A stretch of 64,000 bases of DNA from Desulforhabdus amnigena (GTDB lineage: Bacteria; Desulfobacterota; Syntrophobacteria; Syntrophobacterales; Syntrophobacteraceae): positions 3,251,001 through 3,315,000 of the forward strand of contig NZ_BSDR01000001.1 in assembly GCF_027925305.1 (NCBI RefSeq), given 5' to 3'. Position 1 is the first letter of the stretch; every line of letters begins with the position of its first letter. Made by a program: the position numbers and the translations under genes. The notes beneath the pieces are model-generated. The model made no database searches. It worked only from the letters and a program-made list of their open reading frames with translations, and was not told where the DNA came from. Of the stretch, positions 1 to 64,000 are shown one piece after another.

Positions 1-2
1 CC

Positions 3-137
3 TCTTTGTTTTTTTCATTTTTCGTTGAGGCCGTTCCGGTCATGGGGGGGTATTTGAAACAGAGCAGCCGGTCGACTCTCTTTAAGTGCTTTGCAGACAT
101 TGATGTCGGCAGCGAAGATCCCGATGAAATCATCTGA
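3..137 (+). CDS. 3' end of an unidentified gene (partial)
   Basis: One frame is open from the left edge of the window and ends with a TGA at 135-137, giving about 44 residues that finish in an acidic tail (ADIDVGSEDPDEII). It lies upstream of the TPP riboswitch and on the same strand. No domain can be recognised in so short a piece, and the open frame could be chance, although the composition of the last 20 residues looks protein-like. The gene would start left of the window. Confidence 0.35.
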   Translation, partial: SLFFSFFVEAVPVMGGYLKQSSRSTLFKCFADIDVGSEDPDEII

Positions 138-270
138 GCATGAGGCAGAGAAAGAAAAAGGACAGCGGCAGGTGCTGAAAACCGCACAAGGTCATTGATT
201 TTTGACTTGCAGTCGATTAATTTTATAACCTCTTGAACGTTGATTTGCCCAAGTACTGAAAAACAATTCG

Positions 271-362
271 ATGGCCGGGGGGGTGCTCTCCCAGAGAGAG
301 CTGAGATCATACCCTTGGAACCTGATCCAGATCATACTGGCGGAGGAATCGGCAAACGAGAC
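271..362 (+). promoter_or_regulatory. TPP (THI-box) riboswitch aptamer
   Basis: The conserved thi-box elements are present in order: a GGGGGTGCTC arm, CTGAGATCATACCCTTGGAACC, then CTGATCCAGATCATACTGGC and a closing GGAGGAATC. This is the thiamin pyrophosphate aptamer that normally precedes thiC. An intrinsic terminator follows directly, so TPP binding is expected to stop transcription before thiC. Confidence 0.93.
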
Positions 363-375
363 AGCAATTCTCGGC

Positions 376-405
376 AGGCCGTTTTTCCGAAACGGCCTTT
401 TTTTA
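376..405 (+). terminator. riboswitch-linked intrinsic terminator
   Basis: AGGCCGTTT pairs with AAACGGCCT around a 5-base loop and is followed by a run of T. It sits between the TPP aptamer and the thiC start, as expected for the expression platform of a transcription-terminating riboswitch. Confidence 0.85.
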
Positions 406-479
406 TTTCTGGTTCTAATTCTTATGATGGATCTCAGTCTAAGCTACACCTCACTTCGACAGAACCCAAAGAGGAAATC

Positions 480-1751
480 ATGCCTACACAACTGGATTAC
501 GCAAAAGACGGTGTTGTTACTGAAGAGATGAAGCAGGCAGTCATCGGGGAACCCATTACCGCGGAAGAACTGCGGGAACGGATTGCCCAGGGACATGCGG
601 TGCTTCCCAAAAATATCAATCACTCCTTCCCGATCTTGCGCGCCATTGGCCGAGGTTTGAAAACCAAGGTGAACGCCAACCTGGGAAGCAGCGGCGAATG
701 CTATATGATGGACCTGGAAGACGCGAAACTGAAAGCGGCTTTGAAGGCCAAAACCGACTCCATCATGGATCTTTCCACGGGTGGAAATCTTGGAGGATTG
801 CGGCAATACTTTTTGGAACACTCCACCGTCATGGTCGGGGCGGTCCCCATTTACGCTCTGGCCACGGAAATGGTCTGCAACCATCAGCCTCTTGACAAGA
901 TGGATGGAGATCAGCTGCTGAAAAGCATCGAAAAACAGTGCAGGGAAGGTCTGGATTACATCACCGTACACTGCGGCGTGACCCTGGCGTCCGTGAAAAA
1001 GCTCGAGAGCTTCGAACGCATCATGCCCTGTGTGAGCCGCGGAGGCTCCATCCACATGCACTGGATGCGTGCCAACCGCAAGGAAAATCCCCTCTACGAA
1101 AACTTTGACGATCTGCTGGAAATCGCTCACAAGTACGATGTGACCCTCAGCCTTGGAGACGGTTTCAGGCCTGGGACCATCATGGATGCCACGGATGGAG
1201 CTCAGCTGGAGGAGCTGATGATCCTCGGCGAACTGGCCAAACGCGCCCGCGCCCGCGGTGTTCAGACCATGATCGAAGGCCCAGGGCATGTACCTTTCCA
1301 CCAGATCCAGGCCAACATGCAGCTGCAGAAAAAGCTCTGTGACGGAGCCCCTTTCTATATTCTCGGCCCCTTGCCCACAGACATCGCCGCGGGCTACGAC
1401 CACATCACCGCAGCCATCGGAGGCGCTTTGGCCGGTTCCGCAGGGGCCGATTTCATCTGTTACGTGACCCCCGCCGAACATTTGGGCCTCCCTAATGCCG
1501 ATGACGTCTATCAAGGGGTAATGGCTTCACGCATAGCCGCTCACGTGGCGGACATCGCAAAAGGGCTGCCGGGTGCCATGGATGCAGACCGGAGAATCTC
1601 AGAAGCACGGCAGAAACTGGATTGGGAAGGAGTGATCCGGGAATCGCTGGATCCCGACCTGGTGAGGGAACGCATCCAGATCACCGAAGACCGGGAAGCT
1701 TGCAGCATGTGTGGAAAGCTCTGTGCGGTCAAAATCAGCCGTCTGATTTAG
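480..1751 (+). CDS. thiC: phosphomethylpyrimidine synthase ThiC
   Basis: ThiC is a radical-SAM enzyme that converts aminoimidazole ribotide to hydroxymethylpyrimidine phosphate for thiamin synthesis. The 423-residue protein shows the family core (NLGSSGECY, MDLSTGGNLGG, MIEGPGHVP, AGYDHITAAIGGA) and the C-terminal iron-sulfur motif CSMCGKLC. It is the short type without the N-terminal domain of E. coli ThiC. I chose ATG 480, preceded by GAGGAAATC, because the longer open frame back to 240 runs through the riboswitch. The TPP riboswitch separates this copy functionally from the two ThiC paralogues at 28-31 kb. Its stop codon TAG is also the first bases of a MITE-like repeat. Confidence 0.95.
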   Translation: MPTQLDYAKDGVVTEEMKQAVIGEPITAEELRERIAQGHAVLPKNINHSFPILRAIGRGLKTKVNANLGSSGECYMMDLEDAKLKAALKAKTDSIMDLSTGGNLGGLRQYFLEHSTVMVGAVPIYALATEMVCNHQPLDKMDGDQLLKSIEKQCREGLDYITVHCGVTLASVKKLESFERIMPCVSRGGSIHMHWMRANRKENPLYENFDDLLEIAHKYDVTLSLGDGFRPGTIMDATDGAQLEELMILGELAKRARARGVQTMIEGPGHVPFHQIQANMQLQKKLCDGAPFYILGPLPTDIAAGYDHITAAIGGALAGSAGADFICYVTPAEHLGLPNADDVYQGVMASRIAAHVADIAKGLPGAMDADRRISEARQKLDWEGVIRESLDPDLVRERIQITEDREACSMCGKLCAVKISRLI

Positions 1752-1863
1752 AACCTATCCAGAAACCACCTGTGGACTTTGCGACACCCCCCGTGGTCCC
1801 CCCTCGAGGGGGGAATTAAAGGGGGGTATCCGCTGCCGAGGTAGGTTTTCGGATAGGCTCTTA
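1749..1863 (+). repeat. MITE-like palindromic repeat R1, copy 1
   Basis: A ~115-bp element with near-perfect terminal inverted repeats: TAGAACCTATCCAGAAACC at the left and GGTTTTCGGATAGGCTCTTA at the right. The centre contains CCCCCCTCGAGGGGGG and the segment TGTGGACTTTGCGACA. Four more copies lie at 11611, 13326, 23669 and 28137. No coding capacity was seen. The left terminus overlaps the thiC stop codon. Confidence 0.9.
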
Positions 1864-1974
1864 GTTGTTTCTATGAGAAAACGCGGGGTAGCGGTATCCT
1901 CATCCGCCTGCCCCGGAATTCGCTTTTTGTGAACCCCTCTCCGAAATTTTCCGCCCCCGGAGTGTCGCTGTTGA

Positions 1975-2068
1975 AATCCCCGTTTACCGCAGAGGCACAC
2001 AAAGAGTGCACAGGAATTCTCTAAAAATTCCAAAATCTTCTCCGTGCCCTCCGTGTCTCCGTGGTGAA
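1975..2068. repeat. interspersed repeat R2 (cacggagacac family), copy 1
   Basis: This stretch contains TTCCAAAATCTTCTCCGTG followed by CCCTCCGTGTCTCCGTGGTG, almost identical to the copy at 36526-36602. Related copies are at 4302, 19862 and 40714. The ends are complementary (accgcagaggcacac versus the ctccgtgg side), so the element can form a hairpin. Confidence 0.75.
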
Positions 2069-2097
2069 GAAGAGGGTATTGGAATCCGCCGGCTCCC

Positions 2098-2415
2098 TCA
2101 TGACCAAAAAAGCCTTTTCCACCAGGGCCGACCGGCTTTGAGACGTTCCACCTCGAGCTCCAGTTCCCGAATACGCTTTTGAGTATGCTCCAGTTCATAG
2201 TCTTTCCATTCCGTTTCGAGCAATATTTCTTTGACTTCCTCTAGCTCCCGGTCTTTCGCTTTGAGCTCCAGTTGCTTCGCTTCGAGATCTCTTTTATATT
2301 GTTCAACGAACTCATTCAATTTTCGAAGCTCTCCCAACTCAATGAGGATCTTTTCGTAACGGTCTCTTTCGATCGTCACCACATTCGTTTTTCCATTTGC
2401 CTCCTGTCCCGCCAT
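2098..2415 (-). CDS. small coiled-coil protein
   Basis: A 105-residue acidic/basic protein that is almost entirely heptad-like coiled coil from about residue 15 to 92 (repeating E, L and K). It ends in a Trp-rich tail, RPWWKRLFWS. There is no signal peptide and no recognisable domain, so its function is unknown. The general design, a coiled coil with a short Trp-containing C-terminus, resembles the C-terminal half of the protein at 43803-44447, which ends FWSKLMRMMTWS; a shared origin is only a guess. It stands alone, convergent with thiC and divergent from the sigma-54 activator. Confidence 0.6.
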   Translation of the reverse strand: MAGQEANGKTNVVTIERDRYEKILIELGELRKLNEFVEQYKRDLEAKQLELKAKDRELEEVKEILLETEWKDYELEHTQKRIRELELEVERLKAGRPWWKRLFWS

Positions 2416-2730
2416 TGATTTTCCTCCATTGAGTATAGCGACAGGGAAAGGGTCGTGATGGATGGTTGAGCGCCCTCTTCGGTGTCTCTTTTCTTTTCCT
2501 GCTTGACCTGTCCCTCAAAGTCCTGCAAGGATACAATATGAAAAGTAGGACATTCTTCGGTTCGCACTTTCCAGTCCCTGCGGAACTTTGCCACGCTCGG
2601 ATGCCGTCCCGGCGATTTCCTTGTTGTGGAAAATATTGGAGCGTGAAGAGCAGGTCAAGGAAATTCATGGAAGAAAAGGAAGGCGGCTACGCCTTGACGG
2701 GCCCTGGTTGCAATGAGGTAAGGTAAAATC

Positions 2731-4275
2731 ATGAGTCAAACATCTTTCAGCTTCTGCAAAGCTCTTTCGAGCGAGCTCGACCCGGAAAAACTGCAGCAGA
2801 AGTTTCTCTCATCCCTTCTTGAACTTCAAAACCTGGAACGTGGTTCCATATGGGTGAAAAAGACGGATGGCTACCTCTGCGTCGAAGCCGTGGGAGATCA
2901 GAGTGAAAAGATCAAGGGCATCACGATCAGCGCCAACCGCCCGAGCATCGTGGGCTGGGTGATAGAAAACGGGAAAATGACCATCGCCGAGCCGGGCAAG
3001 GATGAACGCCATTACAAGGAATTTGAAGCAGACATGGCGGTAAAGAGCAAACTCATCCTGTGCTTTCCGCTCTTTCTCAAAGGAGGTGAGGTCTATGGCG
3101 CCGTTCAGCTCATCGACACCCGATCCGGAGGAAGCCGCCTCAACCTCGACCAGGACTACCTGGAACTCCTGCAGAACCTGGTGGATATCGGGTCCATCGT
3201 TCTCAGCAATTCCCTCGTTTATAGTGCTCAGGTTCAAGAAAACCTCAAGCTGAAGCAGACCCTGGAATCTATTCGCAGGGAGGAACCCATTCTTGGGGAG
3301 AGTGAGGCCTTCCTTAAAATATTGAAAGTGGCCTCGGATTACGCCAAGACAGACTTTCCCGTCCTGATAACGGGAGAAAGCGGAACGGGAAAGGAGGTCA
3401 TCGCCAAGGAAATACACCGGCTGAGCAACCGGATGGACAAGCCGTTTCTGGTTCAGAACTGCAGCGCCATCCCCGAAACATTGCTCGAAAGCGAACTTTT
3501 CGGATATCAGAAAGGGGCCTTCACGGGGGCCGTCAAGGATAAGGTTGGACTCTTCGAAGCCGCAAACGGAGGCACGGTTTTTCTGGATGAAATAGGCGAC
3601 ATGCCGCTTCAACTCCAGGCCCGTATCCTGCGTGTGCTCCAGAACAGCGAAATCAAACCACTGGGAGGCACAAAAACCAAAAAGATCGATGTGCGAATCA
3701 TCTCCGCCACCAACAAGGACCTGAAAGAAGCCATCGCAAAAGAGCAGTTCAGAGAAGACCTCTTTTACCGACTCAATGTGCTTCCGCTCCATCTTCCGGC
3801 TCTAAGGGAGAGGAAGGAGGACATCCTGCTCCTCCTCGACCACTTTCTCAGCCGTGAATCCTTCAAGATGGGAATTCCCCCCAAGAAGTTCAGCAAGGAT
3901 GCATTGGACTACCTGATCAAATACTCATGGAAGGGGAATATTCGGGAGCTGGAAAACTTCGTCAAGCACATCATCGTGGTGGTGGAAGGGGAAAAAATCA
4001 CTTTGGATGATTTGAGCCTGCATTTTCCGCCCGCCCAACTCGCCCCTCCCGAGGAGGAGAAGCCCGTCGATGGAAACAGAGGCGAGGAAACGGAAAAACC
4101 TTCTCCAGGGGGAGCGTCTTTTTTCGACGGCTATTCCTGGGAAGAACTGGAAAGGGCTTATGTCCTCTACCTTCTGGAAAAAAACAGGTGGCATATTACC
4201 CGTGCCGCCAAAGAAGCCAAAGTCAACCGTTCCACCTTCGATTCCCGAATGAAAAAACTCGGCATCAGGAAATAA
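2731..4275 (+). CDS. GAF-domain sigma-54-dependent transcriptional activator
   Basis: An enhancer-binding protein that remodels sigma-54 RNA polymerase. The 514 residues comprise a GAF sensor domain (about 10-175), an AAA+ domain (about 188-420) with Walker A GESGTGKE, the sigma-54 contact loop GAFTGA and Walker B FLDEIGDM, and a Fis-type HTH at the C-terminus (HITRAAKEAKVNRSTFDSRM). There is no receiver domain, so control is probably through a ligand bound by the GAF domain. No kinase gene is adjacent. Targets cannot be deduced; the Cys-rich protein and methyltransferase genes just downstream are candidates by position only. Confidence 0.93.
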   Translation: MSQTSFSFCKALSSELDPEKLQQKFLSSLLELQNLERGSIWVKKTDGYLCVEAVGDQSEKIKGITISANRPSIVGWVIENGKMTIAEPGKDERHYKEFEADMAVKSKLILCFPLFLKGGEVYGAVQLIDTRSGGSRLNLDQDYLELLQNLVDIGSIVLSNSLVYSAQVQENLKLKQTLESIRREEPILGESEAFLKILKVASDYAKTDFPVLITGESGTGKEVIAKEIHRLSNRMDKPFLVQNCSAIPETLLESELFGYQKGAFTGAVKDKVGLFEAANGGTVFLDEIGDMPLQLQARILRVLQNSEIKPLGGTKTKKIDVRIISATNKDLKEAIAKEQFREDLFYRLNVLPLHLPALRERKEDILLLLDHFLSRESFKMGIPPKKFSKDALDYLIKYSWKGNIRELENFVKHIIVVVEGEKITLDDLSLHFPPAQLAPPEEEKPVDGNRGEETEKPSPGGASFFDGYSWEELERAYVLYLLEKNRWHITRAAKEAKVNRSTFDSRMKKLGIRK

Positions 4276-4301
4276 GAGAGTTGGCGGATTCCGATATCCC
4301 G

Positions 4302-4395
4302 TTATTCACGGAGGACACGGAGAAGACTTTCGAATTCTTGTGGGGTTCCTGTGTGATCTCTGTGCCTCCGTGGCAAATGGGGATTTCAAGAGCGA
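4302..4395. repeat. interspersed repeat R2, copy 2
   Basis: CACGGAGGACACGGAGAAGAC on the left and TCTGTGCCTCCGTGG on the right form an inverted pair, followed by GGGGATTTCAAGAGCG. It matches the R2 copies at 1975 and 36526 in inverted orientation. The rest of the 4276-4565 interval shows a CCCCATCGGGGCTATGGGG palindrome and no gene. Confidence 0.7.
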
Positions 4396-4565
4396 ATCAC
4401 TCCCTAAGGGGGATTTATCCTTGATTCCCCCATCGGGGCTATGGGGAGTGTAGTTTTTTCAAAATGGAAATTGCGGCGTTCAGGTATTGATCGGCAGGCC
4501 AAAATCAGATATGGAAAGAACCGTCTCTGCATGATCCCATCGAGGAAAGGTAAAGAAAATCTTCA

Positions 4566-5087
4566 ATGAACATCAATGCATCTTCCGCTTCTTCTCTACC
4601 CATTGAAGAGAAAATCCGGTACGCACGGGAACTCTTCGATCGAGGGGGAGAAACTCTTCTTCGGGAGCCCTCTGTAACAAAGCTCCTGGCAATACTGGAT
4701 CGAAACATAGCGGCTTCGCAGGAAGCCATGGTCCGCTTCGGCATTGTCGATGCCTGCAGGCACTGTGAGGAAGAGGAAGGGGGAAGCTGCTGCGGAGCGG
4801 GTATAGAAAACAGGTATAATCCCATACTTTTGCTCATGAATCTTCTCATGTCGAGGGACCTGCCGGAAAAACGTCAGTGGGAAAACAGTTGCTTTTTTCT
4901 TGGGGAAAATGGTTGCCGCTTGAAAGCACGCCACATTTTATGCATCAATTATCTTTGCCTCCGGGTTCAAAAAATGCTCCCACCAAACGATCTCATCGCA
5001 TTGCAAACCATCACGGGCGAAGAGATGGATACAATTTTCCTTCTTCACGAAACCGTTAAGAAAATACTCAACAAAAACATTCGATAG
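4566..5087 (+). CDS. Cys-rich protein, possible metal- or cluster-binding
   Basis: A 173-residue soluble protein with eight cysteines at about 64, 67, 75, 76, 109, 117, 126 and 131. They are arranged CRHC...SCC in the middle and SCFFLGENGC...CINYLC later. The pattern recalls the YkgJ-type zinc/iron-chelating domain, but I cannot assign it firmly. The hydrophobic stretch NPILLLMNLLM is too short and amphipathic to be a clear membrane segment. The methyltransferase gene begins 9 bp downstream, so the two are probably co-transcribed. Confidence 0.7.
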   Translation: MNINASSASSLPIEEKIRYARELFDRGGETLLREPSVTKLLAILDRNIAASQEAMVRFGIVDACRHCEEEEGGSCCGAGIENRYNPILLLMNLLMSRDLPEKRQWENSCFFLGENGCRLKARHILCINYLCLRVQKMLPPNDLIALQTITGEEMDTIFLLHETVKKILNKNIR

Positions 5088-5096
5088 CAAACGACC

Positions 5097-5711
5097 ATGG
5101 AATCAAATCCTCTTTTCAAGACGCTCTCTTTCATTGCGGACTTTTATGACAGATGCAAATTCGGCTGCGAAGGAGTGGAAGGATATCGCAAATCCACGGA
5201 CATGCGCAAATGCATCCATTTTATTCTGGAGCTCGAGAAATCCGGGTTCCTGGACAACCGACGGACATCTTTCCTGGATCTGGGATGCGCGGACGGCCGG
5301 GTGAATGTCATGATGAGCTACATGGTCAGGAAATCCATCGGGATTGAAATCGACCCGGACATTCTTTCCGAATACGCCCCCATGAAGGAAAAACTCACTT
5401 TACAGCTTCAGGAAGCCGGACTCATCCCGCCCCCGGAAAATATTTCCGTTTTTCAAGGAAGTTCCCTCGAAGAGCAGACTTATCGGCAAGTTTTCGAGAA
5501 AACGGGGGTATCTTTCCAGGAGATCGATTTCTTTTACACCTACATCACACTTCATGATCTTTTCGGGGAACTCATCGCAGAAAAAGCAAAACCCGGGGCA
5601 CTCTACATGGTCTACGGCTTCAGCAAAGTCCTTCCCCGTTATGAAGGCCTGGAACGGGTGCTTTCCGATGTCGGTTCCCAGGGGATTGCAGCGCTTTACC
5701 GGAAAAAATGA
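5097..5711 (+). CDS. class I SAM-dependent methyltransferase
   Basis: A 204-residue protein with a Rossmann-type SAM-binding start FLDLGCADGRVNV (about residues 59-71), followed by an acidic strand end IGIEIDPDIL. These are the usual motif I and post-I of class I methyltransferases. The substrate is unknown. It directly follows the Cys-rich protein gene with a 9-bp gap, which suggests a shared job, perhaps modification linked to a bound metal. It faces the DUF985 gene. Confidence 0.75.
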   Translation: MESNPLFKTLSFIADFYDRCKFGCEGVEGYRKSTDMRKCIHFILELEKSGFLDNRRTSFLDLGCADGRVNVMMSYMVRKSIGIEIDPDILSEYAPMKEKLTLQLQEAGLIPPPENISVFQGSSLEEQTYRQVFEKTGVSFQEIDFFYTYITLHDLFGELIAEKAKPGALYMVYGFSKVLPRYEGLERVLSDVGSQGIAALYRKK

Positions 5712-5731
5712 GCTTTGTACAACGAATCATC

Positions 5732-6235
5732 CTATTTTGTGAGCCTTTCAATGATCCGTTGGTGTTGGGGATATTCCTTTATTAGTCTCTTTCGTTCCGC
5801 CAACTCAAAATCTTCATATTCGAAACCGGGCGCCACCGTGCATCCCACCAAAGCATAGGAATCCGGATCGTTGACGGAAGCAGCAAACCAGCACCCCGCC
5901 TTCACCACAACCTGAAACGCTTCGCCATTCTCCCAGGCATTCCCCAATTTTTTCCGGGACAAACGGCCTTCTCCATCGATCACGTACAGAGTGAGTGAAC
6001 TGCCCGTATAAAAGTGCCAGATTTCATCGGATTTGATGCGATGAAAAGCTGAAAACTGCTTCCCCTCCAGAAGATAGTAAATCGCCGTGGAAAAAACACG
6101 ATCTCCTTCAAATCTTCGAGGAAGCTGCCCGTCTCTCACCGATTCATCCGACCGGTACGTCTGGATGAAGTATCCCCCTTCAGGGTGCGGAGAGAGTCCA
6201 AGTTTTTCGATCCAGTAAGCTGCGTTTTTGTTCAT
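5732..6235 (-). CDS. DUF985 cupin-family protein
   Basis: A 167-residue single-domain cupin of the DUF985/YML079w type. Characteristic blocks are LGLSPHPEGGYF near the N-terminus, STAIYYLLEGKQFSAFHRI, SDEIWHFYTGSSL, and the late VAPGFEYEDFELA. Family members have a jelly-roll fold, and their biochemical role is not established. I prefer ATG 6235, preceded by AGGAAAAGG, over the TTG six codons upstream that lacks a ribosome binding site. It is convergent with the methyltransferase gene. Confidence 0.85.
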   Translation of the reverse strand: MNKNAAYWIEKLGLSPHPEGGYFIQTYRSDESVRDGQLPRRFEGDRVFSTAIYYLLEGKQFSAFHRIKSDEIWHFYTGSSLTLYVIDGEGRLSRKKLGNAWENGEAFQVVVKAGCWFAASVNDPDSYALVGCTVAPGFEYEDFELAERKRLIKEYPQHQRIIERLTK

Positions 6236-6319
6236 GGCGTTCCTTTTCCTCAATGCTTCGTTTCAATCGAGAAAGGCTCGTTTGTTTGAGATGGGAGAAA
6301 GGGTATGCTGCACAGGCCG

Positions 6320-6392
6320 CGTTGAGTCTCGAAACGCAACCTGTCATTATCGGCCGTTGCGTTTCATTCCATTCAACGCAACCTACGCACTA
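6320..6392. repeat. REP-like tandem palindrome (GTAGGTTGCGTTGA type)
   Basis: Read on the minus strand this is GTAGGTTGCGTTGAATGG, then GAAACGCAACGGCC, then a second AGGTTGCGTTTCGAGACTC. These are two units of the GTAGGTTGNGTTGA...GAAACNCAAC palindrome found in many bacteria. It occupies the gene-free interval between the cupin gene and tonB (6236-6692). The rest of that interval is AT-richer and probably holds the tonB promoter, but I cannot place it. Confidence 0.65.
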
Positions 6393-6692
6393 TCAAGATG
6401 GTATCTACAGAAGTCGAGATTTCAACCGTTCACAGTATAAATTCCTTGACGGGAAAGGCCCAGTTAGTGTAACTAAATTGAACAATTGGAGTCCATATAA
6501 ATAACACTAAGAAAGTGTAGGGACTGCCGGATTTTCAGCTTTTTTGTTCTCCAAGATTCAGATCCACCTGAATTGCACTTTTTGCAATGCAGGATGCAAC
6601 AAGGCTAAGAAGGCCTTTGAGCCGCGGGACAGCGGCGATGGTTTTTGTGGCTTTTTTGCTTTTGGAAATGAAATTGGAGGGCTTTTTTCTTC

Positions 6693-7583
6693 ATGAAATT
6701 TTGGCCGAGCGCCCTGACTTCTGCCGTTGCCCACGCATTAATCCTCTGCATTCCTGTCTCCATGACTTTGAACAACGTGAGCCTGGAGACGCCGTGTGAA
6801 GAATTTCAGTTCGTTGTCCTTCAGAGTGAAGAGTCACAGGGGGGACGGATGTTGCCGGAACCAGGCGTCCCTATTCCTCCGGCGGCTCAACAACAACCCT
6901 TTGCGCCTCAGGAAGCGGATCTATCCGAGGAAATCCCCGAACCGCAGAAGACACCTCCACGCATGGATACTCCGGAGGTGGAAAAAACTCCTCCCCTTCA
7001 GGAAAAAAAACCATCTCCCATCACCATTGCCAGAAAAACTCCGCCCCCAAAACCCAAGCCACAGAAAGAAGTCCAAAAACCTCCTGTAAAAGCGGTTCGA
7101 AGGCAGGAACCCCGTGAGGTCGCATCCACGGCTTCGACCCAAACCCCGGAACCATCGGCGGCCCCATCCGCACAAAAATCAGGTTCGGAAGAGGCATTGC
7201 CGAAGGAATCGCCCGTGGATACGGCGGGGACTGGAAATTCTCCCAAATCCGACAGCGGTTCCTCCGCGGGAAACGGCCCGATTCAAGTACCGTTCGGCTC
7301 GGGAGACGGTCCTCGATTCGTCCAAAGGGTGCTCCCCAAATATCCGCGGCTTGCCAGAGAACTGGGCAAAGAAGGAAGAGTGGTTCTGCAGCTTACTATC
7401 GATGAAAACGGGAGGTTGGCACACGTGGAAGTCGTCAGTAAGGCAGGATCCGGATTCGATGAAGAGGCCGTTCGAGCGGTGAAAAGCTCAACTTTCTTGC
7501 CGGCAAAAAGGAATGGGAAGCCCATAACCAGCATAGCGCGTTTACCGATTCGCTTTCAGTTGAGGAGTTCAAACGATGATTGA
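6693..7583 (+). CDS. tonB: TonB energy-transducing protein
   Basis: TonB couples the inner-membrane proton motive force, via ExbB/ExbD, to outer-membrane receptors. The 296 residues comprise a short N-terminal membrane segment (about 7-25), a long Pro/Lys/Glu-rich periplasm-spanning region (about 50-190, e.g. KTPPPKPKPQKEVQKPP), and a C-terminal TonB domain (about 205-292) with PKYPRLARELGKEGRVVL and FDEEAVRAVKSSTF. It overlaps exbB by 8 bp, so tonB-exbB-exbD is a translationally coupled operon. It likely powers the receptor at 8830 and possibly the one at 38683. Confidence 0.93.
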   Translation: MKFWPSALTSAVAHALILCIPVSMTLNNVSLETPCEEFQFVVLQSEESQGGRMLPEPGVPIPPAAQQQPFAPQEADLSEEIPEPQKTPPRMDTPEVEKTPPLQEKKPSPITIARKTPPPKPKPQKEVQKPPVKAVRRQEPREVASTASTQTPEPSAAPSAQKSGSEEALPKESPVDTAGTGNSPKSDSGSSAGNGPIQVPFGSGDGPRFVQRVLPKYPRLARELGKEGRVVLQLTIDENGRLAHVEVVSKAGSGFDEEAVRAVKSSTFLPAKRNGKPITSIARLPIRFQLRSSNDD

Positions 7584-8124
7584 TTTCTTTATGAAAGGCG
7601 GAGCCCTTATGTGGCCCATCCTCCTCTGTTCCGTGGTGGCTCTGGCCCTGATTCTTACCAAGGCCCTCCAGTACCGGGACATTCTCCGGAGAATCTCACC
7701 TTCCCCGGAGGAGATTATGAAGGAAAAACCTGCTGAAGTCATTCCCCTCATCGAAGCTATAGAAAAGGGACTGGACGAAAAGCAAGTTTCCTTCATCGGA
7801 ACTAGGGAAATCAGGGAGATGGAAAAAGGGCTGGGAATCCTTACCCTGGTGTCCGTCATTGCCCCTTTGCTCGGCTTCACGGGGACGGTCACAGGCATGA
7901 TTCAGGCATTCATGGTCATTGCCGCTCAGCATGGAAGCCGTGTGGATCCATCCATGGTTGCAGGCGGAATCTACGAAGCACTCATCACTACTGCAGGCGG
8001 ACTCTTCGTGGCCATCCCCACTCACATCGCTCTTCATTTTCTCGAGGAACGCCTCGATGAAATCTCCATGCGCCTGAAGGGATTCGCCATGACGCTCTAC
8101 GAGGGGAGGCACCATGGAATTTGA
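7576..8124 (+). CDS. exbB: ExbB/TolQ/MotA-family proton channel
   Basis: A 182-residue inner-membrane protein with three hydrophobic segments: about residues 9-27, 90-112 (LTLVSVIAPLLGFTGTVTGMI) and 135-155 (GGIYEALITTAGGLFVAIP). The LLGFTGTVTGMI and ALITTAGGL blocks are typical of ExbB/TolQ. It forms the proton channel of the TonB motor with ExbD. It overlaps tonB at its start and exbD at its end, as expected for a stoichiometric complex. Confidence 0.93.
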   Translation: MIDFFMKGGALMWPILLCSVVALALILTKALQYRDILRRISPSPEEIMKEKPAEVIPLIEAIEKGLDEKQVSFIGTREIREMEKGLGILTLVSVIAPLLGFTGTVTGMIQAFMVIAAQHGSRVDPSMVAGGIYEALITTAGGLFVAIPTHIALHFLEERLDEISMRLKGFAMTLYEGRHHGI

Positions 8125-8512
8125 AAGAAGGAGGAGACGCCACACGCACATTGACGTTGCACCCCTCGTCGATGTCGTCTTCAATCTGCTCCTCTTTTTT
8201 GTAATCACCTACAACGTGGTCGCAGATCCCGCCATAAAGATCCGGCTGCCGGAATCGAAGACGGCGGACACCCAGGCGGAGGAGCAAGTCGTTATTGCCC
8301 TGTCCAAAGAGGGCGAGACCTACATCGGGGAGCAGGCAGTGAAGCTCGAAGAGCTTTCATCAGTCGTTCAACAAAGATTGAGCGAAATCAAAGAACCGTC
8401 CGTCAAGATCAAAGCAGATCAGGATGTCCCGGTAGGCCTTCTCCTGAAGGTCGTCGATGCGGTCAAGCTCTCGGGGTGTTCCGCCTTCAGCATAGCTACG
8501 GCAAAGAAATAG
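8114..8512 (+). CDS. exbD: ExbD/TolR-family protein
   Basis: A 132-residue protein with a basic N-terminus (EFERRRRRHTHIDVAPLVD), one membrane span (about 20-40, containing the conserved Asp of VDVVFNLLLFFVI) and a periplasmic domain ending SGCSAFSIAT. This is the ExbD/TolR layout, in which the membrane Asp carries the proton. The gene begins inside exbB (11-bp overlap). It is the last gene of the TonB motor operon, and a terminator-like hairpin follows. Confidence 0.93.
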   Translation: MEFERRRRRHTHIDVAPLVDVVFNLLLFFVITYNVVADPAIKIRLPESKTADTQAEEQVVIALSKEGETYIGEQAVKLEELSSVVQQRLSEIKEPSVKIKADQDVPVGLLLKVVDAVKLSGCSAFSIATAKK

Positions 8513-8580
8513 CGGGGATAACGAGCGGCAAGAAGCCGCGAAATCTTTCAGCACCGGCAATAGCTGCAGCACAATCATCC

Positions 8581-8640
8581 AGCCAGGAAGGCTTCTGCCG
8601 TTCAGAAGAACTGCTAAATCCTCCTGGCTTTTCTATTTTT
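8581..8640 (+). terminator. probable terminator after exbD
   Basis: AGCCAGGAAGG pairs with CCTCCTGGCT, with a nested CTTCTG/CAGAAG hairpin, followed by TTTTCTATTTTT. The remaining 8641-8829 interval shows no gene and should contain the promoter of the receptor gene. Confidence 0.6.
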
Positions 8641-8829
8641 GAGGAACATAAAATTGCATAGATTAAACAATAGCTTAGACAAAATTGCCCGGGGACCGCC
8701 AGGTTTTATCGTCCACCACGCAGTGTTCGCCGTGTTCCCACCCTATCGATTCAAGAAAGTAGAGAAGAAATTTGTCGTGAGCGAGAGTTTGCGTTTTTAA
8801 AACCATCTCTATTCCTGGGAGAGACAAAT

Positions 8830-11088
8830 ATGATGCATGTCCTTTCGAAGTTGAATATGGATCGCCGTACATTCGGCACAGTGAGAAGATCCATCTGCCT
8901 GGCCTGTTCCATTGGTCTCATCACGCTGCTGACGCACATGCCCGTAGAAGCGGAAGAAGAAGCGACAACGCTTGAGGAGATTGTCGTCACCGGAGAAAAG
9001 CTTGTAAAACCCACAAAACAAACCAACGAAACGGTTTACACGGGTGAGGAAGTGACCAGGAAGGGTATGGAAATCCAAGGAAACAAGGCCGACATCAGCG
9101 TATACAACGCCATAGATATTCTTCCTGGGGTAAATGTAGAAACCCCCGATCCCTATGGTCTCTCCGCAGAACAAAAAAACGTCCGTGTCCGAGGGGTACG
9201 CGGCTACCTTGGAGCGATGACCGTCGAGGGGATTCCGAACTACGGCGGGAACCCCATGGGACCGAGAGATTATATCTACGACACGGAAAATTTCAAAAAC
9301 ATAGCTGTTTACAAGGGGGCGATACCTGCCGACCTCGGAACGGGAGTCGGGGCGCGCGGAGGAGCCATAGAGATCAGGCCCTTATGGCCGGAAGAGAAGT
9401 TTGGGGCCGACATCAGTCAGGCCTTCGGTCTGAATGCTTACAGCCGCACCTTTTTCAGAGCGGACTCTGGAAAACTGCCGGTGGTGAACAGCCGCCTTTC
9501 CCTTTCCTATTCCTATACAGATGCGGATAAGTGGAAAGGGCCAGGTGGACTCGGCCCCAGAAACAATCTCAATTTCATGCTGGAACAGCCGGTAACGGGC
9601 AAAGACAGCATTCAATTCTGGTTCAATTTCAATGACATCAAGCAGGACCTCTTTAGACCGCTCAACTTCGAGGAGGTCCAGGACCTCGGCGCCAATTACA
9701 ACAAAGACTACAATGACAAATTGACGGGAGTTCGAAGCGAGGACATCAACTACTACAAATACAACCACGGCGACTTCACAAACAACGACCTTCTTTCCGT
9801 CATCCCCCTGACATTGAGCGATTCTCTCCGCCTAACCTTCAAACCATACTATTCGCTTGAAGATTCGGAGATTCTCAACGGATCGATCTCTCAGGGGGGC
9901 CTTGTTCAAAAAAGGACCAGGGACATCGAGCGATATGGTTTGATCTCGGAGGTCAATTATGACTTTTCTTTCCTGAAAGCGTCACTCGGCTACTGGGTTG
10001 AATCATCGGATATGAAAATCTATACTCAGAATTATGTCCCGGATACGCTTGAATACAAAGGCTATGGAGTTTACAGCCAAAATGACGACAACGGAATCGT
10101 CCACAGCCCCTTTTTGAAGCTGGCGGGGAGCCTATGCAATTTTGACTGGCAGGCGGGCCTCAAATATTTCTACTACAAGGACCCAAGCAGTGAGGGATAC
10201 GTCTCCAGCCCTCCGACCTACGATCTTTTCAGGGCAACCGATCTGGACAGGGAATCTAAAGAATACGAAGAATTTCTTCCAACTTTGGGAGTCGCTTATA
10301 ATTTTACAGATTCCTTGCAGGCTTATACGAGCTACGGCAGAAACCAGATCAGACCCTACGCCTATGTTCCATTGATCAGCTTATACAATCAAAACAGGGC
10401 AACGTTTCAAAAGGCGGGCATCACTTTGAATGACCTCTTCAACGGGTACGACATGGAAATTTCCGACAATTTTGAGGTGGGAGCCAGGTTTCGAAGAGGC
10501 TGGTTTGAAATCATGCCCGCGGTGTTTTATTCCATGCACGAAAATCTCCTCACCACTGTCTACGATCCCAGAGTCAACCTCAGTTATTATCAAAATATAG
10601 GGGATGCCACGGGGTATGGCTTCGAAATAGAGACCAACTTTTATGTCAACGACAGCATCACCCTTTTTGTCAATCCCACCTACACCAGCCTCACGTACGA
10701 CGGGGATTTGACCTACCAGGGTAGTATCCTGGATACCGACGGCAAGCAGGTGGTCGATACCCCGGAGTGGCTCGTCAAGACAGGCGTGCTCTGGAAATAC
10801 AAAGATTTTGAAGTGGTGCCCACTCTGACCTATGTCGGCGCCCGCTATGGCGATGCAGAACACACGGAAAGAATCGGAGATCATTTCCTGGCAGATCTCA
10901 AGATGAACTATACCCTGAAGAAATTACCCGTGGCGGAAGCACTGAAAGTTTCTCTTGAACTGTATAACCTGTTTGATAATGAATATGTGTCCGTGATCAA
11001 TGCCATGGACGACACGAGGGCGGGAAGCACCAGCTACTTTGTGGGAGCCCCCTTCACCGCCCTGATGAAGGTATCGCTGGCCTTTTGA
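8830..11088 (+). CDS. TonB-dependent outer-membrane receptor (TBDR1)
   Basis: A 752-residue receptor that imports a chelate or other large solute across the outer membrane. After a signal peptide (cleavage near AEA-EEE, about residue 41) comes a TonB box-like TTLEEIVVTGEK. A plug domain follows (about 75-195: VYNAIDILPGVNVETPD, NVRVRGVRGY, IAVYKGAIPADLG), then a beta barrel ending in VSLAF with a terminal Phe. It lies just after tonB-exbB-exbD, is followed by a TsaA-domain gene, and faces a Dpp/Nik-type ABC operon containing an FmdE-family gene. The ligand is inferred to be a metal chelate; the sequence alone does not prove it. Confidence 0.93.
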   Translation: MMHVLSKLNMDRRTFGTVRRSICLACSIGLITLLTHMPVEAEEEATTLEEIVVTGEKLVKPTKQTNETVYTGEEVTRKGMEIQGNKADISVYNAIDILPGVNVETPDPYGLSAEQKNVRVRGVRGYLGAMTVEGIPNYGGNPMGPRDYIYDTENFKNIAVYKGAIPADLGTGVGARGGAIEIRPLWPEEKFGADISQAFGLNAYSRTFFRADSGKLPVVNSRLSLSYSYTDADKWKGPGGLGPRNNLNFMLEQPVTGKDSIQFWFNFNDIKQDLFRPLNFEEVQDLGANYNKDYNDKLTGVRSEDINYYKYNHGDFTNNDLLSVIPLTLSDSLRLTFKPYYSLEDSEILNGSISQGGLVQKRTRDIERYGLISEVNYDFSFLKASLGYWVESSDMKIYTQNYVPDTLEYKGYGVYSQNDDNGIVHSPFLKLAGSLCNFDWQAGLKYFYYKDPSSEGYVSSPPTYDLFRATDLDRESKEYEEFLPTLGVAYNFTDSLQAYTSYGRNQIRPYAYVPLISLYNQNRATFQKAGITLNDLFNGYDMEISDNFEVGARFRRGWFEIMPAVFYSMHENLLTTVYDPRVNLSYYQNIGDATGYGFEIETNFYVNDSITLFVNPTYTSLTYDGDLTYQGSILDTDGKQVVDTPEWLVKTGVLWKYKDFEVVPTLTYVGARYGDAEHTERIGDHFLADLKMNYTLKKLPVAEALKVSLELYNLFDNEYVSVINAMDDTRAGSTSYFVGAPFTALMKVSLAF

Positions 11089-11142
11089 TGCGTCCTTGAT
11101 TTGAAGCATCAGATGTGTGTTCTAAAGATCCAAGGAGCAGGT

Positions 11143-11565
11143 ATGACGAAAGACGTTCCGTTCTTGCTGCAGCCGGTCGGTGTGGTCCGCTCACCGCTCA
11201 AGTCCCGGGAAAATTGCCCCAAACAGGGATCGGAAGGGGCTCCGGACGCCTGGCTGGAAATCGATCCGGCTTTCACCGAAGCCCTGGACGGCCTCACGGT
11301 CGGGTGCGAGATCTTCGTTCTGACCTGGCTTCACAAGGCGCAGCGCGATCTCCTCAAGGTCCACCCTCGAGGCAATCCGGCCCAGCCTCTTCGCGGAGTT
11401 TTCGCCACGCGCTCCCCGCACCGTCCGAATCCCATCGGCCTGCACCGGGTGGAAATTCTGGAGATTCAGGAATCCGGCCGCGTAAGAGTCCGCCCGCTGG
11501 AAGCTCTGGACGGAACGCCGATCGTCGATATCAAGCCGGTGATACAGGGCACCAGCGGAAGGTGA
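11143..11565 (+). CDS. TsaA-domain (TrmO-like) protein
   Basis: A 140-residue single-domain protein of the TsaA/YaeB family. The hallmark is ATRSPHRPNPIGLHRVEI near the middle, followed by LEALDGTPIVDIKPV. E. coli TrmO, which has this domain plus a C-terminal extension, methylates t6A37 in tRNA; short stand-alone versions like this one are not functionally settled. ATG 11143 follows AAGGAG. The gene begins 55 bp after the receptor gene on the same strand. Because the neighbours are metal-uptake genes, a role other than tRNA modification is possible. Confidence 0.85.
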   Translation: MTKDVPFLLQPVGVVRSPLKSRENCPKQGSEGAPDAWLEIDPAFTEALDGLTVGCEIFVLTWLHKAQRDLLKVHPRGNPAQPLRGVFATRSPHRPNPIGLHRVEILEIQESGRVRVRPLEALDGTPIVDIKPVIQGTSGR

Positions 11566-11610
11566 CGGCTGAAGGACATCTGTGAAATCTGCGTAATCTG
11601 CGGATCCATT

Positions 11611-11719
11611 TAAAGCCTATCCGAAAACCCTCCTCGGCAGCAGCCCCCCTTCAATTCTCCCCTCGAGGGGGGACTAAGGGGGTGTTCCAAAGTCCACAAG
11701 AGGTTTCCGGATAGGCTTA
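11611..11719 (-). repeat. MITE-like repeat R1, copy 2 (inverted)
   Basis: TAAAGCCTATCCGAAAACC at the left and GGTTTCCGGATAGGCTTA at the right flank a centre containing CCCCTCGAGGGGGG and CAAAGTCCACA. The internal sequence is reversed relative to the other R1 copies. A short ATCTGCGTAATCTGCGGAT motif lies just before it; a similar one lies just after the copy at 28137. Confidence 0.88.
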
Positions 11720-11747
11720 GCCCGACTTTCAACACATCAGAACCGCC

Positions 11748-12593
11748 CTACGGGATCGAAACCTCGCGATGGCGCATTTTGGCGGTTTCAATGAGTTGCC
11801 GCGTCACCTCGTGACGCGGCCTTGAAAGGATCTCCCCCGGAGGACCTTCTTCCACGATTGTCCCCGCGAAGAGCACCAGAAGACGATCCGCCACATAACA
11901 GGCCGTGGCGAGATCATGAATCGTTATAAGGACCCCCATCCCTCCGGCGGCAAGGCGGCGGATCAGGTTCAGGATACCGACCCCCGCCGAGGCATCCAGC
12001 ATGGAAGTGGGTTCATCGGCCAGAAGCAGATCCGGATGTGTAATGATAGCCCGCGCTATGGCCACACGCTGCCTTTGTCCTCCCGAAAGGCGGCCCGGGT
12101 AGCGATCCAGGTAGGCTTCGGGAGGAGTCAAACGAACCGATGTCAGGGCCTCCCGGACCCTCCGGCTTTCACCCTCTCTATCCCCTTTGATTCTCAGGGG
12201 CTCCAGGACCGTCTCCCGGATTCGAAGATGCGCAGAAAGCGCCGCATACGGGTCCTGAAAAACCAGGGACATCCTTTCCCGCCCGCGGCAGGTCTCCTCC
12301 AGGGGAAGCGCTCTTCCCTGGAAAAGCCCTTTTCCCGAATCAGCCCCCAGAAGTCCAGCCACGACATGAAGGAGGGTGGTCTTTCCTGCACCGGAGGGTC
12401 CAACCAGAGCGACCACTTCGCCCTTTCGAAGCGTCAGGTTCACCCCTTTCAGTACTTCAACAGCCCTGCGCCCGGAACGAAAGCTTTTCGTCACGCCCCG
12501 CAATTCCAAAATCTGCGGTGCCGATTCCTGAACGAATCCGATATATCCTTCGTCCCCCTCCGGATACTTCTGCAGGGTTTGAATCATCACCAT
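11748..12593 (-). CDS. ABC transporter ATPase, Dpp/NikE type (second ATPase)
   Basis: A 281-residue ATPase with Walker [10 protein letters not shown], signature LSGGQRQR, Walker B LLLADEP and the H-loop ITIHDLATA. It drives import through the permease pair encoded upstream. The longest open frame extends to 12680, but ATG 12593 lies inside the last codons of the FmdE gene (GGGGATGGTGA), which implies translational coupling and is the more likely start. It lacks the C-terminal Cys-containing oligopeptide extension seen in the first ATPase. It is the last gene of the operon. Confidence 0.9.
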
Positions 12594-13198
12594 CCCCGGT
12601 TGTAATGTTCCGAACAGGGAATACAGGCGATCTTCCCGTCTCGAAACCTGGCCCTCGGTTCCATGACCTCCTCGCCGCAATACTCGCAGGTCACGGATTT
12701 GAAAATGCGGGCCCGGCTCGGGATTTCGGGCTGAACATCCTCGATCTTGAAAAGGTCATTCAGATCGGCCGCCAAGAGCTCATCCACGCGTTCTTTCTGG
12801 AAAGCCCGAAAGGTTTCCTCTTCCTCCTTCGAAGCCTCGCCTTTCAGCACCTTCTGAAAAACGGCCTCCTGCTCAGGATTTCTGCGAAAGGGCCCCCGTC
12901 TCATGGCCAATCGAACCGCTTTTCCTTTTTTACGGCAGATCACCGTATACACCTGTTTCCCATGATCCTGGTAGATGAGATTGCCCTTGCCGAGAGTGCA
13001 TCCCAGAAGCGCTTGAATGGCATCTACACCGCATCCATCGGATTCTACAATGGCGACCAGTTCTTCATCTTCCGGACGGTCCACTCCCAGGTGCTCCTTC
13101 GCGGCTTTGGCCGCCCGATATCCAATGAGTAAACCGGGGCAGACGTGACCGTGAAACTTGATCGATTCCTGAAGATCCTGGGGGTACTCTGTTGTCAT
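12587..13198 (-). CDS. FmdE-family protein with C-terminal zinc finger
   Basis: A 203-residue cytoplasmic protein of the FmdE family, named after a protein linked to molybdenum formylmethanofuran dehydrogenase; the family's biochemical role is not established. The N-terminal domain shows FHGHVCPGLLIGYRAA, ESDGCGVDAIQ and CTLGKGNL, whose His and Cys residues are probable metal ligands. A four-Cys finger follows at Cys171, 174, 192 and 195. The gene lies within an ABC importer operon and overlaps the second ATPase gene, so it probably handles the imported metal or its chelator. Another FmdE domain occurs at the second receptor locus. Confidence 0.9.
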   Translation of the reverse strand: MTTEYPQDLQESIKFHGHVCPGLLIGYRAAKAAKEHLGVDRPEDEELVAIVESDGCGVDAIQALLGCTLGKGNLIYQDHGKQVYTVICRKKGKAVRLAMRRGPFRRNPEQEAVFQKVLKGEASKEEEETFRAFQKERVDELLAADLNDLFKIEDVQPEIPSRARIFKSVTCEYCGEEVMEPRARFRDGKIACIPCSEHYNRGW

Positions 13199-13325
13199 GA
13201 TCGTTTCTCCCTTTTGAAAAAAGTTTTGTTTTCATGGGAATGTAATGCATCCCCGCAAGAAAGTGCAGCTTTCCAACCTCAAACGGTGCAATGTTAAGTA
13301 CCAGAGCACAAGTTTTCGAACATTC

Positions 13326-13440
13326 TAAGAACCTATCCGGAAACCACCTGTGGACTTTGCGACACCCCCCTTGGTCCCCCCTCGAGGGGGGAATTAAAGG
13401 GGGTGTCCGCTGCCGAGGTAGGTTTCTGGATAGGTTCTAA
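13326..13440 (+). repeat. MITE-like repeat R1, copy 3
   Basis: TAAGAACCTATCCGGAAACC and GGTTTCTGGATAGGTTCTAA form the terminal inverted repeats around TGTGGACTTTGCGACA and CCCCCCTCGAGGGGGG. The copy lies between the first ATPase gene and the FmdE gene, splitting the ABC operon. The adjacent 13199-13325 interval shows no gene. Confidence 0.9.
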
Positions 13441-13451
13441 ATAATACCCGC

Positions 13452-14393
13452 CTACAGACTTGGCAAAAAACACCTCACTCTGTGGTTTCCCCGCACCTGA
13501 AGACTCGGACTTTCCCGCCCGCACCGTTCCATTGCATGAGAGCACCGATCGAGAAAACCGCATTTCCGGGGAGGAGCCGAAATGGGAAGAGCGTACCCTG
13601 GAATGCTGCGGCGACTCAAGGGGGGATCTCCCATTCGAACGGAGGCATTCATGAGCCCCTTTGTGTAGGGGTGCAACGGCCTTCGCATTTCATCCCCCGG
13701 CAACTCCTCGACAATCTCTCCACGATAGAGCACTGCGATGCGCTTCGCCCACCGGCCGGCCAATCCGATATCATGGGTAAAAAGGATGACGCTCGCGTGG
13801 TGGGCGGCGAGCCAATCTTCCAAAAACACAATCACTTTTTCACGGGTCAGTTCGTCGAGAGCGTTGGTCGGTTCATCCAGGAGCAGAACTTCCGGCGCAT
13901 TCAAGAGGGATAGGACCAGGGCCATGCGTTGCTTCTGACCGCCTGACAGTTGATGCGGATAGCATGACCAGAGGGAAGCGGGCAGATCCAGAGGCTCGCC
14001 AAGGGGAGCCAGGAGACCCAGAACGCTCTTTGCATCGAGCTTTTTATTTTCTCCATTTTGTATCACCTCGCGGGCCGACTTCCAAAGCACCTGAGCCGGA
14101 TGAAAGCTGTCCTGCGCATTTTGGGGAACCAGAGCGATGCGGCGATAATAAAGGCGGGCGCGTTCGCTTTGAGAGAGGGCCAAGAGGTTACACCCGCAAA
14201 AGAATACCTCCCCTTCCAGTACCTCCTGCCCCGGCAAAGGCCGCCCCAGAAGGGCCCAGGCAAGACTCGTCTTTCCCCCGCCCGATTCACCAACCAGTGC
14301 TACCCGGTCTTCCTTCCCCAGTTGAAGATCCACTTTCCAGACAGGATAAAGGGCCTTTCCGGCACGTAATATAAGATTCTTCGCCGCGAGCAT
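13452..14393 (-). CDS. ABC transporter ATPase, Dpp/NikD type (first ATPase)
   Basis: A 313-residue ATPase with Walker A GESGGGKTS, Q-loop VPQNAQDSF, signature LSGGQKQR and Walker B LLLDEPTNA. Beyond about residue 255 it carries the oligopeptide/dipeptide-type C-terminal extension with spaced cysteines (CGFLDRC, MERCGRE, VRCF); in DppD/OppD proteins such cysteines bind an iron-sulfur cluster. It overlaps the upstream permease gene by 1 bp. With the second ATPase it would form the heterodimeric motor of the importer. Confidence 0.92.
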   Translation of the reverse strand: MLAAKNLILRAGKALYPVWKVDLQLGKEDRVALVGESGGGKTSLAWALLGRPLPGQEVLEGEVFFCGCNLLALSQSERARLYYRRIALVPQNAQDSFHPAQVLWKSAREVIQNGENKKLDAKSVLGLLAPLGEPLDLPASLWSCYPHQLSGGQKQRMALVLSLLNAPEVLLLDEPTNALDELTREKVIVFLEDWLAAHHASVILFTHDIGLAGRWAKRIAVLYRGEIVEELPGDEMRRPLHPYTKGLMNASVRMGDPPLSRRSIPGYALPISAPPRKCGFLDRCSHAMERCGRESPSLQVRGNHRVRCFLPSL

Positions 14394-15241
14394 TACAAGG
14401 ACTCCTCGCTGCGCAGGGCCTCATCGAGCCCATAGCCCGCCAGAGTAAATGAAAGCACCGCAACACTCACCAGCAGGGAAGGCGGCAAAAGCCACCAGCT
14501 CCAGGCCGATGTCCAGAGCAGCCCGGGATAGTCGAGAGCGCTTCGAATCATCATACCCCAGCTTCTCAGGGTGGGATCTCCCAGCCCCAGAAAACTCAGC
14601 CCCGCCTCGGCCACAATGGCATGACTGGCCGTGGCCGCTCCCTTGGCCAGCAGGAGAGGCAGCAGTTCCCGCACGAGATGCTTTCTGAGGACATAAATGA
14701 AACCCGCCCCTGAAAAACGGATGAACCGGATGGCTTCTTTTTCCCGAAGGGAAAGGACCTGGGCCCTTATGGTACGCGCCACTCCCGGCCAGGCGAGCAA
14801 AATGAGGACCGCCAGCACATTCGTGAGACGGGGCTTCAGGAAGACGGCAAGCAGGATGATGAGAGGCAGCCGGGGAATGGCCATGAGCACGTCTACCGAA
14901 CGCATGAGCAAGACTCCCAACCGCCTGGGATAAAAACCTGCGCAGGCCCCTACCCCAAAACCGATGGTTGTGGATAGAATGCCGACCGACAGAGCGGTCA
15001 CGGTGGAAATGAAGCATCCTGAAAGCGCCTGGCTGAAGATGTCTTGCCCAAGTCCGTTGGTCCCGAACCAGTGCAGAAGACTTGGAGGAGAGAGGCTTGG
15101 CCCGGAAACGGATTCAGGCGGATAAGGAGTCCAGCACAGGCTCAGCAGGGCAAGAAGAGTCAGAAGCACGATTCCAAGGATTCCGGTTCGTCCCAAATGC
15201 TGGTTCCATGCCGATGCAGCCAACTCTTTCCAATGGTGCAA
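14393..15241 (-). CDS. ABC transporter permease, DppC/NikC type
   Basis: A 282-residue inner-membrane permease with an N-terminal span (about 20-38) and a core of five further spans. The cytoplasmic EAA loop is visible around EAGLSFLGLGDPTLRSWGMM, typical of DppC/NikC proteins. It pairs with the permease encoded 4 bp upstream and overlaps the ATPase gene at its end. The family carries dipeptides, nickel or metal-opine chelates; the neighbouring receptor and FmdE gene favour a metal chelate. Confidence 0.92.
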   Translation of the reverse strand: MHHWKELAASAWNQHLGRTGILGIVLLTLLALLSLCWTPYPPESVSGPSLSPPSLLHWFGTNGLGQDIFSQALSGCFISTVTALSVGILSTTIGFGVGACAGFYPRRLGVLLMRSVDVLMAIPRLPLIILLAVFLKPRLTNVLAVLILLAWPGVARTIRAQVLSLREKEAIRFIRFSGAGFIYVLRKHLVRELLPLLLAKGAATASHAIVAEAGLSFLGLGDPTLRSWGMMIRSALDYPGLLWTSAWSWWLLPPSLLVSVAVLSFTLAGYGLDEALRSEESL

Positions 15242-15245
15242 AGCC

Positions 15246-16220
15246 TCACACCTCCTTCACGCGCGGATCCAGGTTCACATAAAGGCAATCCGTGCAAAAA
15301 TTGATGAGAAGGACCCAGAGGGTAAAAGCCAGAAAAGCCCCCTGGAGCAGTGGATAATCATGGCTGAGGACCGCTTCGTAGCTCAGGCGCCCGATGCCGG
15401 GATAGGCGAAAAGGACCTCCACGAGGATGGCTCCGCCGGCAGAATAAGCAAGCCGCAGCCCGAAGAAGGTCACCACAGGAAGCAACGCGTTTCTCAACAC
15501 GTAATGGTAGCGCACCCGTCGCTCGGGCAACCCCTTTATTTCCGCCATGAGCACATAGGGTTCGTCGGTCACCAGAAGCACTGAACTCCTCACCACGAGA
15601 TAAGCGGAAAAAAAGCTCGATGCGGCGAGCACAAGTACCGGTAGCGCCGCATGATACGCCAGATCCAGCACCTTTCCAAAACCCGTGAATTCTGAAAAGG
15701 GACTGTACGCACCGCTCAAGGGAAAGATCGGGATCTTCACACTCAGCAGGATCAGCAACAGGCTCCCCAGCACAAAAGGCGGCATGCTTTCCAGGCAAAC
15801 TGCGGGAACGAGCACCCGCCACTCCCGTCTTTTCTTCCATCCGGAATGGGTCCCGAGAAACAGGGCAGCGGAGAAGCTCAAAAGAAGAGCACTCAAAGTC
15901 AAAAGGAGAGTCCATGGGAACCGTTCCACCAGAATGCCTCCCACCGGTGCGCGATAGCTGATGGACCAGCCCAGGTCTCCACAAGCCAATCCTTTGATAT
16001 AATTATAAAATTGAACAGAGATGGGGAGATCGAGTCCGTAATGTCTTCGAAGGGCCTTGAGTGTTTGAGGATCGAGCTGGACGGGCAGATTCCCCACTCC
16101 ACTGCTCAACTCCTCGATGGGATTCCCCGGGATGGCCCGGGGAAGAAAAAAATTGACCGAGAGCGCTGTCACAAACACTAGAAAGTAGGTCGCGGCCCTC
16201 CTGCCGAGATAGGAAATCAC
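15246..16220 (-). CDS. ABC transporter permease, DppB/NikB type
   Basis: A 324-residue permease starting ISYLGRRAATYFLVFVTAL, with the hallmark LPRAIPGNPIEEL after the first span, LGWSISYRAPVGGILVERFP in the middle, and the coupling loop near YAYPGIGRLSYEAVLSHDYP. Six transmembrane segments are predicted by eye. Its start overlaps the end of the binding-protein gene by 4 bp, and the partner permease follows after 4 bp. Confidence 0.92.
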   Translation of the reverse strand: MISYLGRRAATYFLVFVTALSVNFFLPRAIPGNPIEELSSGVGNLPVQLDPQTLKALRRHYGLDLPISVQFYNYIKGLACGDLGWSISYRAPVGGILVERFPWTLLLTLSALLLSFSAALFLGTHSGWKKRREWRVLVPAVCLESMPPFVLGSLLLILLSVKIPIFPLSGAYSPFSEFTGFGKVLDLAYHAALPVLVLAASSFFSAYLVVRSSVLLVTDEPYVLMAEIKGLPERRVRYHYVLRNALLPVVTFFGLRLAYSAGGAILVEVLFAYPGIGRLSYEAVLSHDYPLLQGAFLAFTLWVLLINFCTDCLYVNLDPRVKEV

Positions 16221-17830
16221 GGCTTCCTTCCCTTTATGAAAGCGAGTTTGTTATAGGGCAGTGGAACGCCTATGCCGATGCCGCCCTCTCCCGTATAAAA
16301 CCAACCCTGAAAAACGTCCGGCCGATAAGCGATGAACCATACCGGATAATAGAGAGGAAGTACGGGAAGTTCACGTGCGTAGAGCTGCTGCATGGTTTTG
16401 CAGAGGGCCATGCGTTCTGCGGGATCAGAACGGATGGAGAGCAATTCGGCTGTCCGAAGGTATTCCGGGTCTTTCGGCATGCCGGCAGAAAAAGGATCGT
16501 CCCGCGCACCCCCGAATCCATAGATGATGGATGGGTCTCCCCCGAGCCCCCCGTGCCCTGTGAGGGCCAGGTCGAAGCGGCCTTCCCGCACCATGGCATC
16601 CAGGGTCTTGATGTCGAGAGACTTGAGATCCAGGGTGAAACCGATTTTTCGCAGCATCAACTGCAGCGCTTCGGCTTCGCGCAGATAGGATGAGGTGGTG
16701 AGGAGTGTGAACTGCATGGGTTTTCCGTTGGAATCTTCACAGACCCCATCTTCGTTCCGATCCCCGATACCGGCCATTTCCAGGAGCTCACGACTCCGGA
16801 CGGGATCGTAGGAATAAAGGTCTTTCAAGGAGGGATCGTACCAGTTGGAGTCCGGGGACATGAACCCCGGGTTGCCGGGCTTCGCTCCTTCGAGGCCTCC
16901 GGGAACGGACTGTTCGATCAGTGCCTTGCGATCGACGGCGTGAGCCAGGGCGTGACGGACTTGCACCTCCGAAAAAGGGAACCGGTTGAGGTTGAACTGC
17001 AGGTTCAACACCCAATAAGAAGGGCCGGAAAGCAACTGAAACCTTTTATCTTCTCGGAACTTCGCCAAAAGAGATGCAGGAACGGTCGCCTCGGCCACGA
17101 CACCGCGTTCAAGAGCCGCCACGGGATCTCCAACGGGTACGAAAAAAAGCTTCCGCACTCGGGGCTCTCCAAGGAAAAATGCCGGATTCGCATCGTAGGC
17201 ATAAGCCCCCTGAGCCTTGTCATATTGCACCAGGCGATAGGGTCCGCTCCCCACTACGCGATCCGGAGCGGAAGTCTCCCGAGGATTCGAAACGTCCCGC
17301 CAGATGTGCTCGGGAAGAATGGGCACGCTCCCTGCAATCTGGTTCAAAAAAGGGGCATAAGGACTCTCCAGGTAAAAGACGGCGGTCAGATCGTTTGGAA
17401 CTTCCACATCACGGACTTTTTCCAGAGAAAACCACTCTACGGGGTAACGCTTCAGGTAATCGAAGGTGAAGCGGACATCACGCGCGGTGAGAGGCTTTCC
17501 ATCCTGCCATTGCACACCCGGGTGCAGGTGGAAAGTCCAGACCAGGCCATCCTGTGAGCATTCCCAGTTCTTCGCCAGCCAGGGGATGGTCCCCTGGTGG
17601 TCCTTCCAGACCAGGGTGTCATAAATGAGGCTCAAATGAACGTAGCCCATTCCTCTCGGGTAGAAGGTAAAAGGAGTCGGCATCCCCCAGTCCCCGCCGG
17701 GCAGATGAATTTCTATGGCATCACCCGTTCCCGATCCTTCCCCGGCTTCGGAAAAGCTTTCACCTCCTCCACTGCAGGAACAGAGCAAAAAAATCGCAAG
17801 CCAGGCTGCGCCCACAAGTCGAAGTATCAT
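16217..17830 (-). CDS. extracytoplasmic solute-binding lipoprotein, DppA/NikA family
   Basis: A 537-residue family-5 solute-binding protein that would deliver its ligand to the DppBC-type permease. I chose ATG 17830 because AAGGAGGT precedes it and the protein then begins with a signal sequence ending in the lipobox-like LLCSC. The SBP_bac_5 core is clear: YDTLVWKDHQGTIPWLAKNWE, WTFHLHPGVQWQDGKPLTARDV and RHALAHAVDRKALIE. No His-rich nickel site stands out. The transcript has a long leader with a terminator, so expression is probably attenuated. Confidence 0.92.
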   Translation of the reverse strand: MILRLVGAAWLAIFLLCSCSGGGESFSEAGEGSGTGDAIEIHLPGGDWGMPTPFTFYPRGMGYVHLSLIYDTLVWKDHQGTIPWLAKNWECSQDGLVWTFHLHPGVQWQDGKPLTARDVRFTFDYLKRYPVEWFSLEKVRDVEVPNDLTAVFYLESPYAPFLNQIAGSVPILPEHIWRDVSNPRETSAPDRVVGSGPYRLVQYDKAQGAYAYDANPAFFLGEPRVRKLFFVPVGDPVAALERGVVAEATVPASLLAKFREDKRFQLLSGPSYWVLNLQFNLNRFPFSEVQVRHALAHAVDRKALIEQSVPGGLEGAKPGNPGFMSPDSNWYDPSLKDLYSYDPVRSRELLEMAGIGDRNEDGVCEDSNGKPMQFTLLTTSSYLREAEALQLMLRKIGFTLDLKSLDIKTLDAMVREGRFDLALTGHGGLGGDPSIIYGFGGARDDPFSAGMPKDPEYLRTAELLSIRSDPAERMALCKTMQQLYARELPVLPLYYPVWFIAYRPDVFQGWFYTGEGGIGIGVPLPYNKLAFIKGRKP

Positions 17831-17911
17831 AGCGGTTTGACCTCCTTGAAGATGATGAGATACCGGACAGTGAAGGGCGACACCTTTGCAGAATTCCTGC
17901 CGGTGTAAGAC

Positions 17912-17953
17912 AAAAAAAGGCCCGGAAACCCCATCCATGGGTCTCAGGACCTT
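17912..17953 (-). terminator. terminator hairpin in the leader of the binding-protein gene
   Basis: On the minus strand AGGTCC...GACCC pairs with GGGTT...GGGCCT, with a small internal loop, and is followed by TTTTTTTG. It lies about 85 bp before the ATG of the binding-protein gene and inside its expected 5' UTR, so it looks like an attenuator rather than the end of an upstream gene. Confidence 0.65.
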
Positions 17954-18085
17954 CGTGGCCGTAATCAATCGATCGACGATTCAAACGAGCATCAGGATCG
18001 GTCGTATCGGATTCTCGCCCGATCATCCATCTCGGTCTTTTTCAAAAGAAGACTGAACCGGTTTCTTACCGGTTTTAACGGCTCC
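17954..18085 (-). promoter_or_regulatory. candidate structured leader upstream of the ABC operon
   Basis: Upstream of the attenuator the minus strand contains the perfect hairpin AACCGGTAAGAAACCGGTT (18058-18078 region) and several GATCGG/CCGATC-type complementary pieces. It lacks the B12 box and the thi-box and matches no riboswitch class I can recall. Regulation by a metal or cofactor is an inference from the downstream genes. The interval 18086-18325 holds nothing else recognisable. Confidence 0.4.
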
Positions 18086-18325
18086 AATCTATCACACGCC
18101 TGGACCTCGATGCAATGTTTATATGAAAATACGGTGAGCAGGTAAGTAGATGAAGGAAGCGGCCTATTCACCCATTCACCGATTTTCATCCTTCTTGGCA
18201 TGTCTCTTGTTAGGCAAAAATCATGACCTGGTCACAATATCCGGGGATGCATCCGGTTCATTCGAGTCTTCCGGGAGCAACTTGTTTCATCCATTCTGGA
18301 CACACTTTTATTCAAGGAGGGATAT

Positions 18326-18769
18326 GTGAAAAGAATCATCGGATTGACTTTAGTATGTTTCACTCTGTTGTCGGATCCTGCTTTTGCCGCGACAAAAAGC
18401 ATTGGAAAAGACAACGTGAACATACGCTCAGGACCGAGCCTCAATGATAAAATCATTTATGAAGCACCTCTCGGATATCCAATCAAAATAGAAAAAGAGC
18501 AGGGCAAATGGGTTTTCTTCCGGGATTGGGAAAACGATGCCGGGTGGGTATATAAATCTTTTGTCTCCGAAATTCCAACAGCGGTGGTGCTTGTAAAGGT
18601 TGCGAATGTAAGGAATTCACCGGGAACGGCGCATAAAGTGGTAGCGAAGGTGCATCGGGGGGAAATCTATAAAATAGTTGGAAAGAAAGGAGACTGGATA
18701 AAGCTTGGCTATTACTCAGGGGGAGAAGAGATAGGCTGGATCAGGCGCGACCTTCTATTTGGCGATTAA
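18326..18769 (+). CDS. secreted protein with two bacterial SH3 domains
   Basis: A 147-residue protein with a signal peptide (cleavage near AFAATK, about residue 22) and two tandem SH3b domains. The first starts near KDNVNIRSGPSLNDKI and the second near VKVANVRNSPGTAHKV; each ends in a GW motif (DAGWVYKS, EIGWIRRD). Such proteins usually bind cell-wall peptides or act in the periplasm. The start is GTG 18326, preceded by AAGGAGG; the ATG three bases earlier would stop immediately. A bidirectional terminator follows. Confidence 0.85.
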   Translation: MKRIIGLTLVCFTLLSDPAFAATKSIGKDNVNIRSGPSLNDKIIYEAPLGYPIKIEKEQGKWVFFRDWENDAGWVYKSFVSEIPTAVVLVKVANVRNSPGTAHKVVAKVHRGEIYKIVGKKGDWIKLGYYSGGEEIGWIRRDLLFGD

Positions 18770-18782
18770 ATAAAAAACTTTG

Positions 18783-18811
18783 CCCCCCCCTCTTCCAGCG
18801 GAAGAGAGGGG
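18783..18811. terminator. bidirectional terminator
   Basis: CCCCCTCTTCC pairs with GGAAGAGAGGGGG around AGC. It lies between the converging SH3-protein and Tim44-domain genes, so it can serve both strands. Confidence 0.65.
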
Positions 18812-18822
18812 GAGCGAGAGAA

Positions 18823-19824
18823 CTATGCCTGATCGATGGCGGAAAGCCGCCATCCGGGCGCACCGATATCTCTTGTAAATGTCCAAAATTCTTTAAACTT
18901 CACCGGATTCAGTTTATCTCCTTCCACCACTTCGCGGGTCGTCGCATCCACCGTGTAATCAAGCAAGTTGGCCGTAATGAGAACGGTGATGTATTCATTC
19001 CCCGCTTCCTGCCACGCTTCGGCAAGTTCAACCTTGCGGATGGCTATGTTCTCCAGGCGATTGATCACATTCCTCTGTCTCATGGACTCGAACTCCCGGC
19101 GGAAGAAATCGGCCATTTCGCCTGTGAGGATGCTTTCAATCCCTTCCAGACTTCGGTTCATCCAGCCGGCCTGAATACGAAAGAAAAGGTCCTGAACGGT
19201 CTCCTTGAATCTCTCCTCGTCGAAACCGGGGTCATAACGCCTGATCTGATCGATGCCCTGCTCCAGTTGACTGTAGCCGCGCACCGGTTCATGAGCCGTC
19301 CCGTAAGCATAGGATCCTCCCGTTTGAGAAAATCCCTCGTAGTTGTCCGCCTGAGGTGGGGTTCCGTAGTAGCTTGCCGCAGCAGCATTCTGCTCACGCC
19401 GTTTTTTGAAAAACCTGTAAGCAAGGTACAGGATAAGGCCCAGGATCGCGATATCCATGAGTCCTATACCGCCTCCGCCAAAACCGCCGGGCGAGGCATG
19501 TCCCGTTCCACCAAACAGGAGACTTCCGAGGAGCCCACCTGCAAGGCCGCCGGCCAGCCCCTGCATGAAGGGGCTACGACCAAAGAACCCGCCTGACGGC
19601 TGAGTGGGGCTGCCGGGAAAGGAATTCCTGCCGGGCATGCTCATACCCGGCGAACCCAATGACGAACTTGACGGCATCTGAGGCGACGAGAAGCTCCTGC
19701 TTCCACGGCTTCCCATAGAGCGCCCCCCACCGGCTCTCGCCCAGGCGGTCGATTCCATAAGGATGGAAAATCCAAACAAAAACAGAGTTAAAAACAAAAG
19801 AATATAATGTTTCCTCACATTCAT
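18823..19824 (-). CDS. Tim44-domain protein, exported and membrane-anchored
   Basis: A 333-residue protein. It has a signal-like N-terminus (about 8-28), a low-complexity Ser/Gly/Pro region (about 30-120, with GLAGGLAGGLLG), one membrane span (GLMDIAILGLILYLAYRFF, about 120-140), and a C-terminal Tim44-like domain (about 185-333) with KETVQDLFFRIQAGW and FWTFTRD near the end. Bacterial proteins of this layout are common but poorly characterised. It stands alone between two terminators or repeats. Confidence 0.82.
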   Translation of the reverse strand: MNVRKHYILLFLTLFLFGFSILMESTAWARAGGGRSMGSRGSRSFSSPQMPSSSSLGSPGMSMPGRNSFPGSPTQPSGGFFGRSPFMQGLAGGLAGGLLGSLLFGGTGHASPGGFGGGGIGLMDIAILGLILYLAYRFFKKRREQNAAAASYYGTPPQADNYEGFSQTGGSYAYGTAHEPVRGYSQLEQGIDQIRRYDPGFDEERFKETVQDLFFRIQAGWMNRSLEGIESILTGEMADFFRREFESMRQRNVINRLENIAIRKVELAEAWQEAGNEYITVLITANLLDYTVDATTREVVEGDKLNPVKFKEFWTFTRDIGAPGWRLSAIDQA

Positions 19825-19861
19825 CTTTCAGTACCTTTCATTAAGATCCTCGATTCTGCGG

Positions 19862-19925
19862 TCTTCCTCCGTGCCCTCCGTGTCTCCGTGGTTCATATAA
19901 AATCCGACAATGTCAAATTGTAAGA
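19862..19925. repeat. interspersed repeat R2, copy 3 (half element)
   Basis: CTTCCTCCGTGCCCTCCGTG and TCTCCGTGGTTCATATAAAATC are followed by CGACAATGTC. The same arrangement, inverted, is found at 40714 (TTGACATTGTC...TTCATATAAACCACGGAGACAC), so GACAATGTC looks like the outer end of this repeat family. The rest of 19926-20110 shows no gene. Confidence 0.65.
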
Positions 19926-20110
19926 TAAGCCATAAGAAATGCAACGGAAAGGCCAACTGCACTTCTCCCGGGACACAAAAGCGGTATATGGGAAGGGAAC
20001 ACATTCAATGCGAGGGGGCTGGGAAGAGAATGAACATTTTGTTCAACGGGAGAATCATTTCTTTCAATGCTTGAACGATTTGTTTCACGATCCGCAAGCT
20101 CAAGGTCACC

Positions 20111-21484
20111 CTAGAGTTCTACAAGCAGGTTGTACTCATTGATTTTTCTGCGCAGCGTGGGGCGGCTGATTCCGAGTATCCTGCAGGCATCTCCGTAGTT
20201 GCCCCGGGTACGTCGGAGCACCTTCATGATGTGAGCCTTTTCGACCTCTTCCAGGCTCTGCAGCTCTTCCTCCTCCTCGGCGGGCCACGAGGGCTCCTCC
20301 GATCCACCCGGCTGGGTAAGATCCTTCTTCCGCACCCAATCCTCATCCAATTCGAAGATCTCTCCCTTGGAATGGATCATCCCCCGGCGCAGCACATTTT
20401 GAAGCTCCCGCACATTGCCCGGCCAGTCGTAGCCTTTCAGCGCCTCGAGGTGGGCATTCGGAATGCGGGACACCTTCTTGCCCATCTCCTGATTCAACCG
20501 ATGCACGAAGTACTCCGTAAGAGGGATGATATCTTCAACACGCTCCCGCAGGGGAGGAATACGGATCACAAAAACCTTGAGCCGAAAATAGAGGTCCTCT
20601 CTGAAGGCGCCCTCTTCAACCATGGCTCTCAGATCACGGTTGGTGGCGGCGACAATGCGGGCGGGCATGGATATCGTGTTTACGCCGCCCACCCTCTGGA
20701 ATTCCCGCTCCTGCAGGACCCTGAGAAGTTTGGCCTGGAGCTGGAGCGGAAACTCCCCAATCTCGTCCAGGAACAAGGTGCCTCTCCCGGCAATCTCGAG
20801 TTTCCCCACCTTTCGGTGTATCGCTCCGGTGAAAGCCCCTCGCTCATGGCCGAAAAGCTCGCTTTCCAGGAGGTTTTCCACGATGGCTGCACAGTTTATG
20901 GCAACAAAGGGTTCCTCGGGAGCGGCTTCCTGGTGGATGGTCTGAGCGACCAGCTCCTTTCCCGTTCCCGTTTCCCCCTCGATGAGCACGCTCGCAGGCG
21001 TTTGAGCCACCTGGGCAATGGCCTTAACGACTTCGATCATGGCCTTGCTGCGGCCGATGATCTGGTTGGACTTGTACGACTTGGAGATGACATGGCTGAG
21101 CTTCGCCAACCTCTCCCTTTGTGCCTTTTGCAGGAGGATCTTCTCCAGCAGCAGGTCCAGGGCGTCAAGGTCGATGGGTTTGTACAGATAATCGGCCGCC
21201 CCGAGGCGAATGGCCTTGAGGGTCGCTTCCGTATCGTGAAAGGCCGTGATCATGACGACCTCCCCTTGAAGCTCCTCGCGCTTGGCATTCTCCAGTACTT
21301 CGGGACCGTCTATGTCCGGGAGCTGTACGTCGAGGAGCACCAAGTCCGGCTCCTCCGTCTGCCAGTGGTCGAGGGCTTCCCTCCCCGTTCTGAAAACGGA
21401 TACGTCATATTCCTTGCCCCTGAAATAGAGTTCGAGGGTCCTTGTGAGGGAAGTATCGTCATCGACGATCATGATTCTCTTCAT
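20111..21484 (-). CDS. NtrC-family response regulator
   Basis: A 457-residue sigma-54 activator. It has a receiver domain (1-120, phospho-acceptor Asp52 in LLDVQLPDIDG), an AAA+ domain (about 145-375) with GETGTGKE, GAFTGAIHRKVG and LFLDEIGEF, and a Fis-like HTH (YGDACRILGISRPTLRRKI). It starts within the end of the kinase gene (ATGA overlap), so the two form one two-component system. Targets are not evident. Confidence 0.95.
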   Translation of the reverse strand: MKRIMIVDDDTSLTRTLELYFRGKEYDVSVFRTGREALDHWQTEEPDLVLLDVQLPDIDGPEVLENAKREELQGEVVMITAFHDTEATLKAIRLGAADYLYKPIDLDALDLLLEKILLQKAQRERLAKLSHVISKSYKSNQIIGRSKAMIEVVKAIAQVAQTPASVLIEGETGTGKELVAQTIHQEAAPEEPFVAINCAAIVENLLESELFGHERGAFTGAIHRKVGKLEIAGRGTLFLDEIGEFPLQLQAKLLRVLQEREFQRVGGVNTISMPARIVAATNRDLRAMVEEGAFREDLYFRLKVFVIRIPPLRERVEDIIPLTEYFVHRLNQEMGKKVSRIPNAHLEALKGYDWPGNVRELQNVLRRGMIHSKGEIFELDEDWVRKKDLTQPGGSEEPSWPAEEEEELQSLEEVEKAHIMKVLRRTRGNYGDACRILGISRPTLRRKINEYNLLVEL

Positions 21485-23355
21485 TGGGCTCCTCCAACAC
21501 CCGGCAGGCTCAGTCGCACTGTGGTCCCCTTTCCCTCTTCACTTTCCACTGAAATCTTCCCACGGTGCGCGTCCATGATCTTCTTGACAATGGCAAGCCC
21601 CAGGCCGGTTCCCTTCTTCTTTGTCGTGAAAAAGGGTTGAAAGATCGTCTTGAGGTTCCTGCGAGAGATACCGGCGCCGTGATCGGTCACGGCAATGGTG
21701 ACTCCGGCACCCGAAGGGCCTTCTCCCATGGTTGCGGACACCCGGATTTTCCCATTGGACCTGGAGGCTTCCAGAGCGTTTTTCAAAACGTTGATCAGCA
21801 CCTGTTCGATCTTGTCGGGATCACCGATAATGGGGGGCAAATCCGGCTCTATGCTTCGCTCCACCCCGATACTGCGCACAGATAATTCACCTTCGAGCTC
21901 CCTGAGGCACCTGTCGATCAGGGTCTCCAGGGGGATATCCTTCTTCTGGAGCTCCAGAGGCTTGCTGTAGTTGAGAAGATCCGAAAACATCCTCTCCATC
22001 TGCATCACCTGGTCGAAGGCGATCTCGTAGTGTTCGTGAAGCACCGCGTCTTCCCTCAGGGCCCTCCCCATGATCTGTAGGTTGAGTCTGATGGAAGAGA
22101 GGGGCCCCCTCATCTCATGGGCAACGGATGCGACCAGTTCACCGACGGCAGCCATGCGTTCGGAGCGCAGGAGCTGTTCCTGCGCTGCAATGAGCTCATT
22201 GTAAGCCTTCTGCAGGGACTCTTCCTTTTGTTTCAGGGAAGTAATGGACTGAGAAAGCTGCTGGGCCATCAGGTTGAAACTCCTGGCAAGCCGCCCGACT
22301 TCATCCTCGCTCGAAAACGGGATCCGCTGATGCAGGTCCCCTTGCGCCATTTTCTCCGCAGCCTCAGTGACCTGGACAATGGGCATGGAGACCCGCCTGC
22401 TCACCAGGTAGGCCATCAGGAGGCAGACAAAACCCACGAGCACCGTGGTGGAAACGCCGATGGCTTTGATCCATCGGAGCGGCCCAAGGATTTCGTCCGC
22501 TTCCATCTCGGCGAGAATGCCCCATTGGTAACGCGGCAGCCAGACGTAGGACCCAAGCACTTCCCAACCCATATAGTTCTCGTAGATGGCCGTTCCCTTC
22601 TTTTCCGACAAAACGGAGCTTATCCCATAGGTATCGAAGCTCTGATCGTATGTCTCGGACCAGTCCAGGAATCTGGACTCGGAAATGATCTTCCGGTCTT
22701 TATTCACGAGATAAGTCTCTCCCGTCTCACCCAGCCCGATGCGCTCCACCATGATGGGATCAATGGTCTTCGAGAGGTCGAGCACGGCAACAATGAACGC
22801 CAGAGTCCTCCCCTCCCTCGCATTGATCCTTGCCGCAATCCGGAAATACCATCCCTCTTTCCCGGGATTCCTGTATACAGGGCCAAGGACGGGTCTCTCG
22901 CTCTTCTGCACCCGCTTGATTTCTTCAAGGGCCACAAAATTCTGATTGCCGACAAGTTCAGGGTGCGTCGAAGCGAGGACCTTACCGTTCGGCAATACAA
23001 TAGAAATGGTTTCGTAAGATGGAGATCGCCTTTCGATGATCCCCAGGGTATCCTTGAGCAGGTCCTCCGGCATTTCCGAAGGATTATTGAGACTTTCACA
23101 ATAGCGTTGACAGGCTTCACGGATGACCGGCAGCCGTGAAAGGATACCGACATCGTCCAGTCGCTCCTCGAGCCAGGATCCCAGATGATTTGCCTTGTTT
23201 TCGGCCACGGTAGCCATGTGCTGAAAAGCCAGGGTAATGAGCGTCTTTTTCGCCAATATGTAACTTTCGTAGCCCATGATGCCGATGGGAATCACAACGA
23301 TCAGCAAAATAGCCAGAAAGAATCGATGCGAGATTTTCTTCTTTATTTGAAGCAT
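21481..23355 (-). CDS. sensor histidine kinase with periplasmic Cache-like domain
   Basis: A 624-residue kinase with TM1 at about 10-29, a large periplasmic region (about 30-295) of dCACHE type (TISIVLPNGKVLAST, GETGETYLVNKDRKIISES), TM2 near 300-320, HAMP, and a short coiled coil. The HisKA box is VASVAHEMRGPLSSI and the ATPase shows N, G1 and G2 boxes (VLINVLKNALEAS, DHGAGIS, GTGLGLAIVKKIM). ATG 23355 has GGGAAGAGG upstream. The periplasmic sensor suggests a small extracellular ligand. It partners the adjacent regulator. Confidence 0.94.
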   Translation of the reverse strand: MLQIKKKISHRFFLAILLIVVIPIGIMGYESYILAKKTLITLAFQHMATVAENKANHLGSWLEERLDDVGILSRLPVIREACQRYCESLNNPSEMPEDLLKDTLGIIERRSPSYETISIVLPNGKVLASTHPELVGNQNFVALEEIKRVQKSERPVLGPVYRNPGKEGWYFRIAARINAREGRTLAFIVAVLDLSKTIDPIMVERIGLGETGETYLVNKDRKIISESRFLDWSETYDQSFDTYGISSVLSEKKGTAIYENYMGWEVLGSYVWLPRYQWGILAEMEADEILGPLRWIKAIGVSTTVLVGFVCLLMAYLVSRRVSMPIVQVTEAAEKMAQGDLHQRIPFSSEDEVGRLARSFNLMAQQLSQSITSLKQKEESLQKAYNELIAAQEQLLRSERMAAVGELVASVAHEMRGPLSSIRLNLQIMGRALREDAVLHEHYEIAFDQVMQMERMFSDLLNYSKPLELQKKDIPLETLIDRCLRELEGELSVRSIGVERSIEPDLPPIIGDPDKIEQVLINVLKNALEASRSNGKIRVSATMGEGPSGAGVTIAVTDHGAGISRRNLKTIFQPFFTTKKKGTGLGLAIVKKIMDAHRGKISVESEEGKGTTVRLSLPGVGGAQ

Positions 23356-23668
23356 GCCTCTTCCCGGGAAAATGTCGGCACTATACCGACACCTGCATAT
23401 ATACTCTGCACGGATACAATGAAGATTTTTGACCATCATGCAGGAGCAACTATCGTTGCCATTGCGTGCATGGTTTCCACGATGCAAGAATTAACTGAGG
23501 AATGATCATAATTCAAGGGAACGCTGAAAAACGCCGATATGCTCTGGGCTGATAAAAATCCCTCTTAACCCTACAACGCCTACAACGCGCCCTGGCTCAG
23601 CCCCCTTCGAGTTTCTTCTTTCTGTGGGAGAGATAAGCGCGGTGATTTCTGATCTCGATCCACTGGAC

Positions 23669-23769
23669 TAAGAGCCTATCCGAAAACCCCCTGTGGACTT
23701 TGCGACCCCCCTTGCTCCCCCCTCAAGGGGGGTGTCCGCTGCCGGGGAATGTTTTCGGATAGCCTCTTA
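23669..23769 (+). repeat. MITE-like repeat R1, copy 4 (shorter centre)
   Basis: TAAGAGCCTATCCGAAAACC and GTTTTCGGATAGCCTCTTA are the ends; the centre keeps TGTGGACTTTGCGACC and CCCCCCTCAAGGGGGG but lacks about 14 bases found in other copies. Its right end supplies the TAA stop of the decayed receptor reading frame. The upstream interval 23356-23668 contains the kinase promoter region and nothing else recognisable. Confidence 0.88.
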
Positions 23770-24590
23770 GTCAGGTTGAAAATAAATCGTAACTCCATCC
23801 AGAAAGGGACGGCCACGATAGTAATTTTCATTGACGACAAGTCCGACTTCCTCTTCCCCCTTCCTGTGGCTGAATCTGAAAGGTACTGATCCGATAGGGT
23901 GGTTAGCAGAATCAACATAATTGACATCAGATTGAGGAAGGATTTCGAGAGACCATATCTTTTTCAGGAAATCAGGATCATCTTTGGTAAACAAATAGCT
24001 ATAGATGAAAGGAAATAATCTCTTTGCACTGCCACCCTCTGGCCCTTTGGGGTCCAGCAAACCGATCGGCCCCCAAACGTCAAACCAGAGGACGTTTCCG
24101 CCTTCAGATCCTTGTTGCCGTGGATGGGATCGTTTACCCATGCGCCGGGCAGGGCCGCCCCCCCCCTTGGCGATCTGGGCATGGATCAGTCCGTCCTTCC
24201 AGGGCAGGCGGTAGACCACTCCGCCCAGGGGGCTGAACTCGGAGCCGAAATCAAAGTTGTTGTCATAGCCAATCGCCGTCAAAACCCCAGCACCAGGTGA
24301 CTCAAGCCCTCGATGTCATGATTCAGCCTGAAACTGATCCCCCACTGCTCCTTGTCATAGTCGAAGCCTCTCGTCCTGGAATGGACCTCTAGTGTAATCG
24401 TCCAAAAGGTCGAACTGTTGGTGTCGCCCTTCGATGGTGTAAGTGAAGTTGTCGGAAAAGGCGGTTTCGTAGAGGAGCCGCTGATAGATCCCGGAGCGGT
24501 AAAAGTCTTCCCAGAAGTGGTGTCGTAGCTGTCAATGAAGACAGGCGGCGCGCGATCTCGCTTCAGCTGATGGTGGAAAGGGCTTCGCTA
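23767..24590 (-). pseudogene. decayed TonB-dependent receptor
   Basis: Beta-barrel fragments of one receptor occur in successive, different frames on the minus strand. They read GIYQRLLYETAFSDNFTYTI (about 24480), then YDKEQWGISFRLNHDIEGLS (about 24350), then DFGSEFSPLGGVVYRLPW (about 24230). After another shift comes WVNDPIHGNKDLKAETS (about 24120), and a last open stretch ends GRPFLDGVTIYFQPD. At least four frameshifts and internal stops separate them, and no signal peptide or plug domain remains. R1 lies at its 3' end and an R3-type repeat beyond its 5' end, which suggests decay by insertion and deletion. Confidence 0.75.
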
Positions 24591-24631
24591 TTATCATAAA
24601 ATAACAATAATATCAACTTCATAAATAGCAC

Positions 24632-24676
24632 AGTCAGGAATTCTCATTTTGGATGGTCTTCATGATGAGAATTGCT
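24632..24676 (+). repeat. R3-type inverted repeat (solo copy)
   Basis: AATTCTCATTTTGGATG followed by CATGATGAGAATT forms an imperfect palindrome. The first part matches, in reverse complement, the right end of the element at 48039-48183 (CATCCAAAATGAGAAT). The flanking 24591-24704 interval shows no gene. Confidence 0.5.
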
Positions 24677-24704
24677 GGGGGGCGGTTGCCTCCGTTCAAA
24701 CTTG

Positions 24705-25793
24705 CTAACACATCGACGCCAGCGCCTCCGAAACCTGGCAGGTCAACCTGTAAATTCTCTCCGCCAGTTCAGGAGACAACAGGCCCGTACCGCAGGCGGG
24801 CGTGATCATGCTTTGTTTTAGCAGCGTTTCCCGGTTCAAGCCGAATCTTTCCAATTGCGACCAAAGGTGCTCCAGGCGAAGCAGCAAAGAATGGGAATCT
24901 TCCTCGAACGCCCGCTCCATCGTGGGGACGATGCCCCAGGCCAGCACTCCGCCACGTTCCAGGAAGTCGAGAAGCTCCACAGCATAACAAAGGATCGAGT
25001 CCCCGTACCAATACGCATCCAGGCTTAGAATGTCGAGGTTGGACTGCAAGGGCACCGACCAGTCCGCATTGTTGCAGGAATGCAGACCCACCCTGGCATT
25101 TTCTGAATGGAGTGCTGCAAAAATCGAATTGAAATCCTCGAGGATCATCTCCCGGGTTAAAGTGATGTGAAGATAGGAGCCATAAGCACTGATACCCGGA
25201 TCGTCTACAAAGATGATTGCCGGACGGCCCAGGCCGGACAATGTGACAGCCTGCCAGCGCGCATGCATGGCCAGAGTTTTTACAAGCACATCTCTCAGCT
25301 CATCCCGGTAATAGGCCATCCGCCCCCGATCATCCTTCAGGTGGAATCCGGCAGTAAGAGGACCCACCATATGCCCCTTGAAAAACCTTATGCCGCGCGG
25401 GCCCGTTCTTTCGATGCTTTCCAGAAACGCATAAAATCCTTTCGAATTGTCCCTGGGGAGAGCGAAGCTCTGCAGTGCGTGGGAATCACCCTCTTCGGCA
25501 GCCAGGAAAATCGTGTAAAAGCGGGTCAAACGGTCCGGCCAGGCGGGATCCGCCGTGTCAAAGCAGGGCACCCCTCCTTTGATTTTGATCAATCCGGTTT
25601 CCACGAGCACCCGCAAAAACTGAAACACGAAATTTTCTTCCGTTCCCCTGAGAGGCAACTGAGGCCAATGTGGAATGGCCGTGAAGTACCTTCTCACGAA
25701 GGAGACCGCCTTGGCCGGATCAACGAAAGGCAAGCTTCCAACGCCGGTGGCAAGACCGCATGGGGAGAATTCGAAAGATTTCTTTGCGTTCAT
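24705..25793 (-). CDS. core-MetE-like methionine synthase / UROD-MetE fold protein
   Basis: A 362-residue protein resembling the C-terminal catalytic half of MetE without the N-terminal folate domain. It starts with the typical ATGVGSLPFVDPAKAV; the zinc ligands appear as LHSCN (His and Cys) and ITPACGTG (Cys). The Glu ligand of MetE is not obvious (the region reads LSLDAYWYGDS). Stand-alone core-MetE proteins in anaerobes make methionine with a methyl-corrinoid donor rather than methyl-folate. ATG 25793 has AAGAGGG upstream. Lying just downstream of the cobamide lower-ligand operon fits a corrinoid-linked role. It could also be an uncharacterised UROD-like methyltransferase. Confidence 0.75.
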   Translation of the reverse strand: MNAKKSFEFSPCGLATGVGSLPFVDPAKAVSFVRRYFTAIPHWPQLPLRGTEENFVFQFLRVLVETGLIKIKGGVPCFDTADPAWPDRLTRFYTIFLAAEEGDSHALQSFALPRDNSKGFYAFLESIERTGPRGIRFFKGHMVGPLTAGFHLKDDRGRMAYYRDELRDVLVKTLAMHARWQAVTLSGLGRPAIIFVDDPGISAYGSYLHITLTREMILEDFNSIFAALHSENARVGLHSCNNADWSVPLQSNLDILSLDAYWYGDSILCYAVELLDFLERGGVLAWGIVPTMERAFEEDSHSLLLRLEHLWSQLERFGLNRETLLKQSMITPACGTGLLSPELAERIYRLTCQVSEALASMC

Positions 25794-25892
25794 GACCCTC
25801 TTTTGGCTTGAAAAGAAGGATTTTATTGCGTTCACTCATGAGTTTTCGCCGGGTGATTCTTTCCACCGGGAATCATCGCCCGGGTTAACGGT

Positions 25893-25913
25893 GAATGCAA
25901 TGATTATCATGCT
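25893..25913. promoter_or_regulatory. possible Fur-like operator
   Basis: The minus strand reads GCATGATAATCATTGCATT, containing the ATGATAATCATT core of the Fur consensus. It sits about 100 bp upstream of the core-MetE start in the gap after bzaC. A single imperfect match is weak evidence, and the regulator is unknown. Confidence 0.3.
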
Positions 25914-25956
25914 CCTTTGACAATGTCGAATCATGCTTAACCTGGCGCCAATCCCT

Positions 25957-27024
25957 TCAAAGGACGATTTCAGGAACTGCCAGGCGGAGCCCGGCCAGCT
26001 TTTCTGCATCCCTGGAGGCGACGATCACACCCGTGTCCGAGCCGAGGGCAATGAGATCCGTGACGTGAAGTCCTTTGCCCGTGAGCTGCTCACGCACCCA
26101 CTCGGCGGCAAAAACCTTCCCGTTGTAAGTATTGAGCAGCATGTTCAAGTCAAAAAGGGCGGCCTTCTGGGGACGATGCTCCCGGAAAAAGTCGTGGACG
26201 ACCAGGAAGCCGTCGGAAGTGAGGCATCGCCGGGCTTCATCCAGCAGATGGACGGCCTCGGTCTGCGCATAGGCGTGGAGCACATTGGAGAGGACCACGA
26301 GATCGAAGGCCCCTTCGCTCACCGGCCAGGGCTCCAGGATATTGGCCGGGCAAAAAGTCATTCGATCTTCCAGCTTCCTCGGGCGCAGCAATTCGACGGC
26401 ACAATCCAGTACGTCCGGCAAATCGAGCAGGGTCGCCACGGCGCCGGGAAAACGCTCCAGGAAACCGGCCGATACGGCCCCGGAACCCGCTCCCACATCC
26501 AGGATATTTCCCGAAACAGGGCCGAAAAGCGGCAGAATCTCCCGGATCTTGATCCGGGCGACATCATCCATGGCGCGGATGTAGCTGCGGATGCGCCTAG
26601 CGAGCTGCCCGGGTTCCCGGGCAACGGAGTCGGGGACTCTTCCGCCGGCCTTGAGAGAGCCCTTCAGGTTCCCCCAGGGAGCGGCAAGGTACCTGCGCCA
26701 GAGGATGGAATTTCCCTGGTAGCCTTCCTTCCCTTTGACGAGGTAGTTTGAAGCGATTGGGGTGTTGTAATAGAACCCGCCATTATAGGTTGCCAGACCC
26801 ATGGCGCAAAGCGCATCGAGAAAGCGCTCCACTGCCGGGGCATCGCATTCCAGCAGCTGCGCCATTTGAGCGGCGGAGCTTCCCCCTGGATCGAGCCGGG
26901 AAAAGACATCCAGCTCCACCGCGGTGAAAAGCGCTTCCGAAAACCAGTATCCCGTAGCCAGATCCTCCAGATACTGCGCACCGCTCTCCCGGGAGTCATG
27001 TTCCAAAAACGGCAGATGTCTCAT
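25957..27024 (-). CDS. bzaC: BzaC, hydroxybenzimidazole O-methyltransferase
   Basis: A 355-residue SAM-dependent O-methyltransferase. It has an N-terminal winged-helix dimerisation domain (about 20-100) and a catalytic domain with NILDVGAGSGAVSAGFLERF (about 170-190), then LVVLSNVLHAY and LVVHDFF. In the anaerobic lower-ligand pathway BzaC methylates 5-hydroxybenzimidazole to 5-methoxybenzimidazole. The assignment rests on both the family and the operon order bzaA-bzaB-cobT-bzaC. It begins 10 bp after cobT. No bzaD or bzaE gene follows, so the pathway should stop at the methoxy compound unless those genes lie elsewhere. Confidence 0.88.
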   Translation of the reverse strand: MRHLPFLEHDSRESGAQYLEDLATGYWFSEALFTAVELDVFSRLDPGGSSAAQMAQLLECDAPAVERFLDALCAMGLATYNGGFYYNTPIASNYLVKGKEGYQGNSILWRRYLAAPWGNLKGSLKAGGRVPDSVAREPGQLARRIRSYIRAMDDVARIKIREILPLFGPVSGNILDVGAGSGAVSAGFLERFPGAVATLLDLPDVLDCAVELLRPRKLEDRMTFCPANILEPWPVSEGAFDLVVLSNVLHAYAQTEAVHLLDEARRCLTSDGFLVVHDFFREHRPQKAALFDLNMLLNTYNGKVFAAEWVREQLTGKGLHVTDLIALGSDTGVIVASRDAEKLAGLRLAVPEIVL

Positions 27025-27034
27025 CCTGCATCCC

Positions 27035-28099
27035 TCAAGATTTTCTGCTCACCCCAGCATCCTCGAAGGTGAGCATCTTGTTGATCACCTGCGCCGCGGA
27101 TTCCACGATATTCATGGCCAGGGCCGCCCCGGTTCCCTCTCCCAACCGGAGGTTCAGATTCAACAGAGGCTTCAGGCCCAGTTCCTCCAGCATCAACCGG
27201 TGCCCGGATTCCAGGGACTGATGGGCGGCGATCATGTAGTCCAGGGAAGGGGGAGCCAGCCTTTTGGCCAGCAAGGCCCCCGCCGAGGAGATGAAGCCAT
27301 CCACCAAAACGGGCACCTTGTGGCGGGCGGCCCCCAGGATCAGGCCGGCAATGCCGCCGATCTCGAATCCGCCCACTTTGGCCAGAACATCCACGGGGTC
27401 GGCGGGGTCGGGGCTGTTCACATCCAGGGCCTTTTCTATGACGCGGATTTTATTTTCGAGGGCATCGTCGCCGATTCCCGTCCCCCTTCCGGTGACTTCC
27501 CGGACCGGGTACCCGGAAAAGGCCGCAAGGATGGCGCTACTCGGCGTCGTGTTGCCTATGCCCATGTCTCCGGTGGCGAGCAGTTCAACGCCTTCTCGAA
27601 CCAGGCGACCGGCGATCTCGATGCCGGTCTCGAGGGACTTCACGGCCTGCTCGCGGCTCATGGCCGGGCCCTGAACCATATTGCGCGTACCATAGTCCAC
27701 CTTGCGGAAGAGGACTTTTCCTTCAAACGACCTGTCCAGATCGCTGCCAACCCCCATGTCCACAACCACCACGCGGGCCCCCACGACCCCTGCCAAAACG
27801 TTGATGGCCGCCCCCCCGGCTACGAAGTTCGCCACCATCTGGGGGGTCACCTCCCGTGGAAAGGCGCTCACGCCCTCCTCCACCACCCCATGATCCGCAG
27901 CCATGGTCACCACCGCTTTGCTCGTGACGGACGGCCGGAGGCTCTCCTTGACGGCCGCCAGCTGTTCCGCCAGACCCAAAAGATCTCCCAGGCTTCCCTG
28001 GGGAATGGCCAGGTTATCCAAATGTTTCCTGGCCTTTAGACGCCAGTCGGCGCTCAAGGGTTTTATTCCCTCCAAAGTAGTCTGAAGTATCGATCCCAT
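27035..28099 (-). CDS. cobT: nicotinate-nucleotide:dimethylbenzimidazole phosphoribosyltransferase CobT
   Basis: CobT activates the benzimidazole lower ligand to its alpha-ribotide before attachment to the corrin. The 354 residues are the usual length and show TMAADHGVVEEGVSAFP, the substrate loop ATGDMGIGNTTPSSA, GGFEIGGIAGLILGAA, and the catalytic Glu in LRLGEGTGAAL. GGAGGGAATCG precedes ATG 28099. It sits in the bza operon between bzaB and bzaC, but a MITE-like repeat separates it from bzaB. Confidence 0.95.
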   Translation of the reverse strand: MGSILQTTLEGIKPLSADWRLKARKHLDNLAIPQGSLGDLLGLAEQLAAVKESLRPSVTSKAVVTMAADHGVVEEGVSAFPREVTPQMVANFVAGGAAINVLAGVVGARVVVVDMGVGSDLDRSFEGKVLFRKVDYGTRNMVQGPAMSREQAVKSLETGIEIAGRLVREGVELLATGDMGIGNTTPSSAILAAFSGYPVREVTGRGTGIGDDALENKIRVIEKALDVNSPDPADPVDVLAKVGGFEIGGIAGLILGAARHKVPVLVDGFISSAGALLAKRLAPPSLDYMIAAHQSLESGHRLMLEELGLKPLLNLNLRLGEGTGAALAMNIVESAAQVINKMLTFEDAGVSRKS

Positions 28100-28136
28100 T
28101 CGATTCCCTCCGATTCCTTGAAATAGAGCTGGTTTC

Positions 28137-28252
28137 TTAGAACCTATCCAGAAACCACCTGTGGACTTTGCGACACCCCCCTTGGTCCCCCCTTGAGGGG
28201 GGAATTAAAGGGGGGTGTCCGCTGCCGAGGTAGGTTTTTGGATAGGCTCTTA
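28137..28252 (+). repeat. MITE-like repeat R1, copy 5, inside the bza operon
   Basis: TTAGAACCTATCCAGAAACC and GGTTTTTGGATAGGCTCTTAA flank TGTGGACTTTGCGACA and CCCCCCTTGAGGGGGG. It lies in the 236-bp gap between bzaB and cobT. An ATCTGCGCAATCTGCGGAT motif follows it. The strong central palindrome could affect transcription or RNA stability within the operon. Confidence 0.9.
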
Positions 28253-28335
28253 ATCTGCGAAAATCTGCGCAATCTGCGGATAAAAAAGTCTGATGGCCAG
28301 ACCTCCGATTTTCATCATCCCCATTCAATCCCGGT

Positions 28336-29616
28336 TCAGGCGATGCCGAAATACCGGGCTGCGACCTGCGCCGCGCACTGGGGGCCGCAAACGGCACAGC
28401 AATGGCCGCCGTCCCTGTTTGCGCCGTTCGCTTTCATCTTTTCGGGATCGATGGAAAGGCCGATTTGCCGGTCCAGGTTCAGGGCCACCCGGGCCCGGGC
28501 CATCTGCAGGTCCTTCGAGAGAGCCTGCCTGTTGCCTCTGGCCAGGTCCGCCGCGTGGGCGGCGATGCGGGCGGCGATGATCCCATCCCTGACATCCTGT
28601 TCCGTGGGCAGCCCGAGATGTTCCGCCGGTGTGACATTGCAGATGAAATCGGCACCGGCCGCACCGGCTATGGCGCCGCCGATGGCCGAAGTGATGTGAT
28701 CGTATCCGGGGGCGATATCGGTGGCCAGTGTTCCCAGGACAAAATAGGGTGCGCCGTTGCACAAACGCTTCTGCAGCAGCATGGTTGCCCGGACATGGTG
28801 CATGGGGACATGCCCCGGTCCCTCCACCATGACCTGGACTCCGGCCGCATGAGCTCTCGCCACCAGCTCACCGCCAATGATCATCCCCTGCAGCTGCGCT
28901 CCATCGAGGGAATCCGCCGTCGCACCGGGCCGGATGGCGTCTCCCAGGCTCAATGTCACGTCGTAGCGCTTCAGGATCTCGAGCAACCGGTCAAATTGCT
29001 CATACAAGGGGTTTTCCTTATCGTTGTGCAGCATCCAGCCCGTGAGGAAAGCTCCACCCCGGCTGACCACGTCCGTGACCCGCCCGGTGGTCTTGAGGCG
29101 CTCGATGACCTCGAAGTTCAAAGCGGAGTGGATCGCCATGAAGTCCACACCTTCCGCCGCCTGCCTCTCGATGGCCGCGAACATATCGTCCGCCGTCATG
29201 GCCACCACGCTTCCCCGCTTTTCGATGGCCTCGATGGCGCACTGGTAGATGGGTACGCTTCCGACGGCAACCGTTGCCTGCGCCAGCGTCTGCCGCCGCA
29301 CGCCGTCGATATCCCCGCCGGTGCTCAAATCCATCACGGCATCGGCCCCCGCATCCTGCGCGACGGCAAGCTTGCGGGCTTCCATCCGGATGTCGTCCCG
29401 ATCGCTGGAGGTACCGATCAGGGTGTTCACTTTAACCCTCAAACCCTGTCCGATACCGCAGCAGGTGAATGCTTTTCGCCTGATGTTTTTGGGAATGACG
29501 ATGCTCCCCGAAGCCACTCCAGCCTGTATAAACTCGATATCCACATTCTCCCTGTGAGCCACCATTTCCATTTCGGGAGTGATTCTGCCCGCACGGGCCG
29601 CCAGCACCTGAGTCAT
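28336..29616 (-). CDS. bzaB: BzaB, ThiC paralogue of anaerobic benzimidazole synthesis
   Basis: A 426-residue radical-SAM ThiC paralogue. With BzaA it is expected to convert aminoimidazole ribotide to 5-hydroxybenzimidazole. Family blocks are MDLSTGGDIDGVRRQ, MVEGPGHVPMHH and APGYDHITSAIGGA; the C-terminal cluster motif is CAVCGPQC. It is the second of two tandem ThiC-like genes (16 bp after bzaA) behind a cobalamin riboswitch, matching the known order bzaA-bzaB-cobT-bzaC. The position, rather than sequence alone, decides A versus B. A thiamin role is unlikely, since another thiC has the TPP riboswitch. Confidence 0.88.
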   Translation of the reverse strand: MTQVLAARAGRITPEMEMVAHRENVDIEFIQAGVASGSIVIPKNIRRKAFTCCGIGQGLRVKVNTLIGTSSDRDDIRMEARKLAVAQDAGADAVMDLSTGGDIDGVRRQTLAQATVAVGSVPIYQCAIEAIEKRGSVVAMTADDMFAAIERQAAEGVDFMAIHSALNFEVIERLKTTGRVTDVVSRGGAFLTGWMLHNDKENPLYEQFDRLLEILKRYDVTLSLGDAIRPGATADSLDGAQLQGMIIGGELVARAHAAGVQVMVEGPGHVPMHHVRATMLLQKRLCNGAPYFVLGTLATDIAPGYDHITSAIGGAIAGAAGADFICNVTPAEHLGLPTEQDVRDGIIAARIAAHAADLARGNRQALSKDLQMARARVALNLDRQIGLSIDPEKMKANGANRDGGHCCAVCGPQCAAQVAARYFGIA

Positions 29617-29632
29617 GGATTCATCCTTTCTC

Positions 29633-30931
29633 TCAGCAAGATCGTTCGGAAGTCCCTAAATACCGGGACACCACTTTCATCGCACAGTACTTTCCGCACA
29701 TGGCGCAGGCAGAAGAAGATTCCTCGCTTCTCTGCCTTCTGAGCTCCCTGGCTCGCTCGGGATCTATGGCCAGGGCAAGCTGTGCTTCCCAGTCCAGCTC
29801 CTTCCTGGCCCGGGAGAGTCGCAGGTCCCACTGCGCGGCTCCTTCGAGCCCCCTGGCCAGGTCCGCGGCATGTGCGCCGATGCGTGCGGCGATCACCCCC
29901 TCGCGCACCTGGGCGACGTCGGGAATGCCGATGTGTTCGGCGGCCGTGACATAGCAGATGATGTCGGCTCCCGCCCATGCCGCTATCGCTCCCCCGATGG
30001 CGCCGTTGATGTGATCGTAGCCGGCGGCGATATCGGTCACCAAGGGACCGAAAACAAAGTAGGGCGCTCCCCTGCAGAGGCTTTTCTGAAGCGTCATGGT
30101 CGCCTCGATGTGGTTCAGGGGAACATGACCCGGCCCCTTTACCATGATCTGGACTCCCGCTTCCCTCGCCCGCCTCACGAGTTCTCCCAGGACGACCAGT
30201 TCGTGCACCTGAGCGCCGTCCAGGGAATCGGCCACACACCCGGGCCTCATGCCGTCGGCGAGACTGACCGTGACATCGTATTTCCGGGCTATTTCCAGGA
30301 CACGGTCATAGTGCTCATAGAGCGGGTTTTCCCGCTGGTTGTGGATCATCCATCCGATGAGATGGGAACCGCCGTAGCTCACCAGGGGGTCTATCCTGCC
30401 TTCGTTTTTGGCCCGTTGCACGATGTCCATGGTCGTGCCGCAGTGCAGCGCCAGAAAGTCGACCCCATCTGCTGCCTGGCGCTCGATCACCTCAAAAAGA
30501 TCCTCAACCGTCATGTGCACCGGGGACGTATGTTTTGCCGCCGCTTCCGCGATGGCCTGATAGAGGGGAAGCGTTCCCACGGGTGTGGGGGTGACCGCGA
30601 GGGTTTGGCGCCGCATGGCGTCGATATCTCCGCTGACGCTCAAATCCATGATGGAATCCGCACCGGCGTCAACGGCCGCCCTGATTTTTTCGACTTCGAC
30701 ACCAACGCTTGCACCGGATCCGTAAAGACCCACACTGGCGCTCACCTTGGTCCTCAGCCCTGCGCCTATCCCCAAGGGGATCATGCCGCTCCGCCGATTG
30801 TTTCGGGGTATGACCAGCGTGCCCTCTGCAACACCTTGCCTTACCCGTTCGGGAGAAATTCCCTCTTTTTCCGCCACCTGTTCCATTTCCGGCGTGATTT
30901 TTCCATTAAGAGCTTCACTCAACTGATTCAT
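29633..30931 (-). CDS. bzaA: BzaA, ThiC paralogue of anaerobic benzimidazole synthesis
   Basis: A 432-residue radical-SAM ThiC paralogue and the first gene of the bza operon. Motifs include MDLSVSGDIDAMRRQ, AGYDHINGAIGGA and the cluster motif CAMCGKYC. Unlike ThiC and the downstream BzaB, which read EGPGHVP, this protein reads KGPGHVPLNH, a charge reversal in a conserved loop that may mark its altered reaction. AGGAAAGGGA precedes ATG 30931. A cobalamin riboswitch with terminator lies 80-340 bp upstream, so sufficient cobamide should shut the operon off. Confidence 0.88.
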   Translation of the reverse strand: MNQLSEALNGKITPEMEQVAEKEGISPERVRQGVAEGTLVIPRNNRRSGMIPLGIGAGLRTKVSASVGLYGSGASVGVEVEKIRAAVDAGADSIMDLSVSGDIDAMRRQTLAVTPTPVGTLPLYQAIAEAAAKHTSPVHMTVEDLFEVIERQAADGVDFLALHCGTTMDIVQRAKNEGRIDPLVSYGGSHLIGWMIHNQRENPLYEHYDRVLEIARKYDVTVSLADGMRPGCVADSLDGAQVHELVVLGELVRRAREAGVQIMVKGPGHVPLNHIEATMTLQKSLCRGAPYFVFGPLVTDIAAGYDHINGAIGGAIAAWAGADIICYVTAAEHIGIPDVAQVREGVIAARIGAHAADLARGLEGAAQWDLRLSRARKELDWEAQLALAIDPERARELRRQRSEESSSACAMCGKYCAMKVVSRYLGTSERSC

Positions 30932-31010
30932 CAGATCCCTTTCCTGGTGTTGATTTTATTCATCAGGACCGGCACTTGGTTTACGCATGCACCATGCCGC
31001 CTTTCAGAAC

Positions 31011-31046
31011 AAAAAAAAGTCCATGCCGATTACGGCATGGACTTTT
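31011..31046 (-). terminator. terminator of the cobalamin riboswitch
   Basis: AGTCCATGCCG pairs with CGGCATGGACT around ATTA and, on the minus strand, is followed by eight T. It lies between the aptamer and the bzaA start and is the likely transcriptional off switch. Confidence 0.88.
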
Positions 31047-31099
31047 CCATCATCCATGAACACCTTGTACCAACCCCCACGGGTTGTGTTCATACACTT

Positions 31100-31270
31100 T
31101 CAGGCAGGTCTCCTGGCTCCCGGATTAGAACGCCCGCGCCTCCCTTCCCGCCTGCCTTGCCAAAAACGGACGACCGACGGTGGATATGAGGTGGACTACC
31201 GGTTACAGTGGCGGGACCGCCCGGGATTTTCACCCGGTTCCCTATTCTCCCTTTCGGGCACCTGGAAAGT
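31100..31270 (-). promoter_or_regulatory. cobalamin riboswitch aptamer
   Basis: On the minus strand the conserved order of the cobalamin aptamer is visible. AATAGGGAACCGGGTGAAAA is followed by TCCCGGGCGGTCCCGCCACTG with the B12 box GCCACTGTAACC, and the closing arm is GAGCCAGGAGACCTGCC. It precedes bzaA, so the lower-ligand operon is expected to be repressed by cobamide. Confidence 0.93.
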
Positions 31271-31415
31271 GCTCATCTCAATTTTTTGCGACCCTTTTTA
31301 TTCATACCGCGAGATTTTGTCAAAAGAATTCTCACGGTAAAAGGGGGCAGGCCTTCTTGGACAAGCACTTTTTCTTTTTGATTTTGTCCTATGTCAAGGG
31401 CTGACCCCATATGCA

Positions 31416-31775
31416 TTAACTCAAACCTTCCTTAGCCCTGAAGACAAAAATGTAATCTTCATCATTGATGTCTATAGCCAGGTCTCCACCTCGGGCGTGT
31501 GCGTAGGTAAGCCAACTGGGTTCGCCCCTGCCACAACATTCAACGGCGCTCGGAAAGTATGTCCCGCTTTTTCTGTCAAACCAGCTGAGCAGCATCGGAT
31601 CGGAACTGTAAGTGTGAGCACGCTTGTAGGCAGCATCTCGGGCTCGTTCAAAAGAGAGGTCTTTTTCCTCGATGCGCAGGTGAATCGCCTTGTCAAACAT
31701 TCCTGCTGTCGGCAGTTCACAGCTTTCCACGCAAATCACCTCCTTTTCACACCAGAGAGCATCCAGATTGTTCAC
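31416..31775 (-). CDS. AF1514-family protein
   Basis: A 119-residue protein with the blocks LSFERARDAAYKRAHTYSSD, PMLLSWFDRKSGTYFP, VECCGRGEPSWLTYA and RGGDLAIDINDEDYIFVF. These match the small AF1514 family as I remember it, for which a structure is known but no function. The CC pair and surrounding acidic residues might bind a metal. It lies upstream of the bza riboswitch on the same strand and downstream of another small gene. No operon partner is certain. Confidence 0.72.
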   Translation of the reverse strand: MNNLDALWCEKEVICVESCELPTAGMFDKAIHLRIEEKDLSFERARDAAYKRAHTYSSDPMLLSWFDRKSGTYFPSAVECCGRGEPSWLTYAHARGGDLAIDINDEDYIFVFRAKEGLS

Positions 31776-31834
31776 ATCTTTCTACTCTCTCACTACGAGG
31801 GCAAACATGACAATATGCGCAGTGTAAATCACAC

Positions 31835-32149
31835 TCACGAACAGCATAAGGTCAGAACAGGGGTTAAAGAGCTCGTTTCAGAGAAATCACCCTTCATTCC
31901 AATCCTTGCTGCCATGCTTGCGGGTTCGTTTTCCAGCAGATAGCCTAGTGTCCGGATTTTTTCCTCCACAGGCAAGCCTGCATCTACTGCAATCCAGTCG
32001 CTTCCATCCTTATGAAAGCGCACCCCTTTCCTCATATCCAATCCCCGTGCTTCCACATATTTTACGTTACGGGATTGTGCAAGTTCACGAAGAGTTGTAT
32101 AGTCAAGGGTGCTTGTTTTGCATCTTATCTTTTCCATTAGAAACATCAC
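31835..32149 (-). CDS. small protein of unknown function
   Basis: A 104-residue protein. The central part (about residues 28-75: VEARGLDMRKGVRFHKDG, then DWIAVDAGLPVEEKIRTLGY) vaguely resembles the beta-hairpin and helix that precede the active site in ImmA/IrrE-type peptidases. The HExxH motif is absent: the helix reads LGYLLEN. It ends in a hydrophobic tail, VLTLCCS. No function can be assigned. An AATAATAATCATT sequence about 40 bp upstream resembles a Fur core only loosely. Confidence 0.45.
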   Translation of the reverse strand: MMFLMEKIRCKTSTLDYTTLRELAQSRNVKYVEARGLDMRKGVRFHKDGSDWIAVDAGLPVEEKIRTLGYLLENEPASMAARIGMKGDFSETSSLTPVLTLCCS

Positions 32150-32334
32150 CCCTTTCTATTTCACTGAAAACCATCCTTCCGGTTTCGACTACAATAATAA
32201 TCATTTGATTGGAAAGATGCCATCTCCGCGGGCCTCACTGCAATGGGATGGTTTTTCGAGAGCCGCTCACTTCCACGAAGCTTTTCTTTATGATGCCGGA
32301 CAGTTGCCGGCTCTCCCTGACATCCGATGGTGCT

Positions 32335-32940
32335 CTATTTGTAGAGGTGCGCCAACCTGTCTTTGCCGTCCGGGAACATGGCCCCGTAAGGTTCGGTGTA
32401 ACCCGTGTCCTTTACCGTCACGAACCGCATTCCCGAATTGTTCAGCAGGACCATCAAAGGATCGGCTTTGTGAGGGTCGAAGCCACCCGCTGCATCCAGG
32501 AGGTCTTCCTGCATTTCGAGCCGCTTCACCTTGCCGATGATGAGGACATATTCCTTTTCGATGTGCTGCCGAACCAGACTGCATTCCATCCATGCGAGGC
32601 AGCCTTCGATGCCGGGTGGTTTCACCGTTTTGGACGCTTTCGGAGTCAGCCCCGCCACCACAAATTCGTCTGTCTCAGGTGGATAGTGCTTTGCGGTAGG
32701 AATCACGTGCTTCACCATCTCCACGGGGGGAACATTCAAAACGAACTCTCCCGTCTTTCGAATATTGCGAAGTGTATCCCGTTTGTGCCATGAAGCCACA
32801 CACACCAAGTCGGTCGGCCGCAGGATGGGCATGAGGTTGGAATAGGGAGCCACGTTTCTCACACCTTGCTCGTCTTGCGTGGAGATGAAGACCACAAGGC
32901 CCGGAAATGCGAATTCTCTCTTGTGCGGTGTCATTACCAT
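32335..32940 (-). CDS. flavin-reductase-like FMN-binding protein
   Basis: A 201-residue protein of the flavin reductase-like (DIM6/NTAB) family. The FMN-binding split barrel is suggested by RNVAPYSNLMPI, CVASWHKRDTLRNI and GEFVLNVPP, typical of this fold. It may reduce flavin or use FMN as an electron shuttle. AGAGAGGT precedes ATG 32940, and it follows nikQ by 16 bp, so it is probably the last gene of the nickel/cobalt transporter operon. A reductive step on imported metal chelate is possible but only inferred. Confidence 0.82.
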   Translation of the reverse strand: MVMTPHKREFAFPGLVVFISTQDEQGVRNVAPYSNLMPILRPTDLVCVASWHKRDTLRNIRKTGEFVLNVPPVEMVKHVIPTAKHYPPETDEFVVAGLTPKASKTVKPPGIEGCLAWMECSLVRQHIEKEYVLIIGKVKRLEMQEDLLDAAGGFDPHKADPLMVLLNNSGMRFVTVKDTGYTEPYGAMFPDGKDRLAHLYK

Positions 32941-32956
32941 TTCTTTACCTCTCTTG

Positions 32957-33919
32957 TCACATTAGAAAAAAAGCCGTGAGATCCGGCAAAACGGTGAAGC
33001 GATCCGCGACGATCAATGCAAGCCCGGCAGCAAACCAAAAGGCGCCCTTGGCCCAATCCTGCCTTTGTGCGTGAAACTCAAAGTCCCCCACCATAACCCC
33101 CGTGTAACCGCGGGCCAGCATGGCCTCATAAACCCGTTGAGTACGCTCGAAGCTTCGCACGAGGAGCATGCCCAGGAAGTTCCCGATGGTGCGCAGGGTT
33201 TCCATATCCGTCCTTTTGGTGAAACCCCGCGCGTTCATGCCTTTGTTCATGCGAACCACTTCCTCCTGAAAGACAAAGATGTAGCGATAGGCGAGCATGA
33301 GCATCTGGCAGACGGTCCGGGGGACTCGCAGGCCGGCCAGGGCCTGCATGGTGACGGGAAAGGGGGAAGTGGCGAGAAGTGGTTCCACCAGAAGGGCAAT
33401 GGCGGAGGCTTTCAGGCAGATGAGAAGGGCAAGTGCAAAACCTCTCAAGTTGAGGGGGACCGAAGTCAGTCCGCCTAAAACCAGAAGGGTATCCCCGCTT
33501 TTCGTGGAAACGGTAAGGGGCATCATCACCAAAAACATCCCGAGAAAGCCCGCCATGGCGGTAAGCCGCTTCAGGGGATAGCGGAAGGGAATGCGGGCCG
33601 TCGCTACGGAGAGCGCTCCCCAGACGATGGCGATGAAAGCCCAGAACGGACGCGTGAGGGAAGCTGCGCAAAACATAAAGAAAAGGAGGGCAACGATCTT
33701 GATCCTCGGGTCCCAGCGGTGGAAGGGGGAATCCCCGTGGGCTTGGGAATCAAGGGGAGGGATGCTCCAATCCCTCCCCTTTTCCCCTTCCGGCAAGTCC
33801 TTGACGGAGGAGAGGGACTTCAGCAGCCACCTGGAAAGAAACCAAAGCAGGACAAGGCCGGCCAGAACCGGCACAAGGACTGTGGCTGATACCTCGATGA
33901 CATGAATCGCAGGGGGCAT
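32957..33919 (-). CDS. nikQ: ECF-type nickel/cobalt transporter transmembrane protein NikQ/CbiQ
   Basis: A 320-residue energy-coupling T component. The usual CbiQ start is HRWDPRIKIVALLFFMF (about residue 63); the coupling helices appear as RGFALALLICLKASAIALL and the later MNARGFTKRTD and MLARGYTG motifs. An extra N-terminal membrane span of about 60 residues (VSATVLVPVLAGLVLLWFL plus a charged linker) precedes the normal start. ATG 33919 lies just beyond the nikM stop. It links NikM to the ATPase NikO. Confidence 0.88.
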   Translation of the reverse strand: MPPAIHVIEVSATVLVPVLAGLVLLWFLSRWLLKSLSSVKDLPEGEKGRDWSIPPLDSQAHGDSPFHRWDPRIKIVALLFFMFCAASLTRPFWAFIAIVWGALSVATARIPFRYPLKRLTAMAGFLGMFLVMMPLTVSTKSGDTLLVLGGLTSVPLNLRGFALALLICLKASAIALLVEPLLATSPFPVTMQALAGLRVPRTVCQMLMLAYRYIFVFQEEVVRMNKGMNARGFTKRTDMETLRTIGNFLGMLLVRSFERTQRVYEAMLARGYTGVMVGDFEFHAQRQDWAKGAFWFAAGLALIVADRFTVLPDLTAFFLM

Positions 33920-33926
33920 GGGATCA

Positions 33927-34547
33927 TCACCCTGGAGGAGGCAGGGAAAAGGGGGCATTCAGCAGATCGGGTTTGACCTTGTAGAGGAAGGAAACCGCGA
34001 AGGCGGAAACGGCGGATTCAATCACAATGACAGGCAGATGCGCATACATGGCGATCTTGGCCACTCCCAGGAAGTCTTCACCTCCCGTCAGGAGAAGGGA
34101 AGCCAGGATGAGCACTGCCAGGACCACGCCCATTGCCCCCGCAACGGCCGCCGCAAAAACGTGCCTGGCGAGGGTTGCGCCTCTGAGCATGCGAAAAATC
34201 CATCCTGCGATGAGGGCGGGAATTCCCATCATGAAGGCGTTGACCCCAATGGCCGTGATTCCGCCGAATTGAAAGAGCAGGCTCTGGAGGGCGATTCCCA
34301 GAGCGATGGAAAGGAATGCGCTGTTTCCCAGGAGAATGCCCACAAGCCCCGGAATCAAGAGGTGAACGCTTGTCGGACCGATGGGCACGTGTATGAGGGA
34401 GGCTACGAAGAAGGCCGAAGTCACCACGGCAATTTTGGGCAGATCATCGGGGTTTGTCTTACGAGCGCTCCAGGCGGTAATGGCAAGGCTCACGGCAAAC
34501 CCTCCCAGCGCGACTGAAGTCGGGACCACGCCATCAGAGATATGCAC
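33927..34547 (-). CDS. nikM: ECF-type nickel/cobalt substrate-binding membrane protein NikM/CbiM
   Basis: A 206-residue membrane protein beginning MHISDG, the N-terminal signature of NikM/CbiM in which His2 and the N-terminus bind the metal ion deep in the membrane. Further conserved blocks are HVPIGPTSVHLLIPGLVGI and NAFMMGIPALIAG. Six or seven spans are visible. GTG 34547 is the start, preceded by AAAGGT. Neighbouring nikK and nikL genes favour nickel over cobalt, but the specificity is not certain. Confidence 0.92.
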   Translation of the reverse strand: MHISDGVVPTSVALGGFAVSLAITAWSARKTNPDDLPKIAVVTSAFFVASLIHVPIGPTSVHLLIPGLVGILLGNSAFLSIALGIALQSLLFQFGGITAIGVNAFMMGIPALIAGWIFRMLRGATLARHVFAAAVAGAMGVVLAVLILASLLLTGGEDFLGVAKIAMYAHLPVIVIESAVSAFAVSFLYKVKPDLLNAPFSLPPPG

Positions 34548-34576
34548 GGCAAATACCTTTCTTTTTTAGAGCGGCA

Positions 34577-34972
34577 CTAAAGCTCGTTTTCCCTCTTCCG
34601 GGCGGCCCGGTTCCGCCTGGCGTGAACATAAAACCCGATTCCCGCCAGTCCAAAAATATAGCCGATTCCTGCAAAAATTTCCTGGAACCCAGGCCGGGCC
34701 AGGTCTTCCCTCATGGCAGCGAGTTCCCGCTTGATCTGGCCGTTCTCCCTGGAAATGAGGCCCCGCAGCAGGTCGATCTGCGCCGCCAGTTGCCGACAGT
34801 CCGTGGCAGGCACTGCAGCCGGCGGAGCATCTTGATCCTCCAAGGTCGGCTTACCGGCCTGATCCTCCACTGCGGCAAAGCCATTCCCGCTCCATCCCGC
34901 CAGGCAGGAGATCAAGACCAACAAAAAGGCGAGCAGGCAGATCCTCCGACGCATCGCGTGATTCCCTGGCAT
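34577..34972 (-). CDS. NikL C-terminal half (signal peptide, coiled coil, membrane anchor)
   Basis: A 131-residue exported protein with a signal peptide (about 8-33), an Ala/Pro-rich linker, a short coiled coil (QLAAQIDLLRGLISRENGQI) and a C-terminal membrane span IFAGIGYIFGLAGIGFYVH followed by basic residues. In many Proteobacteria this coiled coil and GIGYIxGL span form the C-terminus of a single NikL protein. Here it is a separate gene with its own signal peptide and ribosome binding site (GGGAGA), beginning 3 bp after the N-terminal half. It probably anchors the accessory complex next to NikM. Confidence 0.72.
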   Translation of the reverse strand: MPGNHAMRRRICLLAFLLVLISCLAGWSGNGFAAVEDQAGKPTLEDQDAPPAAVPATDCRQLAAQIDLLRGLISRENGQIKRELAAMREDLARPGFQEIFAGIGYIFGLAGIGFYVHARRNRAARKRENEL

Positions 34973-34975
34973 CGT

Positions 34976-35311
34976 CTATTCTCCCAGTTCGCTCTTTTTC
35001 AGCAGGAATGAGTTCTTATGTCCCATGGACGCATTGATCACTATGGTGAGATCATCCTTTTTGGGAATAGGCAGCACGCATTTTCCCTCCTTATCCGTCA
35101 CCCCTTCGGCCACCTTCTGATTTTGACTGTCCAGGATTTCGATGCGTCCTCCCTCCACCGATTTTCCATCGGGAAAATAGCTTTCGATGTAAATCTTGCC
35201 ACCTTCAGCATAGGCAAAAACGTTCACTTTGTGAGCGAAGGCAGGTCCAACAAAGAGGAATGAAAGTAAAAAAAATAATATAATTATATATTTAATCATT
35301 TTTTGATTCAT
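34976..35311 (-). CDS. nikL: NikL N-terminal half (periplasmic domain)
   Basis: A 111-residue exported protein with a signal peptide ending near AFAHKV. The mature form begins HKVNVFAYAEGGKIYIESYF, the hallmark of NikL-type accessory proteins of nickel ECF transporters; a small beta-sandwich (carboxypeptidase-regulatory-like) follows, with GHKNSF near the end. After signal cleavage the N-terminal His could help bind metal. GGAGAG precedes ATG 35311. The domain lacks the usual C-terminal membrane anchor, which is encoded by the next gene. Confidence 0.83.
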   Translation of the reverse strand: MNQKMIKYIIILFFLLSFLFVGPAFAHKVNVFAYAEGGKIYIESYFPDGKSVEGGRIEILDSQNQKVAEGVTDKEGKCVLPIPKKDDLTIVINASMGHKNSFLLKKSELGE

Positions 35312-35377
35312 TGTTCTCTCCATTGAAGAGACTTGTCCTGCGGGGTAGGCTACCGTCTTCGTTTTCCCGTTGTAGAA

Positions 35378-36181
35378 TCAGGGCATGTCGATGGTATGAA
35401 CCCAGTAGACCGCGCCGATTTCCACCGACTTGGGGACACCGTCTTTCTTGAGCTTCCAGGGCGCGTCACTGAGGGCGGCAAAACCCCACCAGCCGGCTCT
35501 CGGCATGGCATAGGTAAACACCCCGTTTCGGTCGGCTTTGACCACCTGGGTGACATAAGGGTCGGACGGGGCCTTGACGACACCCTTGTCTCCCGCGGCT
35601 TCATTGAGATATTCGATTTCGACTTCCGCATTGGGCACGGGTTTTCCTTTCAAGAGGACCCGGCCGGTGAAAACGTTCCCGGTCCAGAGCCCATAAGGAC
35701 GGGTGAGGGGATTGATTTCCGTCTCGAGCCCCACGGGCGTGTCCCAGCCTTCCTCCAGTCCCAGCGCATCCACGCAGACCTTGGTGTAGTGAACGATGAA
35801 TTTGTCTTCGGCAGGTTCCCAGTAGGGAGCGGGCTCTACAAAGAAAGTGTAGTCTCCGGGCCTCTTGATGGTGTAAGTGGTTTTCCAGAATTCAAAGGTG
35901 CGGTCCTGATCGGGGCCTTTTCCCTGAGCGCTCTGCAGCGTATTGAGAAGATCTTCCGTTTTTCCCCTGGCAAGGACTCCGAAGCGTTTCGGCTTTTGCA
36001 TTTCCATATAATGCATTTCCAGGGGATGGATGAATTTTGCTTCGATCGTGATGGTCTTGGGATCTTCCTGGGTGACGATGTCATCCGAGGGGATGAGCGC
36101 TCCAAAATGAGCCCACGCAGGGGAAGCAAGCGCCAGTAGAGCAAAAACACTCAAAGAATACAATGACCGCCTTAGTGACAT
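35378..36181 (-). CDS. nikK: NikK/DUF4198 periplasmic nickel/cobalt transport component
   Basis: A 267-residue DUF4198 protein associated with NikMQO transporters. ATG 36181 has GAGGAGGAG upstream, and the protein then starts with a signal peptide cleaved near [13 protein letters not shown], again leaving His at the mature N-terminus. The rest is a beta-rich periplasmic protein with [10 protein letters not shown] and a C-terminal [10 protein letters not shown]. It is the first gene of nikK-nikL-nikM-nikQ and is divergent from nikO. It presumably presents metal to NikM. Confidence 0.87.
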
Positions 36182-36525
36182 AGTCTCCTCCTCGAATACA
36201 GGTGCAGTTCTTCCATAACACAACGCACGACCAGTAGTGACAGCCGTCACGATGAACACAAGCTCTTCGACCTTCATGGTCATAGTCATGTTGAGGGGCA
36301 AAGAAGACACACTCGGTGGTGAATCCAAAAGCACCTTCTGGTGCACCCTTGGATGGGGGAGAGGATGTTGCGACAACCTGGTTGCTCAAATTCTTAGAGC
36401 AATAAAAAGAAACTGTCAATGCCCAAATGGATGGGATAGGAATGCCGTCTCAATTGCACTTGACAGGTTCAGGGCAAAATGTTTTCGTGACTTATGCTTA
36501 AGGAGTGAGTCGCTCTTGAAATTCC

Positions 36526-36602
36526 CGTTTATCACGGAGGCACAGAGATCATAGAGGAATTCCAAAATCTTCTCCGTGCCCTCCGTGTCTCCGTGGTGAA
36601 TA
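36526..36602. repeat. interspersed repeat R2, copy 4
   Basis: ATCACGGAGGCACAGAGATC on the left and CTCCGTGCCCTCCGTG plus TCTCCGTGGTGAA on the right, with the internal AATTCCAAAATCTTCTCC shared with copy 1. It lies between nikK and nikO. The remaining intergenic sequence (36182-36525) should hold the nikK promoter; I found no convincing NikR operator in it. Confidence 0.75.
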
Positions 36603-36648
36603 ACGAAGCTTGAGAAGTGAACATTCGGCGAGGTGGCGGGAGGGGCAT

Positions 36649-38343
36649 TTGAAAGAACTGTACCTGGATAAGTGTCTGCATATAGACCCAGAGAAGCCGG
36701 CAGAACGTGTGCCCGGCCAGGGGGAGCCGGATACGCCTCCCCTCTTTGAAATCCATTCCCTTGAGTACCACTATCCCGATGGACATCCCGCACTGAAGGG
36801 GATCGATCTCACCATCCATCGCGGCGACCGCCTTGCTCTCGTAGGACAAAACGGCTCGGGCAAAACGACGCTCATCAAACACTTGAACGGTCTCTACCGC
36901 CCCCGAAGCGGAGAGGTGCTCTACAAGGGATCGGCTCTCACCGGCCCTCATCTGCTGGAAGTGCGGCGGCAGGTGGGAATGCTTTTCCAGGACCCCGACG
37001 ATCAACTCTTTTGCAATACCCTGGACGAAGACGTAGCTTTCGGTCCGAGAAACTGCGGCCTCAGCCGCCGGGAAATGGAAATCTGCGTGGAAAATGCTCT
37101 CAGAAAGACGGGGCTCGATCTTCTGCGCTACAAGGCTCCTCACCATTTGAGCTACGGCCAGAAAAAGCGCGCCGCCTTCGCCACTCTTCTTTCCATGGAT
37201 CCGGAAGTGCTCATTCTGGATGAGCCTACAGCCAATCTCGATCCCAAGCAAGAGCGGTTTTTCGCGGAATTGCTCGGGGAATTTCCCGGCACTCTCATCT
37301 GCATCAGCCATGATCTTCCCTTCCTCTACGGGCTCTGTAACCGGGCCGTGGTGCTGGAGAACGGGCAAATCCACCATGACTTCTCCATGCGGGAACTGGT
37401 GGCGTATCGAGCCTATCTGAGAGAGCACGGCCTGGATTTTTCCTTCCGTATGAAGTGCTGCCGCAATGACGAGGAGGAATCTCCCGGGGAGCTCCACGTT
37501 CATTCCCATGTTCATTCCCCCAACCAATTCCCTTCCCTGTCGCCCGAAGAGAAAGCACCGGTTGGCGGGGATGATCGTTTACCGGACGCTCTCATCCACA
37601 TGAGCCATTATTCCTATCGGTATCCCGACGGCACCCGGGGGATTCGGGAAATCGCACTCTCCATACTCGAAGGCGAAAGTGTGGCGGTTGTGGGGGAAAA
37701 CGGCGCCGGCAAATCGACGCTGGTCTCCTGTCTGGCGGGCATCTTGGAGGGAGAAGGCGCCTACTTTTTTGACGGAAATCCCGTTTCCGAAAAGTTCAGA
37801 AAAAACCTCTGGCGCCATGTGGGAATAGCGTTTCAAGACCCGGCGGATCAGCTTTTCTGCCCGTCGTGCTTCGAGGAGGTGGCTTTCGGTCCCAAACAAT
37901 TGCGGCTTCCTTCGGACGAATGGAAGTCCCGGGTGGTGGAGTCCCTGGAACTGGTCCGCCTGTCGGGGTACGAAAACCGGGTGCCCCACCATCTGAGCGC
38001 CGGCGAGCGCAAGAGGCTCGCACTGGCTGCGGTTCTTGCCATGCGTCCTCGCGTGCTCATTCTCGATGAGCCCACCGCCAACCTCGATCCCAGCAGCGAA
38101 GAGCTCTTTTGCGATATTTTGCGGGCGCTCCCCGTCACCAAGATTCTCATCAGCCATGATATCCACATCATATCCCTTCTCTGCGAAAGGACGATGGTGA
38201 TGCACCAGGGAAGGCTCATCCGCGACTACCCGACCCCGGCATTCCTGCACGACGACCGCCTCATTTCAGTGAATGGACTGGATTATACGCTCAAAAACGC
38301 CTGCTGCAGGGAAATCTTGCGGTTGCAGGAAGAGGCAGGCTGA
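36649..38343 (+). CDS. nikO: two-domain ECF transporter ATPase NikO/CbiO
   Basis: A 564-residue fusion of two complete ABC ATPase domains. The first has GQNGSGKTT, LSYGQKKRAA and LILDEPTANLDP; the second has GENGAGKST, LSAGERKRLA and LILDEPTANLDP. Each Q-loop reads FQDP.DQLF, typical of CbiO/NikO. The linker (about residues 280-320) contains the His cluster HVHSHVH, a possible metal-sensing site. I prefer TTG 36649, preceded by GGGAGGGG, over an upstream TTG at 36610. It is transcribed away from nikKLMQ and powers the same importer. Confidence 0.9.
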   Translation: MKELYLDKCLHIDPEKPAERVPGQGEPDTPPLFEIHSLEYHYPDGHPALKGIDLTIHRGDRLALVGQNGSGKTTLIKHLNGLYRPRSGEVLYKGSALTGPHLLEVRRQVGMLFQDPDDQLFCNTLDEDVAFGPRNCGLSRREMEICVENALRKTGLDLLRYKAPHHLSYGQKKRAAFATLLSMDPEVLILDEPTANLDPKQERFFAELLGEFPGTLICISHDLPFLYGLCNRAVVLENGQIHHDFSMRELVAYRAYLREHGLDFSFRMKCCRNDEEESPGELHVHSHVHSPNQFPSLSPEEKAPVGGDDRLPDALIHMSHYSYRYPDGTRGIREIALSILEGESVAVVGENGAGKSTLVSCLAGILEGEGAYFFDGNPVSEKFRKNLWRHVGIAFQDPADQLFCPSCFEEVAFGPKQLRLPSDEWKSRVVESLELVRLSGYENRVPHHLSAGERKRLALAAVLAMRPRVLILDEPTANLDPSSEELFCDILRALPVTKILISHDIHIISLLCERTMVMHQGRLIRDYPTPAFLHDDRLISVNGLDYTLKNACCREILRLQEEAG

Positions 38344-38439
38344 CTCGCCTTTAAAGAAGGGGCAGGTTTTTTCGTAACCTTCTCAAATAGAGGGAAAACT
38401 TGCACTAGAATTCATTTGACGCAATAGCATCGAAAAAGG

Positions 38440-38588
38440 TAATAAATATCGGGCCATGGCGGTACGGCAGGGGCACCATGAAGGTGCGATGGACCATGAA
38501 AGCCCGAAGAGCGGAGGCGGTTCCATTTCATCCGGGTCGGAATCCATCCGATCGTCTTTTTGATCATCATCAAGATATGCACAAAACA
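38440..38588 (+). promoter_or_regulatory. candidate novel riboswitch-like leader of the second receptor
   Basis: A nested structure is visible: CGGGC (38449) pairs with GCCCG (38502); inside it CATGG pairs with CCATG; and inside that GCACC-ATGAA-GGTGC forms a hairpin. CGGTACGGCAGGG is left as an asymmetric internal loop. A strong terminator follows at 38589-38647, then the receptor gene. The sequence has no B12 box, thi-box or other aptamer signature I recognise. Regulation by nickel, cobalt or a chelate is inferred from the neighbours. Confidence 0.5.
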
Positions 38589-38647
38589 GGGCCATGAATG
38601 CCCCATGCACTGCGTGAACGCGGAGCGGAGGGTTCATGGCCTTTTTT
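38589..38647 (+). terminator. attenuator-type terminator before the second receptor
   Basis: GGGCCATGAA pairs with TTCATGGCC, enclosing smaller pairings, and is followed by TTTTTTG. It is only 36 bp before the receptor ATG and far from the nikO stop, so it is more likely a leader attenuator than the nikO terminator. Confidence 0.7.
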
Positions 38648-38682
38648 GTCTTATAGTTCTGGTGGGATCAAGGAGGGGATAC

Positions 38683-40713
38683 ATGCGCGTATTGGTTCTG
38701 TTGCTGTCGATTTGTTCTGTCTTTTTTTCGGGGGAAATTTTTCCGGAATACTTCTGTAGCAATGTGCACGCCGAGGAAATGCCGCTCGAAGTTTCAACTC
38801 AGGAAACGAAATCCAATGCATCACAGCAGGAAAAGGCCGGCCACAATGATACATACGGCATGGAAGAGGTCGTCGTTGTGGCACCTCCCGTCATCGAGGG
38901 CAATCAAGTCAATCGCCTGGGAAGCCAGGTGACGGTGGTGACCGAACAGCAGATCGAAGATTTGAATGCCCAGGATCTCCCCTCAGCCCTGCGAATGACT
39001 CCGGGTGTCGTGATTTCGCACCATAATCCCATCGGAAGCTTCGGCGGAGGCGAAGGCGGAACCATCTTCATACGTGGAATGGGAATATCGAGGCCTGGAG
39101 CCGAAATTCAGATCCTCGTCGATGGAGTTCCCAAATTCGTGAGTGTGTGGACCCACCCCCTCATGGATGTCCTCAGTGTGGACGTCATCGAAGAAATGCA
39201 GGTCTACAAGGGAGCACAACCCGTTTTGTTCGGAAACATGGCCTTCGGCGCGGTGGATATCACTACAAAAAGAAAGCATGAAGAGGGGTACACCACGAGT
39301 GTTGAAGGGGCGGGCGGATCCTTCAATACCTGGGTGGAAGTAGCGGAACATGGCGGCAAGGTCGGCCCGTTGGATTACTACCTCATCCAAAGCTACCGGA
39401 GATCGGACGGTCATCGCGACAATGCCGACGGGGAGCTGCAAAACTACTTCGGACACTTCGGTTACCAGCTTTCCAACAACTGGGATGCCGGTATCGTTTT
39501 CAACCGGACAGACAATTGGGCCGATGATCCGGGGCCCGTGGACGGTTCTTTCCCCCCCGATGGAAGGTTCGAGACCAACGATTACTTCACAGTGGGGACC
39601 CTCTCCAATCATTACGAACGGTCCGAGGGGTATATAAAATTCTATAGTGAAAACGGCCATATAGACTGGATCAACCAGTACAATGAGACAACGGGGAAAA
39701 ACGATGAAGATACGATCACCGATTATGACAACTATGGTCTGAGAGGCCGCCAGACGCTGCGGCTGTGGGAGGGGGGTGAAATCCTTTTAGGTATGGATCT
39801 CGACTTCATCAGCGGCAAGGTCGATATCAGCTCGCCCCCCAATCCCGAGAGCCACTTCGATCGCACGACCTTCCGGCTCTTTTCTCCCTATACGGCAGTC
39901 AGCCAGATGTTTGGATCGAAGGAAGGCTTTTATGCCATTCCTTCCGCCGGTGTGCGCTACATCGATCACAGCCAGTTTGCCAGCGAGCCCGGACCGCAGG
40001 CGGGCCTCATCGTCGGGTATAAAAATACGGAATTGCATGCCTCCTGCGCCCGTGGCATCAACTATCCAGGGATATTCGCCAAGGCCAACGATGCTCTCTT
40101 CCTGCCCGGCAATAACCGGTGGGACGATCTGACCGCGGAACTGGTGGATCACTATGAAGCGGGAATGAGCCATAAAGTGGGAAATATGGCCAAAATGGAT
40201 CTTACCTTCTTTTACGATGACGGAAAAAACCGCATCGTGGTTGCTCCTCCTCCGCCTTTTCCGCCCACCTGGTCGAATGTCGGCTCCTTTACGAACGAGG
40301 GAGTGGAAGCAACCTTTACGGTTTCTCCCCTGAGGGATCTCTCATTTTTCGCCGGCGCGACTTATCTCAACAGCGATCCCGACGACCTTCCCTACGCTCC
40401 TGAATGGAGCGCCAGCTTCGGTGCCAATTACCGTTTCCTGAAACATTTTCAGGCAAGCATCGATGCCAGCTATGTCGACAATTACTTCGTGACATCCAGG
40501 GCACGCAAAAAAGACACCGTAAACCTGGACAAGGTGGATTCATACTGTCTTCTCAACGCAAAACTCACCTACGATTTCACGCTGCCCTACCGGGATCTGC
40601 ACGGCCAATTTTTCGTTGCGGGAGAAAATCTGACGGATACGGATTACGAGCAGAAAAAAGGCTATCCCATGCCCGGCATCAGTGGCATGAGTGGCATCAA
40701 ACTGTGGTTCTAA
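38683..40713 (+). CDS. TonB-dependent outer-membrane receptor (TBDR2)
   Basis: A 676-residue receptor. ATG 38683 follows AAGGAGGGG and begins a signal peptide (cleavage near VHA-EEM). A TonB box-like GMEEVVVVAPP comes next, then a plug (about 80-190: LPSALRMTPGVVISHHN, GTIFIRGMGISRPGAEIQ, DVIEEMQVYKGAQPVLFG) and a barrel ending GIKLWF with terminal Phe. Its position between nikO and a periplasmic nucleoside hydrolase-FmdE fusion suggests it imports a nickel or cobalt chelate or a cobamide-like compound. It presumably uses the TonB system at 6.7 kb or another copy. Confidence 0.93.
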   Translation: MRVLVLLLSICSVFFSGEIFPEYFCSNVHAEEMPLEVSTQETKSNASQQEKAGHNDTYGMEEVVVVAPPVIEGNQVNRLGSQVTVVTEQQIEDLNAQDLPSALRMTPGVVISHHNPIGSFGGGEGGTIFIRGMGISRPGAEIQILVDGVPKFVSVWTHPLMDVLSVDVIEEMQVYKGAQPVLFGNMAFGAVDITTKRKHEEGYTTSVEGAGGSFNTWVEVAEHGGKVGPLDYYLIQSYRRSDGHRDNADGELQNYFGHFGYQLSNNWDAGIVFNRTDNWADDPGPVDGSFPPDGRFETNDYFTVGTLSNHYERSEGYIKFYSENGHIDWINQYNETTGKNDEDTITDYDNYGLRGRQTLRLWEGGEILLGMDLDFISGKVDISSPPNPESHFDRTTFRLFSPYTAVSQMFGSKEGFYAIPSAGVRYIDHSQFASEPGPQAGLIVGYKNTELHASCARGINYPGIFAKANDALFLPGNNRWDDLTAELVDHYEAGMSHKVGNMAKMDLTFFYDDGKNRIVVAPPPPFPPTWSNVGSFTNEGVEATFTVSPLRDLSFFAGATYLNSDPDDLPYAPEWSASFGANYRFLKHFQASIDASYVDNYFVTSRARKKDTVNLDKVDSYCLLNAKLTYDFTLPYRDLHGQFFVAGENLTDTDYEQKKGYPMPGISGMSGIKLWF

Positions 40714-40822
40714 CTTGACATTGTCAGATTTCATATAAACCACGGAGACACAGAAATTTTATTTGGGAGTCTTTGTCCATGCCTTCTGTGGCTCTGTGGT
40801 TAATGCGACAATGTCGCATTAA
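40714..40822. repeat. interspersed repeat R2, copy 5 (most complete)
   Basis: TTGACATTGTCAGATTTCAT, then AACCACGGAGACACAGAA, and on the right TGTGGCTCTGTGGTTAATG followed by CGACAATGTCGCATTAAC. Both inner (CACGGAGACAC) and outer (GACATTGTC) arms are inverted repeats, so this copy shows the whole structure. A short CCCCCCTTCAAAGGGGG palindrome follows at about 40887. Confidence 0.75.
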
Positions 40823-40974
40823 CACCCGCTCACAAGTTCTTTAACATTTTGCATGTGGGAATGACGAACAATCGAATGATTTCAACCCCCCTTCAAAGGG
40901 GGACTTCAACATATGCCCGGCAGAATGATCACTTCTGCCGGGATATATTAAAAGATGCGATAGGGAGGCTGCAT

Positions 40975-42531
40975 GTGAAAAAGATTTTCATAATTTTCGC
41001 CATTTTTCTTACGCTCTTCTGTGGTCCCTCCTGGGCTCACGAAGAGCAGACGCCTGTCATTATCGATACCGACATGGCCCTGGACGATGTCCGGGCCCTA
41101 ACTATCCTGCTCAATTCACATCATCTCAAGGTGAAGGCCATTGTCACCTCGGATGGAGCGTCGTCCCCCGCAGTGGGCTGCAAGAACCTTCAGCGCATTC
41201 TCCGTTTTCTTGGAAAAGAAGATATTCCCCTTGGGGCGGGACGGGTGCTGAACGCTTCGTCCCCACCACCATGGCGGGAGATTTCCGAAGCGATGGGATG
41301 GGCTGCCCTCCCGGCAGGCCCTCATTCCGATGACATGCCGTCGCCTCCGGCCGCTGAAAGCGGTTCAGCTGTCAGGCCGGAGATTGCGGGCACAGCTTCA
41401 GGAAAACCCTCCTGTCCCACAGCGGTTTCAACCGTCCAGAAGGTGCTTTCCCAAGCCGACGAGGGCATGGGCTATATCTGCATCGGCCCCTTGACGAATC
41501 TCGCCGATCTCCTCAGAGAAGACCCCGGAGTGGCAGAGCGGATCAAGAACATCTTCTTTTATGGATCCCTGCCAAACGAATCGAATCCCGACTGGAATGT
41601 TCAGCGGGATATGGAATCTGCAAAGGTTGTTCTGGCTTCGGGAATCCCATTCTATGCGTTCCGTTTATCGAACGAAGAGCTTCTCACCTTTGACGGCTCC
41701 ATGCTGAGCGAGATTCAAAAGCTCGATTCCCCCGCATCCCGGCTGGTTTGTCTCCTGCATCAGAATGAACGGACACAGAAGCTCCTGAAAGAAGCCCACT
41801 TCAAAGCATGGGATGAATCCGTCGCTCTCTATCTGGATGAGCCCGGAATCGGAACCTTCGAGAAGGTAGAGGGACAATCCCCCCTTTTTCGCCTTTCAAA
41901 ATGGGACAAGGAATCCGCCTATTCTCACTACCTGGAAGTCCTTGGCCGATCAAGTGCGGGAAAACTGGAAGAGCGCCTCCCCGTAGTTCTTCAATCCTAT
42001 CCGACGCAGCCATCCCGGTTCCAGGAAGATCTTCGCCCCTGGGTTCCCAAGATCATTGCGCTGCACGGCATCGAAGAATGGAAGGCCACGGTCCTCACCA
42101 ATGAGCTTCACCGCCACTTGGGGATTTACTCCATTCTGGGGGCTAAAATGGGAATACAGGCCCGGGAAATCCTCAACGCATCCCTGGACGAATTGACCGT
42201 GGAGAGCCATGCGGGACTCAAGCCCCCCCTCAGTTGCCTCAATGACGGCCTTCAGGTTTCCACCGGAGCGAGCCTCGGGAGGGGGACCATCAGGGTCACG
42301 GAAAGCGACCCGCCTACGGTGGAAGCAGATTTTAGCAAAGGAGACCGGAAGCTCCGGCTTCGGCTCAAGGAGAGCGTGAAAGAGCGGATAAAGTCGGACA
42401 TTCAGGGGGCTATTCAGCGCCATGGAAATTTGACTCCGGAGTACTTCAAAGAGGTCAGGAGGCTCTCTTTCGAGTACTGGCTACATATGAAGCGGGGAGA
42501 AATCTTCGACCTCGAATGGAACTCCCCTTGA
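40975..42531 (+). CDS. periplasmic nucleoside hydrolase-FmdE fusion protein
   Basis: A 518-residue exported protein with two domains. After a signal peptide (cleavage near SWA-HEE) comes an inosine/uridine nucleoside hydrolase-like domain (about 25-330) with the calcium-binding IIDTDMALDD, GPLTNLADLL, NVQRDMESAKVVLASGIP and WDESVALYLDEPG. The C-terminal domain (about 365-518) is FmdE-like: HRHLGIYSILGAKMG and SHAGLKPPLSCLNDGLQVST. GTG 40975 with GGGAGG upstream is the start. It lies after the receptor gene near the nickel/cobalt transporter. The natural substrate is unknown; cleavage of a ribosyl or similar N-glycosidic bond linked to metal or cofactor uptake is possible. Confidence 0.85.
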   Translation: MKKIFIIFAIFLTLFCGPSWAHEEQTPVIIDTDMALDDVRALTILLNSHHLKVKAIVTSDGASSPAVGCKNLQRILRFLGKEDIPLGAGRVLNASSPPPWREISEAMGWAALPAGPHSDDMPSPPAAESGSAVRPEIAGTASGKPSCPTAVSTVQKVLSQADEGMGYICIGPLTNLADLLREDPGVAERIKNIFFYGSLPNESNPDWNVQRDMESAKVVLASGIPFYAFRLSNEELLTFDGSMLSEIQKLDSPASRLVCLLHQNERTQKLLKEAHFKAWDESVALYLDEPGIGTFEKVEGQSPLFRLSKWDKESAYSHYLEVLGRSSAGKLEERLPVVLQSYPTQPSRFQEDLRPWVPKIIALHGIEEWKATVLTNELHRHLGIYSILGAKMGIQAREILNASLDELTVESHAGLKPPLSCLNDGLQVSTGASLGRGTIRVTESDPPTVEADFSKGDRKLRLRLKESVKERIKSDIQGAIQRHGNLTPEYFKEVRRLSFEYWLHMKRGEIFDLEWNSP

Positions 42532-42632
42532 TCAGCAAAAAACTATGCCGATGTTCAAGAGCAGATTCAGCCTGATCATATTTCGCAGGTCCAAATCCTC
42601 AGGATTGCAGCTGCCCGGTCTATTTCAGAGGT

Positions 42633-42660
42633 GACACGGCCGGCAAGCCGGCCGTGTTTG
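42633..42660. terminator. probable bidirectional terminator
   Basis: ACACGGCCGGC pairs with GCCGGCCGTGT around AA between the converging hydrolase-fusion gene and the duplicated-motif gene. The following T run is short. Confidence 0.5.
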
Positions 42661-42692
42661 CAGGGAAAAGGTTCGTAAAACTATCCAACCCC

Positions 42693-43142
42693 CTACTTGC
42701 CCTCGCCCGCCATTTTCCGGACTTCGAGCTTTACTTTGTCGTAGAAATCTTCTTCGCTCATTTCACCCTTAACGTAGTCGCTCCAGGCACTGAAGTTATT
42801 GAAAAAGCAAACGTTGAGCCGGGCTTCTTCGCAAACCCTCTTATAGGTCTTGTTTGCCTGCCTGGCCCGTTCCCGCTTTTCCTTTTCCTTTTTGGCGGGC
42901 ATAGGGTCCTCTTTTTCGACGACAATATATTTTCCGAATTTCTTCGAGAACTGCTCCATTTCCTGTTTCGCTTTTTCAACCAGCTGAACGTCGTCGATTT
43001 TGCCTTCCACGTACTCCTGCCAGGCCTCGAAATTCTCCCATGAGGCAACCTTCAGGCCGCTCTCTTCGCAGGCTTTGCAGTAGACCTTGTTGGCATCGTC
43101 GGCACGCTTTTCCTCGTCCGTCTTTCCGTTCGATTGACTCAT
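42693..43142 (-). CDS. protein with a duplicated ~55-residue motif, unknown function
   Basis: A 149-residue charged soluble protein built of two similar halves. One runs from ANKVYCKACEESGLKV through NFEAWQEYVEGKIDD; the other runs from ANKTYKRVCEEARLNV through NFSAWSDYVKGEMSE. Each half is followed by a helix rich in K and E. No known domain is recognised. Cysteines at CKAC in the first half are only partly kept in the second (RVC). It begins 8 bp after pyrE, so the two are likely co-transcribed, though no link to pyrimidine synthesis is visible. Confidence 0.7.
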   Translation of the reverse strand: MSQSNGKTDEEKRADDANKVYCKACEESGLKVASWENFEAWQEYVEGKIDDVQLVEKAKQEMEQFSKKFGKYIVVEKEDPMPAKKEKEKRERARQANKTYKRVCEEARLNVCFFNNFSAWSDYVKGEMSEEDFYDKVKLEVRKMAGEGK

Positions 43143-43150
43143 CTTGCCCC

Positions 43151-43720
43151 TTACCCCCTATTCTCCCTTCGATATATTTCCATGATTTCGTCCCGCGTCA
43201 CCAGGGACTCCACCAAAGGCACTTCTTTCAAAATGTTTTCTCTTCCGTTCATTTCCTGTCGATCCACCAGCACCACCACCTTAACGACCTCGAGCCCGGC
43301 TTGGCGGCAGGCGGCTATGGCCTGGAGGGTAGAACCTCCCGTCGTGATCACATCGTCCACAACAGCCACCCGGTCCCCCTGGTTCACCTTCCCTTCGATG
43401 AGGCTCACAATCCCGTGATCTTTCTGCTTTTTCCTTACCACAAAAGACTGAATGGGCTGCTTCTTCAGCCAGGAGGTGTAGGCCACCGCGTTGGCGATGG
43501 CATCCGCTCCAAGAGTCAATCCCCCTATGGCTGCGATCCTCAAATCCTTTACGGCCTCAAAAACCATGTTGCCGATGAGATACTGCCCCTCGGGATCAAG
43601 CGTCACACGCTTACAATTGAAGTAAAATTGACTCATCCCCCCCGAAACCAGCTTGAACGAAGGCGTCTCGGAAAAGCGGAAGGCGTATTTCAGTATCAGT
43701 TCTTCTAAACGTTCTTTCAT
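43151..43720 (-). CDS. pyrE: orotate phosphoribosyltransferase
   Basis: PyrE joins orotate to PRPP to form orotidine monophosphate in pyrimidine synthesis. The 189-residue protein has GGLTLGADAIANAVAY near the middle, the catalytic flexible-loop region VVRKKQKDHG, and the PRPP-binding motif VAVVDDVITTGGSTLQA. Length and motif order fit PyrE. The duplicated-motif gene follows. No other pyr gene is nearby. Confidence 0.93.
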   Translation of the reverse strand: MKERLEELILKYAFRFSETPSFKLVSGGMSQFYFNCKRVTLDPEGQYLIGNMVFEAVKDLRIAAIGGLTLGADAIANAVAYTSWLKKQPIQSFVVRKKQKDHGIVSLIEGKVNQGDRVAVVDDVITTGGSTLQAIAACRQAGLEVVKVVVLVDRQEMNGRENILKEVPLVESLVTRDEIMEIYRRENRG

Positions 43721-43802
43721 ATTTCAAAATCCTCAAAATCCATGGCCATGAGCCATCTCAACTATAGCCCATCAGCCATGAGCCGTCAGCCGCACCCTCT
43801 CC

Positions 43803-44447
43803 TCAACTCCAGGTCATCATTCTCATGAGCTTGGACCAGAAACTTTCCTTTTGCTGAACCTCATTGAGTTTCTGAACATAACGCTCCTTTTCCTCTTTGA
43901 GCTTGTTTGACCAGTGCTCCTTTTCCAGGGCAAAATATTTTTCCAGCTCTTCACGCTCCAGAGCAATCCTTTTCTCTGTTTCTTTTTCCATCACAGCCCA
44001 TTTTTCCCGCAGGATTCTTTCAAGGGTTTCAATTTCCTTCGCGTAAAGCTCTTTCTGATGCTCCAGCTCATTCTGTAGATTTTGAATATCCATCTCTCTC
44101 TGGGCCAGAAGGAGTTCCTTCTGTCGCAATTCATATTCCAATTGCTTGTTTTCTCTAACAAAATCCCATCTATCCCGGATTTCTCGGCTCAGGTTCGACA
44201 GGTGATCGAGGATGGGCTCAATGAGGCCTCCCTGGGGATGGGCCGAAGGCGCAGGGGAATTGTTCGACAAAATCTCTTTCTCCCCGGCTTTCCTTTCCGT
44301 ATCCAGAAACTTTTTTAGTTCGGATTCCGTCACCCGAATATCTTCGCCGATTCTCTCTGCGGTCAGCCTGCCGGAATCGATATGGCCCTGAACCTCACTC
44401 TCACTGACCCCAAGAATGCGAGCAATATCCTTTATCGAAAAATGCAT
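43803..44447 (-). CDS. excisionase-like HTH protein with long coiled coil
   Basis: A 214-residue protein. Residues about 1-50 form a MerR/excisionase-type helix-turn-helix (FSIKDIARILGVSESEVQGH, then LTAERIGEDIRVTESELKKF). Residues about 85-200 are a continuous coiled coil rich in E, K, Q and L. The C-terminus FWSKLMRMMTWS is aromatic, like that of the small coiled-coil protein at 2098. It probably binds DNA or another HTH partner, but no target is known. It ends upstream of pyrE on the same strand. Confidence 0.7.
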   Translation of the reverse strand: MHFSIKDIARILGVSESEVQGHIDSGRLTAERIGEDIRVTESELKKFLDTERKAGEKEILSNNSPAPSAHPQGGLIEPILDHLSNLSREIRDRWDFVRENKQLEYELRQKELLLAQREMDIQNLQNELEHQKELYAKEIETLERILREKWAVMEKETEKRIALEREELEKYFALEKEHWSNKLKEEKERYVQKLNEVQQKESFWSKLMRMMTWS

Positions 44448-44511
44448 CCTTCACTCCAGGCTTATGGATTTCAGGCAGTGAACCACTCTTGAAATCCCCG
44501 TTTTCTTCCCA

Positions 44512-45909
44512 TCAGCCGCCTCTGAAGTCCTCGGACCGTATGCCGTATTTACGCATGAGCTGCTGCAGGGCCTGCCGTTCCAGTCCGCAAATTCGCGCCG
44601 CTTGGCTGACATTTCCTTCCGTGTGGGAAAGCAGATTTCCGATATATCGCGCATGAAACCGCTGCAAAAGCTCTTCCTTGGCATTCCGGTAATTGAGATT
44701 CTTGACGGAATCTTCCACCAGGCACTTTTTTTCCTTCAGAAGATCGGGCACGCCAATGTCGTCCGGACGAATTTCATTTCCAGGGGCAAACAGGATACCC
44801 CGGATAATGATGTTTTCCAGCTCGCGGACATTCCCTTCCCAGGGAGCCTGAAGGAAATAGTGCATGAGTTCCGCAGAAACTCTTTTTCGTGGCCGTTTGA
44901 GCTCCTCGCAGTGCTTTTCCAGCAGGTGGCTGACCAGATGAGGAATATCTTCACGGCGTTCCCGCAAGGGGGGCAGTACAATGGGCAACACGTTGAGGCG
45001 GTAATATAGATCTTCCCTGAATTCGCCGGTCTTGATCTTTGCGGGCAGGTCCCGATTGGTGGAAGCAATCACACGGACATCCACCTGCACGGATTTGGTG
45101 TCTCCAAGAGGCTTGATTTCCTTCTGCTGGAGGACGCGCAACAGTTTCGTCTGGATGGTTGTACTGATGTCCCCGATTTCATCCAGAAAAATGGTTCCCC
45201 GGTGCGCCTCCTGAAAAAGCCCGATCTTGTTCTGCGTAGCATGAGTGAAGGCACCTTTCCTGTACCCGAAGAGCTCGCTTTCCAGAATATTTTCAGGAAC
45301 CGTGGGACAATTCACGGCAACAAAGGCGCGATCCCGCCGATCGCTCAGCGCATGGATGGCTCTCGATACCAGGTCTTTGCCCGTACCCGATTCACCCGTC
45401 ACGAGAACGGTCAGGTCCGTTTTCGCCACCATTTGAATGGCTTCGTAAACTCGCTGCATCTTGGCGCTTCGCCCGACCAAATTCTGAAACGCGTCGTGAA
45501 GCTGCACATGGCGCTGCAGTTTGAGGTTTTCCCTAAGGAGACGGCTGCGTTCCAGGGCTTTCCCCAGATTCAGCACCAGCGCGTCATGATCGAAAGGCTT
45601 GGTGATAAAATCGTAGGCTCCGCTCTTTATGGCTTCCACCGCCAGTTCGATGCAGCCGTGGGCAGTCATCATCACCACGGTGAGCCAGGGATGCTTCCGG
45701 CGAAGCTGAAAAAGAAGCTCCATCCCGTCCATGCCGGGCATCTTCATGTCGATCAGCGCCAGGTCCGCCGGTTCCTGTTCGAGAAGGCGCAAGGCATCCT
45801 CTCCGGAATGAGCCGTTTTCACTTCACAGTTCAGTGCCGGTTCGAGACTCCGCTTGAGGAGTTGAAGCATATCCGGTGCATCGTCCACAACCAGAATAAT
45901 TTCTTTCAT
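44512..45909 (-). CDS. NtrC-family response regulator
   Basis: A 465-residue sigma-54 activator. It has a receiver domain with phospho-acceptor Asp54 (ALIDMKMPGMDG), an AAA+ domain with GESGTGKD, YRKGAFTHATQNK and IFLDEIGDI, and a C-terminal HTH (NVSQAARICGLERQALQQL). The sigma-54 contact loop reads GAFTHA instead of the consensus GAFTGA, a substitution found in some functional activators but which may alter sigma-54 contact. ATG 45909 lies next to the overlapping kinase stop; GTG 45912 is an alternative. It is the third gene of a membrane protein-kinase-regulator operon. Confidence 0.93.
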   Translation of the reverse strand: MKEIILVVDDAPDMLQLLKRSLEPALNCEVKTAHSGEDALRLLEQEPADLALIDMKMPGMDGMELLFQLRRKHPWLTVVMMTAHGCIELAVEAIKSGAYDFITKPFDHDALVLNLGKALERSRLLRENLKLQRHVQLHDAFQNLVGRSAKMQRVYEAIQMVAKTDLTVLVTGESGTGKDLVSRAIHALSDRRDRAFVAVNCPTVPENILESELFGYRKGAFTHATQNKIGLFQEAHRGTIFLDEIGDISTTIQTKLLRVLQQKEIKPLGDTKSVQVDVRVIASTNRDLPAKIKTGEFREDLYYRLNVLPIVLPPLRERREDIPHLVSHLLEKHCEELKRPRKRVSAELMHYFLQAPWEGNVRELENIIIRGILFAPGNEIRPDDIGVPDLLKEKKCLVEDSVKNLNYRNAKEELLQRFHARYIGNLLSHTEGNVSQAARICGLERQALQQLMRKYGIRSEDFRGG

Positions 45910-45911
45910 CA

Positions 45912-47426
45912 CTATTTCGAATTCGTACTTTCCAGGATCACGGGCAAGACCACCGTGAAGGTGGACCCCTTCCCCACTTCGCTCTCCACCAGGATTTCGC
46001 CGCCATGGTCCTTGACAATGCCATAGCTCACGGAAAGCCCCAACCCCGTTCCTTCCCCGGTTCCCTTCGTGGTGAAGAAAGGATCGAAAATGCGCGACAA
46101 ATATTGAGGTTCTATTCCGGTGCCGGTATCCGTGAAATTGACAAAAACCATATGATGGGCCTCGTCAAAATGGGTCGCCACCCGCAGACTCCCGTTTTTG
46201 CCCATGGACTGTTTGGCATTCATGACAAGATTCATGAAAACCTGCTTGATTTTTTCCGCATCCAGAATCATGGGTGGAACGAGGGGATCGAGTTCCGCCT
46301 GAATCGTGACCCCGTCCACCTCAAAATGGTGCCGGACCACACTCAGAACCTCTTCCACCACCTGATTGACATGTGAAACATCTTTGTTTGTCCGTGCGCT
46401 GCGCGAAAAACTCAGGAGGTCGCCAACGATGTTTTTACAGGTTCGAGCGTGCTTTTCTATGATCTTGAGATCTTCAAACCTTTCGGTATCGCTCTCTTCG
46501 TTGCGCAGCAACAATTGAGTATAACCCAGTATCAGGCTCAGGGGATTATTGATTTCGTGGGCGATTCCGGCAGCAAGCTGGCCGACGGAAGCGAGTTTGT
46601 CCGCTTGAAGGAGCTGCTTCTGCATGGCTTTTCTCTGGGAAATGTCCTTGACCAGAAAATGGAGGGTTTCTCCTTTCTCATCCGGATGCATTTCGAGGGA
46701 CGCGCTCAGAAGAGCGCTGAAGCGTGTTCCGTCACGGCGCTTCAGTTCCACTTCCATGGACATTGTATACCCTTGGGAGTGCAGGGTATTTTGCAAAGCA
46801 TCCCAATCCTCGGGTTCATGGAAAAAATCCTGAAAAAAAACCTTTTCGTTTTCAATTTTTTCCGGGGGAAGATTCAGCATCTCCGCTCCCGCCGGATTGA
46901 GGCTCAAAACGGCTCCATCCCCTCCCGCCACGAGTATCATGTCTTTCGAGACTTCAAAAATCCTCCGATACTTGCGTTCCGAAAAAGCCAGTTCGCGGGT
47001 CCGCTCCTCCACAAGATTCTCCAGGTTGCGGTTCATGAAGAGAATCTTTGCATGAGCCTCCTGCAAAATCTGTTTGTCTCCAAGGATCTGCTGATAGACC
47101 TTCCAGGTCCGCTCGAAAAAGAGCGTTATGGAAGCAACAATGATGAAAGTGATACTGTTGATGGACCCGCTGTATGGCTGGAGAAGTTCCCAGACATTTT
47201 CATACCCCGCCGTGATCAGGACCCGTTTGACAATATGGCCCACCGACCGGGAAATGGCAAAAGCGGCCAGGCTGTAGCAGAACCAGAGAAGATAGATCCA
47301 TATGACATTGTTGGTATCCTGTGCTCTGAGGCGTCTCGCCAGGCGCACACAGAGAAAGGAAAAGAAAATCATGAGGCTGGACCCGGCCAGGTCCACGACC
47401 CAGATGGGATAAAGGGGAAGACTCAT
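45912..47426 (-). CDS. membrane sensor histidine kinase with PAS domain
   Basis: A 504-residue kinase with three or four N-terminal membrane segments (about 8-30, 42-62 and 88-108), a short coiled coil, and a PAS domain (about 150-265). The HisKA box is LAAGIAHEINNPLSLI and the ATPase has VFMNLVMNAKQSM, DTGTGIE and GTGLGLSVSYGI. It has no periplasmic sensor domain, so it may sense through the membrane or through the membrane protein encoded immediately upstream with an ATGA overlap. It phosphorylates the regulator encoded downstream. Confidence 0.92.
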   Translation of the reverse strand: MSLPLYPIWVVDLAGSSLMIFFSFLCVRLARRLRAQDTNNVIWIYLLWFCYSLAAFAISRSVGHIVKRVLITAGYENVWELLQPYSGSINSITFIIVASITLFFERTWKVYQQILGDKQILQEAHAKILFMNRNLENLVEERTRELAFSERKYRRIFEVSKDMILVAGGDGAVLSLNPAGAEMLNLPPEKIENEKVFFQDFFHEPEDWDALQNTLHSQGYTMSMEVELKRRDGTRFSALLSASLEMHPDEKGETLHFLVKDISQRKAMQKQLLQADKLASVGQLAAGIAHEINNPLSLILGYTQLLLRNEESDTERFEDLKIIEKHARTCKNIVGDLLSFSRSARTNKDVSHVNQVVEEVLSVVRHHFEVDGVTIQAELDPLVPPMILDAEKIKQVFMNLVMNAKQSMGKNGSLRVATHFDEAHHMVFVNFTDTGTGIEPQYLSRIFDPFFTTKGTGEGTGLGLSVSYGIVKDHGGEILVESEVGKGSTFTVVLPVILESTNSK

Positions 47427-47947
47427 GACGGTATTTCCTCTTTCCCGGCTTCTTTTGCATGCTTGAGGAGTTCACGCAATCCCACATAAAGAAAGACTGC
47501 AGCGGGAACACTCAGGAGGTGATCCATTTTTACAAGGTAGTATAAAAAGGCCAGTCCTCCGGATTCCTCCACAATTTGGATGCGGCCCCTCCAATCTCCA
47601 ACGTTGATCATCTCAAACAGGTCGTTTCGCCCGTCCAGATAATGCACAATCATTGCATCCGCATTCCAGAGCATGAAAAAAAAGGCAGCGTACTGGACAA
47701 AGCGCCATCCCTTTTCCTGGACCAGCCTTCTTTCACGCAGCCAGTAAATGAGGATCGCCATGGAAAACATGAAGAAGAAATGAGCAATCTGATGGACATA
47801 GAGCCCCTCCGGGCCGCCATGCACTTGAGTGGCCCCGGCATTGTCGACCGGCATCAGTGCACACACAAGTATGCAAATGCAAATATGGCAGGCAAATGAT
47901 TTGAAATATCTTCTAAAGCGGGGTCCGATCTCTAACCTATTCCTCAT
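47423..47947 (-). CDS. His-containing integral membrane protein paired with a kinase
   Basis: A 174-residue membrane protein: an N-terminal hydrophobic segment (CHICICILVCALM), a short periplasmic part with HGGPEGLYVHQIAHFFFMF, and two to three further spans. The clustered His residues in or near the membrane suggest a bound metal or haem. ATG 47947 has GGAGAACGG upstream; an ATG at 47983 is less well placed. It overlaps the kinase start (ATGA), which argues that it is the sensory partner of that kinase. The family function is unknown to me. Confidence 0.72.
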   Translation of the reverse strand: MRNRLEIGPRFRRYFKSFACHICICILVCALMPVDNAGATQVHGGPEGLYVHQIAHFFFMFSMAILIYWLRERRLVQEKGWRFVQYAAFFFMLWNADAMIVHYLDGRNDLFEMINVGDWRGRIQIVEESGGLAFLYYLVKMDHLLSVPAAVFLYVGLRELLKHAKEAGKEEIPS

Positions 47948-48038
47948 TCCGTTCTCCGGTGGGAAACCCAAAATTCCCTTCATCCCCCCTTACGTAAGGA
48001 GAAATTTTATAAGAGAGCTTCTCAAATCAATTCTTTTC

Positions 48039-48183
48039 TCAGCAATTCTCATTTTGAAAAACCTTCACCCCCTACCCCCCTCGAGGGGGAATTTTTAGGA
48101 TAAAATCCCCCTTTGAAGGGGGATCAAGGGGGATGTCGGAAATGCCAATATCATGAGAAACATCCAAAATGAGAATCGCTGAT
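48039..48183. repeat. R3-type inverted-repeat element with CCCCCTCGAGGGGG core
   Basis: TCAGCAATTCTCATTTTGAA at the left and TCCAAAATGAGAATCGCTGA at the right match as inverted repeats at 18 of 20 positions. Between them are CCCCCCTCGAGGGGG and CCCCCTTTGAAGGGGG palindromes. A solo end is found at 24632. It fills most of the gene-free 47948-48356 interval; nothing else is recognised there. Confidence 0.65.
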
Positions 48184-48356
48184 TCTTTTCTTGATAGGAC
48201 TTTATAAAACTTTAATGTTATGTTATCAACATTCTTTTAATTTATGTCCATGATCCATCACACTGCAGTCTCGGGGGCCATTCGAGATGGATCGACCGGC
48301 AGCAAGTTCGGCCTGACGAAAGAGTCTGGAATTCAAAGACGAAAAGAGAAAAAGGC

Positions 48357-48776
48357 ATGAACCAGCTCATGCGTCGCATCAGCGTTTGTTTTGCTGCAGG
48401 CTGTGTGGGAGCCCTGGTCAATACCTGGCTGGTGTGTTATCTGGGCCGTAAAGGAATTCCTCAGCTCGTGGACGTCAAGATCACGCCCAAATGGAGCCTG
48501 AGCTTCCTCTATCCCCGTCTCGTGTGGGGGGGGCTCTGGGGAATCCTTTTTGCCGCGCCCATCTGGAGGGGTGGATTCTGGACAGGGGTATTCAGTCGAG
48601 GCATTCTTTTCAGCTTTTTCCCCACAATGTTTCAGCTCCTGTATGCTTTTCCTTTTTTGCAGCATGAGGGCATGTTCGGGCTGACTCTGGGGAGGCTTAC
48701 CCCCGTGTTTGTTTGTCTTTATAATGCCGTATGGGGTTTCTGTGCGGCATTTTGGCTCTACCTTGCCAGGGACTGA
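48357..48776 (+). CDS. small integral membrane protein, unknown function
   Basis: A 139-residue protein with four hydrophobic segments (about 8-28, 50-72, 78-100 and 112-136), rich in Trp and Phe, with no recognised domain. It has the feel of a conserved inner-membrane protein (ITPKWSLSFLYPRLVWGGLW). The cooC-type gene begins 90 bp downstream on the same strand; any functional link is unproven. Confidence 0.65.
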   Translation: MNQLMRRISVCFAAGCVGALVNTWLVCYLGRKGIPQLVDVKITPKWSLSFLYPRLVWGGLWGILFAAPIWRGGFWTGVFSRGILFSFFPTMFQLLYAFPFLQHEGMFGLTLGRLTPVFVCLYNAVWGFCAAFWLYLARD

Positions 48777-48866
48777 TGGAGAGAAGTCTGTCCATGGGTT
48801 GAATCTGGTCGGGCGGCACCTTTGCCCGGGGTGGACATAAGGTCATTTTTTGATGGAGGTTTTTTC

Positions 48867-49622
48867 GTGGGTTATACTGTTGCTTTGGGCGGAAAAGGCG
48901 GCACCGGCAAGACAACTCTCGCCGGGCTTTTGATTCGTTACATGATCAGGCATGGCATGAAACCCGTTCTTGCCATCGATGCTGATGCCAATTCAAATCT
49001 CAATGACGTTTTGGGGGTAAAATTGGAAGGGACCCTCTCGGACGCCCGTGAAGAGATGAAAACGAGTGTCCCCACCGGCATGACCAAAGATATCTTCATG
49101 GAAATGAAAATGGAACAATGCATGATCGAAGGGGACGGATTCGATCTCATCGCCATGGGGCGCCCTGAAGGTCCGGGCTGCTACTGCGCGGCCAACAATC
49201 TTTTGAGTAACCTCATTGACCGTTTGATAAAAAACTACGACTACCTCGTAGTGGACAACGAGGCGGGGATGGAACACTTCAGCCGTCTGACCCAGAAAGA
49301 TGTGGACCTGTTGCTCCTCGTTTCGGATCCCAGCCGCCGCGGTCTTACGGCAGCCTGCCGCATTGCGGAACTGGTGCGAAGTCTTCCCATTCGTGTGGAA
49401 AAAACCATCCTGGTCGTAAACCAGATGCAAAACGACGCCGGATCGTGGCCTGAGGATGTTCTGGAAACTTTCGGTGAAAACCACATCGCCCTCTTGCCCG
49501 CCGATCCTCTTCTGGCTCAATTCGATAGGGAAGGCAAGCCGACGAGTCTTCTTCCCGATGATGCTTCCATCGTAAAAGCAACGGATGCTCTTTTTGCCCG
49601 ATTACTTTCCAAAGACAAATAA
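48867..49622 (+). CDS. cooC: CooC-family nickel-insertion ATPase
   Basis: A 251-residue MinD/CooC-type ATPase with the deviant Walker A GGKGGTGKTT at the N-terminus, the DADANSNLNDVLG switch region and the GCYCAANN motif, whose CxC is the nickel-binding pair of CooC dimers. CooC proteins mature the nickel site of carbon monoxide dehydrogenase or acetyl-CoA synthase. GTG 48867 follows TGGAGG; a longer frame from 48822 adds no family sequence. No CODH gene lies in the window. The protein could serve another nickel enzyme. Confidence 0.87.
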   Translation: MGYTVALGGKGGTGKTTLAGLLIRYMIRHGMKPVLAIDADANSNLNDVLGVKLEGTLSDAREEMKTSVPTGMTKDIFMEMKMEQCMIEGDGFDLIAMGRPEGPGCYCAANNLLSNLIDRLIKNYDYLVVDNEAGMEHFSRLTQKDVDLLLLVSDPSRRGLTAACRIAELVRSLPIRVEKTILVVNQMQNDAGSWPEDVLETFGENHIALLPADPLLAQFDREGKPTSLLPDDASIVKATDALFARLLSKDK

Positions 49623-49710
49623 ACAACACGGCCAAGGGTGAATCCCCGGCTGCATTTCATGACGGTGCAATCGGTTCTCATCCGGCCGCGCATCTTTATG
49701 GAGGTGAAAT

Positions 49711-50316
49711 ATGTTCAAAATTCGTCGCGCACTCATGAGCGTTACCGATAAAGCCGGTTTGGTGGAATTTGCTCAGGGGCTCCAGAGCATGAATGTCCAC
49801 ATGCTTTCCACCGGCGGCACCGCTCGCCTGCTCCGCGACAACGGAATTCCCATCACGGAAGTTTCAGACCATACCGGTTTTCCCGAAATGCTGGACGGCC
49901 GGGTGAAGACGCTGCACCCCAAAATTCACGGGGGTATTCTCGGCATCCGGGAAAATGAGACTCACGTCAAAACTATGGCAGCCCACGGCATCGAACCCAT
50001 CGACATGGTGGTCGTGAACCTTTATGCCTTCGCCAAGACCATTGCCCGCCCCGGATGCACCCTGGAAGAGGCCATCGAAAATATCGACATCGGCGGCCCC
50101 ACGCTCATTCGGGCTGCCGCCAAGAACTCCCGGTATGTGGCCGTGGTAACCGACCCGCAAGATTACCCGGTCATTCTCGAGGAGATGAAACGCACGGGAG
50201 GCTCGGTATCCCGCGAGACCAGTCTCAAACTGGCTTGCAAGGCCTTCTGCCTGACGCACGAATACGATGGAAACATCTGTGAATACCTGCAGGACGTGAC
50301 CCGCAAGAAATCCTGA
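49711..50316 (+). CDS. purH: stand-alone IMP cyclohydrolase (PurH N-terminal domain)
   Basis: A 201-residue protein equal to the MGS-like IMP cyclohydrolase half of PurH, which closes FAICAR to IMP. It shows [37 protein letters not shown] and [17 protein letters not shown]. The AICAR transformylase half is absent: the gene ends after YDGNICEYL and purD follows 29 bp later. The transformylase must be encoded elsewhere or replaced by a formate-dependent enzyme. GGAGGTG precedes the ATG. Confidence 0.9.
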
Positions 50317-50345
50317 ACACGTCGAGCATAGAGAGAGATACATTC

Positions 50346-51641
50346 ATGAAAGTACTTGTAATAGGCAGTGGAGGCAGGGACCATGCGATCGCCTGGAAGT
50401 TTGCTCAAAGCGACCGGGTAAAGCAGCTTTATGTGGCCCATGGAAACGCCGGAATTGCAGAGATCGCCACCTGTGTCGATGCCAGGACCATAGAGGAAAT
50501 GGCGGACTTTGCCGAGAAGGAAAAAATAGATCTGACTTTTGTCGGTCCCGAAAAGCCTCTCTCTTCGGGGATTGTGGATCTTTTCGAGGGCCGCGGTCTC
50601 GCCATTGTGGGCCCCAGCCGGCGGGCCAGCCGCCTGGAATCGAGCAAATGCGACACGAAAATCCTGCTGCGTGAACTGGGAATCCCCGTTCCCGAATTCG
50701 CTGTTTTTTCCGACCCGGAGAAGGCAAAAGCCTATGTCCGCCAGGTGGGCTACCCGGTCGTGGTGAAGGCGGACGGTCTGGCGGCGGGAAAGGGAGCCCT
50801 GGTCTGTGATGATGTTGAAGATGCCGAAGAGGCCATCCGTGCGATCATGGAAGAGCGCATATTCGGTGATGCCGGTGAGCGGGTGGATATCGAAAAGCGC
50901 CTCTACGGCAGGGAGCTTTCCTTTTTCTGCTTCACCGACGGGCATACTCTTGTTCCCATGGTGGCTGCCCAGGACTACAAACGGGCAGCCGACAACGATG
51001 AAGGCAAGAATACCGGCGGCATGGGATCGTATTCACCTCACCCATGGCTGGACGAAATCCTTGTCCGGAAGATCATGGAACAGGTCGCCGAACCCTTGAT
51101 TTCAGGAGTCAGGGAAAAATACGGGTTCCTGTACCGCGGCATTCTTTACCTGGGTCTCATGCTTACGGGAGAAGGCACCGACATCGTTCCCAACGTTCTT
51201 GAAATCAACATCCGCCTGGGAGACCCCGAAGCTCAGGTGATCCTGCCGCGACTCCAAACGGACCTGGTGGATATATGCGAAGCGATCCTGACGGGCCGCC
51301 TCAAGGAAATCCAGCCGGCATGGGACCCTCTTTACAAGCTTTGCCTCATTGCGACCAGCGGCCGCACCAAAGGCAAAAAAGGCTGGTACAAAGGATATCC
51401 GGATCGGTACAAGATCGGCCTGCCCATCACCGGACTGGACAAAATAGATTCCAGCTGCCTGGTGTTCCATTCGGGCACGGGCTGGAACGATTCGGGGCAG
51501 CTGGTCACAACGGGCGGGCGTGTGCTCTGCATTGTAAGCACAGGAAAAACCCTTGCCGAGGCCAGGGAAATCGCCTACAGGGAGATGGATAAGGTTTCTT
51601 TCGAAGGATTGTACCGCCGGAGCGATATCGGCAGGGAATAA
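50346..51641 (+). CDS. purD: phosphoribosylamine-glycine ligase
   Basis: PurD makes glycinamide ribonucleotide in purine synthesis. The 431 residues show the N-terminal VLVIGSGGRDHAIAWKFAQS, an ATP-grasp core with VVKADGLAAGKGALV, DYKRAADNDEGKNTGGMGSY, the C-terminal metal site LEINIRLGDPEAQVILP, and a PurD C-terminal domain. It follows purH by 29 bp and is followed by purE after a repeat-containing gap. Confidence 0.96.
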   Translation: MKVLVIGSGGRDHAIAWKFAQSDRVKQLYVAHGNAGIAEIATCVDARTIEEMADFAEKEKIDLTFVGPEKPLSSGIVDLFEGRGLAIVGPSRRASRLESSKCDTKILLRELGIPVPEFAVFSDPEKAKAYVRQVGYPVVVKADGLAAGKGALVCDDVEDAEEAIRAIMEERIFGDAGERVDIEKRLYGRELSFFCFTDGHTLVPMVAAQDYKRAADNDEGKNTGGMGSYSPHPWLDEILVRKIMEQVAEPLISGVREKYGFLYRGILYLGLMLTGEGTDIVPNVLEINIRLGDPEAQVILPRLQTDLVDICEAILTGRLKEIQPAWDPLYKLCLIATSGRTKGKKGWYKGYPDRYKIGLPITGLDKIDSSCLVFHSGTGWNDSGQLVTTGGRVLCIVSTGKTLAEAREIAYREMDKVSFEGLYRRSDIGRE

Positions 51642-51930
51642 GAGCCCGCTCTCTTCACCTCGACATTCAATGTTATTGAATTCAGGGGAAATGTTTTCCG
51701 GGCTTTACACCCCCCTGCCCCCTCGAAGGGGGATTTTGAACCTTCAAGTAACCCCCATGACCGGAACGGTCACAACGAAAAATGAAAAAGGCAAAGAGAT
51801 GCAAGCCAATATGGAAAGCGGGAAACGCTCTTGAAAAGCGATGTTATCATGAGCCATGAGCTATGAACCTTTTTTTCATATAAAGTGAACCATGAGCCTT
51901 TTTTGTATAAAGCAGGGAGTCAAGGATAAG

Positions 51931-52476
51931 ATGAGTCAGAAAGAAAATGTCCCCCTGGTGGGGATCCTCATGGGAAGCGATTCAGACCTTTCAGTGATGG
52001 AAGAGGCCTTCAAGGCTCTGGATGCATTCGAAGTTTCTTATGAAGTCCGGATTCTCTCGGCGCACCGCTCCCCGGAGGCAACCTCAGCCTACGCTCAAAG
52101 CGCTGCGGATCGCGGCATCAGAGTTCTCATCGCCGGCGCCGGGTGGGCCGCCCATCTGGCGGGAGTTCTTGCCGCCGATACCGTTTTACCCGTGATCGGG
52201 GTCCCCATCGATTCATCCCCCCTTCAAGGCATGGATTCTCTACTGGCCACCGTTCAGATGCCTCCCGGAATTCCCGTGGCGACCATGGCCATCGGCAAAG
52301 GGGGCGCGCGGAATGCCGCCCTGTTCGCCGTGCAGATTCTGGCGCTACAGGACCCCGCTCTGGCCGACAAGCTGCGCGCACAGAAAAGAAAAATGGCCGA
52401 TGAAGTGGTATTCGACAAGAATCGCAAGCTGGAAGAGTTTCTGGCTGCACGCAAGCCGGGCACCATGGGGCGATAG
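51931..52476 (+). CDS. purE: N5-carboxyaminoimidazole ribonucleotide mutase
   Basis: PurE moves the carboxyl group in the AIR carboxylation step of purine synthesis. The 181-residue protein has VGILMGSDSDLSVMEEAF, VRILSAHRSPEATSAYA, IAGAGWAAHLAGVLAA and PIDSSPLQGMDSLLATVQMP. The motif AGAGWAAHLAGVLA and the PLQGMDSLL region distinguish class and place the active site. ATG 51931 is the likely start; a frame from 51892 adds an unlikely N-terminus. The gap from 51642 to 51930 contains a CCCCCTCGAAGGGGG palindrome and ATGAGCCATGAGC repeats and no gene. Confidence 0.94.
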   Translation: MSQKENVPLVGILMGSDSDLSVMEEAFKALDAFEVSYEVRILSAHRSPEATSAYAQSAADRGIRVLIAGAGWAAHLAGVLAADTVLPVIGVPIDSSPLQGMDSLLATVQMPPGIPVATMAIGKGGARNAALFAVQILALQDPALADKLRAQKRKMADEVVFDKNRKLEEFLAARKPGTMGR

Positions 52477-52523
52477 CCGCGGCTTCCGTCACTCCTTTTC
52501 ATGGCAGACATTTTGTAAAGATC

Positions 52524-53189
52524 ATGCAGCCTATCTCTCCCATGTTGACGACCCCTGTGTGGAAAATCGATCCCCAGCAGCCTGAGCCGCTATGGATCAC
52601 CCATGCAGCTGCGTTGATTTTGAAGGGTGGTGTAATCATTTATCCCACCGAAACTTTCTACGGCCTCGGCGGACATCCCGGGATGAAAGCAGCTATCGAA
52701 CGCATTTTCCGCATCAAGGAAAGAGACTTCAACAAGCCTCTTCCCCTCATCGCGGCTCATATGGAAGCGGTCCGAGAAGCCGTGGGAAGCTTGCCTCCTG
52801 CAGCAGAAAAGCTGGCTGCAGCTTTCTGGCCGGGCCCTCTTACGCTCGTTCTGCCCCTCGCCTCACGACTGCCCTCCATGCTGCATGCCGCTACGGGAAA
52901 GATTGCCGTTCGCATTTCCCCCCACCCCGTTGCAAGGGATCTCGCAGCGGCAGTGGGGGGGCTTTTGATTGCAACCAGCGCCAACGCGGCAGGCCGCCCC
53001 GCATGCCGTGATCCTGAAGAAATACCTGCACCGCTTATCCGTCAGGTCGATGGATTGCTTGACGCAGGCAGCCTTCCCGGCGGGGCGCCTTCGACCATTG
53101 TGGATGTAAGTGTCGAACCTCCACGCCTTGTGCGCGACGGTGTTTTGCCGTGGGAAGAGATAAGAGAGCTCATGGCTCATGGCTCATAG
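52524..53189 (+). CDS. YrdC/Sua5-family threonylcarbamoyl-AMP synthase
   Basis: A 221-residue single-domain YrdC-family protein that should make threonylcarbamoyl-AMP for the t6A modification of tRNA. The motifs are GVIIYPTETFYGLGGH, KERDFNKPLPLI, FWPGPLTLVLP, VRISPHPVARDLA and the ATSANAAG switch. It lacks the C-terminal domain of Sua5, so it is TsaC- or YciO-like; which one cannot be decided by eye. It follows purE by about 50 bp. The 53190-53312 gap holds further ATGGCTCATGG repeats. Confidence 0.87.
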   Translation: MQPISPMLTTPVWKIDPQQPEPLWITHAAALILKGGVIIYPTETFYGLGGHPGMKAAIERIFRIKERDFNKPLPLIAAHMEAVREAVGSLPPAAEKLAAAFWPGPLTLVLPLASRLPSMLHAATGKIAVRISPHPVARDLAAAVGGLLIATSANAAGRPACRDPEEIPAPLIRQVDGLLDAGSLPGGAPSTIVDVSVEPPRLVRDGVLPWEEIRELMAHGS

Positions 53190-53312
53190 CTCATGGGAAA
53201 GCTGGTTGGGATGGATTTATATTTGGGTTGCTTTCATTTGAGTGGTGGTTTGCTTAAAAACTATTAACAAAAGAGCTTCGTAAGGAAACTCTTTACCTTT
53301 GAGTGTAAACTT

Positions 53313-55487
53313 GTGCAGAGTCACTTGATACTTTTCATTGTTCTTTTTGCTGTTTTTCTTTTGGTGCTGATCGGTCTGGTTTCCTGGCGCTGGCGCCGAA
53401 TCGCTTCGCGTGAGCCGCGCGTGATTTTGACCGGCGGTGGAACGGGCGGGCATGTCAATCCGGCTCTTGCCATTGCGGAAGGAATCAAGCACCGGCAACC
53501 CCACACCCGTTTTCTTTACGTGGGAGTCCGGGGGAAGGCGGAAGCCGTCATTGTGCGTCGAGTGGGATACCCCCTCGTTTTTGTATCCTCTGAAGGCTTT
53601 CCGGGCTTGAAGCCATCGTTTCGAACTCTGAGATTCCTTTGTCGTCTCTCTCTTGGAGTCGCTCAATCCTTCTTCATTCTCTTTCGCTTCGCACCCAGGT
53701 GGGTCATCGCCACCGGCGGATACGTAAGCGCACCCATCATCATCGCCACCTTGATTCTCCAGGCATTGAGGCTCTCCCCTACGAAGGTCTTTCTTCACGA
53801 ACAGAACAGTATTCCGGGACAGTTGAATGCCTTTTTGGGGCGGTGGGTGGACCGCGTGCTCCTGACCTTTCCCCAAACCCTCTCCTTTTTCAAAAAAAAC
53901 GGAGTGGTCGTGGGATACCCCGTTCGCGGCTCCATCGGCATCCAATCCCGCGAGGAGGCTCTCGCAAACCTTTCTTTCAAGATCCCCCCTGGACGGCAGG
54001 TGATCTTCGCTTTCGGAGGCTCTCAGGGGGCCCGCACCATCAACCGTGCTCTTGTGGAAGCATTGCGCTACCTGCTGCCCCATCGTGAACACCTCTTCAT
54101 CATTCACGGAATGGGCCTCAACAAATCAGCGGAATACGACGCCGTTGCCGATACAAACGCCCGCCTGGAAGCCATGTTCCAGCCCGAAGAAATAGCCCAG
54201 CTGAACGACTTTTATTATCGTCAGGACTATTTCCATAACATCGGGGACGTTTATTCCGTCAGCGACCTCATCGTCTGCCGCAGCGGAGCGGGCAGCCTGA
54301 ATGAAATATCCCGCCTGGGAAAGCCGGCGATCCTCATCCCCAAAGCCAACCTTCCGGGAGACCACCAGGTCATGAATGCCCGTGCCATGAAGCACGCCGG
54401 AGCCGCGGAAATACTTTTCGAAGACACCATCGTGGAAGACGGGGAAGTCCTTGAAAAGCTGGAAGGCGAACTTCTTGCCGAACGCATTTTGCGTCTTTTG
54501 AACAACCAGGAAAGGCTCGCCGAAATGGAGTCTCTGAGCAGGCAGTTTTTGCGACGCAATGCGGTAGAGCGCATCTTGAGCGAACTTTACCAGGACAAGA
54601 GTTACAACAATGGAACGGAAGGCCGGTCGATCCCTTTCCAACCCCTGCTCACCAACAACAGGCTTTTGCAGATTCTAAACCGGGCACAACAATCCAATCC
54701 AAAGGAATACAATCCCCTGGACGTGGTGGGAGATGAAGACGATCTCATCTATTACCGGCATCGAGCTGCAGGACTGCTGAGCCATAAGCCATGGCAAGAC
54801 CGGAACTTGGGCGTCAAGCTCATCGGACTGACTCTTTATCTGGAGAAAATCCCCACCCTCCTTCACATGCTTTCGGACCGCACCCCGGCGGCAAGAATCA
54901 AGAGATGGTTTGGCGGGGATTTCCGGCAGGTGGGGTTCATCCGGAGAAATATCGTTCACTCCCTCCAGGTCTTGAACCGGATGGATCCTCTGGTGGAAGA
55001 ACATCTGCTCAAGGCCTTGGAAGATCCCTATTTCGAGGTCCGGTCCCAGGCCTGTATGGCTGCGGCGCATTTCGGCCCTCGGCTGGTGGGAAAGGAAGGC
55101 TGGCTGCAGGCCCTGATGAAATGCTTGAACGATCCCTGTTTTGAGGTCTCCGTCGAAGCAGCCAAGGCCATTGGCGAAATCGGAATGGATGACCGTGCGG
55201 TGCAGGTGCTGATCCAGCTGAAAGAATCCCACTACTGGCAGGTGCGCGACGCCGCCCTCAAAGGGCTGAAGCGCCTTCTTGAACGGAGGGTCATCGGTCC
55301 GTCTCCTGAACTTCTCTTTCAGATTTCATCCTTTATCCTGACGGCGACGGATTTTCGCCCCTACTTTTCCATCAAGGAGACTTACCAGACCCTCAAGAAA
55401 TTGTGCCGAGAAAGAGAGGCTGAAGACTTATTGTACGAGACGCCTGTACTCTTACCCGAGCAAGCCCTAAGGAAGCGTTCGTCATGA
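53313..55487 (+). CDS. MurG-like glycosyltransferase fused to HEAT repeats
   Basis: A 724-residue protein. An N-terminal membrane anchor (about 5-25) is followed by a full MurG-type domain (about 33-430) with LTGGGTGGHVNPALAIAEG, HEQNSIPGQLNAFLG, FAFGGSQGARTIN and CRSGAGSLNEISRLGKPAIL. A C-terminal region (about 460-690) contains HEAT-like repeats, visible in LEDPYFEVRSQACMAAAHFG and LNDPCFEVSVEAAKAIGEIG. MurG normally transfers GlcNAc to lipid I and is about 360 residues with no such extension. It overlaps the MraY-like gene by 4 bp, so the pair probably acts together. GTG 53313 is the start. Confidence 0.87.
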   Translation: MQSHLILFIVLFAVFLLVLIGLVSWRWRRIASREPRVILTGGGTGGHVNPALAIAEGIKHRQPHTRFLYVGVRGKAEAVIVRRVGYPLVFVSSEGFPGLKPSFRTLRFLCRLSLGVAQSFFILFRFAPRWVIATGGYVSAPIIIATLILQALRLSPTKVFLHEQNSIPGQLNAFLGRWVDRVLLTFPQTLSFFKKNGVVVGYPVRGSIGIQSREEALANLSFKIPPGRQVIFAFGGSQGARTINRALVEALRYLLPHREHLFIIHGMGLNKSAEYDAVADTNARLEAMFQPEEIAQLNDFYYRQDYFHNIGDVYSVSDLIVCRSGAGSLNEISRLGKPAILIPKANLPGDHQVMNARAMKHAGAAEILFEDTIVEDGEVLEKLEGELLAERILRLLNNQERLAEMESLSRQFLRRNAVERILSELYQDKSYNNGTEGRSIPFQPLLTNNRLLQILNRAQQSNPKEYNPLDVVGDEDDLIYYRHRAAGLLSHKPWQDRNLGVKLIGLTLYLEKIPTLLHMLSDRTPAARIKRWFGGDFRQVGFIRRNIVHSLQVLNRMDPLVEEHLLKALEDPYFEVRSQACMAAAHFGPRLVGKEGWLQALMKCLNDPCFEVSVEAAKAIGEIGMDDRAVQVLIQLKESHYWQVRDAALKGLKRLLERRVIGPSPELLFQISSFILTATDFRPYFSIKETYQTLKKLCREREAEDLLYETPVLLPEQALRKRSS

Positions 55488-56593
55488 TTTACGAAATAGC
55501 TAACTTTTTCATTCAGATGTCCGAGAGTCTCCCCTTTTTCCGGTTGGTGAACTACATCACGTTTCGAGCCATCATGGCGGCTTTGACGGCGGTGATTTTC
55601 ATCTTCCTTTTCAGCCGCCATTTTATTCTCTTCGTGCACCGGCGCTGCCTCCTGGACCAAGTCCGGGAAACGGGCATCGATTCCGCTTTCGACAAACGGG
55701 GCACACCCACCATGGGCGGTGTCCTCATCATCGGGGCGGTACTCTGTTCCATGGTGATCTGGGGGAACTGGCGCAATCCCTTTCTTCTCTGCTCCCTGGG
55801 GGGCATGCTCTGGTTCGGTCTCATCGGCTTTTATGACGATATCGCCAAGGTCAGGAGAAAGAGCGGGGACAGTGGAATGTCGGAGCGGTCCAAGCTCATC
55901 TTGCAGGGCATCTTCGGTCTCATTTTCGCCTGGATTTGCGTAGGGCCTTATTCGCCTCTGGGCCCCGAACTTTCCACCAAACTCTATATCCCCTTTTATA
56001 AACATCCCATCATCGATCTGGGTCCCTATCTCTATGGGTTGTTCATTTTCCTTTTCCTCATCTTCGTATCCAACGCGGTCAACATCACCGACGGCCTAGA
56101 CGGTCTTGCCATTACCCCCACGATCTTCGTTGTAGGAGTATTGGGGATTTTCGCTTACGTGGAAGGCAACAAAATCTATTCAGCCTATCTCTACTATCCT
56201 TATCTCCGTGAAGCAGGCGAGCTCACGATCTTTGGGGCCGCTTTCGTGGGGGCCGGCCTGGGATTCCTCTGGTATAATGCCTATCCGGCCCAGATTTTCA
56301 TGGGGGATACGGGTTCCCTGGCCATCGGCGGTACCATGGCGGTGATTTCCGTACTCCTCAAACAGGAAATGCTTTTTCCTCTGCTGGGCGGACTCTTCAT
56401 TTCCGAAGCCTTCACCAGCCAGATTCAGGATAAAATCGGAGTGCGATGGGTGGGGAGGCGCATCTTCTACCGCGCCCCCCTCCATCACGATCTACAGCAC
56501 AGGGGGATCGCCGAAACCAAGGTCGTGATCCGTCTTTGGATCGTAGCGGGAATCCTGGCATTGATCTCTCTGGCTACCTTGAAGCTCCGTTAA
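55484..56593 (+). CDS. mraY: MraY-like phospho-N-acetylmuramoyl-pentapeptide transferase
   Basis: A 369-residue polytopic membrane enzyme with the MraY motifs TPTMGGVLII, FGLIGFYDDIAKVRR, SNAVNITDGLDGLA, FMGDTGSLAIGG and a C-terminal APLHHDLQHRG. MraY makes lipid I from the UDP-MurNAc-pentapeptide and undecaprenyl phosphate. The last motif is normally HHH in MraY; here it is HHD, supported by the codons CAT CAC GAT. The gene begins inside the MurG-HEAT stop region (ATGA). It lies outside any division/cell-wall cluster, so it may be a second copy. Confidence 0.87.
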   Translation: MIYEIANFFIQMSESLPFFRLVNYITFRAIMAALTAVIFIFLFSRHFILFVHRRCLLDQVRETGIDSAFDKRGTPTMGGVLIIGAVLCSMVIWGNWRNPFLLCSLGGMLWFGLIGFYDDIAKVRRKSGDSGMSERSKLILQGIFGLIFAWICVGPYSPLGPELSTKLYIPFYKHPIIDLGPYLYGLFIFLFLIFVSNAVNITDGLDGLAITPTIFVVGVLGIFAYVEGNKIYSAYLYYPYLREAGELTIFGAAFVGAGLGFLWYNAYPAQIFMGDTGSLAIGGTMAVISVLLKQEMLFPLLGGLFISEAFTSQIQDKIGVRWVGRRIFYRAPLHHDLQHRGIAETKVVIRLWIVAGILALISLATLKLR

Positions 56594-56639
56594 AAGGACA
56601 ACCAGACCGATCGCGAAAAATGAGGTAAAAGGACAAGCC

Positions 56640-57578
56640 ATGCACATTTTGATGCTTGGAGCGGGAGCCATGGGCAGTCTCCTGGGGGCCAGGCTTTCCA
56701 GGACCGAGGCGGACATCACTCTTTTCAGCACCAACCGCGAGCACATTCAGGCGATTCAAACGCATGGGCTCGCCATAGAGGAACTGGACGGGAGCGAAAG
56801 CCATTATAAACTGACCGCCTGCGATCATCCCCACAAGATTCAGGACGATGCGGACCTAGTCATTGTATTGGTGAAGAGCTACGCCACTCAGGAAGCTCTT
56901 TCCAGCATCCTGCATCGTTGTCACGCATCCACTCTCTTTCTTACACTGCAAAACGGAATAGGGAACTGGGAAAACATCGCCCGCGTGGTGGACACGGAAT
57001 CGGTCCTGCTGGGCAGCACAGCCCAGGGGGCTACCTTTTTGGAGCCTGGGAAAATCCGACACGGAGGCAATGGAGTGACGTTTATCGGCGAACCCCGGGG
57101 ACCCGCTTCCCACAGAGTGCACTGTCTCGTGGAACTGTTTCGCCGGGCAGGCCTTGAAACCCATTCCAGCGATATCATGGAACAGCTCATCTGGGAAAAA
57201 CTCATGGTAAACGCAGGGATCAATGTCATCACAGCCCTGACGGGAATTCGAAACGGGATGATTGCCGACCTGGAGACGGCGAGGGAGCTCTCCCGGGCCA
57301 CTGTGGAAGAGGCCGTGAGAGTGGCGGTGGCCAGGGGGTTTGAAATGCCCAGGAATATAATGGAAAGAGTCTTTAAGGTCGCCCAGGCCACGGCGGTCAA
57401 CCGCTCCTCCATGGGCCAGGATGTGGATCGGAAAAAACGCACGGAAATCGATGCCATCAACGGCGCCATCGTTCGATTCGGAGAAGAAGAAAAAATCCCC
57501 ACTCCCGTGAACCGGACTCTCACGCAGCTCGTCAAGATTCTGGAAGCCGGGTATTTGAAAGAGAAAGAAATTCCTTAA
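56640..57578 (+). CDS. panE: 2-dehydropantoate 2-reductase
   Basis: PanE reduces ketopantoate to pantoate with NADPH. The 312 residues include the N-terminal nucleotide-binding MLGAGAMGSLLGARLS, VKSYATQEAL, LTLQNGIGN, EKLMVNAGINVITALTG with the catalytic Lys, and a C-terminal SSMGQDVDRKKRTEIDAING. It lies 46 bp after mraY and upstream of panB, so the two form a pantothenate-pathway pair interrupted by a repeat. Confidence 0.94.
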   Translation: MHILMLGAGAMGSLLGARLSRTEADITLFSTNREHIQAIQTHGLAIEELDGSESHYKLTACDHPHKIQDDADLVIVLVKSYATQEALSSILHRCHASTLFLTLQNGIGNWENIARVVDTESVLLGSTAQGATFLEPGKIRHGGNGVTFIGEPRGPASHRVHCLVELFRRAGLETHSSDIMEQLIWEKLMVNAGINVITALTGIRNGMIADLETARELSRATVEEAVRVAVARGFEMPRNIMERVFKVAQATAVNRSSMGQDVDRKKRTEIDAINGAIVRFGEEEKIPTPVNRTLTQLVKILEAGYLKEKEIP

Positions 57579-57637
57579 TATTTTAGACTCAAGTGTAGCA
57601 GGGAGTAGTGATTTCGACAGTGCCTTCAGTGAGATGA

Positions 57638-57769
57638 GAAGCTTTCTGAAAATTCCCCCCTTGAGGGGGGCAGGGGAGTGTCAAGATTTGGCGAACCGGA
57701 AAAACACCCCCCATCGGAGGGAATCGAAGCAGGTTTGGCTCTCAAACAGAGGAATTTTCAGACAGCTTC
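57638..57769. repeat. MITE-like inverted-repeat element R4
   Basis: GAAGCTTTCTGAAAATTCC and GGAATTTTCAGACAGCTTC match as inverted repeats with one mismatch over 19 bases. The centre has CCCCCCTTGAGGGGGG and CCCCCCATCGGAGGG. It lies between panE and panB. The rest of 57579-57992 contains no gene I can support. Confidence 0.65.
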
Positions 57770-57992
57770 CAGGTCCACCATGATGCCGGCGCTGCCGCTT
57801 ACACTAACAGGACTGAAACTTTTAACCCTTGAGCATGCGGGCAGCAGCAAAAAGCTGCAGCAGATTTTACCCGTAGTGATTTGCGTCGGGAATCGAAGCC
57901 AGCCTCGCGGGATGAGGCAACAAGCATTTCACGCCAGCCGCTGAAATGGATTCCCGTCACAGACACTAACACCCCAAAAGAGAGGAAAAAGT

Positions 57993-58841
57993 ATGAAAAA
58001 ACGCATTACGGTGCCGGACATCATGGCAACGAAAGGCAAGAGAAAACTCACGGAATTGACGGCATACGATTACCCCACGGCCCTCTGGGTCGATCAAAGC
58101 GGAATCGATATGATACTGGTCGGGGATTCTCTGGCCATGGTAGTGCTCGGACATGAAGACACCCTGTCCGTAGGGATGGCTGAGATGCTCCACCACACGC
58201 GGGCCGTATCCCGGGGGGCTGAGCGTGCTCTGGTGATCGCCGACATGCCTTTCATGTCCTACCAGGCAAGCCTCGAACAGGCTATCCTCAATGCCGGCCT
58301 CTTTCTCAAAGAAGGACGGGCTCAGGCGGTCAAGCTGGAAGGCGGCCGGCGCGTTGTGCCACAGATCAAGGCCATGGTGGAGGCGGGGATTCCGGTACAG
58401 GGGCACCTGGGTCTTACCCCCCAGAGCGCAGCGCAGTTTGGTGGATTCAAAGTACAGGGAAAGACGGCCGAAGCGGCAAAAATCCTCATCGAAGACGCTC
58501 AGGCCCTTGCCGACGCAGGATGCTTCAGCATTGTGCTGGAAGCCATCCCATCTTCCATCGCCGCCATGATCACCGAAGCCGTTCCCATTCCCATCATTGG
58601 AATCGGAGCAGGACCGAACTGCGACGGACAGGTTTTGGTGGTACACGACGTTCTGGGGCTTTACGAAAGGTTTACACCGAAGTTTGTCAAACAGTACGCA
58701 AATCTGGGAGAACCCATTCGCCAGGCTTTGATAAAATATAAAGAAGAAGTGGAGAGCGGCACCTTCCCCGGTCCGGAACATACCTTCTCCATGGACGAAA
58801 AAGAGATCAGCAAATTGGGCTCAGCCCAGGATAAAAAATAA
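57993..58841 (+). CDS. panB: 3-methyl-2-oxobutanoate hydroxymethyltransferase
   Basis: PanB adds the hydroxymethyl group from methylene-tetrahydrofolate to make ketopantoate. The 282-residue protein has KLTELTAYDYPTALWVDQSG, ILVGDSLAMVVLGHEDTL, VKLEGGRRVVPQIKAMVEAG, GHLGLTPQSAAQFGGFKVQG and IGIGAGPNCDGQVLVVHD, all typical. Its product is the substrate of the upstream panE. Confidence 0.96.
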   Translation: MKKRITVPDIMATKGKRKLTELTAYDYPTALWVDQSGIDMILVGDSLAMVVLGHEDTLSVGMAEMLHHTRAVSRGAERALVIADMPFMSYQASLEQAILNAGLFLKEGRAQAVKLEGGRRVVPQIKAMVEAGIPVQGHLGLTPQSAAQFGGFKVQGKTAEAAKILIEDAQALADAGCFSIVLEAIPSSIAAMITEAVPIPIIGIGAGPNCDGQVLVVHDVLGLYERFTPKFVKQYANLGEPIRQALIKYKEEVESGTFPGPEHTFSMDEKEISKLGSAQDKK

Positions 58842-58850
58842 ACTGAACAT

Positions 58851-58885
58851 AAAAAAAGGCTCGGGGCACCCCGAGCCTTTTTTTA
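58851..58885. terminator. bidirectional terminator between panB and shc
   Basis: GGCTCGGGG pairs with CCCCGAGCC around a short loop, flanked by A7 on one side and T7 on the other. It serves both converging genes. Confidence 0.92.
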
Positions 58886-60943
58886 TTCCTCCTGCAGCTT
58901 TCGCCGGTATTGCCCCAGGGCCATGAGAGGAAAGCAATTGCAGTAGTTCCGGTAGCGGATGTAAAAATGATTGGGGAAACCGGTTCCCGTGAAATATTTT
59001 TCATCCCAGGTGCCGTCGGCCTTTTGAGTTTCTACAAGATATTGCACTCCCTTACGGACTTCCGGGCTGTGCTCTTCGCCGCAGGCGAGAAGGCCCATCA
59101 GGGCCCAGGCGGTCTGCGAAGGCGTACTGGCGCCTTTTCCCCGCAGTTGCGGATAGCGGTAGGATTCGCAGGTTTCCCCCCATCCGCCGTCGGGATTCTG
59201 ATGCTCCTTGAGCCAGCGCACCGCAGCCTGAATGTAAGGCGCTTTGGGATCTTCTCCAATGGAAATGAGTCCCCGAAGAACAGACCAGGTGCCATAGATA
59301 TAGTTCACACCCCAGCGGCCCCACCAAGCCCCGTCAGGCTCCTGCAGGTCTTTGATGAACTTGATTCCGCGTTTCGCTCTGCGGTCGGATCGATCGTAGC
59401 CGTAATATCCCATGGTTTCCAGCACCCGGCCGCTCACGTCCGCCGTGGGATAGTCCACCATGGCTTCAGTGTCCGCAAAGGGAATTCGGTTCAATATGGT
59501 CATGGTGTTGTCTCGGTCGAAGGCGGCCCAGCCCCCGCAGCTGCTCTGCATGCTCAGGCACCATTCCATTCCCATGGATTTGCCGCACTCCAGGCCACCG
59601 CACTGATTGGTACCCATGCGATGGAGCGTGGTCAAGACAACAGCAGAATCATCGACATCGGGATAATGATTGTTCACAAACTCGAAGGCCCACCCCCCCG
59701 GCGGGCAACAGTTTTTGACCTGCCAGTCTCCACCCTTCTTGATTTGCTTATCAAGGAGCCATTGGGTAGCTTTCACGAGCGCAGGGTGTTCCGGGGAGAT
59801 CCCGGCTTCAACGAGAGCGAGCCCCGTGAGAGCCGTGTCCCACACAGGAGAGATGCACGATTGCATTCTCAGGCCGTGTTCATCCTCCAGGCAGAAGCCC
59901 TCGAGCGCCTCCAACCCTTTTTCGATCACCGGATGATCCAGAGTATAGCCCATATAATGGAGCGCAAGGATAGAGTAGACCATGGGAGGTTGAATTCCAC
60001 CCCAGTCCCCTGTCTCTTCCTGATGCTCCAAAATCCAGGTCTCCGCTGCCTGCACGGCACGGTTGCGCAGGGAAGGAATGGGATGGCGTTCGAACGCTTT
60101 CGCGACACGGTCGAAGAGGTAAAAGAGCTTGTGGGTCATAGAGGGAAACCGTTTGGAACCGCTTCCCGCTTTTTTCACGTAGAGTTCCGGAACCGCTTTG
60201 GAATCCGGAAGCTTATACCTTGGCCGGATGGCCAAAACGATGGAGAGGGGAACGACGGTGCCTCTTGCCCAGCTGGAAAATTCGTAAATACTGAAATAAA
60301 AATGAGAGGGAAGCAGGACCAGTTCCACGGGCATGGAGGGAACATTATCCCAATCGTATTGAGAAAAAAGAGCCAGCCATATTTTGGTAAAGACACGGGC
60401 CGACTCGATTCCTCCCTTTGAAAGAATAAAGCCGCGCGCCCTTCGAAGGGGCTCGGAATCAGGATCCTCCCCCGCCAGTTTCAAAGCGAAGTAGGCCTCA
60501 ATCGTGGTGCTGATATCCCCCCCATCGCCATAGCAAAGTCCCCATGAACCATTTGAAGTCTGTTCATGGAGCAGGTATTTCACCATGCTTCTTTCCTTCT
60601 CCGGTTCGGAAATTTCCAGGAGATGGAGGAGCATAATGTATTCGGCCGTTATGGTGACATTGGATTCCAGTTCAGCCCACCAATATCCCTCGGGATTTTG
60701 AGTCTCCAGAAAAAACTTGCTGGAAGATTCAACAGCCTTTTTCACCTGCTGCTTCCAGTAAGCCTTCGAATCCAGGCGCAGAGAAGCCGCCTCATTAAAG
60801 CCTGAAATTCCTCCTCCTTTTTCAATCTGGAAAAAAGCGGAAAGCCGGCAGCCGGAAGAAAAGTCCGAGCTGCTGAAGGCCCCTTCAAAGGCTCTTTCGA
60901 GGTAATCGGACGAACTCTCTTTTTTACTTGTAACTGGATTCAT
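58883..60943 (-). CDS. shc: squalene-hopene cyclase
   Basis: A 686-residue cyclase that converts squalene to hopene for hopanoid lipids. The catalytic acid motif DVDDSAVVLTT is present, with repeated QW motifs (e.g. QNPEGYWWAEL, QTSNGSWGL, QEPDGAWWGRWG, QNPDGGWGET, QKADGTWDEKY). It ends with the typical YRNYCNCFPLMALGQYRR. Length is usual for the family. GGTAGGATA precedes ATG 60943. The gene is not accompanied by other hopanoid genes here. The 60944-61280 interval is AT-rich and probably holds its promoter; no gene is seen. Confidence 0.95.
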   Translation of the reverse strand: MNPVTSKKESSSDYLERAFEGAFSSSDFSSGCRLSAFFQIEKGGGISGFNEAASLRLDSKAYWKQQVKKAVESSSKFFLETQNPEGYWWAELESNVTITAEYIMLLHLLEISEPEKERSMVKYLLHEQTSNGSWGLCYGDGGDISTTIEAYFALKLAGEDPDSEPLRRARGFILSKGGIESARVFTKIWLALFSQYDWDNVPSMPVELVLLPSHFYFSIYEFSSWARGTVVPLSIVLAIRPRYKLPDSKAVPELYVKKAGSGSKRFPSMTHKLFYLFDRVAKAFERHPIPSLRNRAVQAAETWILEHQEETGDWGGIQPPMVYSILALHYMGYTLDHPVIEKGLEALEGFCLEDEHGLRMQSCISPVWDTALTGLALVEAGISPEHPALVKATQWLLDKQIKKGGDWQVKNCCPPGGWAFEFVNNHYPDVDDSAVVLTTLHRMGTNQCGGLECGKSMGMEWCLSMQSSCGGWAAFDRDNTMTILNRIPFADTEAMVDYPTADVSGRVLETMGYYGYDRSDRRAKRGIKFIKDLQEPDGAWWGRWGVNYIYGTWSVLRGLISIGEDPKAPYIQAAVRWLKEHQNPDGGWGETCESYRYPQLRGKGASTPSQTAWALMGLLACGEEHSPEVRKGVQYLVETQKADGTWDEKYFTGTGFPNHFYIRYRNYCNCFPLMALGQYRRKLQEE

Positions 60944-61280
60944 TATCCTACCCGATATGTAGTTGAAATCAAAAGCATAGGTTGTTCCGGCTCATCGAAT
61001 TCACGCTGCTGAATCGAACAAACCCCATTTTAATGATCATCGCTTCCCATCTCAAAAAACCAATAGCTCGATTTCAGGGAAAGGGAGGATTCAGAAACGC
61101 TGACTGTATAATATCTAGCTAATTTTGCTTATAAACAACACATCTACACTTTTTCCCGTTCAAGATAACCATCAATGATGACCACAATAAATAGAAGGTA
61201 TGTATAACATTTCAAAGATTTTCTCAAGTTTCTCTAAAGAGATTTCCAGGGGACGGAGTCTTGAAAAAACCGCAGTTGTC

Positions 61281-62093
61281 TCACTCCATCCTTTTTTGCA
61301 ATTGTTCCCAAAACAGAGAGGCGAAGAAAAAAGCCGCCGCCACCATGATGATCGTTGCCCCGGAAGTCAAGTTGAAGGAATAGGACAGCCACAGCCCGAT
61401 GAAGGTAAAGAGGGAACTCAGCAGGATGGACAGGAACATCATCATGCCAAGGGATTGGGAATACTTTTCAGAAATATAAGGAGGGATAGTGAGCAGTGCG
61501 ATGACAAGGATCAGCCCCACTACCCGGATGGTCATCACAACGGTGAGGGCCATCATGGTCAGAAGGATAAAATAGAGAAACCGGACCGGTACCCCCATGG
61601 TCATGGCAAATTCTTCATCGAAGGACATGGCCTGGAAGCTGTTGTAACAAGAAAAAACGGTGCCCAGGATCAGCAGGTCCACTCCAATCATCAACCAGAG
61701 ATCGGATCTCGGCACGGCCAGAATGCTGCCGAAAAGATAGCTCATGAGGTCGACGTGATAGCCCGGCGTCAGATCCATCAGGATAATACCGAGAGCCATT
61801 CCCACGGCCCACAGCACTCCAATGATGGTATCCGCCCGTTGCTTGTTTTTCAGGGTGACCATGGCCATGAGGATCGAAATCAAGAGGGAAAATCCCGTCG
61901 TTCCCGCAAGAAGAGGAATCCCGAGATAGAAAGCGATTCCGATGCCTCCGTATGCGGCGTGGGCAATTCCTCCTGAAATGAAAACGATGCGGTTGACTAC
62001 AACGAGGGTCCCGATGATGCCGCAGGCGATACTTGTGAGGAAGCCTGCCAAAAGAGCATTCCGCATGAATTCCATATGAAAGGCTTCAAGCAT
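61281..62093 (-). CDS. znuB: ABC-3 family metal permease, ZnuB-like
   Basis: A 270-residue membrane protein with 7 to 8 spans. ABC-3 family blocks are visible: GIIGTLVVVNRIVFISGGIAHAAYG near the N-terminus and RVVGLILVIALLTIPPYISEKY later. These permeases import zinc or manganese. It starts 3 bp after the ATPase gene. No binding-protein gene (ZnuA) is present nearby, so that partner must be elsewhere. Zinc versus manganese cannot be decided. Confidence 0.88.
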   Translation of the reverse strand: MLEAFHMEFMRNALLAGFLTSIACGIIGTLVVVNRIVFISGGIAHAAYGGIGIAFYLGIPLLAGTTGFSLLISILMAMVTLKNKQRADTIIGVLWAVGMALGIILMDLTPGYHVDLMSYLFGSILAVPRSDLWLMIGVDLLILGTVFSCYNSFQAMSFDEEFAMTMGVPVRFLYFILLTMMALTVVMTIRVVGLILVIALLTIPPYISEKYSQSLGMMMFLSILLSSLFTFIGLWLSYSFNLTSGATIIMVAAAFFFASLFWEQLQKRME

Positions 62094-62096
62094 ATT

Positions 62097-62870
62097 CTAT
62101 TTATCCTTGTGCTCCCCCAGCACACGGTGAGGGAATCCGTGTGCGATCAATTCCACAGGACAATGATAGGCCATATCCATCATCTCCTGAGTGATTTCTG
62201 CAGCGGCGTGAAAATAAAGAGTCTGGTTCAAACAGGCTACGGATTTGATATAGCTCGAAAGAACACTCAAATCGTGACTGACCACTACAATGGTCATGGA
62301 CCGATTCAGTTCCTTCAAAAACTCATAGAGCTCCGTTTGAAGGGCTTTGTCCACATTGGAGGTAGGCTCATCCATGAAAAGAATGGACGGGTTCGCTGCC
62401 AGGGCTCTCGCGATGAACACTCGCTGCCTCTGCCCCCCTGAAAGTTTCCCGATGGGCCGCCCCCGGTATTCCCACATTTTCACCCTTTCCAATGCCTGCT
62501 GAACGATGAGTATATCTTCATGGGAATAGCGCCGGGAACGTCCCGTTTGCCCCAGGCGCCCCATGAGAGCCACATCCTGTACGGTTATGGGAAAATCTTT
62601 GTTTATGTTCGTATCCTGGGGCACATATCCGATACGATCGACCACTTTATGCGGTTCCTTGCCGAAAATGCGAACGGTCCCCCGCTGGGGCTTGAGTATG
62701 CCGAGCATCAGTTTCAACAGAGTGGTCTTACCACTCCCATTCGGACCCAGGATGGCAAGGAATTCCCCGTGCTCTATTTTCAAGTTCACATCCCGAAGAA
62801 CCAAGTGGCCGTCATAAGAAAAGAAGACATCTTCGATTTCAATTGCCAGTGGGTTCAATTTCACTTCCAT
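62097..62870 (-). CDS. znuC: ABC transporter ATPase, ZnuC-like
   Basis: A 257-residue ATPase with Walker A GPNGSGKTT, Q-loop GYVPQDTNINKDFPITV, signature [15 protein letters not shown], Walker B ILFMDEP and the H-loop VVVSHD. The YVPQ and FPITV elements are typical of ZnuC/MntB-type ATPases. It ends with a His-containing tail, AHGFPHRVLGEH. It is the first gene of the znuCB pair; the 62871-63076 gap upstream contains a CCCCCCTTGAGGGGGG palindrome and no gene. Confidence 0.9.
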   Translation of the reverse strand: MEVKLNPLAIEIEDVFFSYDGHLVLRDVNLKIEHGEFLAILGPNGSGKTTLLKLMLGILKPQRGTVRIFGKEPHKVVDRIGYVPQDTNINKDFPITVQDVALMGRLGQTGRSRRYSHEDILIVQQALERVKMWEYRGRPIGKLSGGQRQRVFIARALAANPSILFMDEPTSNVDKALQTELYEFLKELNRSMTIVVVSHDLSVLSSYIKSVACLNQTLYFHAAAEITQEMMDMAYHCPVELIAHGFPHRVLGEHKDK

Positions 62871-62984
62871 TTCATTCCGACCTATACCCCCCTGACCCCC
62901 GGTGGATCACAACGAAGAATGGGTGCTTTACCTTGACATTCCAACACTTACCCTGTTTACGCTGAAGTTCCACCCCTTTTATCT

Positions 62985-63020
62985 TGAAATCCCCCCTTGA
63001 GGGGGGCAGGGGGGTGTTTT
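62985..63020. repeat. CCCCCCTTGAGGGGGG palindrome
   Basis: GAAATCCCCCCTTGAGGGGGGCAGGGGGG is a short palindrome shared with the centres of the R1, R3 and R4 repeats and with sites near 40887 and 51715. It lies in the gap between the acyl-CoA synthetase and znuC genes and could act as a weak hairpin for transcripts on the minus strand. Confidence 0.55.
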
Positions 63021-63076
63021 CCGCCACACTCCATGAGAACCGCCGTCTCAGCAGCCCCACAAATGGCCCGAAACGC

Positions 63077-64000
63077 TTATTCTAAAACGATACGAGCATC
63101 CACGCAGCGGCATCCATGCGAATCTGCGAAAACCGGGTTGAGATCCAGTTCGCTGATTTCCGGATAGTCCACGGCCAGCCGCGAAAGATTCACCATGACA
63201 TCGACCAGGGCGGATATATCGACCCCCGCCTGGCCGCGGATTCCCTTGAGAATGGGGTAGATGCGAAGGGATTCGACCATCTCTTCGGCCTCCGGGCGAC
63301 CGACGGGGACGAGTCCTCTTGCGACATCCTTGAAGACTTCCGTATAGATGCCTCCCATTCCAACGACCAGAACATGCCCTACCTGCGGGTCTCTCTTGAT
63401 GCCCATGAGCAGTTCCATTCCCTGGATCTGTTTTTGCGCGAGTATTCCTTCCAAAGACCCCAGGGGCGTGCGGGTCCGAAACAGCTCTTCCAGCTCACCG
63501 TAAGCCTTCCGAAGCTCACATTCGTTTTCCAGGCCGAGGCGGACGCCGCCCCAGTCCGACTTGTGGAGCCACTGGGGGGAAACGATTTTCAGGACCATCG
63601 GGTATCCCTGCTTTCCAGCAAGGGCAACCGCCGCTTCCACATCCTTCGTCAACTCCCCTACCGCCAGAGGAATTTGATATTCTCTCAGGAGCGAAAAGGC
63701 CTCTTCTCCCACAAGAAGACCCCGGGAAGGCACCGCCACGGGGCGGCCCGTCGAGACGGGAAGTACAGGGCCGGAATCCGCACCCTCCTCCTGCAGTTCC
63801 TTTTGTAACTTGCTGTAACGCCATACGGCAGCCAGCCCGGCGACCGCTTCATCGATGCTGTCAAAAGCGGCCACATGCGGTTCGTTCCGAAGGACCTCCC
63901 CCTGTGCAACCTGGTCGCCGCCATAGAGCCACAGGGCGATGGGCTTTTGTTCCGTATTGCCCCGGTTCAGTTCCAAAACGGCATCCGCCAGATTCAGATC
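63077..64000 (-). CDS. acyl-CoA synthetase (NDP-forming), C-terminal part, truncated by the window edge
   Basis: The frame is open to the right edge (DLNLADAVLELNRGN continues upstream of the first Met), so only the C-terminal ~307 residues are seen. They comprise the end of a succinyl-CoA ligase-like domain and an ATP-grasp domain with GYPMVLKIVSPQWLHKSDWG, ELLMGIKRDPQVGHVLVVGMGG and the C-terminal ISELDLNPVFA. This matches ADP-forming acetyl/acyl-CoA synthetases and the CoA-ligase part of Pat-type proteins. The substrate cannot be told from this part. Confidence 0.88.
   Translation of the reverse strand, partial: DLNLADAVLELNRGNTEQKPIALWLYGGDQVAQGEVLRNEPHVAAFDSIDEAVAGLAAVWRYSKLQKELQEEGADSGPVLPVSTGRPVAVPSRGLLVGEEAFSLLREYQIPLAVGELTKDVEAAVALAGKQGYPMVLKIVSPQWLHKSDWGGVRLGLENECELRKAYGELEELFRTRTPLGSLEGILAQKQIQGMELLMGIKRDPQVGHVLVVGMGGIYTEVFKDVARGLVPVGRPEAEEMVESLRIYPILKGIRGQAGVDISALVDVMVNLSRLAVDYPEISELDLNPVFADSHGCRCVDARIVLE

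Follow-up and report, generated by a model that had tools for sequence, protein, structure and literature searches.

FmdE proteins (PF02663) form a family without a settled job. PMC2954224 gives molybdenum/tungsten operons as the classical home of FmdE, and section 3.7 of that paper, printed in 2010, already links the family to metal-ion transporters: 13 of 208 lie beside fmd genes and "most" beside metal-ion transporters. The same paper describes the metal at the FmdE site of structure 2glz as a Zn/Ni mixture and suggests that zinc-finger forms are metal sensor- or regulator-like. The genome of Desulforhabdus amnigena has two FmdE forms, each beside trace-metal import genes (Table 1); both are encoded in the window, the whole stretch of 64,000 nucleotides analyzed here. 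A Pfam profile search of the 4.54-Mb genome gave four FmdE matches and six receptor plugs. For two of the four FmdE genes, a receptor gene is no more than 2 kb away; the remaining two adjoin, or are fused to, molybdopterin-binding (MoCF_biosynth) domains.

Locus 1 (6.7 to 18 kb) resembles opine-metallophore import (Cnt) and NikABCDE in that it combines a receptor and an SBP_bac_5 importer. Among NCBIfam models, the binding protein matches NikA (TIGR02294, 4.6e-40) and CntA best, both under the model cut-offs. Unlike those systems, the locus also includes FmdE and TrmO. Pfam confirms the gene order given in the initial annotation, with a TonB motor, receptor 1 and a TsaA (TrmO) gene facing the NikA/Dpp-type ABC operon that contains FmdE#1. 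The overlap reported between FmdE#1 and the last ATPase gene shrinks to the one base shared by stop and start codons (TGATG), since the longer overlap of the reading frames comes only from an early TTG. FmdE#1 scores 154.5 bits against a curated PF02663 cut-off of 22.9, matches structure 2gvi at 1.9e-13, and shows no signal peptide in its sequence. Like other members of the family, it has the HxHxC motif and a distant Cys (FHGHVCPG, CGVDAIQ) as well as a zinc-finger match; the metal site was located by alignment to 2gvi and 2glz, with ligands as given in PMC2954224.

Table 1. Features of the two FmdE loci (positions in the window)
Feature	Position	Strand	Basis
TonB	6693..7583	+	PF03544 (TonB/ExbB/ExbD block 6693..8512)
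ExbB	7576..8124	+	PF01618
ExbD	8114..8512	+	PF02472
TonB-dependent receptor 1	8830..11088	+	PF00593 5e-31, PF07715
TrmO_N/TsaA protein	11101..11565	+	PF01980 2e-26; TTG start at 11101, Pfam search from 11143
Last ABC ATPase, NikA/Dpp-type operon	11748..12587	-	PF00005; ATG start
FmdE#1	12587..13198	-	PF02663 2e-45; PF01258 zinc-finger match at C terminus
ABC ATPase, NikA/Dpp-type operon	13452..14393	-	Pfam
Permease	14393..15241	-	Pfam
Permease	15246..16220	-	Pfam
NikA-like binding protein (SBP_bac_5)	16217..17836	-	Pfam; ORF extends to 17968
CbiQ	32957..33958	-	Pfam
CbiM	33927..34547	-	Pfam
NikL-half ORF	34577..34972	-	NCBIfam NikL, both halves matched by the two ORFs
NikL-half ORF	34976..35323	-	As above
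DUF4198/NikK-like	35378..36376	-	Pfam
Double CbiO-type ATPase	36610..38343	+	PF00005, two stretches
TonB-dependent receptor 2	38560..40713	+	PF07715 3.6e-19; relatives
Exported nucleoside-hydrolase-FmdE fusion	40975..42531	+	PF01156, PF02663, models, fold matches
FmdE domain of fusion (C-terminal part)	about 42106..42507	+	PF02663 1.9e-10, 41.4 bits, over curated cut-off

Locus 2 (32.9 to 42.5 kb) resembles the NikKLMQO/CbiMNQO nickel-cobalt importers of the ECF type in its CbiM, CbiQ, CbiO-type, NikL-like and DUF4198 proteins. CbiM exceeds a cut-off, and CbiQ and the ATPase are assigned by Pfam; the NikL halves score 96.6 and 53.8 bits, each under the model's 100, and the NikK component is seen only as DUF4198, with no NCBIfam match. 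The locus departs from those importers in having NikL split over two ORFs, a tandem CbiO ATPase encoded on the opposite strand, and an extra receptor and exported fusion. The nearest solved structures were uninformative about receptor substrate, and the CntO names among them depend in part on a chain that also bears the name FoxA.

The second FmdE is indeed exported and near a receptor and a NikKLMQO-type importer, as first annotated, yet it is part of a nucleoside-hydrolase fusion rather than a lone domain. We found no description of such a fusion in the literature searched. Its gene starts with GTG, preceded by a Shine-Dalgarno-like GGGAGG, and the predicted signal peptide ends in SWA, which would leave His (at 41038) as the mature N terminus. 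The N-terminal part matches PF01156 (4e-28; 99.4 bits against a cut-off of 34.2) and the fold of 3g5i (5.8e-16). When the exported-domain profile was searched against PDB sequences, PCNA (E of about 0.1) came out beside 2gvi (0.13); the fold search with the domain model decided for FmdE, returning only 2gvi, 2glz A and B, and 3d00 at E<0.001. The fusion shares this fold with the PF02663 structures; it differs from them in being exported, in its hydrolase domain and in matching no zinc-finger family in Pfam. His358, His360 and Cys400 are kept in 43/43 rows of the exported form, and the third classical metal ligand, a Cys, is Gly in all 43; A3 includes 43 of the 53 sequences of this form and A4 includes 32. 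Compared with RihA/IU-NH, the hydrolase half retains the fold and the Ca-site aspartates (equivalents of D10, D14, D15 and D242 in 34/34 fused rows). In contrast, the equivalents of N39, E166 and H241 are replaced in all 34, mostly by A/V/S, G/D/S and W, respectively. We take these, in IU-NH numbering, to be the ribose-binding Asn and Glu and the catalytic His; their loss makes ordinary nucleosidase activity of this half doubtful.

Among relatives, receptors occur in 12 of 40 FmdE loci (up to 20 kb per locus) against 0.56 expected, in line with the enrichment predicted in the initial annotation, the 40 being the best-scoring matches other than the window's own and hence not a random sample. 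In each of these 12, one receptor exceeds Pfam's own Plug cut-off; the other 28 have no receptor in the sequence examined, and 8 of the 40 loci lie on contigs shorter than 8 kb. All locus tests ignore kinship between loci. L178 has an FmdE-TrmO fusion beside an SBP_bac_5 operon. In L206, L207 and L208, relatives of receptor 2 have a Pfam-confirmed NikR at most about 3 kb away; a cytosolic-type FmdE is present in L207 and adjoins such a receptor in L198 and L209.

For the exported form, a search of genome contigs gave 52 relatives under ten lineage names (53 loci with the window). Of the 52, 51 are titled as metagenome-assembled genomes, the exception being L094 (NaphS2). Among the 53, 26 have a receptor no more than 6 kb away, a raw count; TonB receptors are common in Bacteroidetes. 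Within the same distance are NikR (9/53; confirmed by Pfam in both of two tested), CbiM (9/53) and CbiQ (7/53); 16 loci, 8 of which bear Bacteroidetes titles, lack any receptor, NikR or CbiM/Q/O-like gene in this range. Five of 13 NikR-box matches are upstream of exported-form genes, in regions that make up 2% of the sequence (0.16 expected). This promoter test was framed after the box matches were known and ignores kinship; the total of 13 is at chance level (about 17 in shuffles). The two forms also differ in their importers: chelate-type ABC importers occur at 18/40 cytosolic loci versus 3/53 exported ones (Fisher 9e-6), and CbiM/CbiQ ion importers of the ECF type at 0/40 versus 10/53 (Fisher 0.004), a comparison likewise framed after viewing the data and blind to kinship.

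Read by eye, 34 of 41 fused exported forms, and 7 of the 11 stand-alone ones that are intact, have His as the predicted mature N terminus; a regular-expression count of 34/41 included one wrong match (L120) and missed one right one (L093). A stricter finder placed His first in 24/41 fused and 5/12 stand-alone forms; of 228 other proteins, it did so in 23, 18 of which read as NikL- or DUF4198-like neighbors. Under a looser rule, a possible His start occurs in 35/44 FmdE2 and 12/13 NikL-like proteins versus 18/382 other exported-looking ones, and also in 8/20 TP-methylases, 4/46 receptors and 4/23 CbiM/Q/O. DUF4198 proteins, 13/13 under this rule, were set aside because that class is partly defined by its AH motif, which makes the count circular.

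The relatives, spread over many bacteria, suggest that exported FmdE belongs to nickel (or cobalt) uptake. We propose, with a probability of roughly 45%, that the two FmdE proteins serve such uptake as accessory components, each acting in the last place that an imported metal chelate reaches, and we infer that FmdE strips the nickel (or cobalt) from the chelate in that compartment. Receptor 1 and the NikA-like importer of locus 1 would bring the intact chelate to the cytosol, where FmdE#1, with its His-x-His-x-Cys plus Cys site and zinc finger, would free the metal or alter the chelator, probably working with the TrmO-like protein. At locus 2, receptor 2 would take the chelate no further than the periplasm; there the fusion may bind it through the hydrolase pocket, the His/His/Cys site and the N-terminal His, and hand the bare ion via NikK/NikL to NikMQO. 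This joint role draws on the receptor enrichment, the NikR, CbiM and CbiQ neighbors, the NikR genes near relatives of receptor 2, the NikR boxes, the split in importer types, the N-terminal His, the conserved His358, His360 and Cys400, the FmdE-TrmO fusion and the mixed Zn/Ni of 2glz. Counting against it are the receptor-less loci, the chance-level NikR-box total, the metagenome titles of nearly all exported-form loci, the Gly at the third ligand, a hydrolase half without known nucleosidase residues, and a genome with no NikR at E 0.001. The metal- or chelator-handling role in two compartments proposed in the initial annotation gains from the enrichment and from the distinct importer partners of the cytosolic and exported forms, which such a division of handling would predict; the function itself stays conditional. 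If the joint role holds, it would point to natural chelators of nickel and to nickel uptake across the outer membrane of anaerobes, and the exported form would make FmdE function approachable through single proteins.

The metal at the window's locus 2 may be cobalt: besides the missing NikR, the window has no NikR box at two or fewer mismatches, and about 1.7 kb past CbiQ are a cobalamin riboswitch and a bza-like operon. The riboswitch, the operon and the missing NikR also fit a role of the fusion in corrinoid or cobalt scavenging, in which receptor 2 would import a corrinoid and the hydrolase half would act on its nucleotide loop. Tetrapyrrole-methylase proteins within 6 kb in 14/53 loci (Pfam-confirmed in all six tested, with signal peptides in those inspected) agree with it, as does a B12 riboswitch at a distance of about 8 kb in L088. 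Receptor 2 matches a B12-receptor model (4e-15), but a siderophore-receptor model better (2e-32), both under cut-off. L088 is, however, the only one of 28 scanned loci (of 52) with that riboswitch, and NikR near nine loci and NikR boxes at promoters point elsewhere; we consider this reading unlikely. Slightly less likely is the most specific version of the joint role, namely that exported FmdE is a periplasmic nickelophore stripper with a cleavage-made N-terminal His ligand (as in NikL-like proteins) and a hydrolase half repurposed as a pocket for a glycosylated or nucleoside-like nickel chelator, FmdE being placed wherever the chelate reaches.

Two further explanations seem improbable, to a similar degree. 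The zinc-finger match of FmdE#1 and the 2010 proposal would suit a metal sensor or regulator-like protein that releases no metal, whereas the exported fusion matches no zinc-finger family and could not act on DNA, and two His and a Cys of the metal site are retained in both forms. The pairing might instead be a by-product of metal-gene islands, FmdE serving Mo/W enzymes and lying near receptors through chance clustering, as its classical home and the MoCF_biosynth partners of the genome's other two copies would allow. Against this stand the FmdE-TrmO fusion, the exported form beside NikR and CbiM/Q, and receptor-FmdE gaps of only 7 to 377 bases in L163, L165, L188, L189 and L191.

All the genes named in the initial annotation, which had described FmdE genes recurring at two TonB-dependent receptor (below, receptor) metal-uptake loci, were found by Pfam searches where it had placed them. 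In locus 1 (~6.7-18 kb), the plus strand carries TonB, ExbB, and ExbD, then receptor 1 and a TrmO_N protein. Facing them on the minus strand lies an SBP_bac_5 ABC operon in which the cytosolic-type gene FmdE#1 is located between two ATPase genes. Its stop codon shares one base with the start of the last ATPase gene (TGATG), and a gap of ~250 bases containing inverted repeats separates it from the upstream ATPase gene. Locus 2 (~32.9-42.5 kb) encodes CbiQ, CbiM, two NikL-half ORFs, a DUF4198 protein, a double CbiO-type ATPase, and receptor 2, followed by a 560-codon ORF. The exported FmdE domain reported there is present, but the gene does not encode FmdE only: a PF01156 nucleoside-hydrolase domain (4e-28) precedes the FmdE domain (1.9e-10). 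This fusion likely starts at a GTG preceded by a Shine-Dalgarno-like sequence; from that start, a 21-residue signal peptide would end in SWA, and His would be the first mature residue.

Features of the window and of the fetched genome regions (L-numbers)
Feature	Location	Strand	Remark
FmdE#1	window 12587..13198	-	cytosolic type (FmdE1)
Nucleoside-hydrolase-FmdE fusion	window 40975..42531	+	exported form (FmdE2)
Two NikL ORFs	window 34577..35323	-	two halves of NF058648
Cobalamin riboswitch	window 31086..31281	-	heads bza-like set
bza-like operon	window 25957..31281	-	two ThiC-family genes, DBI_PRT (CobT), methyltransferase behind cobalamin riboswitch
TPP riboswitch	window 269..365	+	
MoCF_biosynth (molybdopterin-binding) domain	L006 8467..10101; L005 8206..9984		same genome; fused to or adjoining FmdE
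Receptor	L068 7675..10761		same genome; another receptor adjoins another TrmO-like gene
CbiK with signal peptide	L070 3554..11357		same genome; behind cobalamin riboswitch; also second riboswitch, ABC ATPase, receptor
Tetrapyrrole-methylase proteins	L077 2541..3461; L082 6522..7430; L083 4800..5717; L106 5019..6032		examples near fusion
Class I methyltransferase	L199 10875..11486; L209 7949..8566; L201 8340..8945; L197 5208..5822		Pfam-confirmed

The genome itself, a single contig of 4.54 Mb, has four FmdE matches and six receptor plugs; both FmdE genes of the window lie less than 2 kb from a receptor gene, and the other two do not. As the initial annotation had proposed, we counted co-occurrence in relatives, using the neighborhoods of the 40 top-scoring FmdE matches with the window's own left out. 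Receptors, detected with a local plug profile that finds all six of the genome's own (three of them in its training set), occur in 12 of the 40 FmdE loci, versus 0.56 expected from per-genome Pfam plug counts. In each of these 12 loci, one receptor passes the Pfam Plug cut-off. FecB-type binding proteins are present in 12/40 loci (PF01497 in 3/3 tested), SBP_bac_5 binding proteins in 5/40, and TrmO in 6/40. Locus 1 is largely repeated in three regions from the same family as the window (L187, L190, and L192), and L178 encodes a single 357-residue FmdE-TrmO protein adjoining an SBP_bac_5 operon. The FmdE-receptor pairing is real and enriched, and its meaning is partly known: PMC2954224 reports that most FmdE family genes adjoin metal-ion transporter genes, so the general link between FmdE and metals is already published. 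The same paper gives 13 of 208 family genes as adjoining fmd genes and describes a His-His-Cys-Cys site with mixed Zn/Ni in the FmdE structure 2glz.

Scanning genome_contigs with seven query sequences retrieved 52 loci of the exported form, 51 of them from metagenome assemblies. Their record titles name Deltaproteobacteria/Desulfobacteria, Zixibacteria, Acidobacteria, Aminicenantes, Verrucomicrobia, Gemmatimonadetes, Krumholzibacteria, Nitrospirae, Bacteroidetes, and Abyssobacteria. Within the window's phylum the distribution is patchy, since only 20 of 297 genomes have a match (E of 1e-28 or better in eight, own genome counted). With the window included, 41 of 53 proteins are fused and 12 have no detected hydrolase half, although among the latter L103 ends at a contig edge and L117 has a hydrolase-like N-terminus missed by the search. 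Within 6 kb, a receptor is found in 26/53 loci, a tetrapyrrole-methylase protein in 14, an amino-acid permease in 12, NikL-like genes in 11, NikR in 9, CbiM in 9, and CbiQ in 7, some examples having been checked by Pfam; the count for CbiO-like ATPases (13/53) is loose, as other ABC ATPases match too. Sixteen of the 53 loci have neither a receptor, a Cbi-like gene, nor NikR within this distance. The tetrapyrrole-methylase proteins that were read bear a signal peptide; SAM would be unexpected in the periplasm.

The two FmdE forms differ in the importers located within 6 kb. A FecBCD- or SBP5-type importer is present in 18/40 FmdE1 loci versus 3/53 loci of the exported form (Fisher 9e-6), and CbiM or CbiQ in 0/40 versus 10/53 (Fisher 0.004), both values being uncorrected for kinship and comparing one phylum (FmdE1) with many (FmdE2); the window, whose own CbiM is slightly more than 6 kb away, is outside these 10 loci. 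This split, which is a correlation only, fits FmdE being placed where the chelate stops; a mechanism for FmdE at these loci is something we infer. As far as our literature searches show, the exported fusion, its NikR and receptor context, its N-terminal histidine, and this compartment rule are new: in coverage that leaves out most subscription journals, the fusion is absent from the titles and abstract starts of literature matched on FmdE, and FmdE has no match together with either TonB-dependent or nucleoside hydrolase. A survey of nickel in cable bacteria (PMC11247825) mentions neither FmdE nor nucleoside in its text.

Which metal is handled may be nickel or cobalt. At the window's own locus, the bza-like set of two ThiC-family genes, CobT, and a methyltransferase lies just past the importer genes, and the genome has no NikR. 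In PMC2667541, NikKMLQO operons are described near B12 genes or riboswitches in five proteobacteria, with cobalt as a possible cargo. Yet among the 28 of 52 exported-form loci scanned, a B12 riboswitch is found only in L088; nickel is therefore the likelier metal for the group, and at the window's own locus it may be either. Six NikR sequences listed from exported-form neighborhoods share an HxH...C pattern resembling the known NikR nickel site, and both NikR proteins tested match NikR_C. We searched 840 kb for the deltaproteobacterial NikR box, taken from PMC545781, and for its reversed and enterobacterial forms, allowing up to two mismatches. Shuffled sequences give at least as many matches as the 13 obtained. 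Five of the 13 fall in the 2% of sequence that precedes genes for a receptor, the fusion, NikR, or CbiM, where the remaining sequence would predict 0.16 and shuffling of the upstream regions 0.41; this test was framed only after the box positions had been seen.

Relatives of receptor 2 occur in 24 of 297 genomes at E 1e-90, own genome counted. Among the genes listed for the 17 regions fetched (L209 is the place of L188, and L210 that of L186), the exported form is absent, and cytosolic-type FmdE is present in L198, L207, and L209; thus, one receptor family accompanies both FmdE forms. A Pfam-confirmed NikR lies ~3 kb or less from the receptor in L206, L207, and L208, and in L206 a NikR box with one mismatch precedes the operon. 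A small class I methyltransferase gene recurs beside or near these receptors (L197, L198, L199, L200, L201, L204, and L209).

An N-terminal histidine such as that predicted for the window's fusion is used by Ni-SOD and copper monooxygenases. With signal peptides judged by eye, A/S followed by His directly after the predicted peptide is found in 34/41 fused forms and 7/11 intact stand-alone forms; two fused forms have P-His, and the five without the histidine are all Bacteroidetes by title. An explicit loose rule allows His as the first residue in 35/44 FmdE2 and 12/13 NikL-like proteins versus 18/382 other exported-looking proteins. Modelled as the mature protein (pLDDT 89.8, pTM 0.66), the fusion matches RihA-type nucleoside hydrolases; for a model of its FmdE part (pLDDT 89.2, pTM 0.83), all matches at E<0.001 are to FmdE structures. 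In a 43-row alignment of the exported form, His358, His360, Cys400, Glu356, and Asp403 are invariant, and the third FmdE ligand position is Gly in every row. In the hydrolase half, with residues numbered as in IU-NH, the Ca-site aspartates and the equivalent of N168 are invariant in the 34 fused rows, that of T126 is T in 30, and those of N39, E166, and H241 are replaced. This half may bind a sugar without cleaving ordinary nucleosides.
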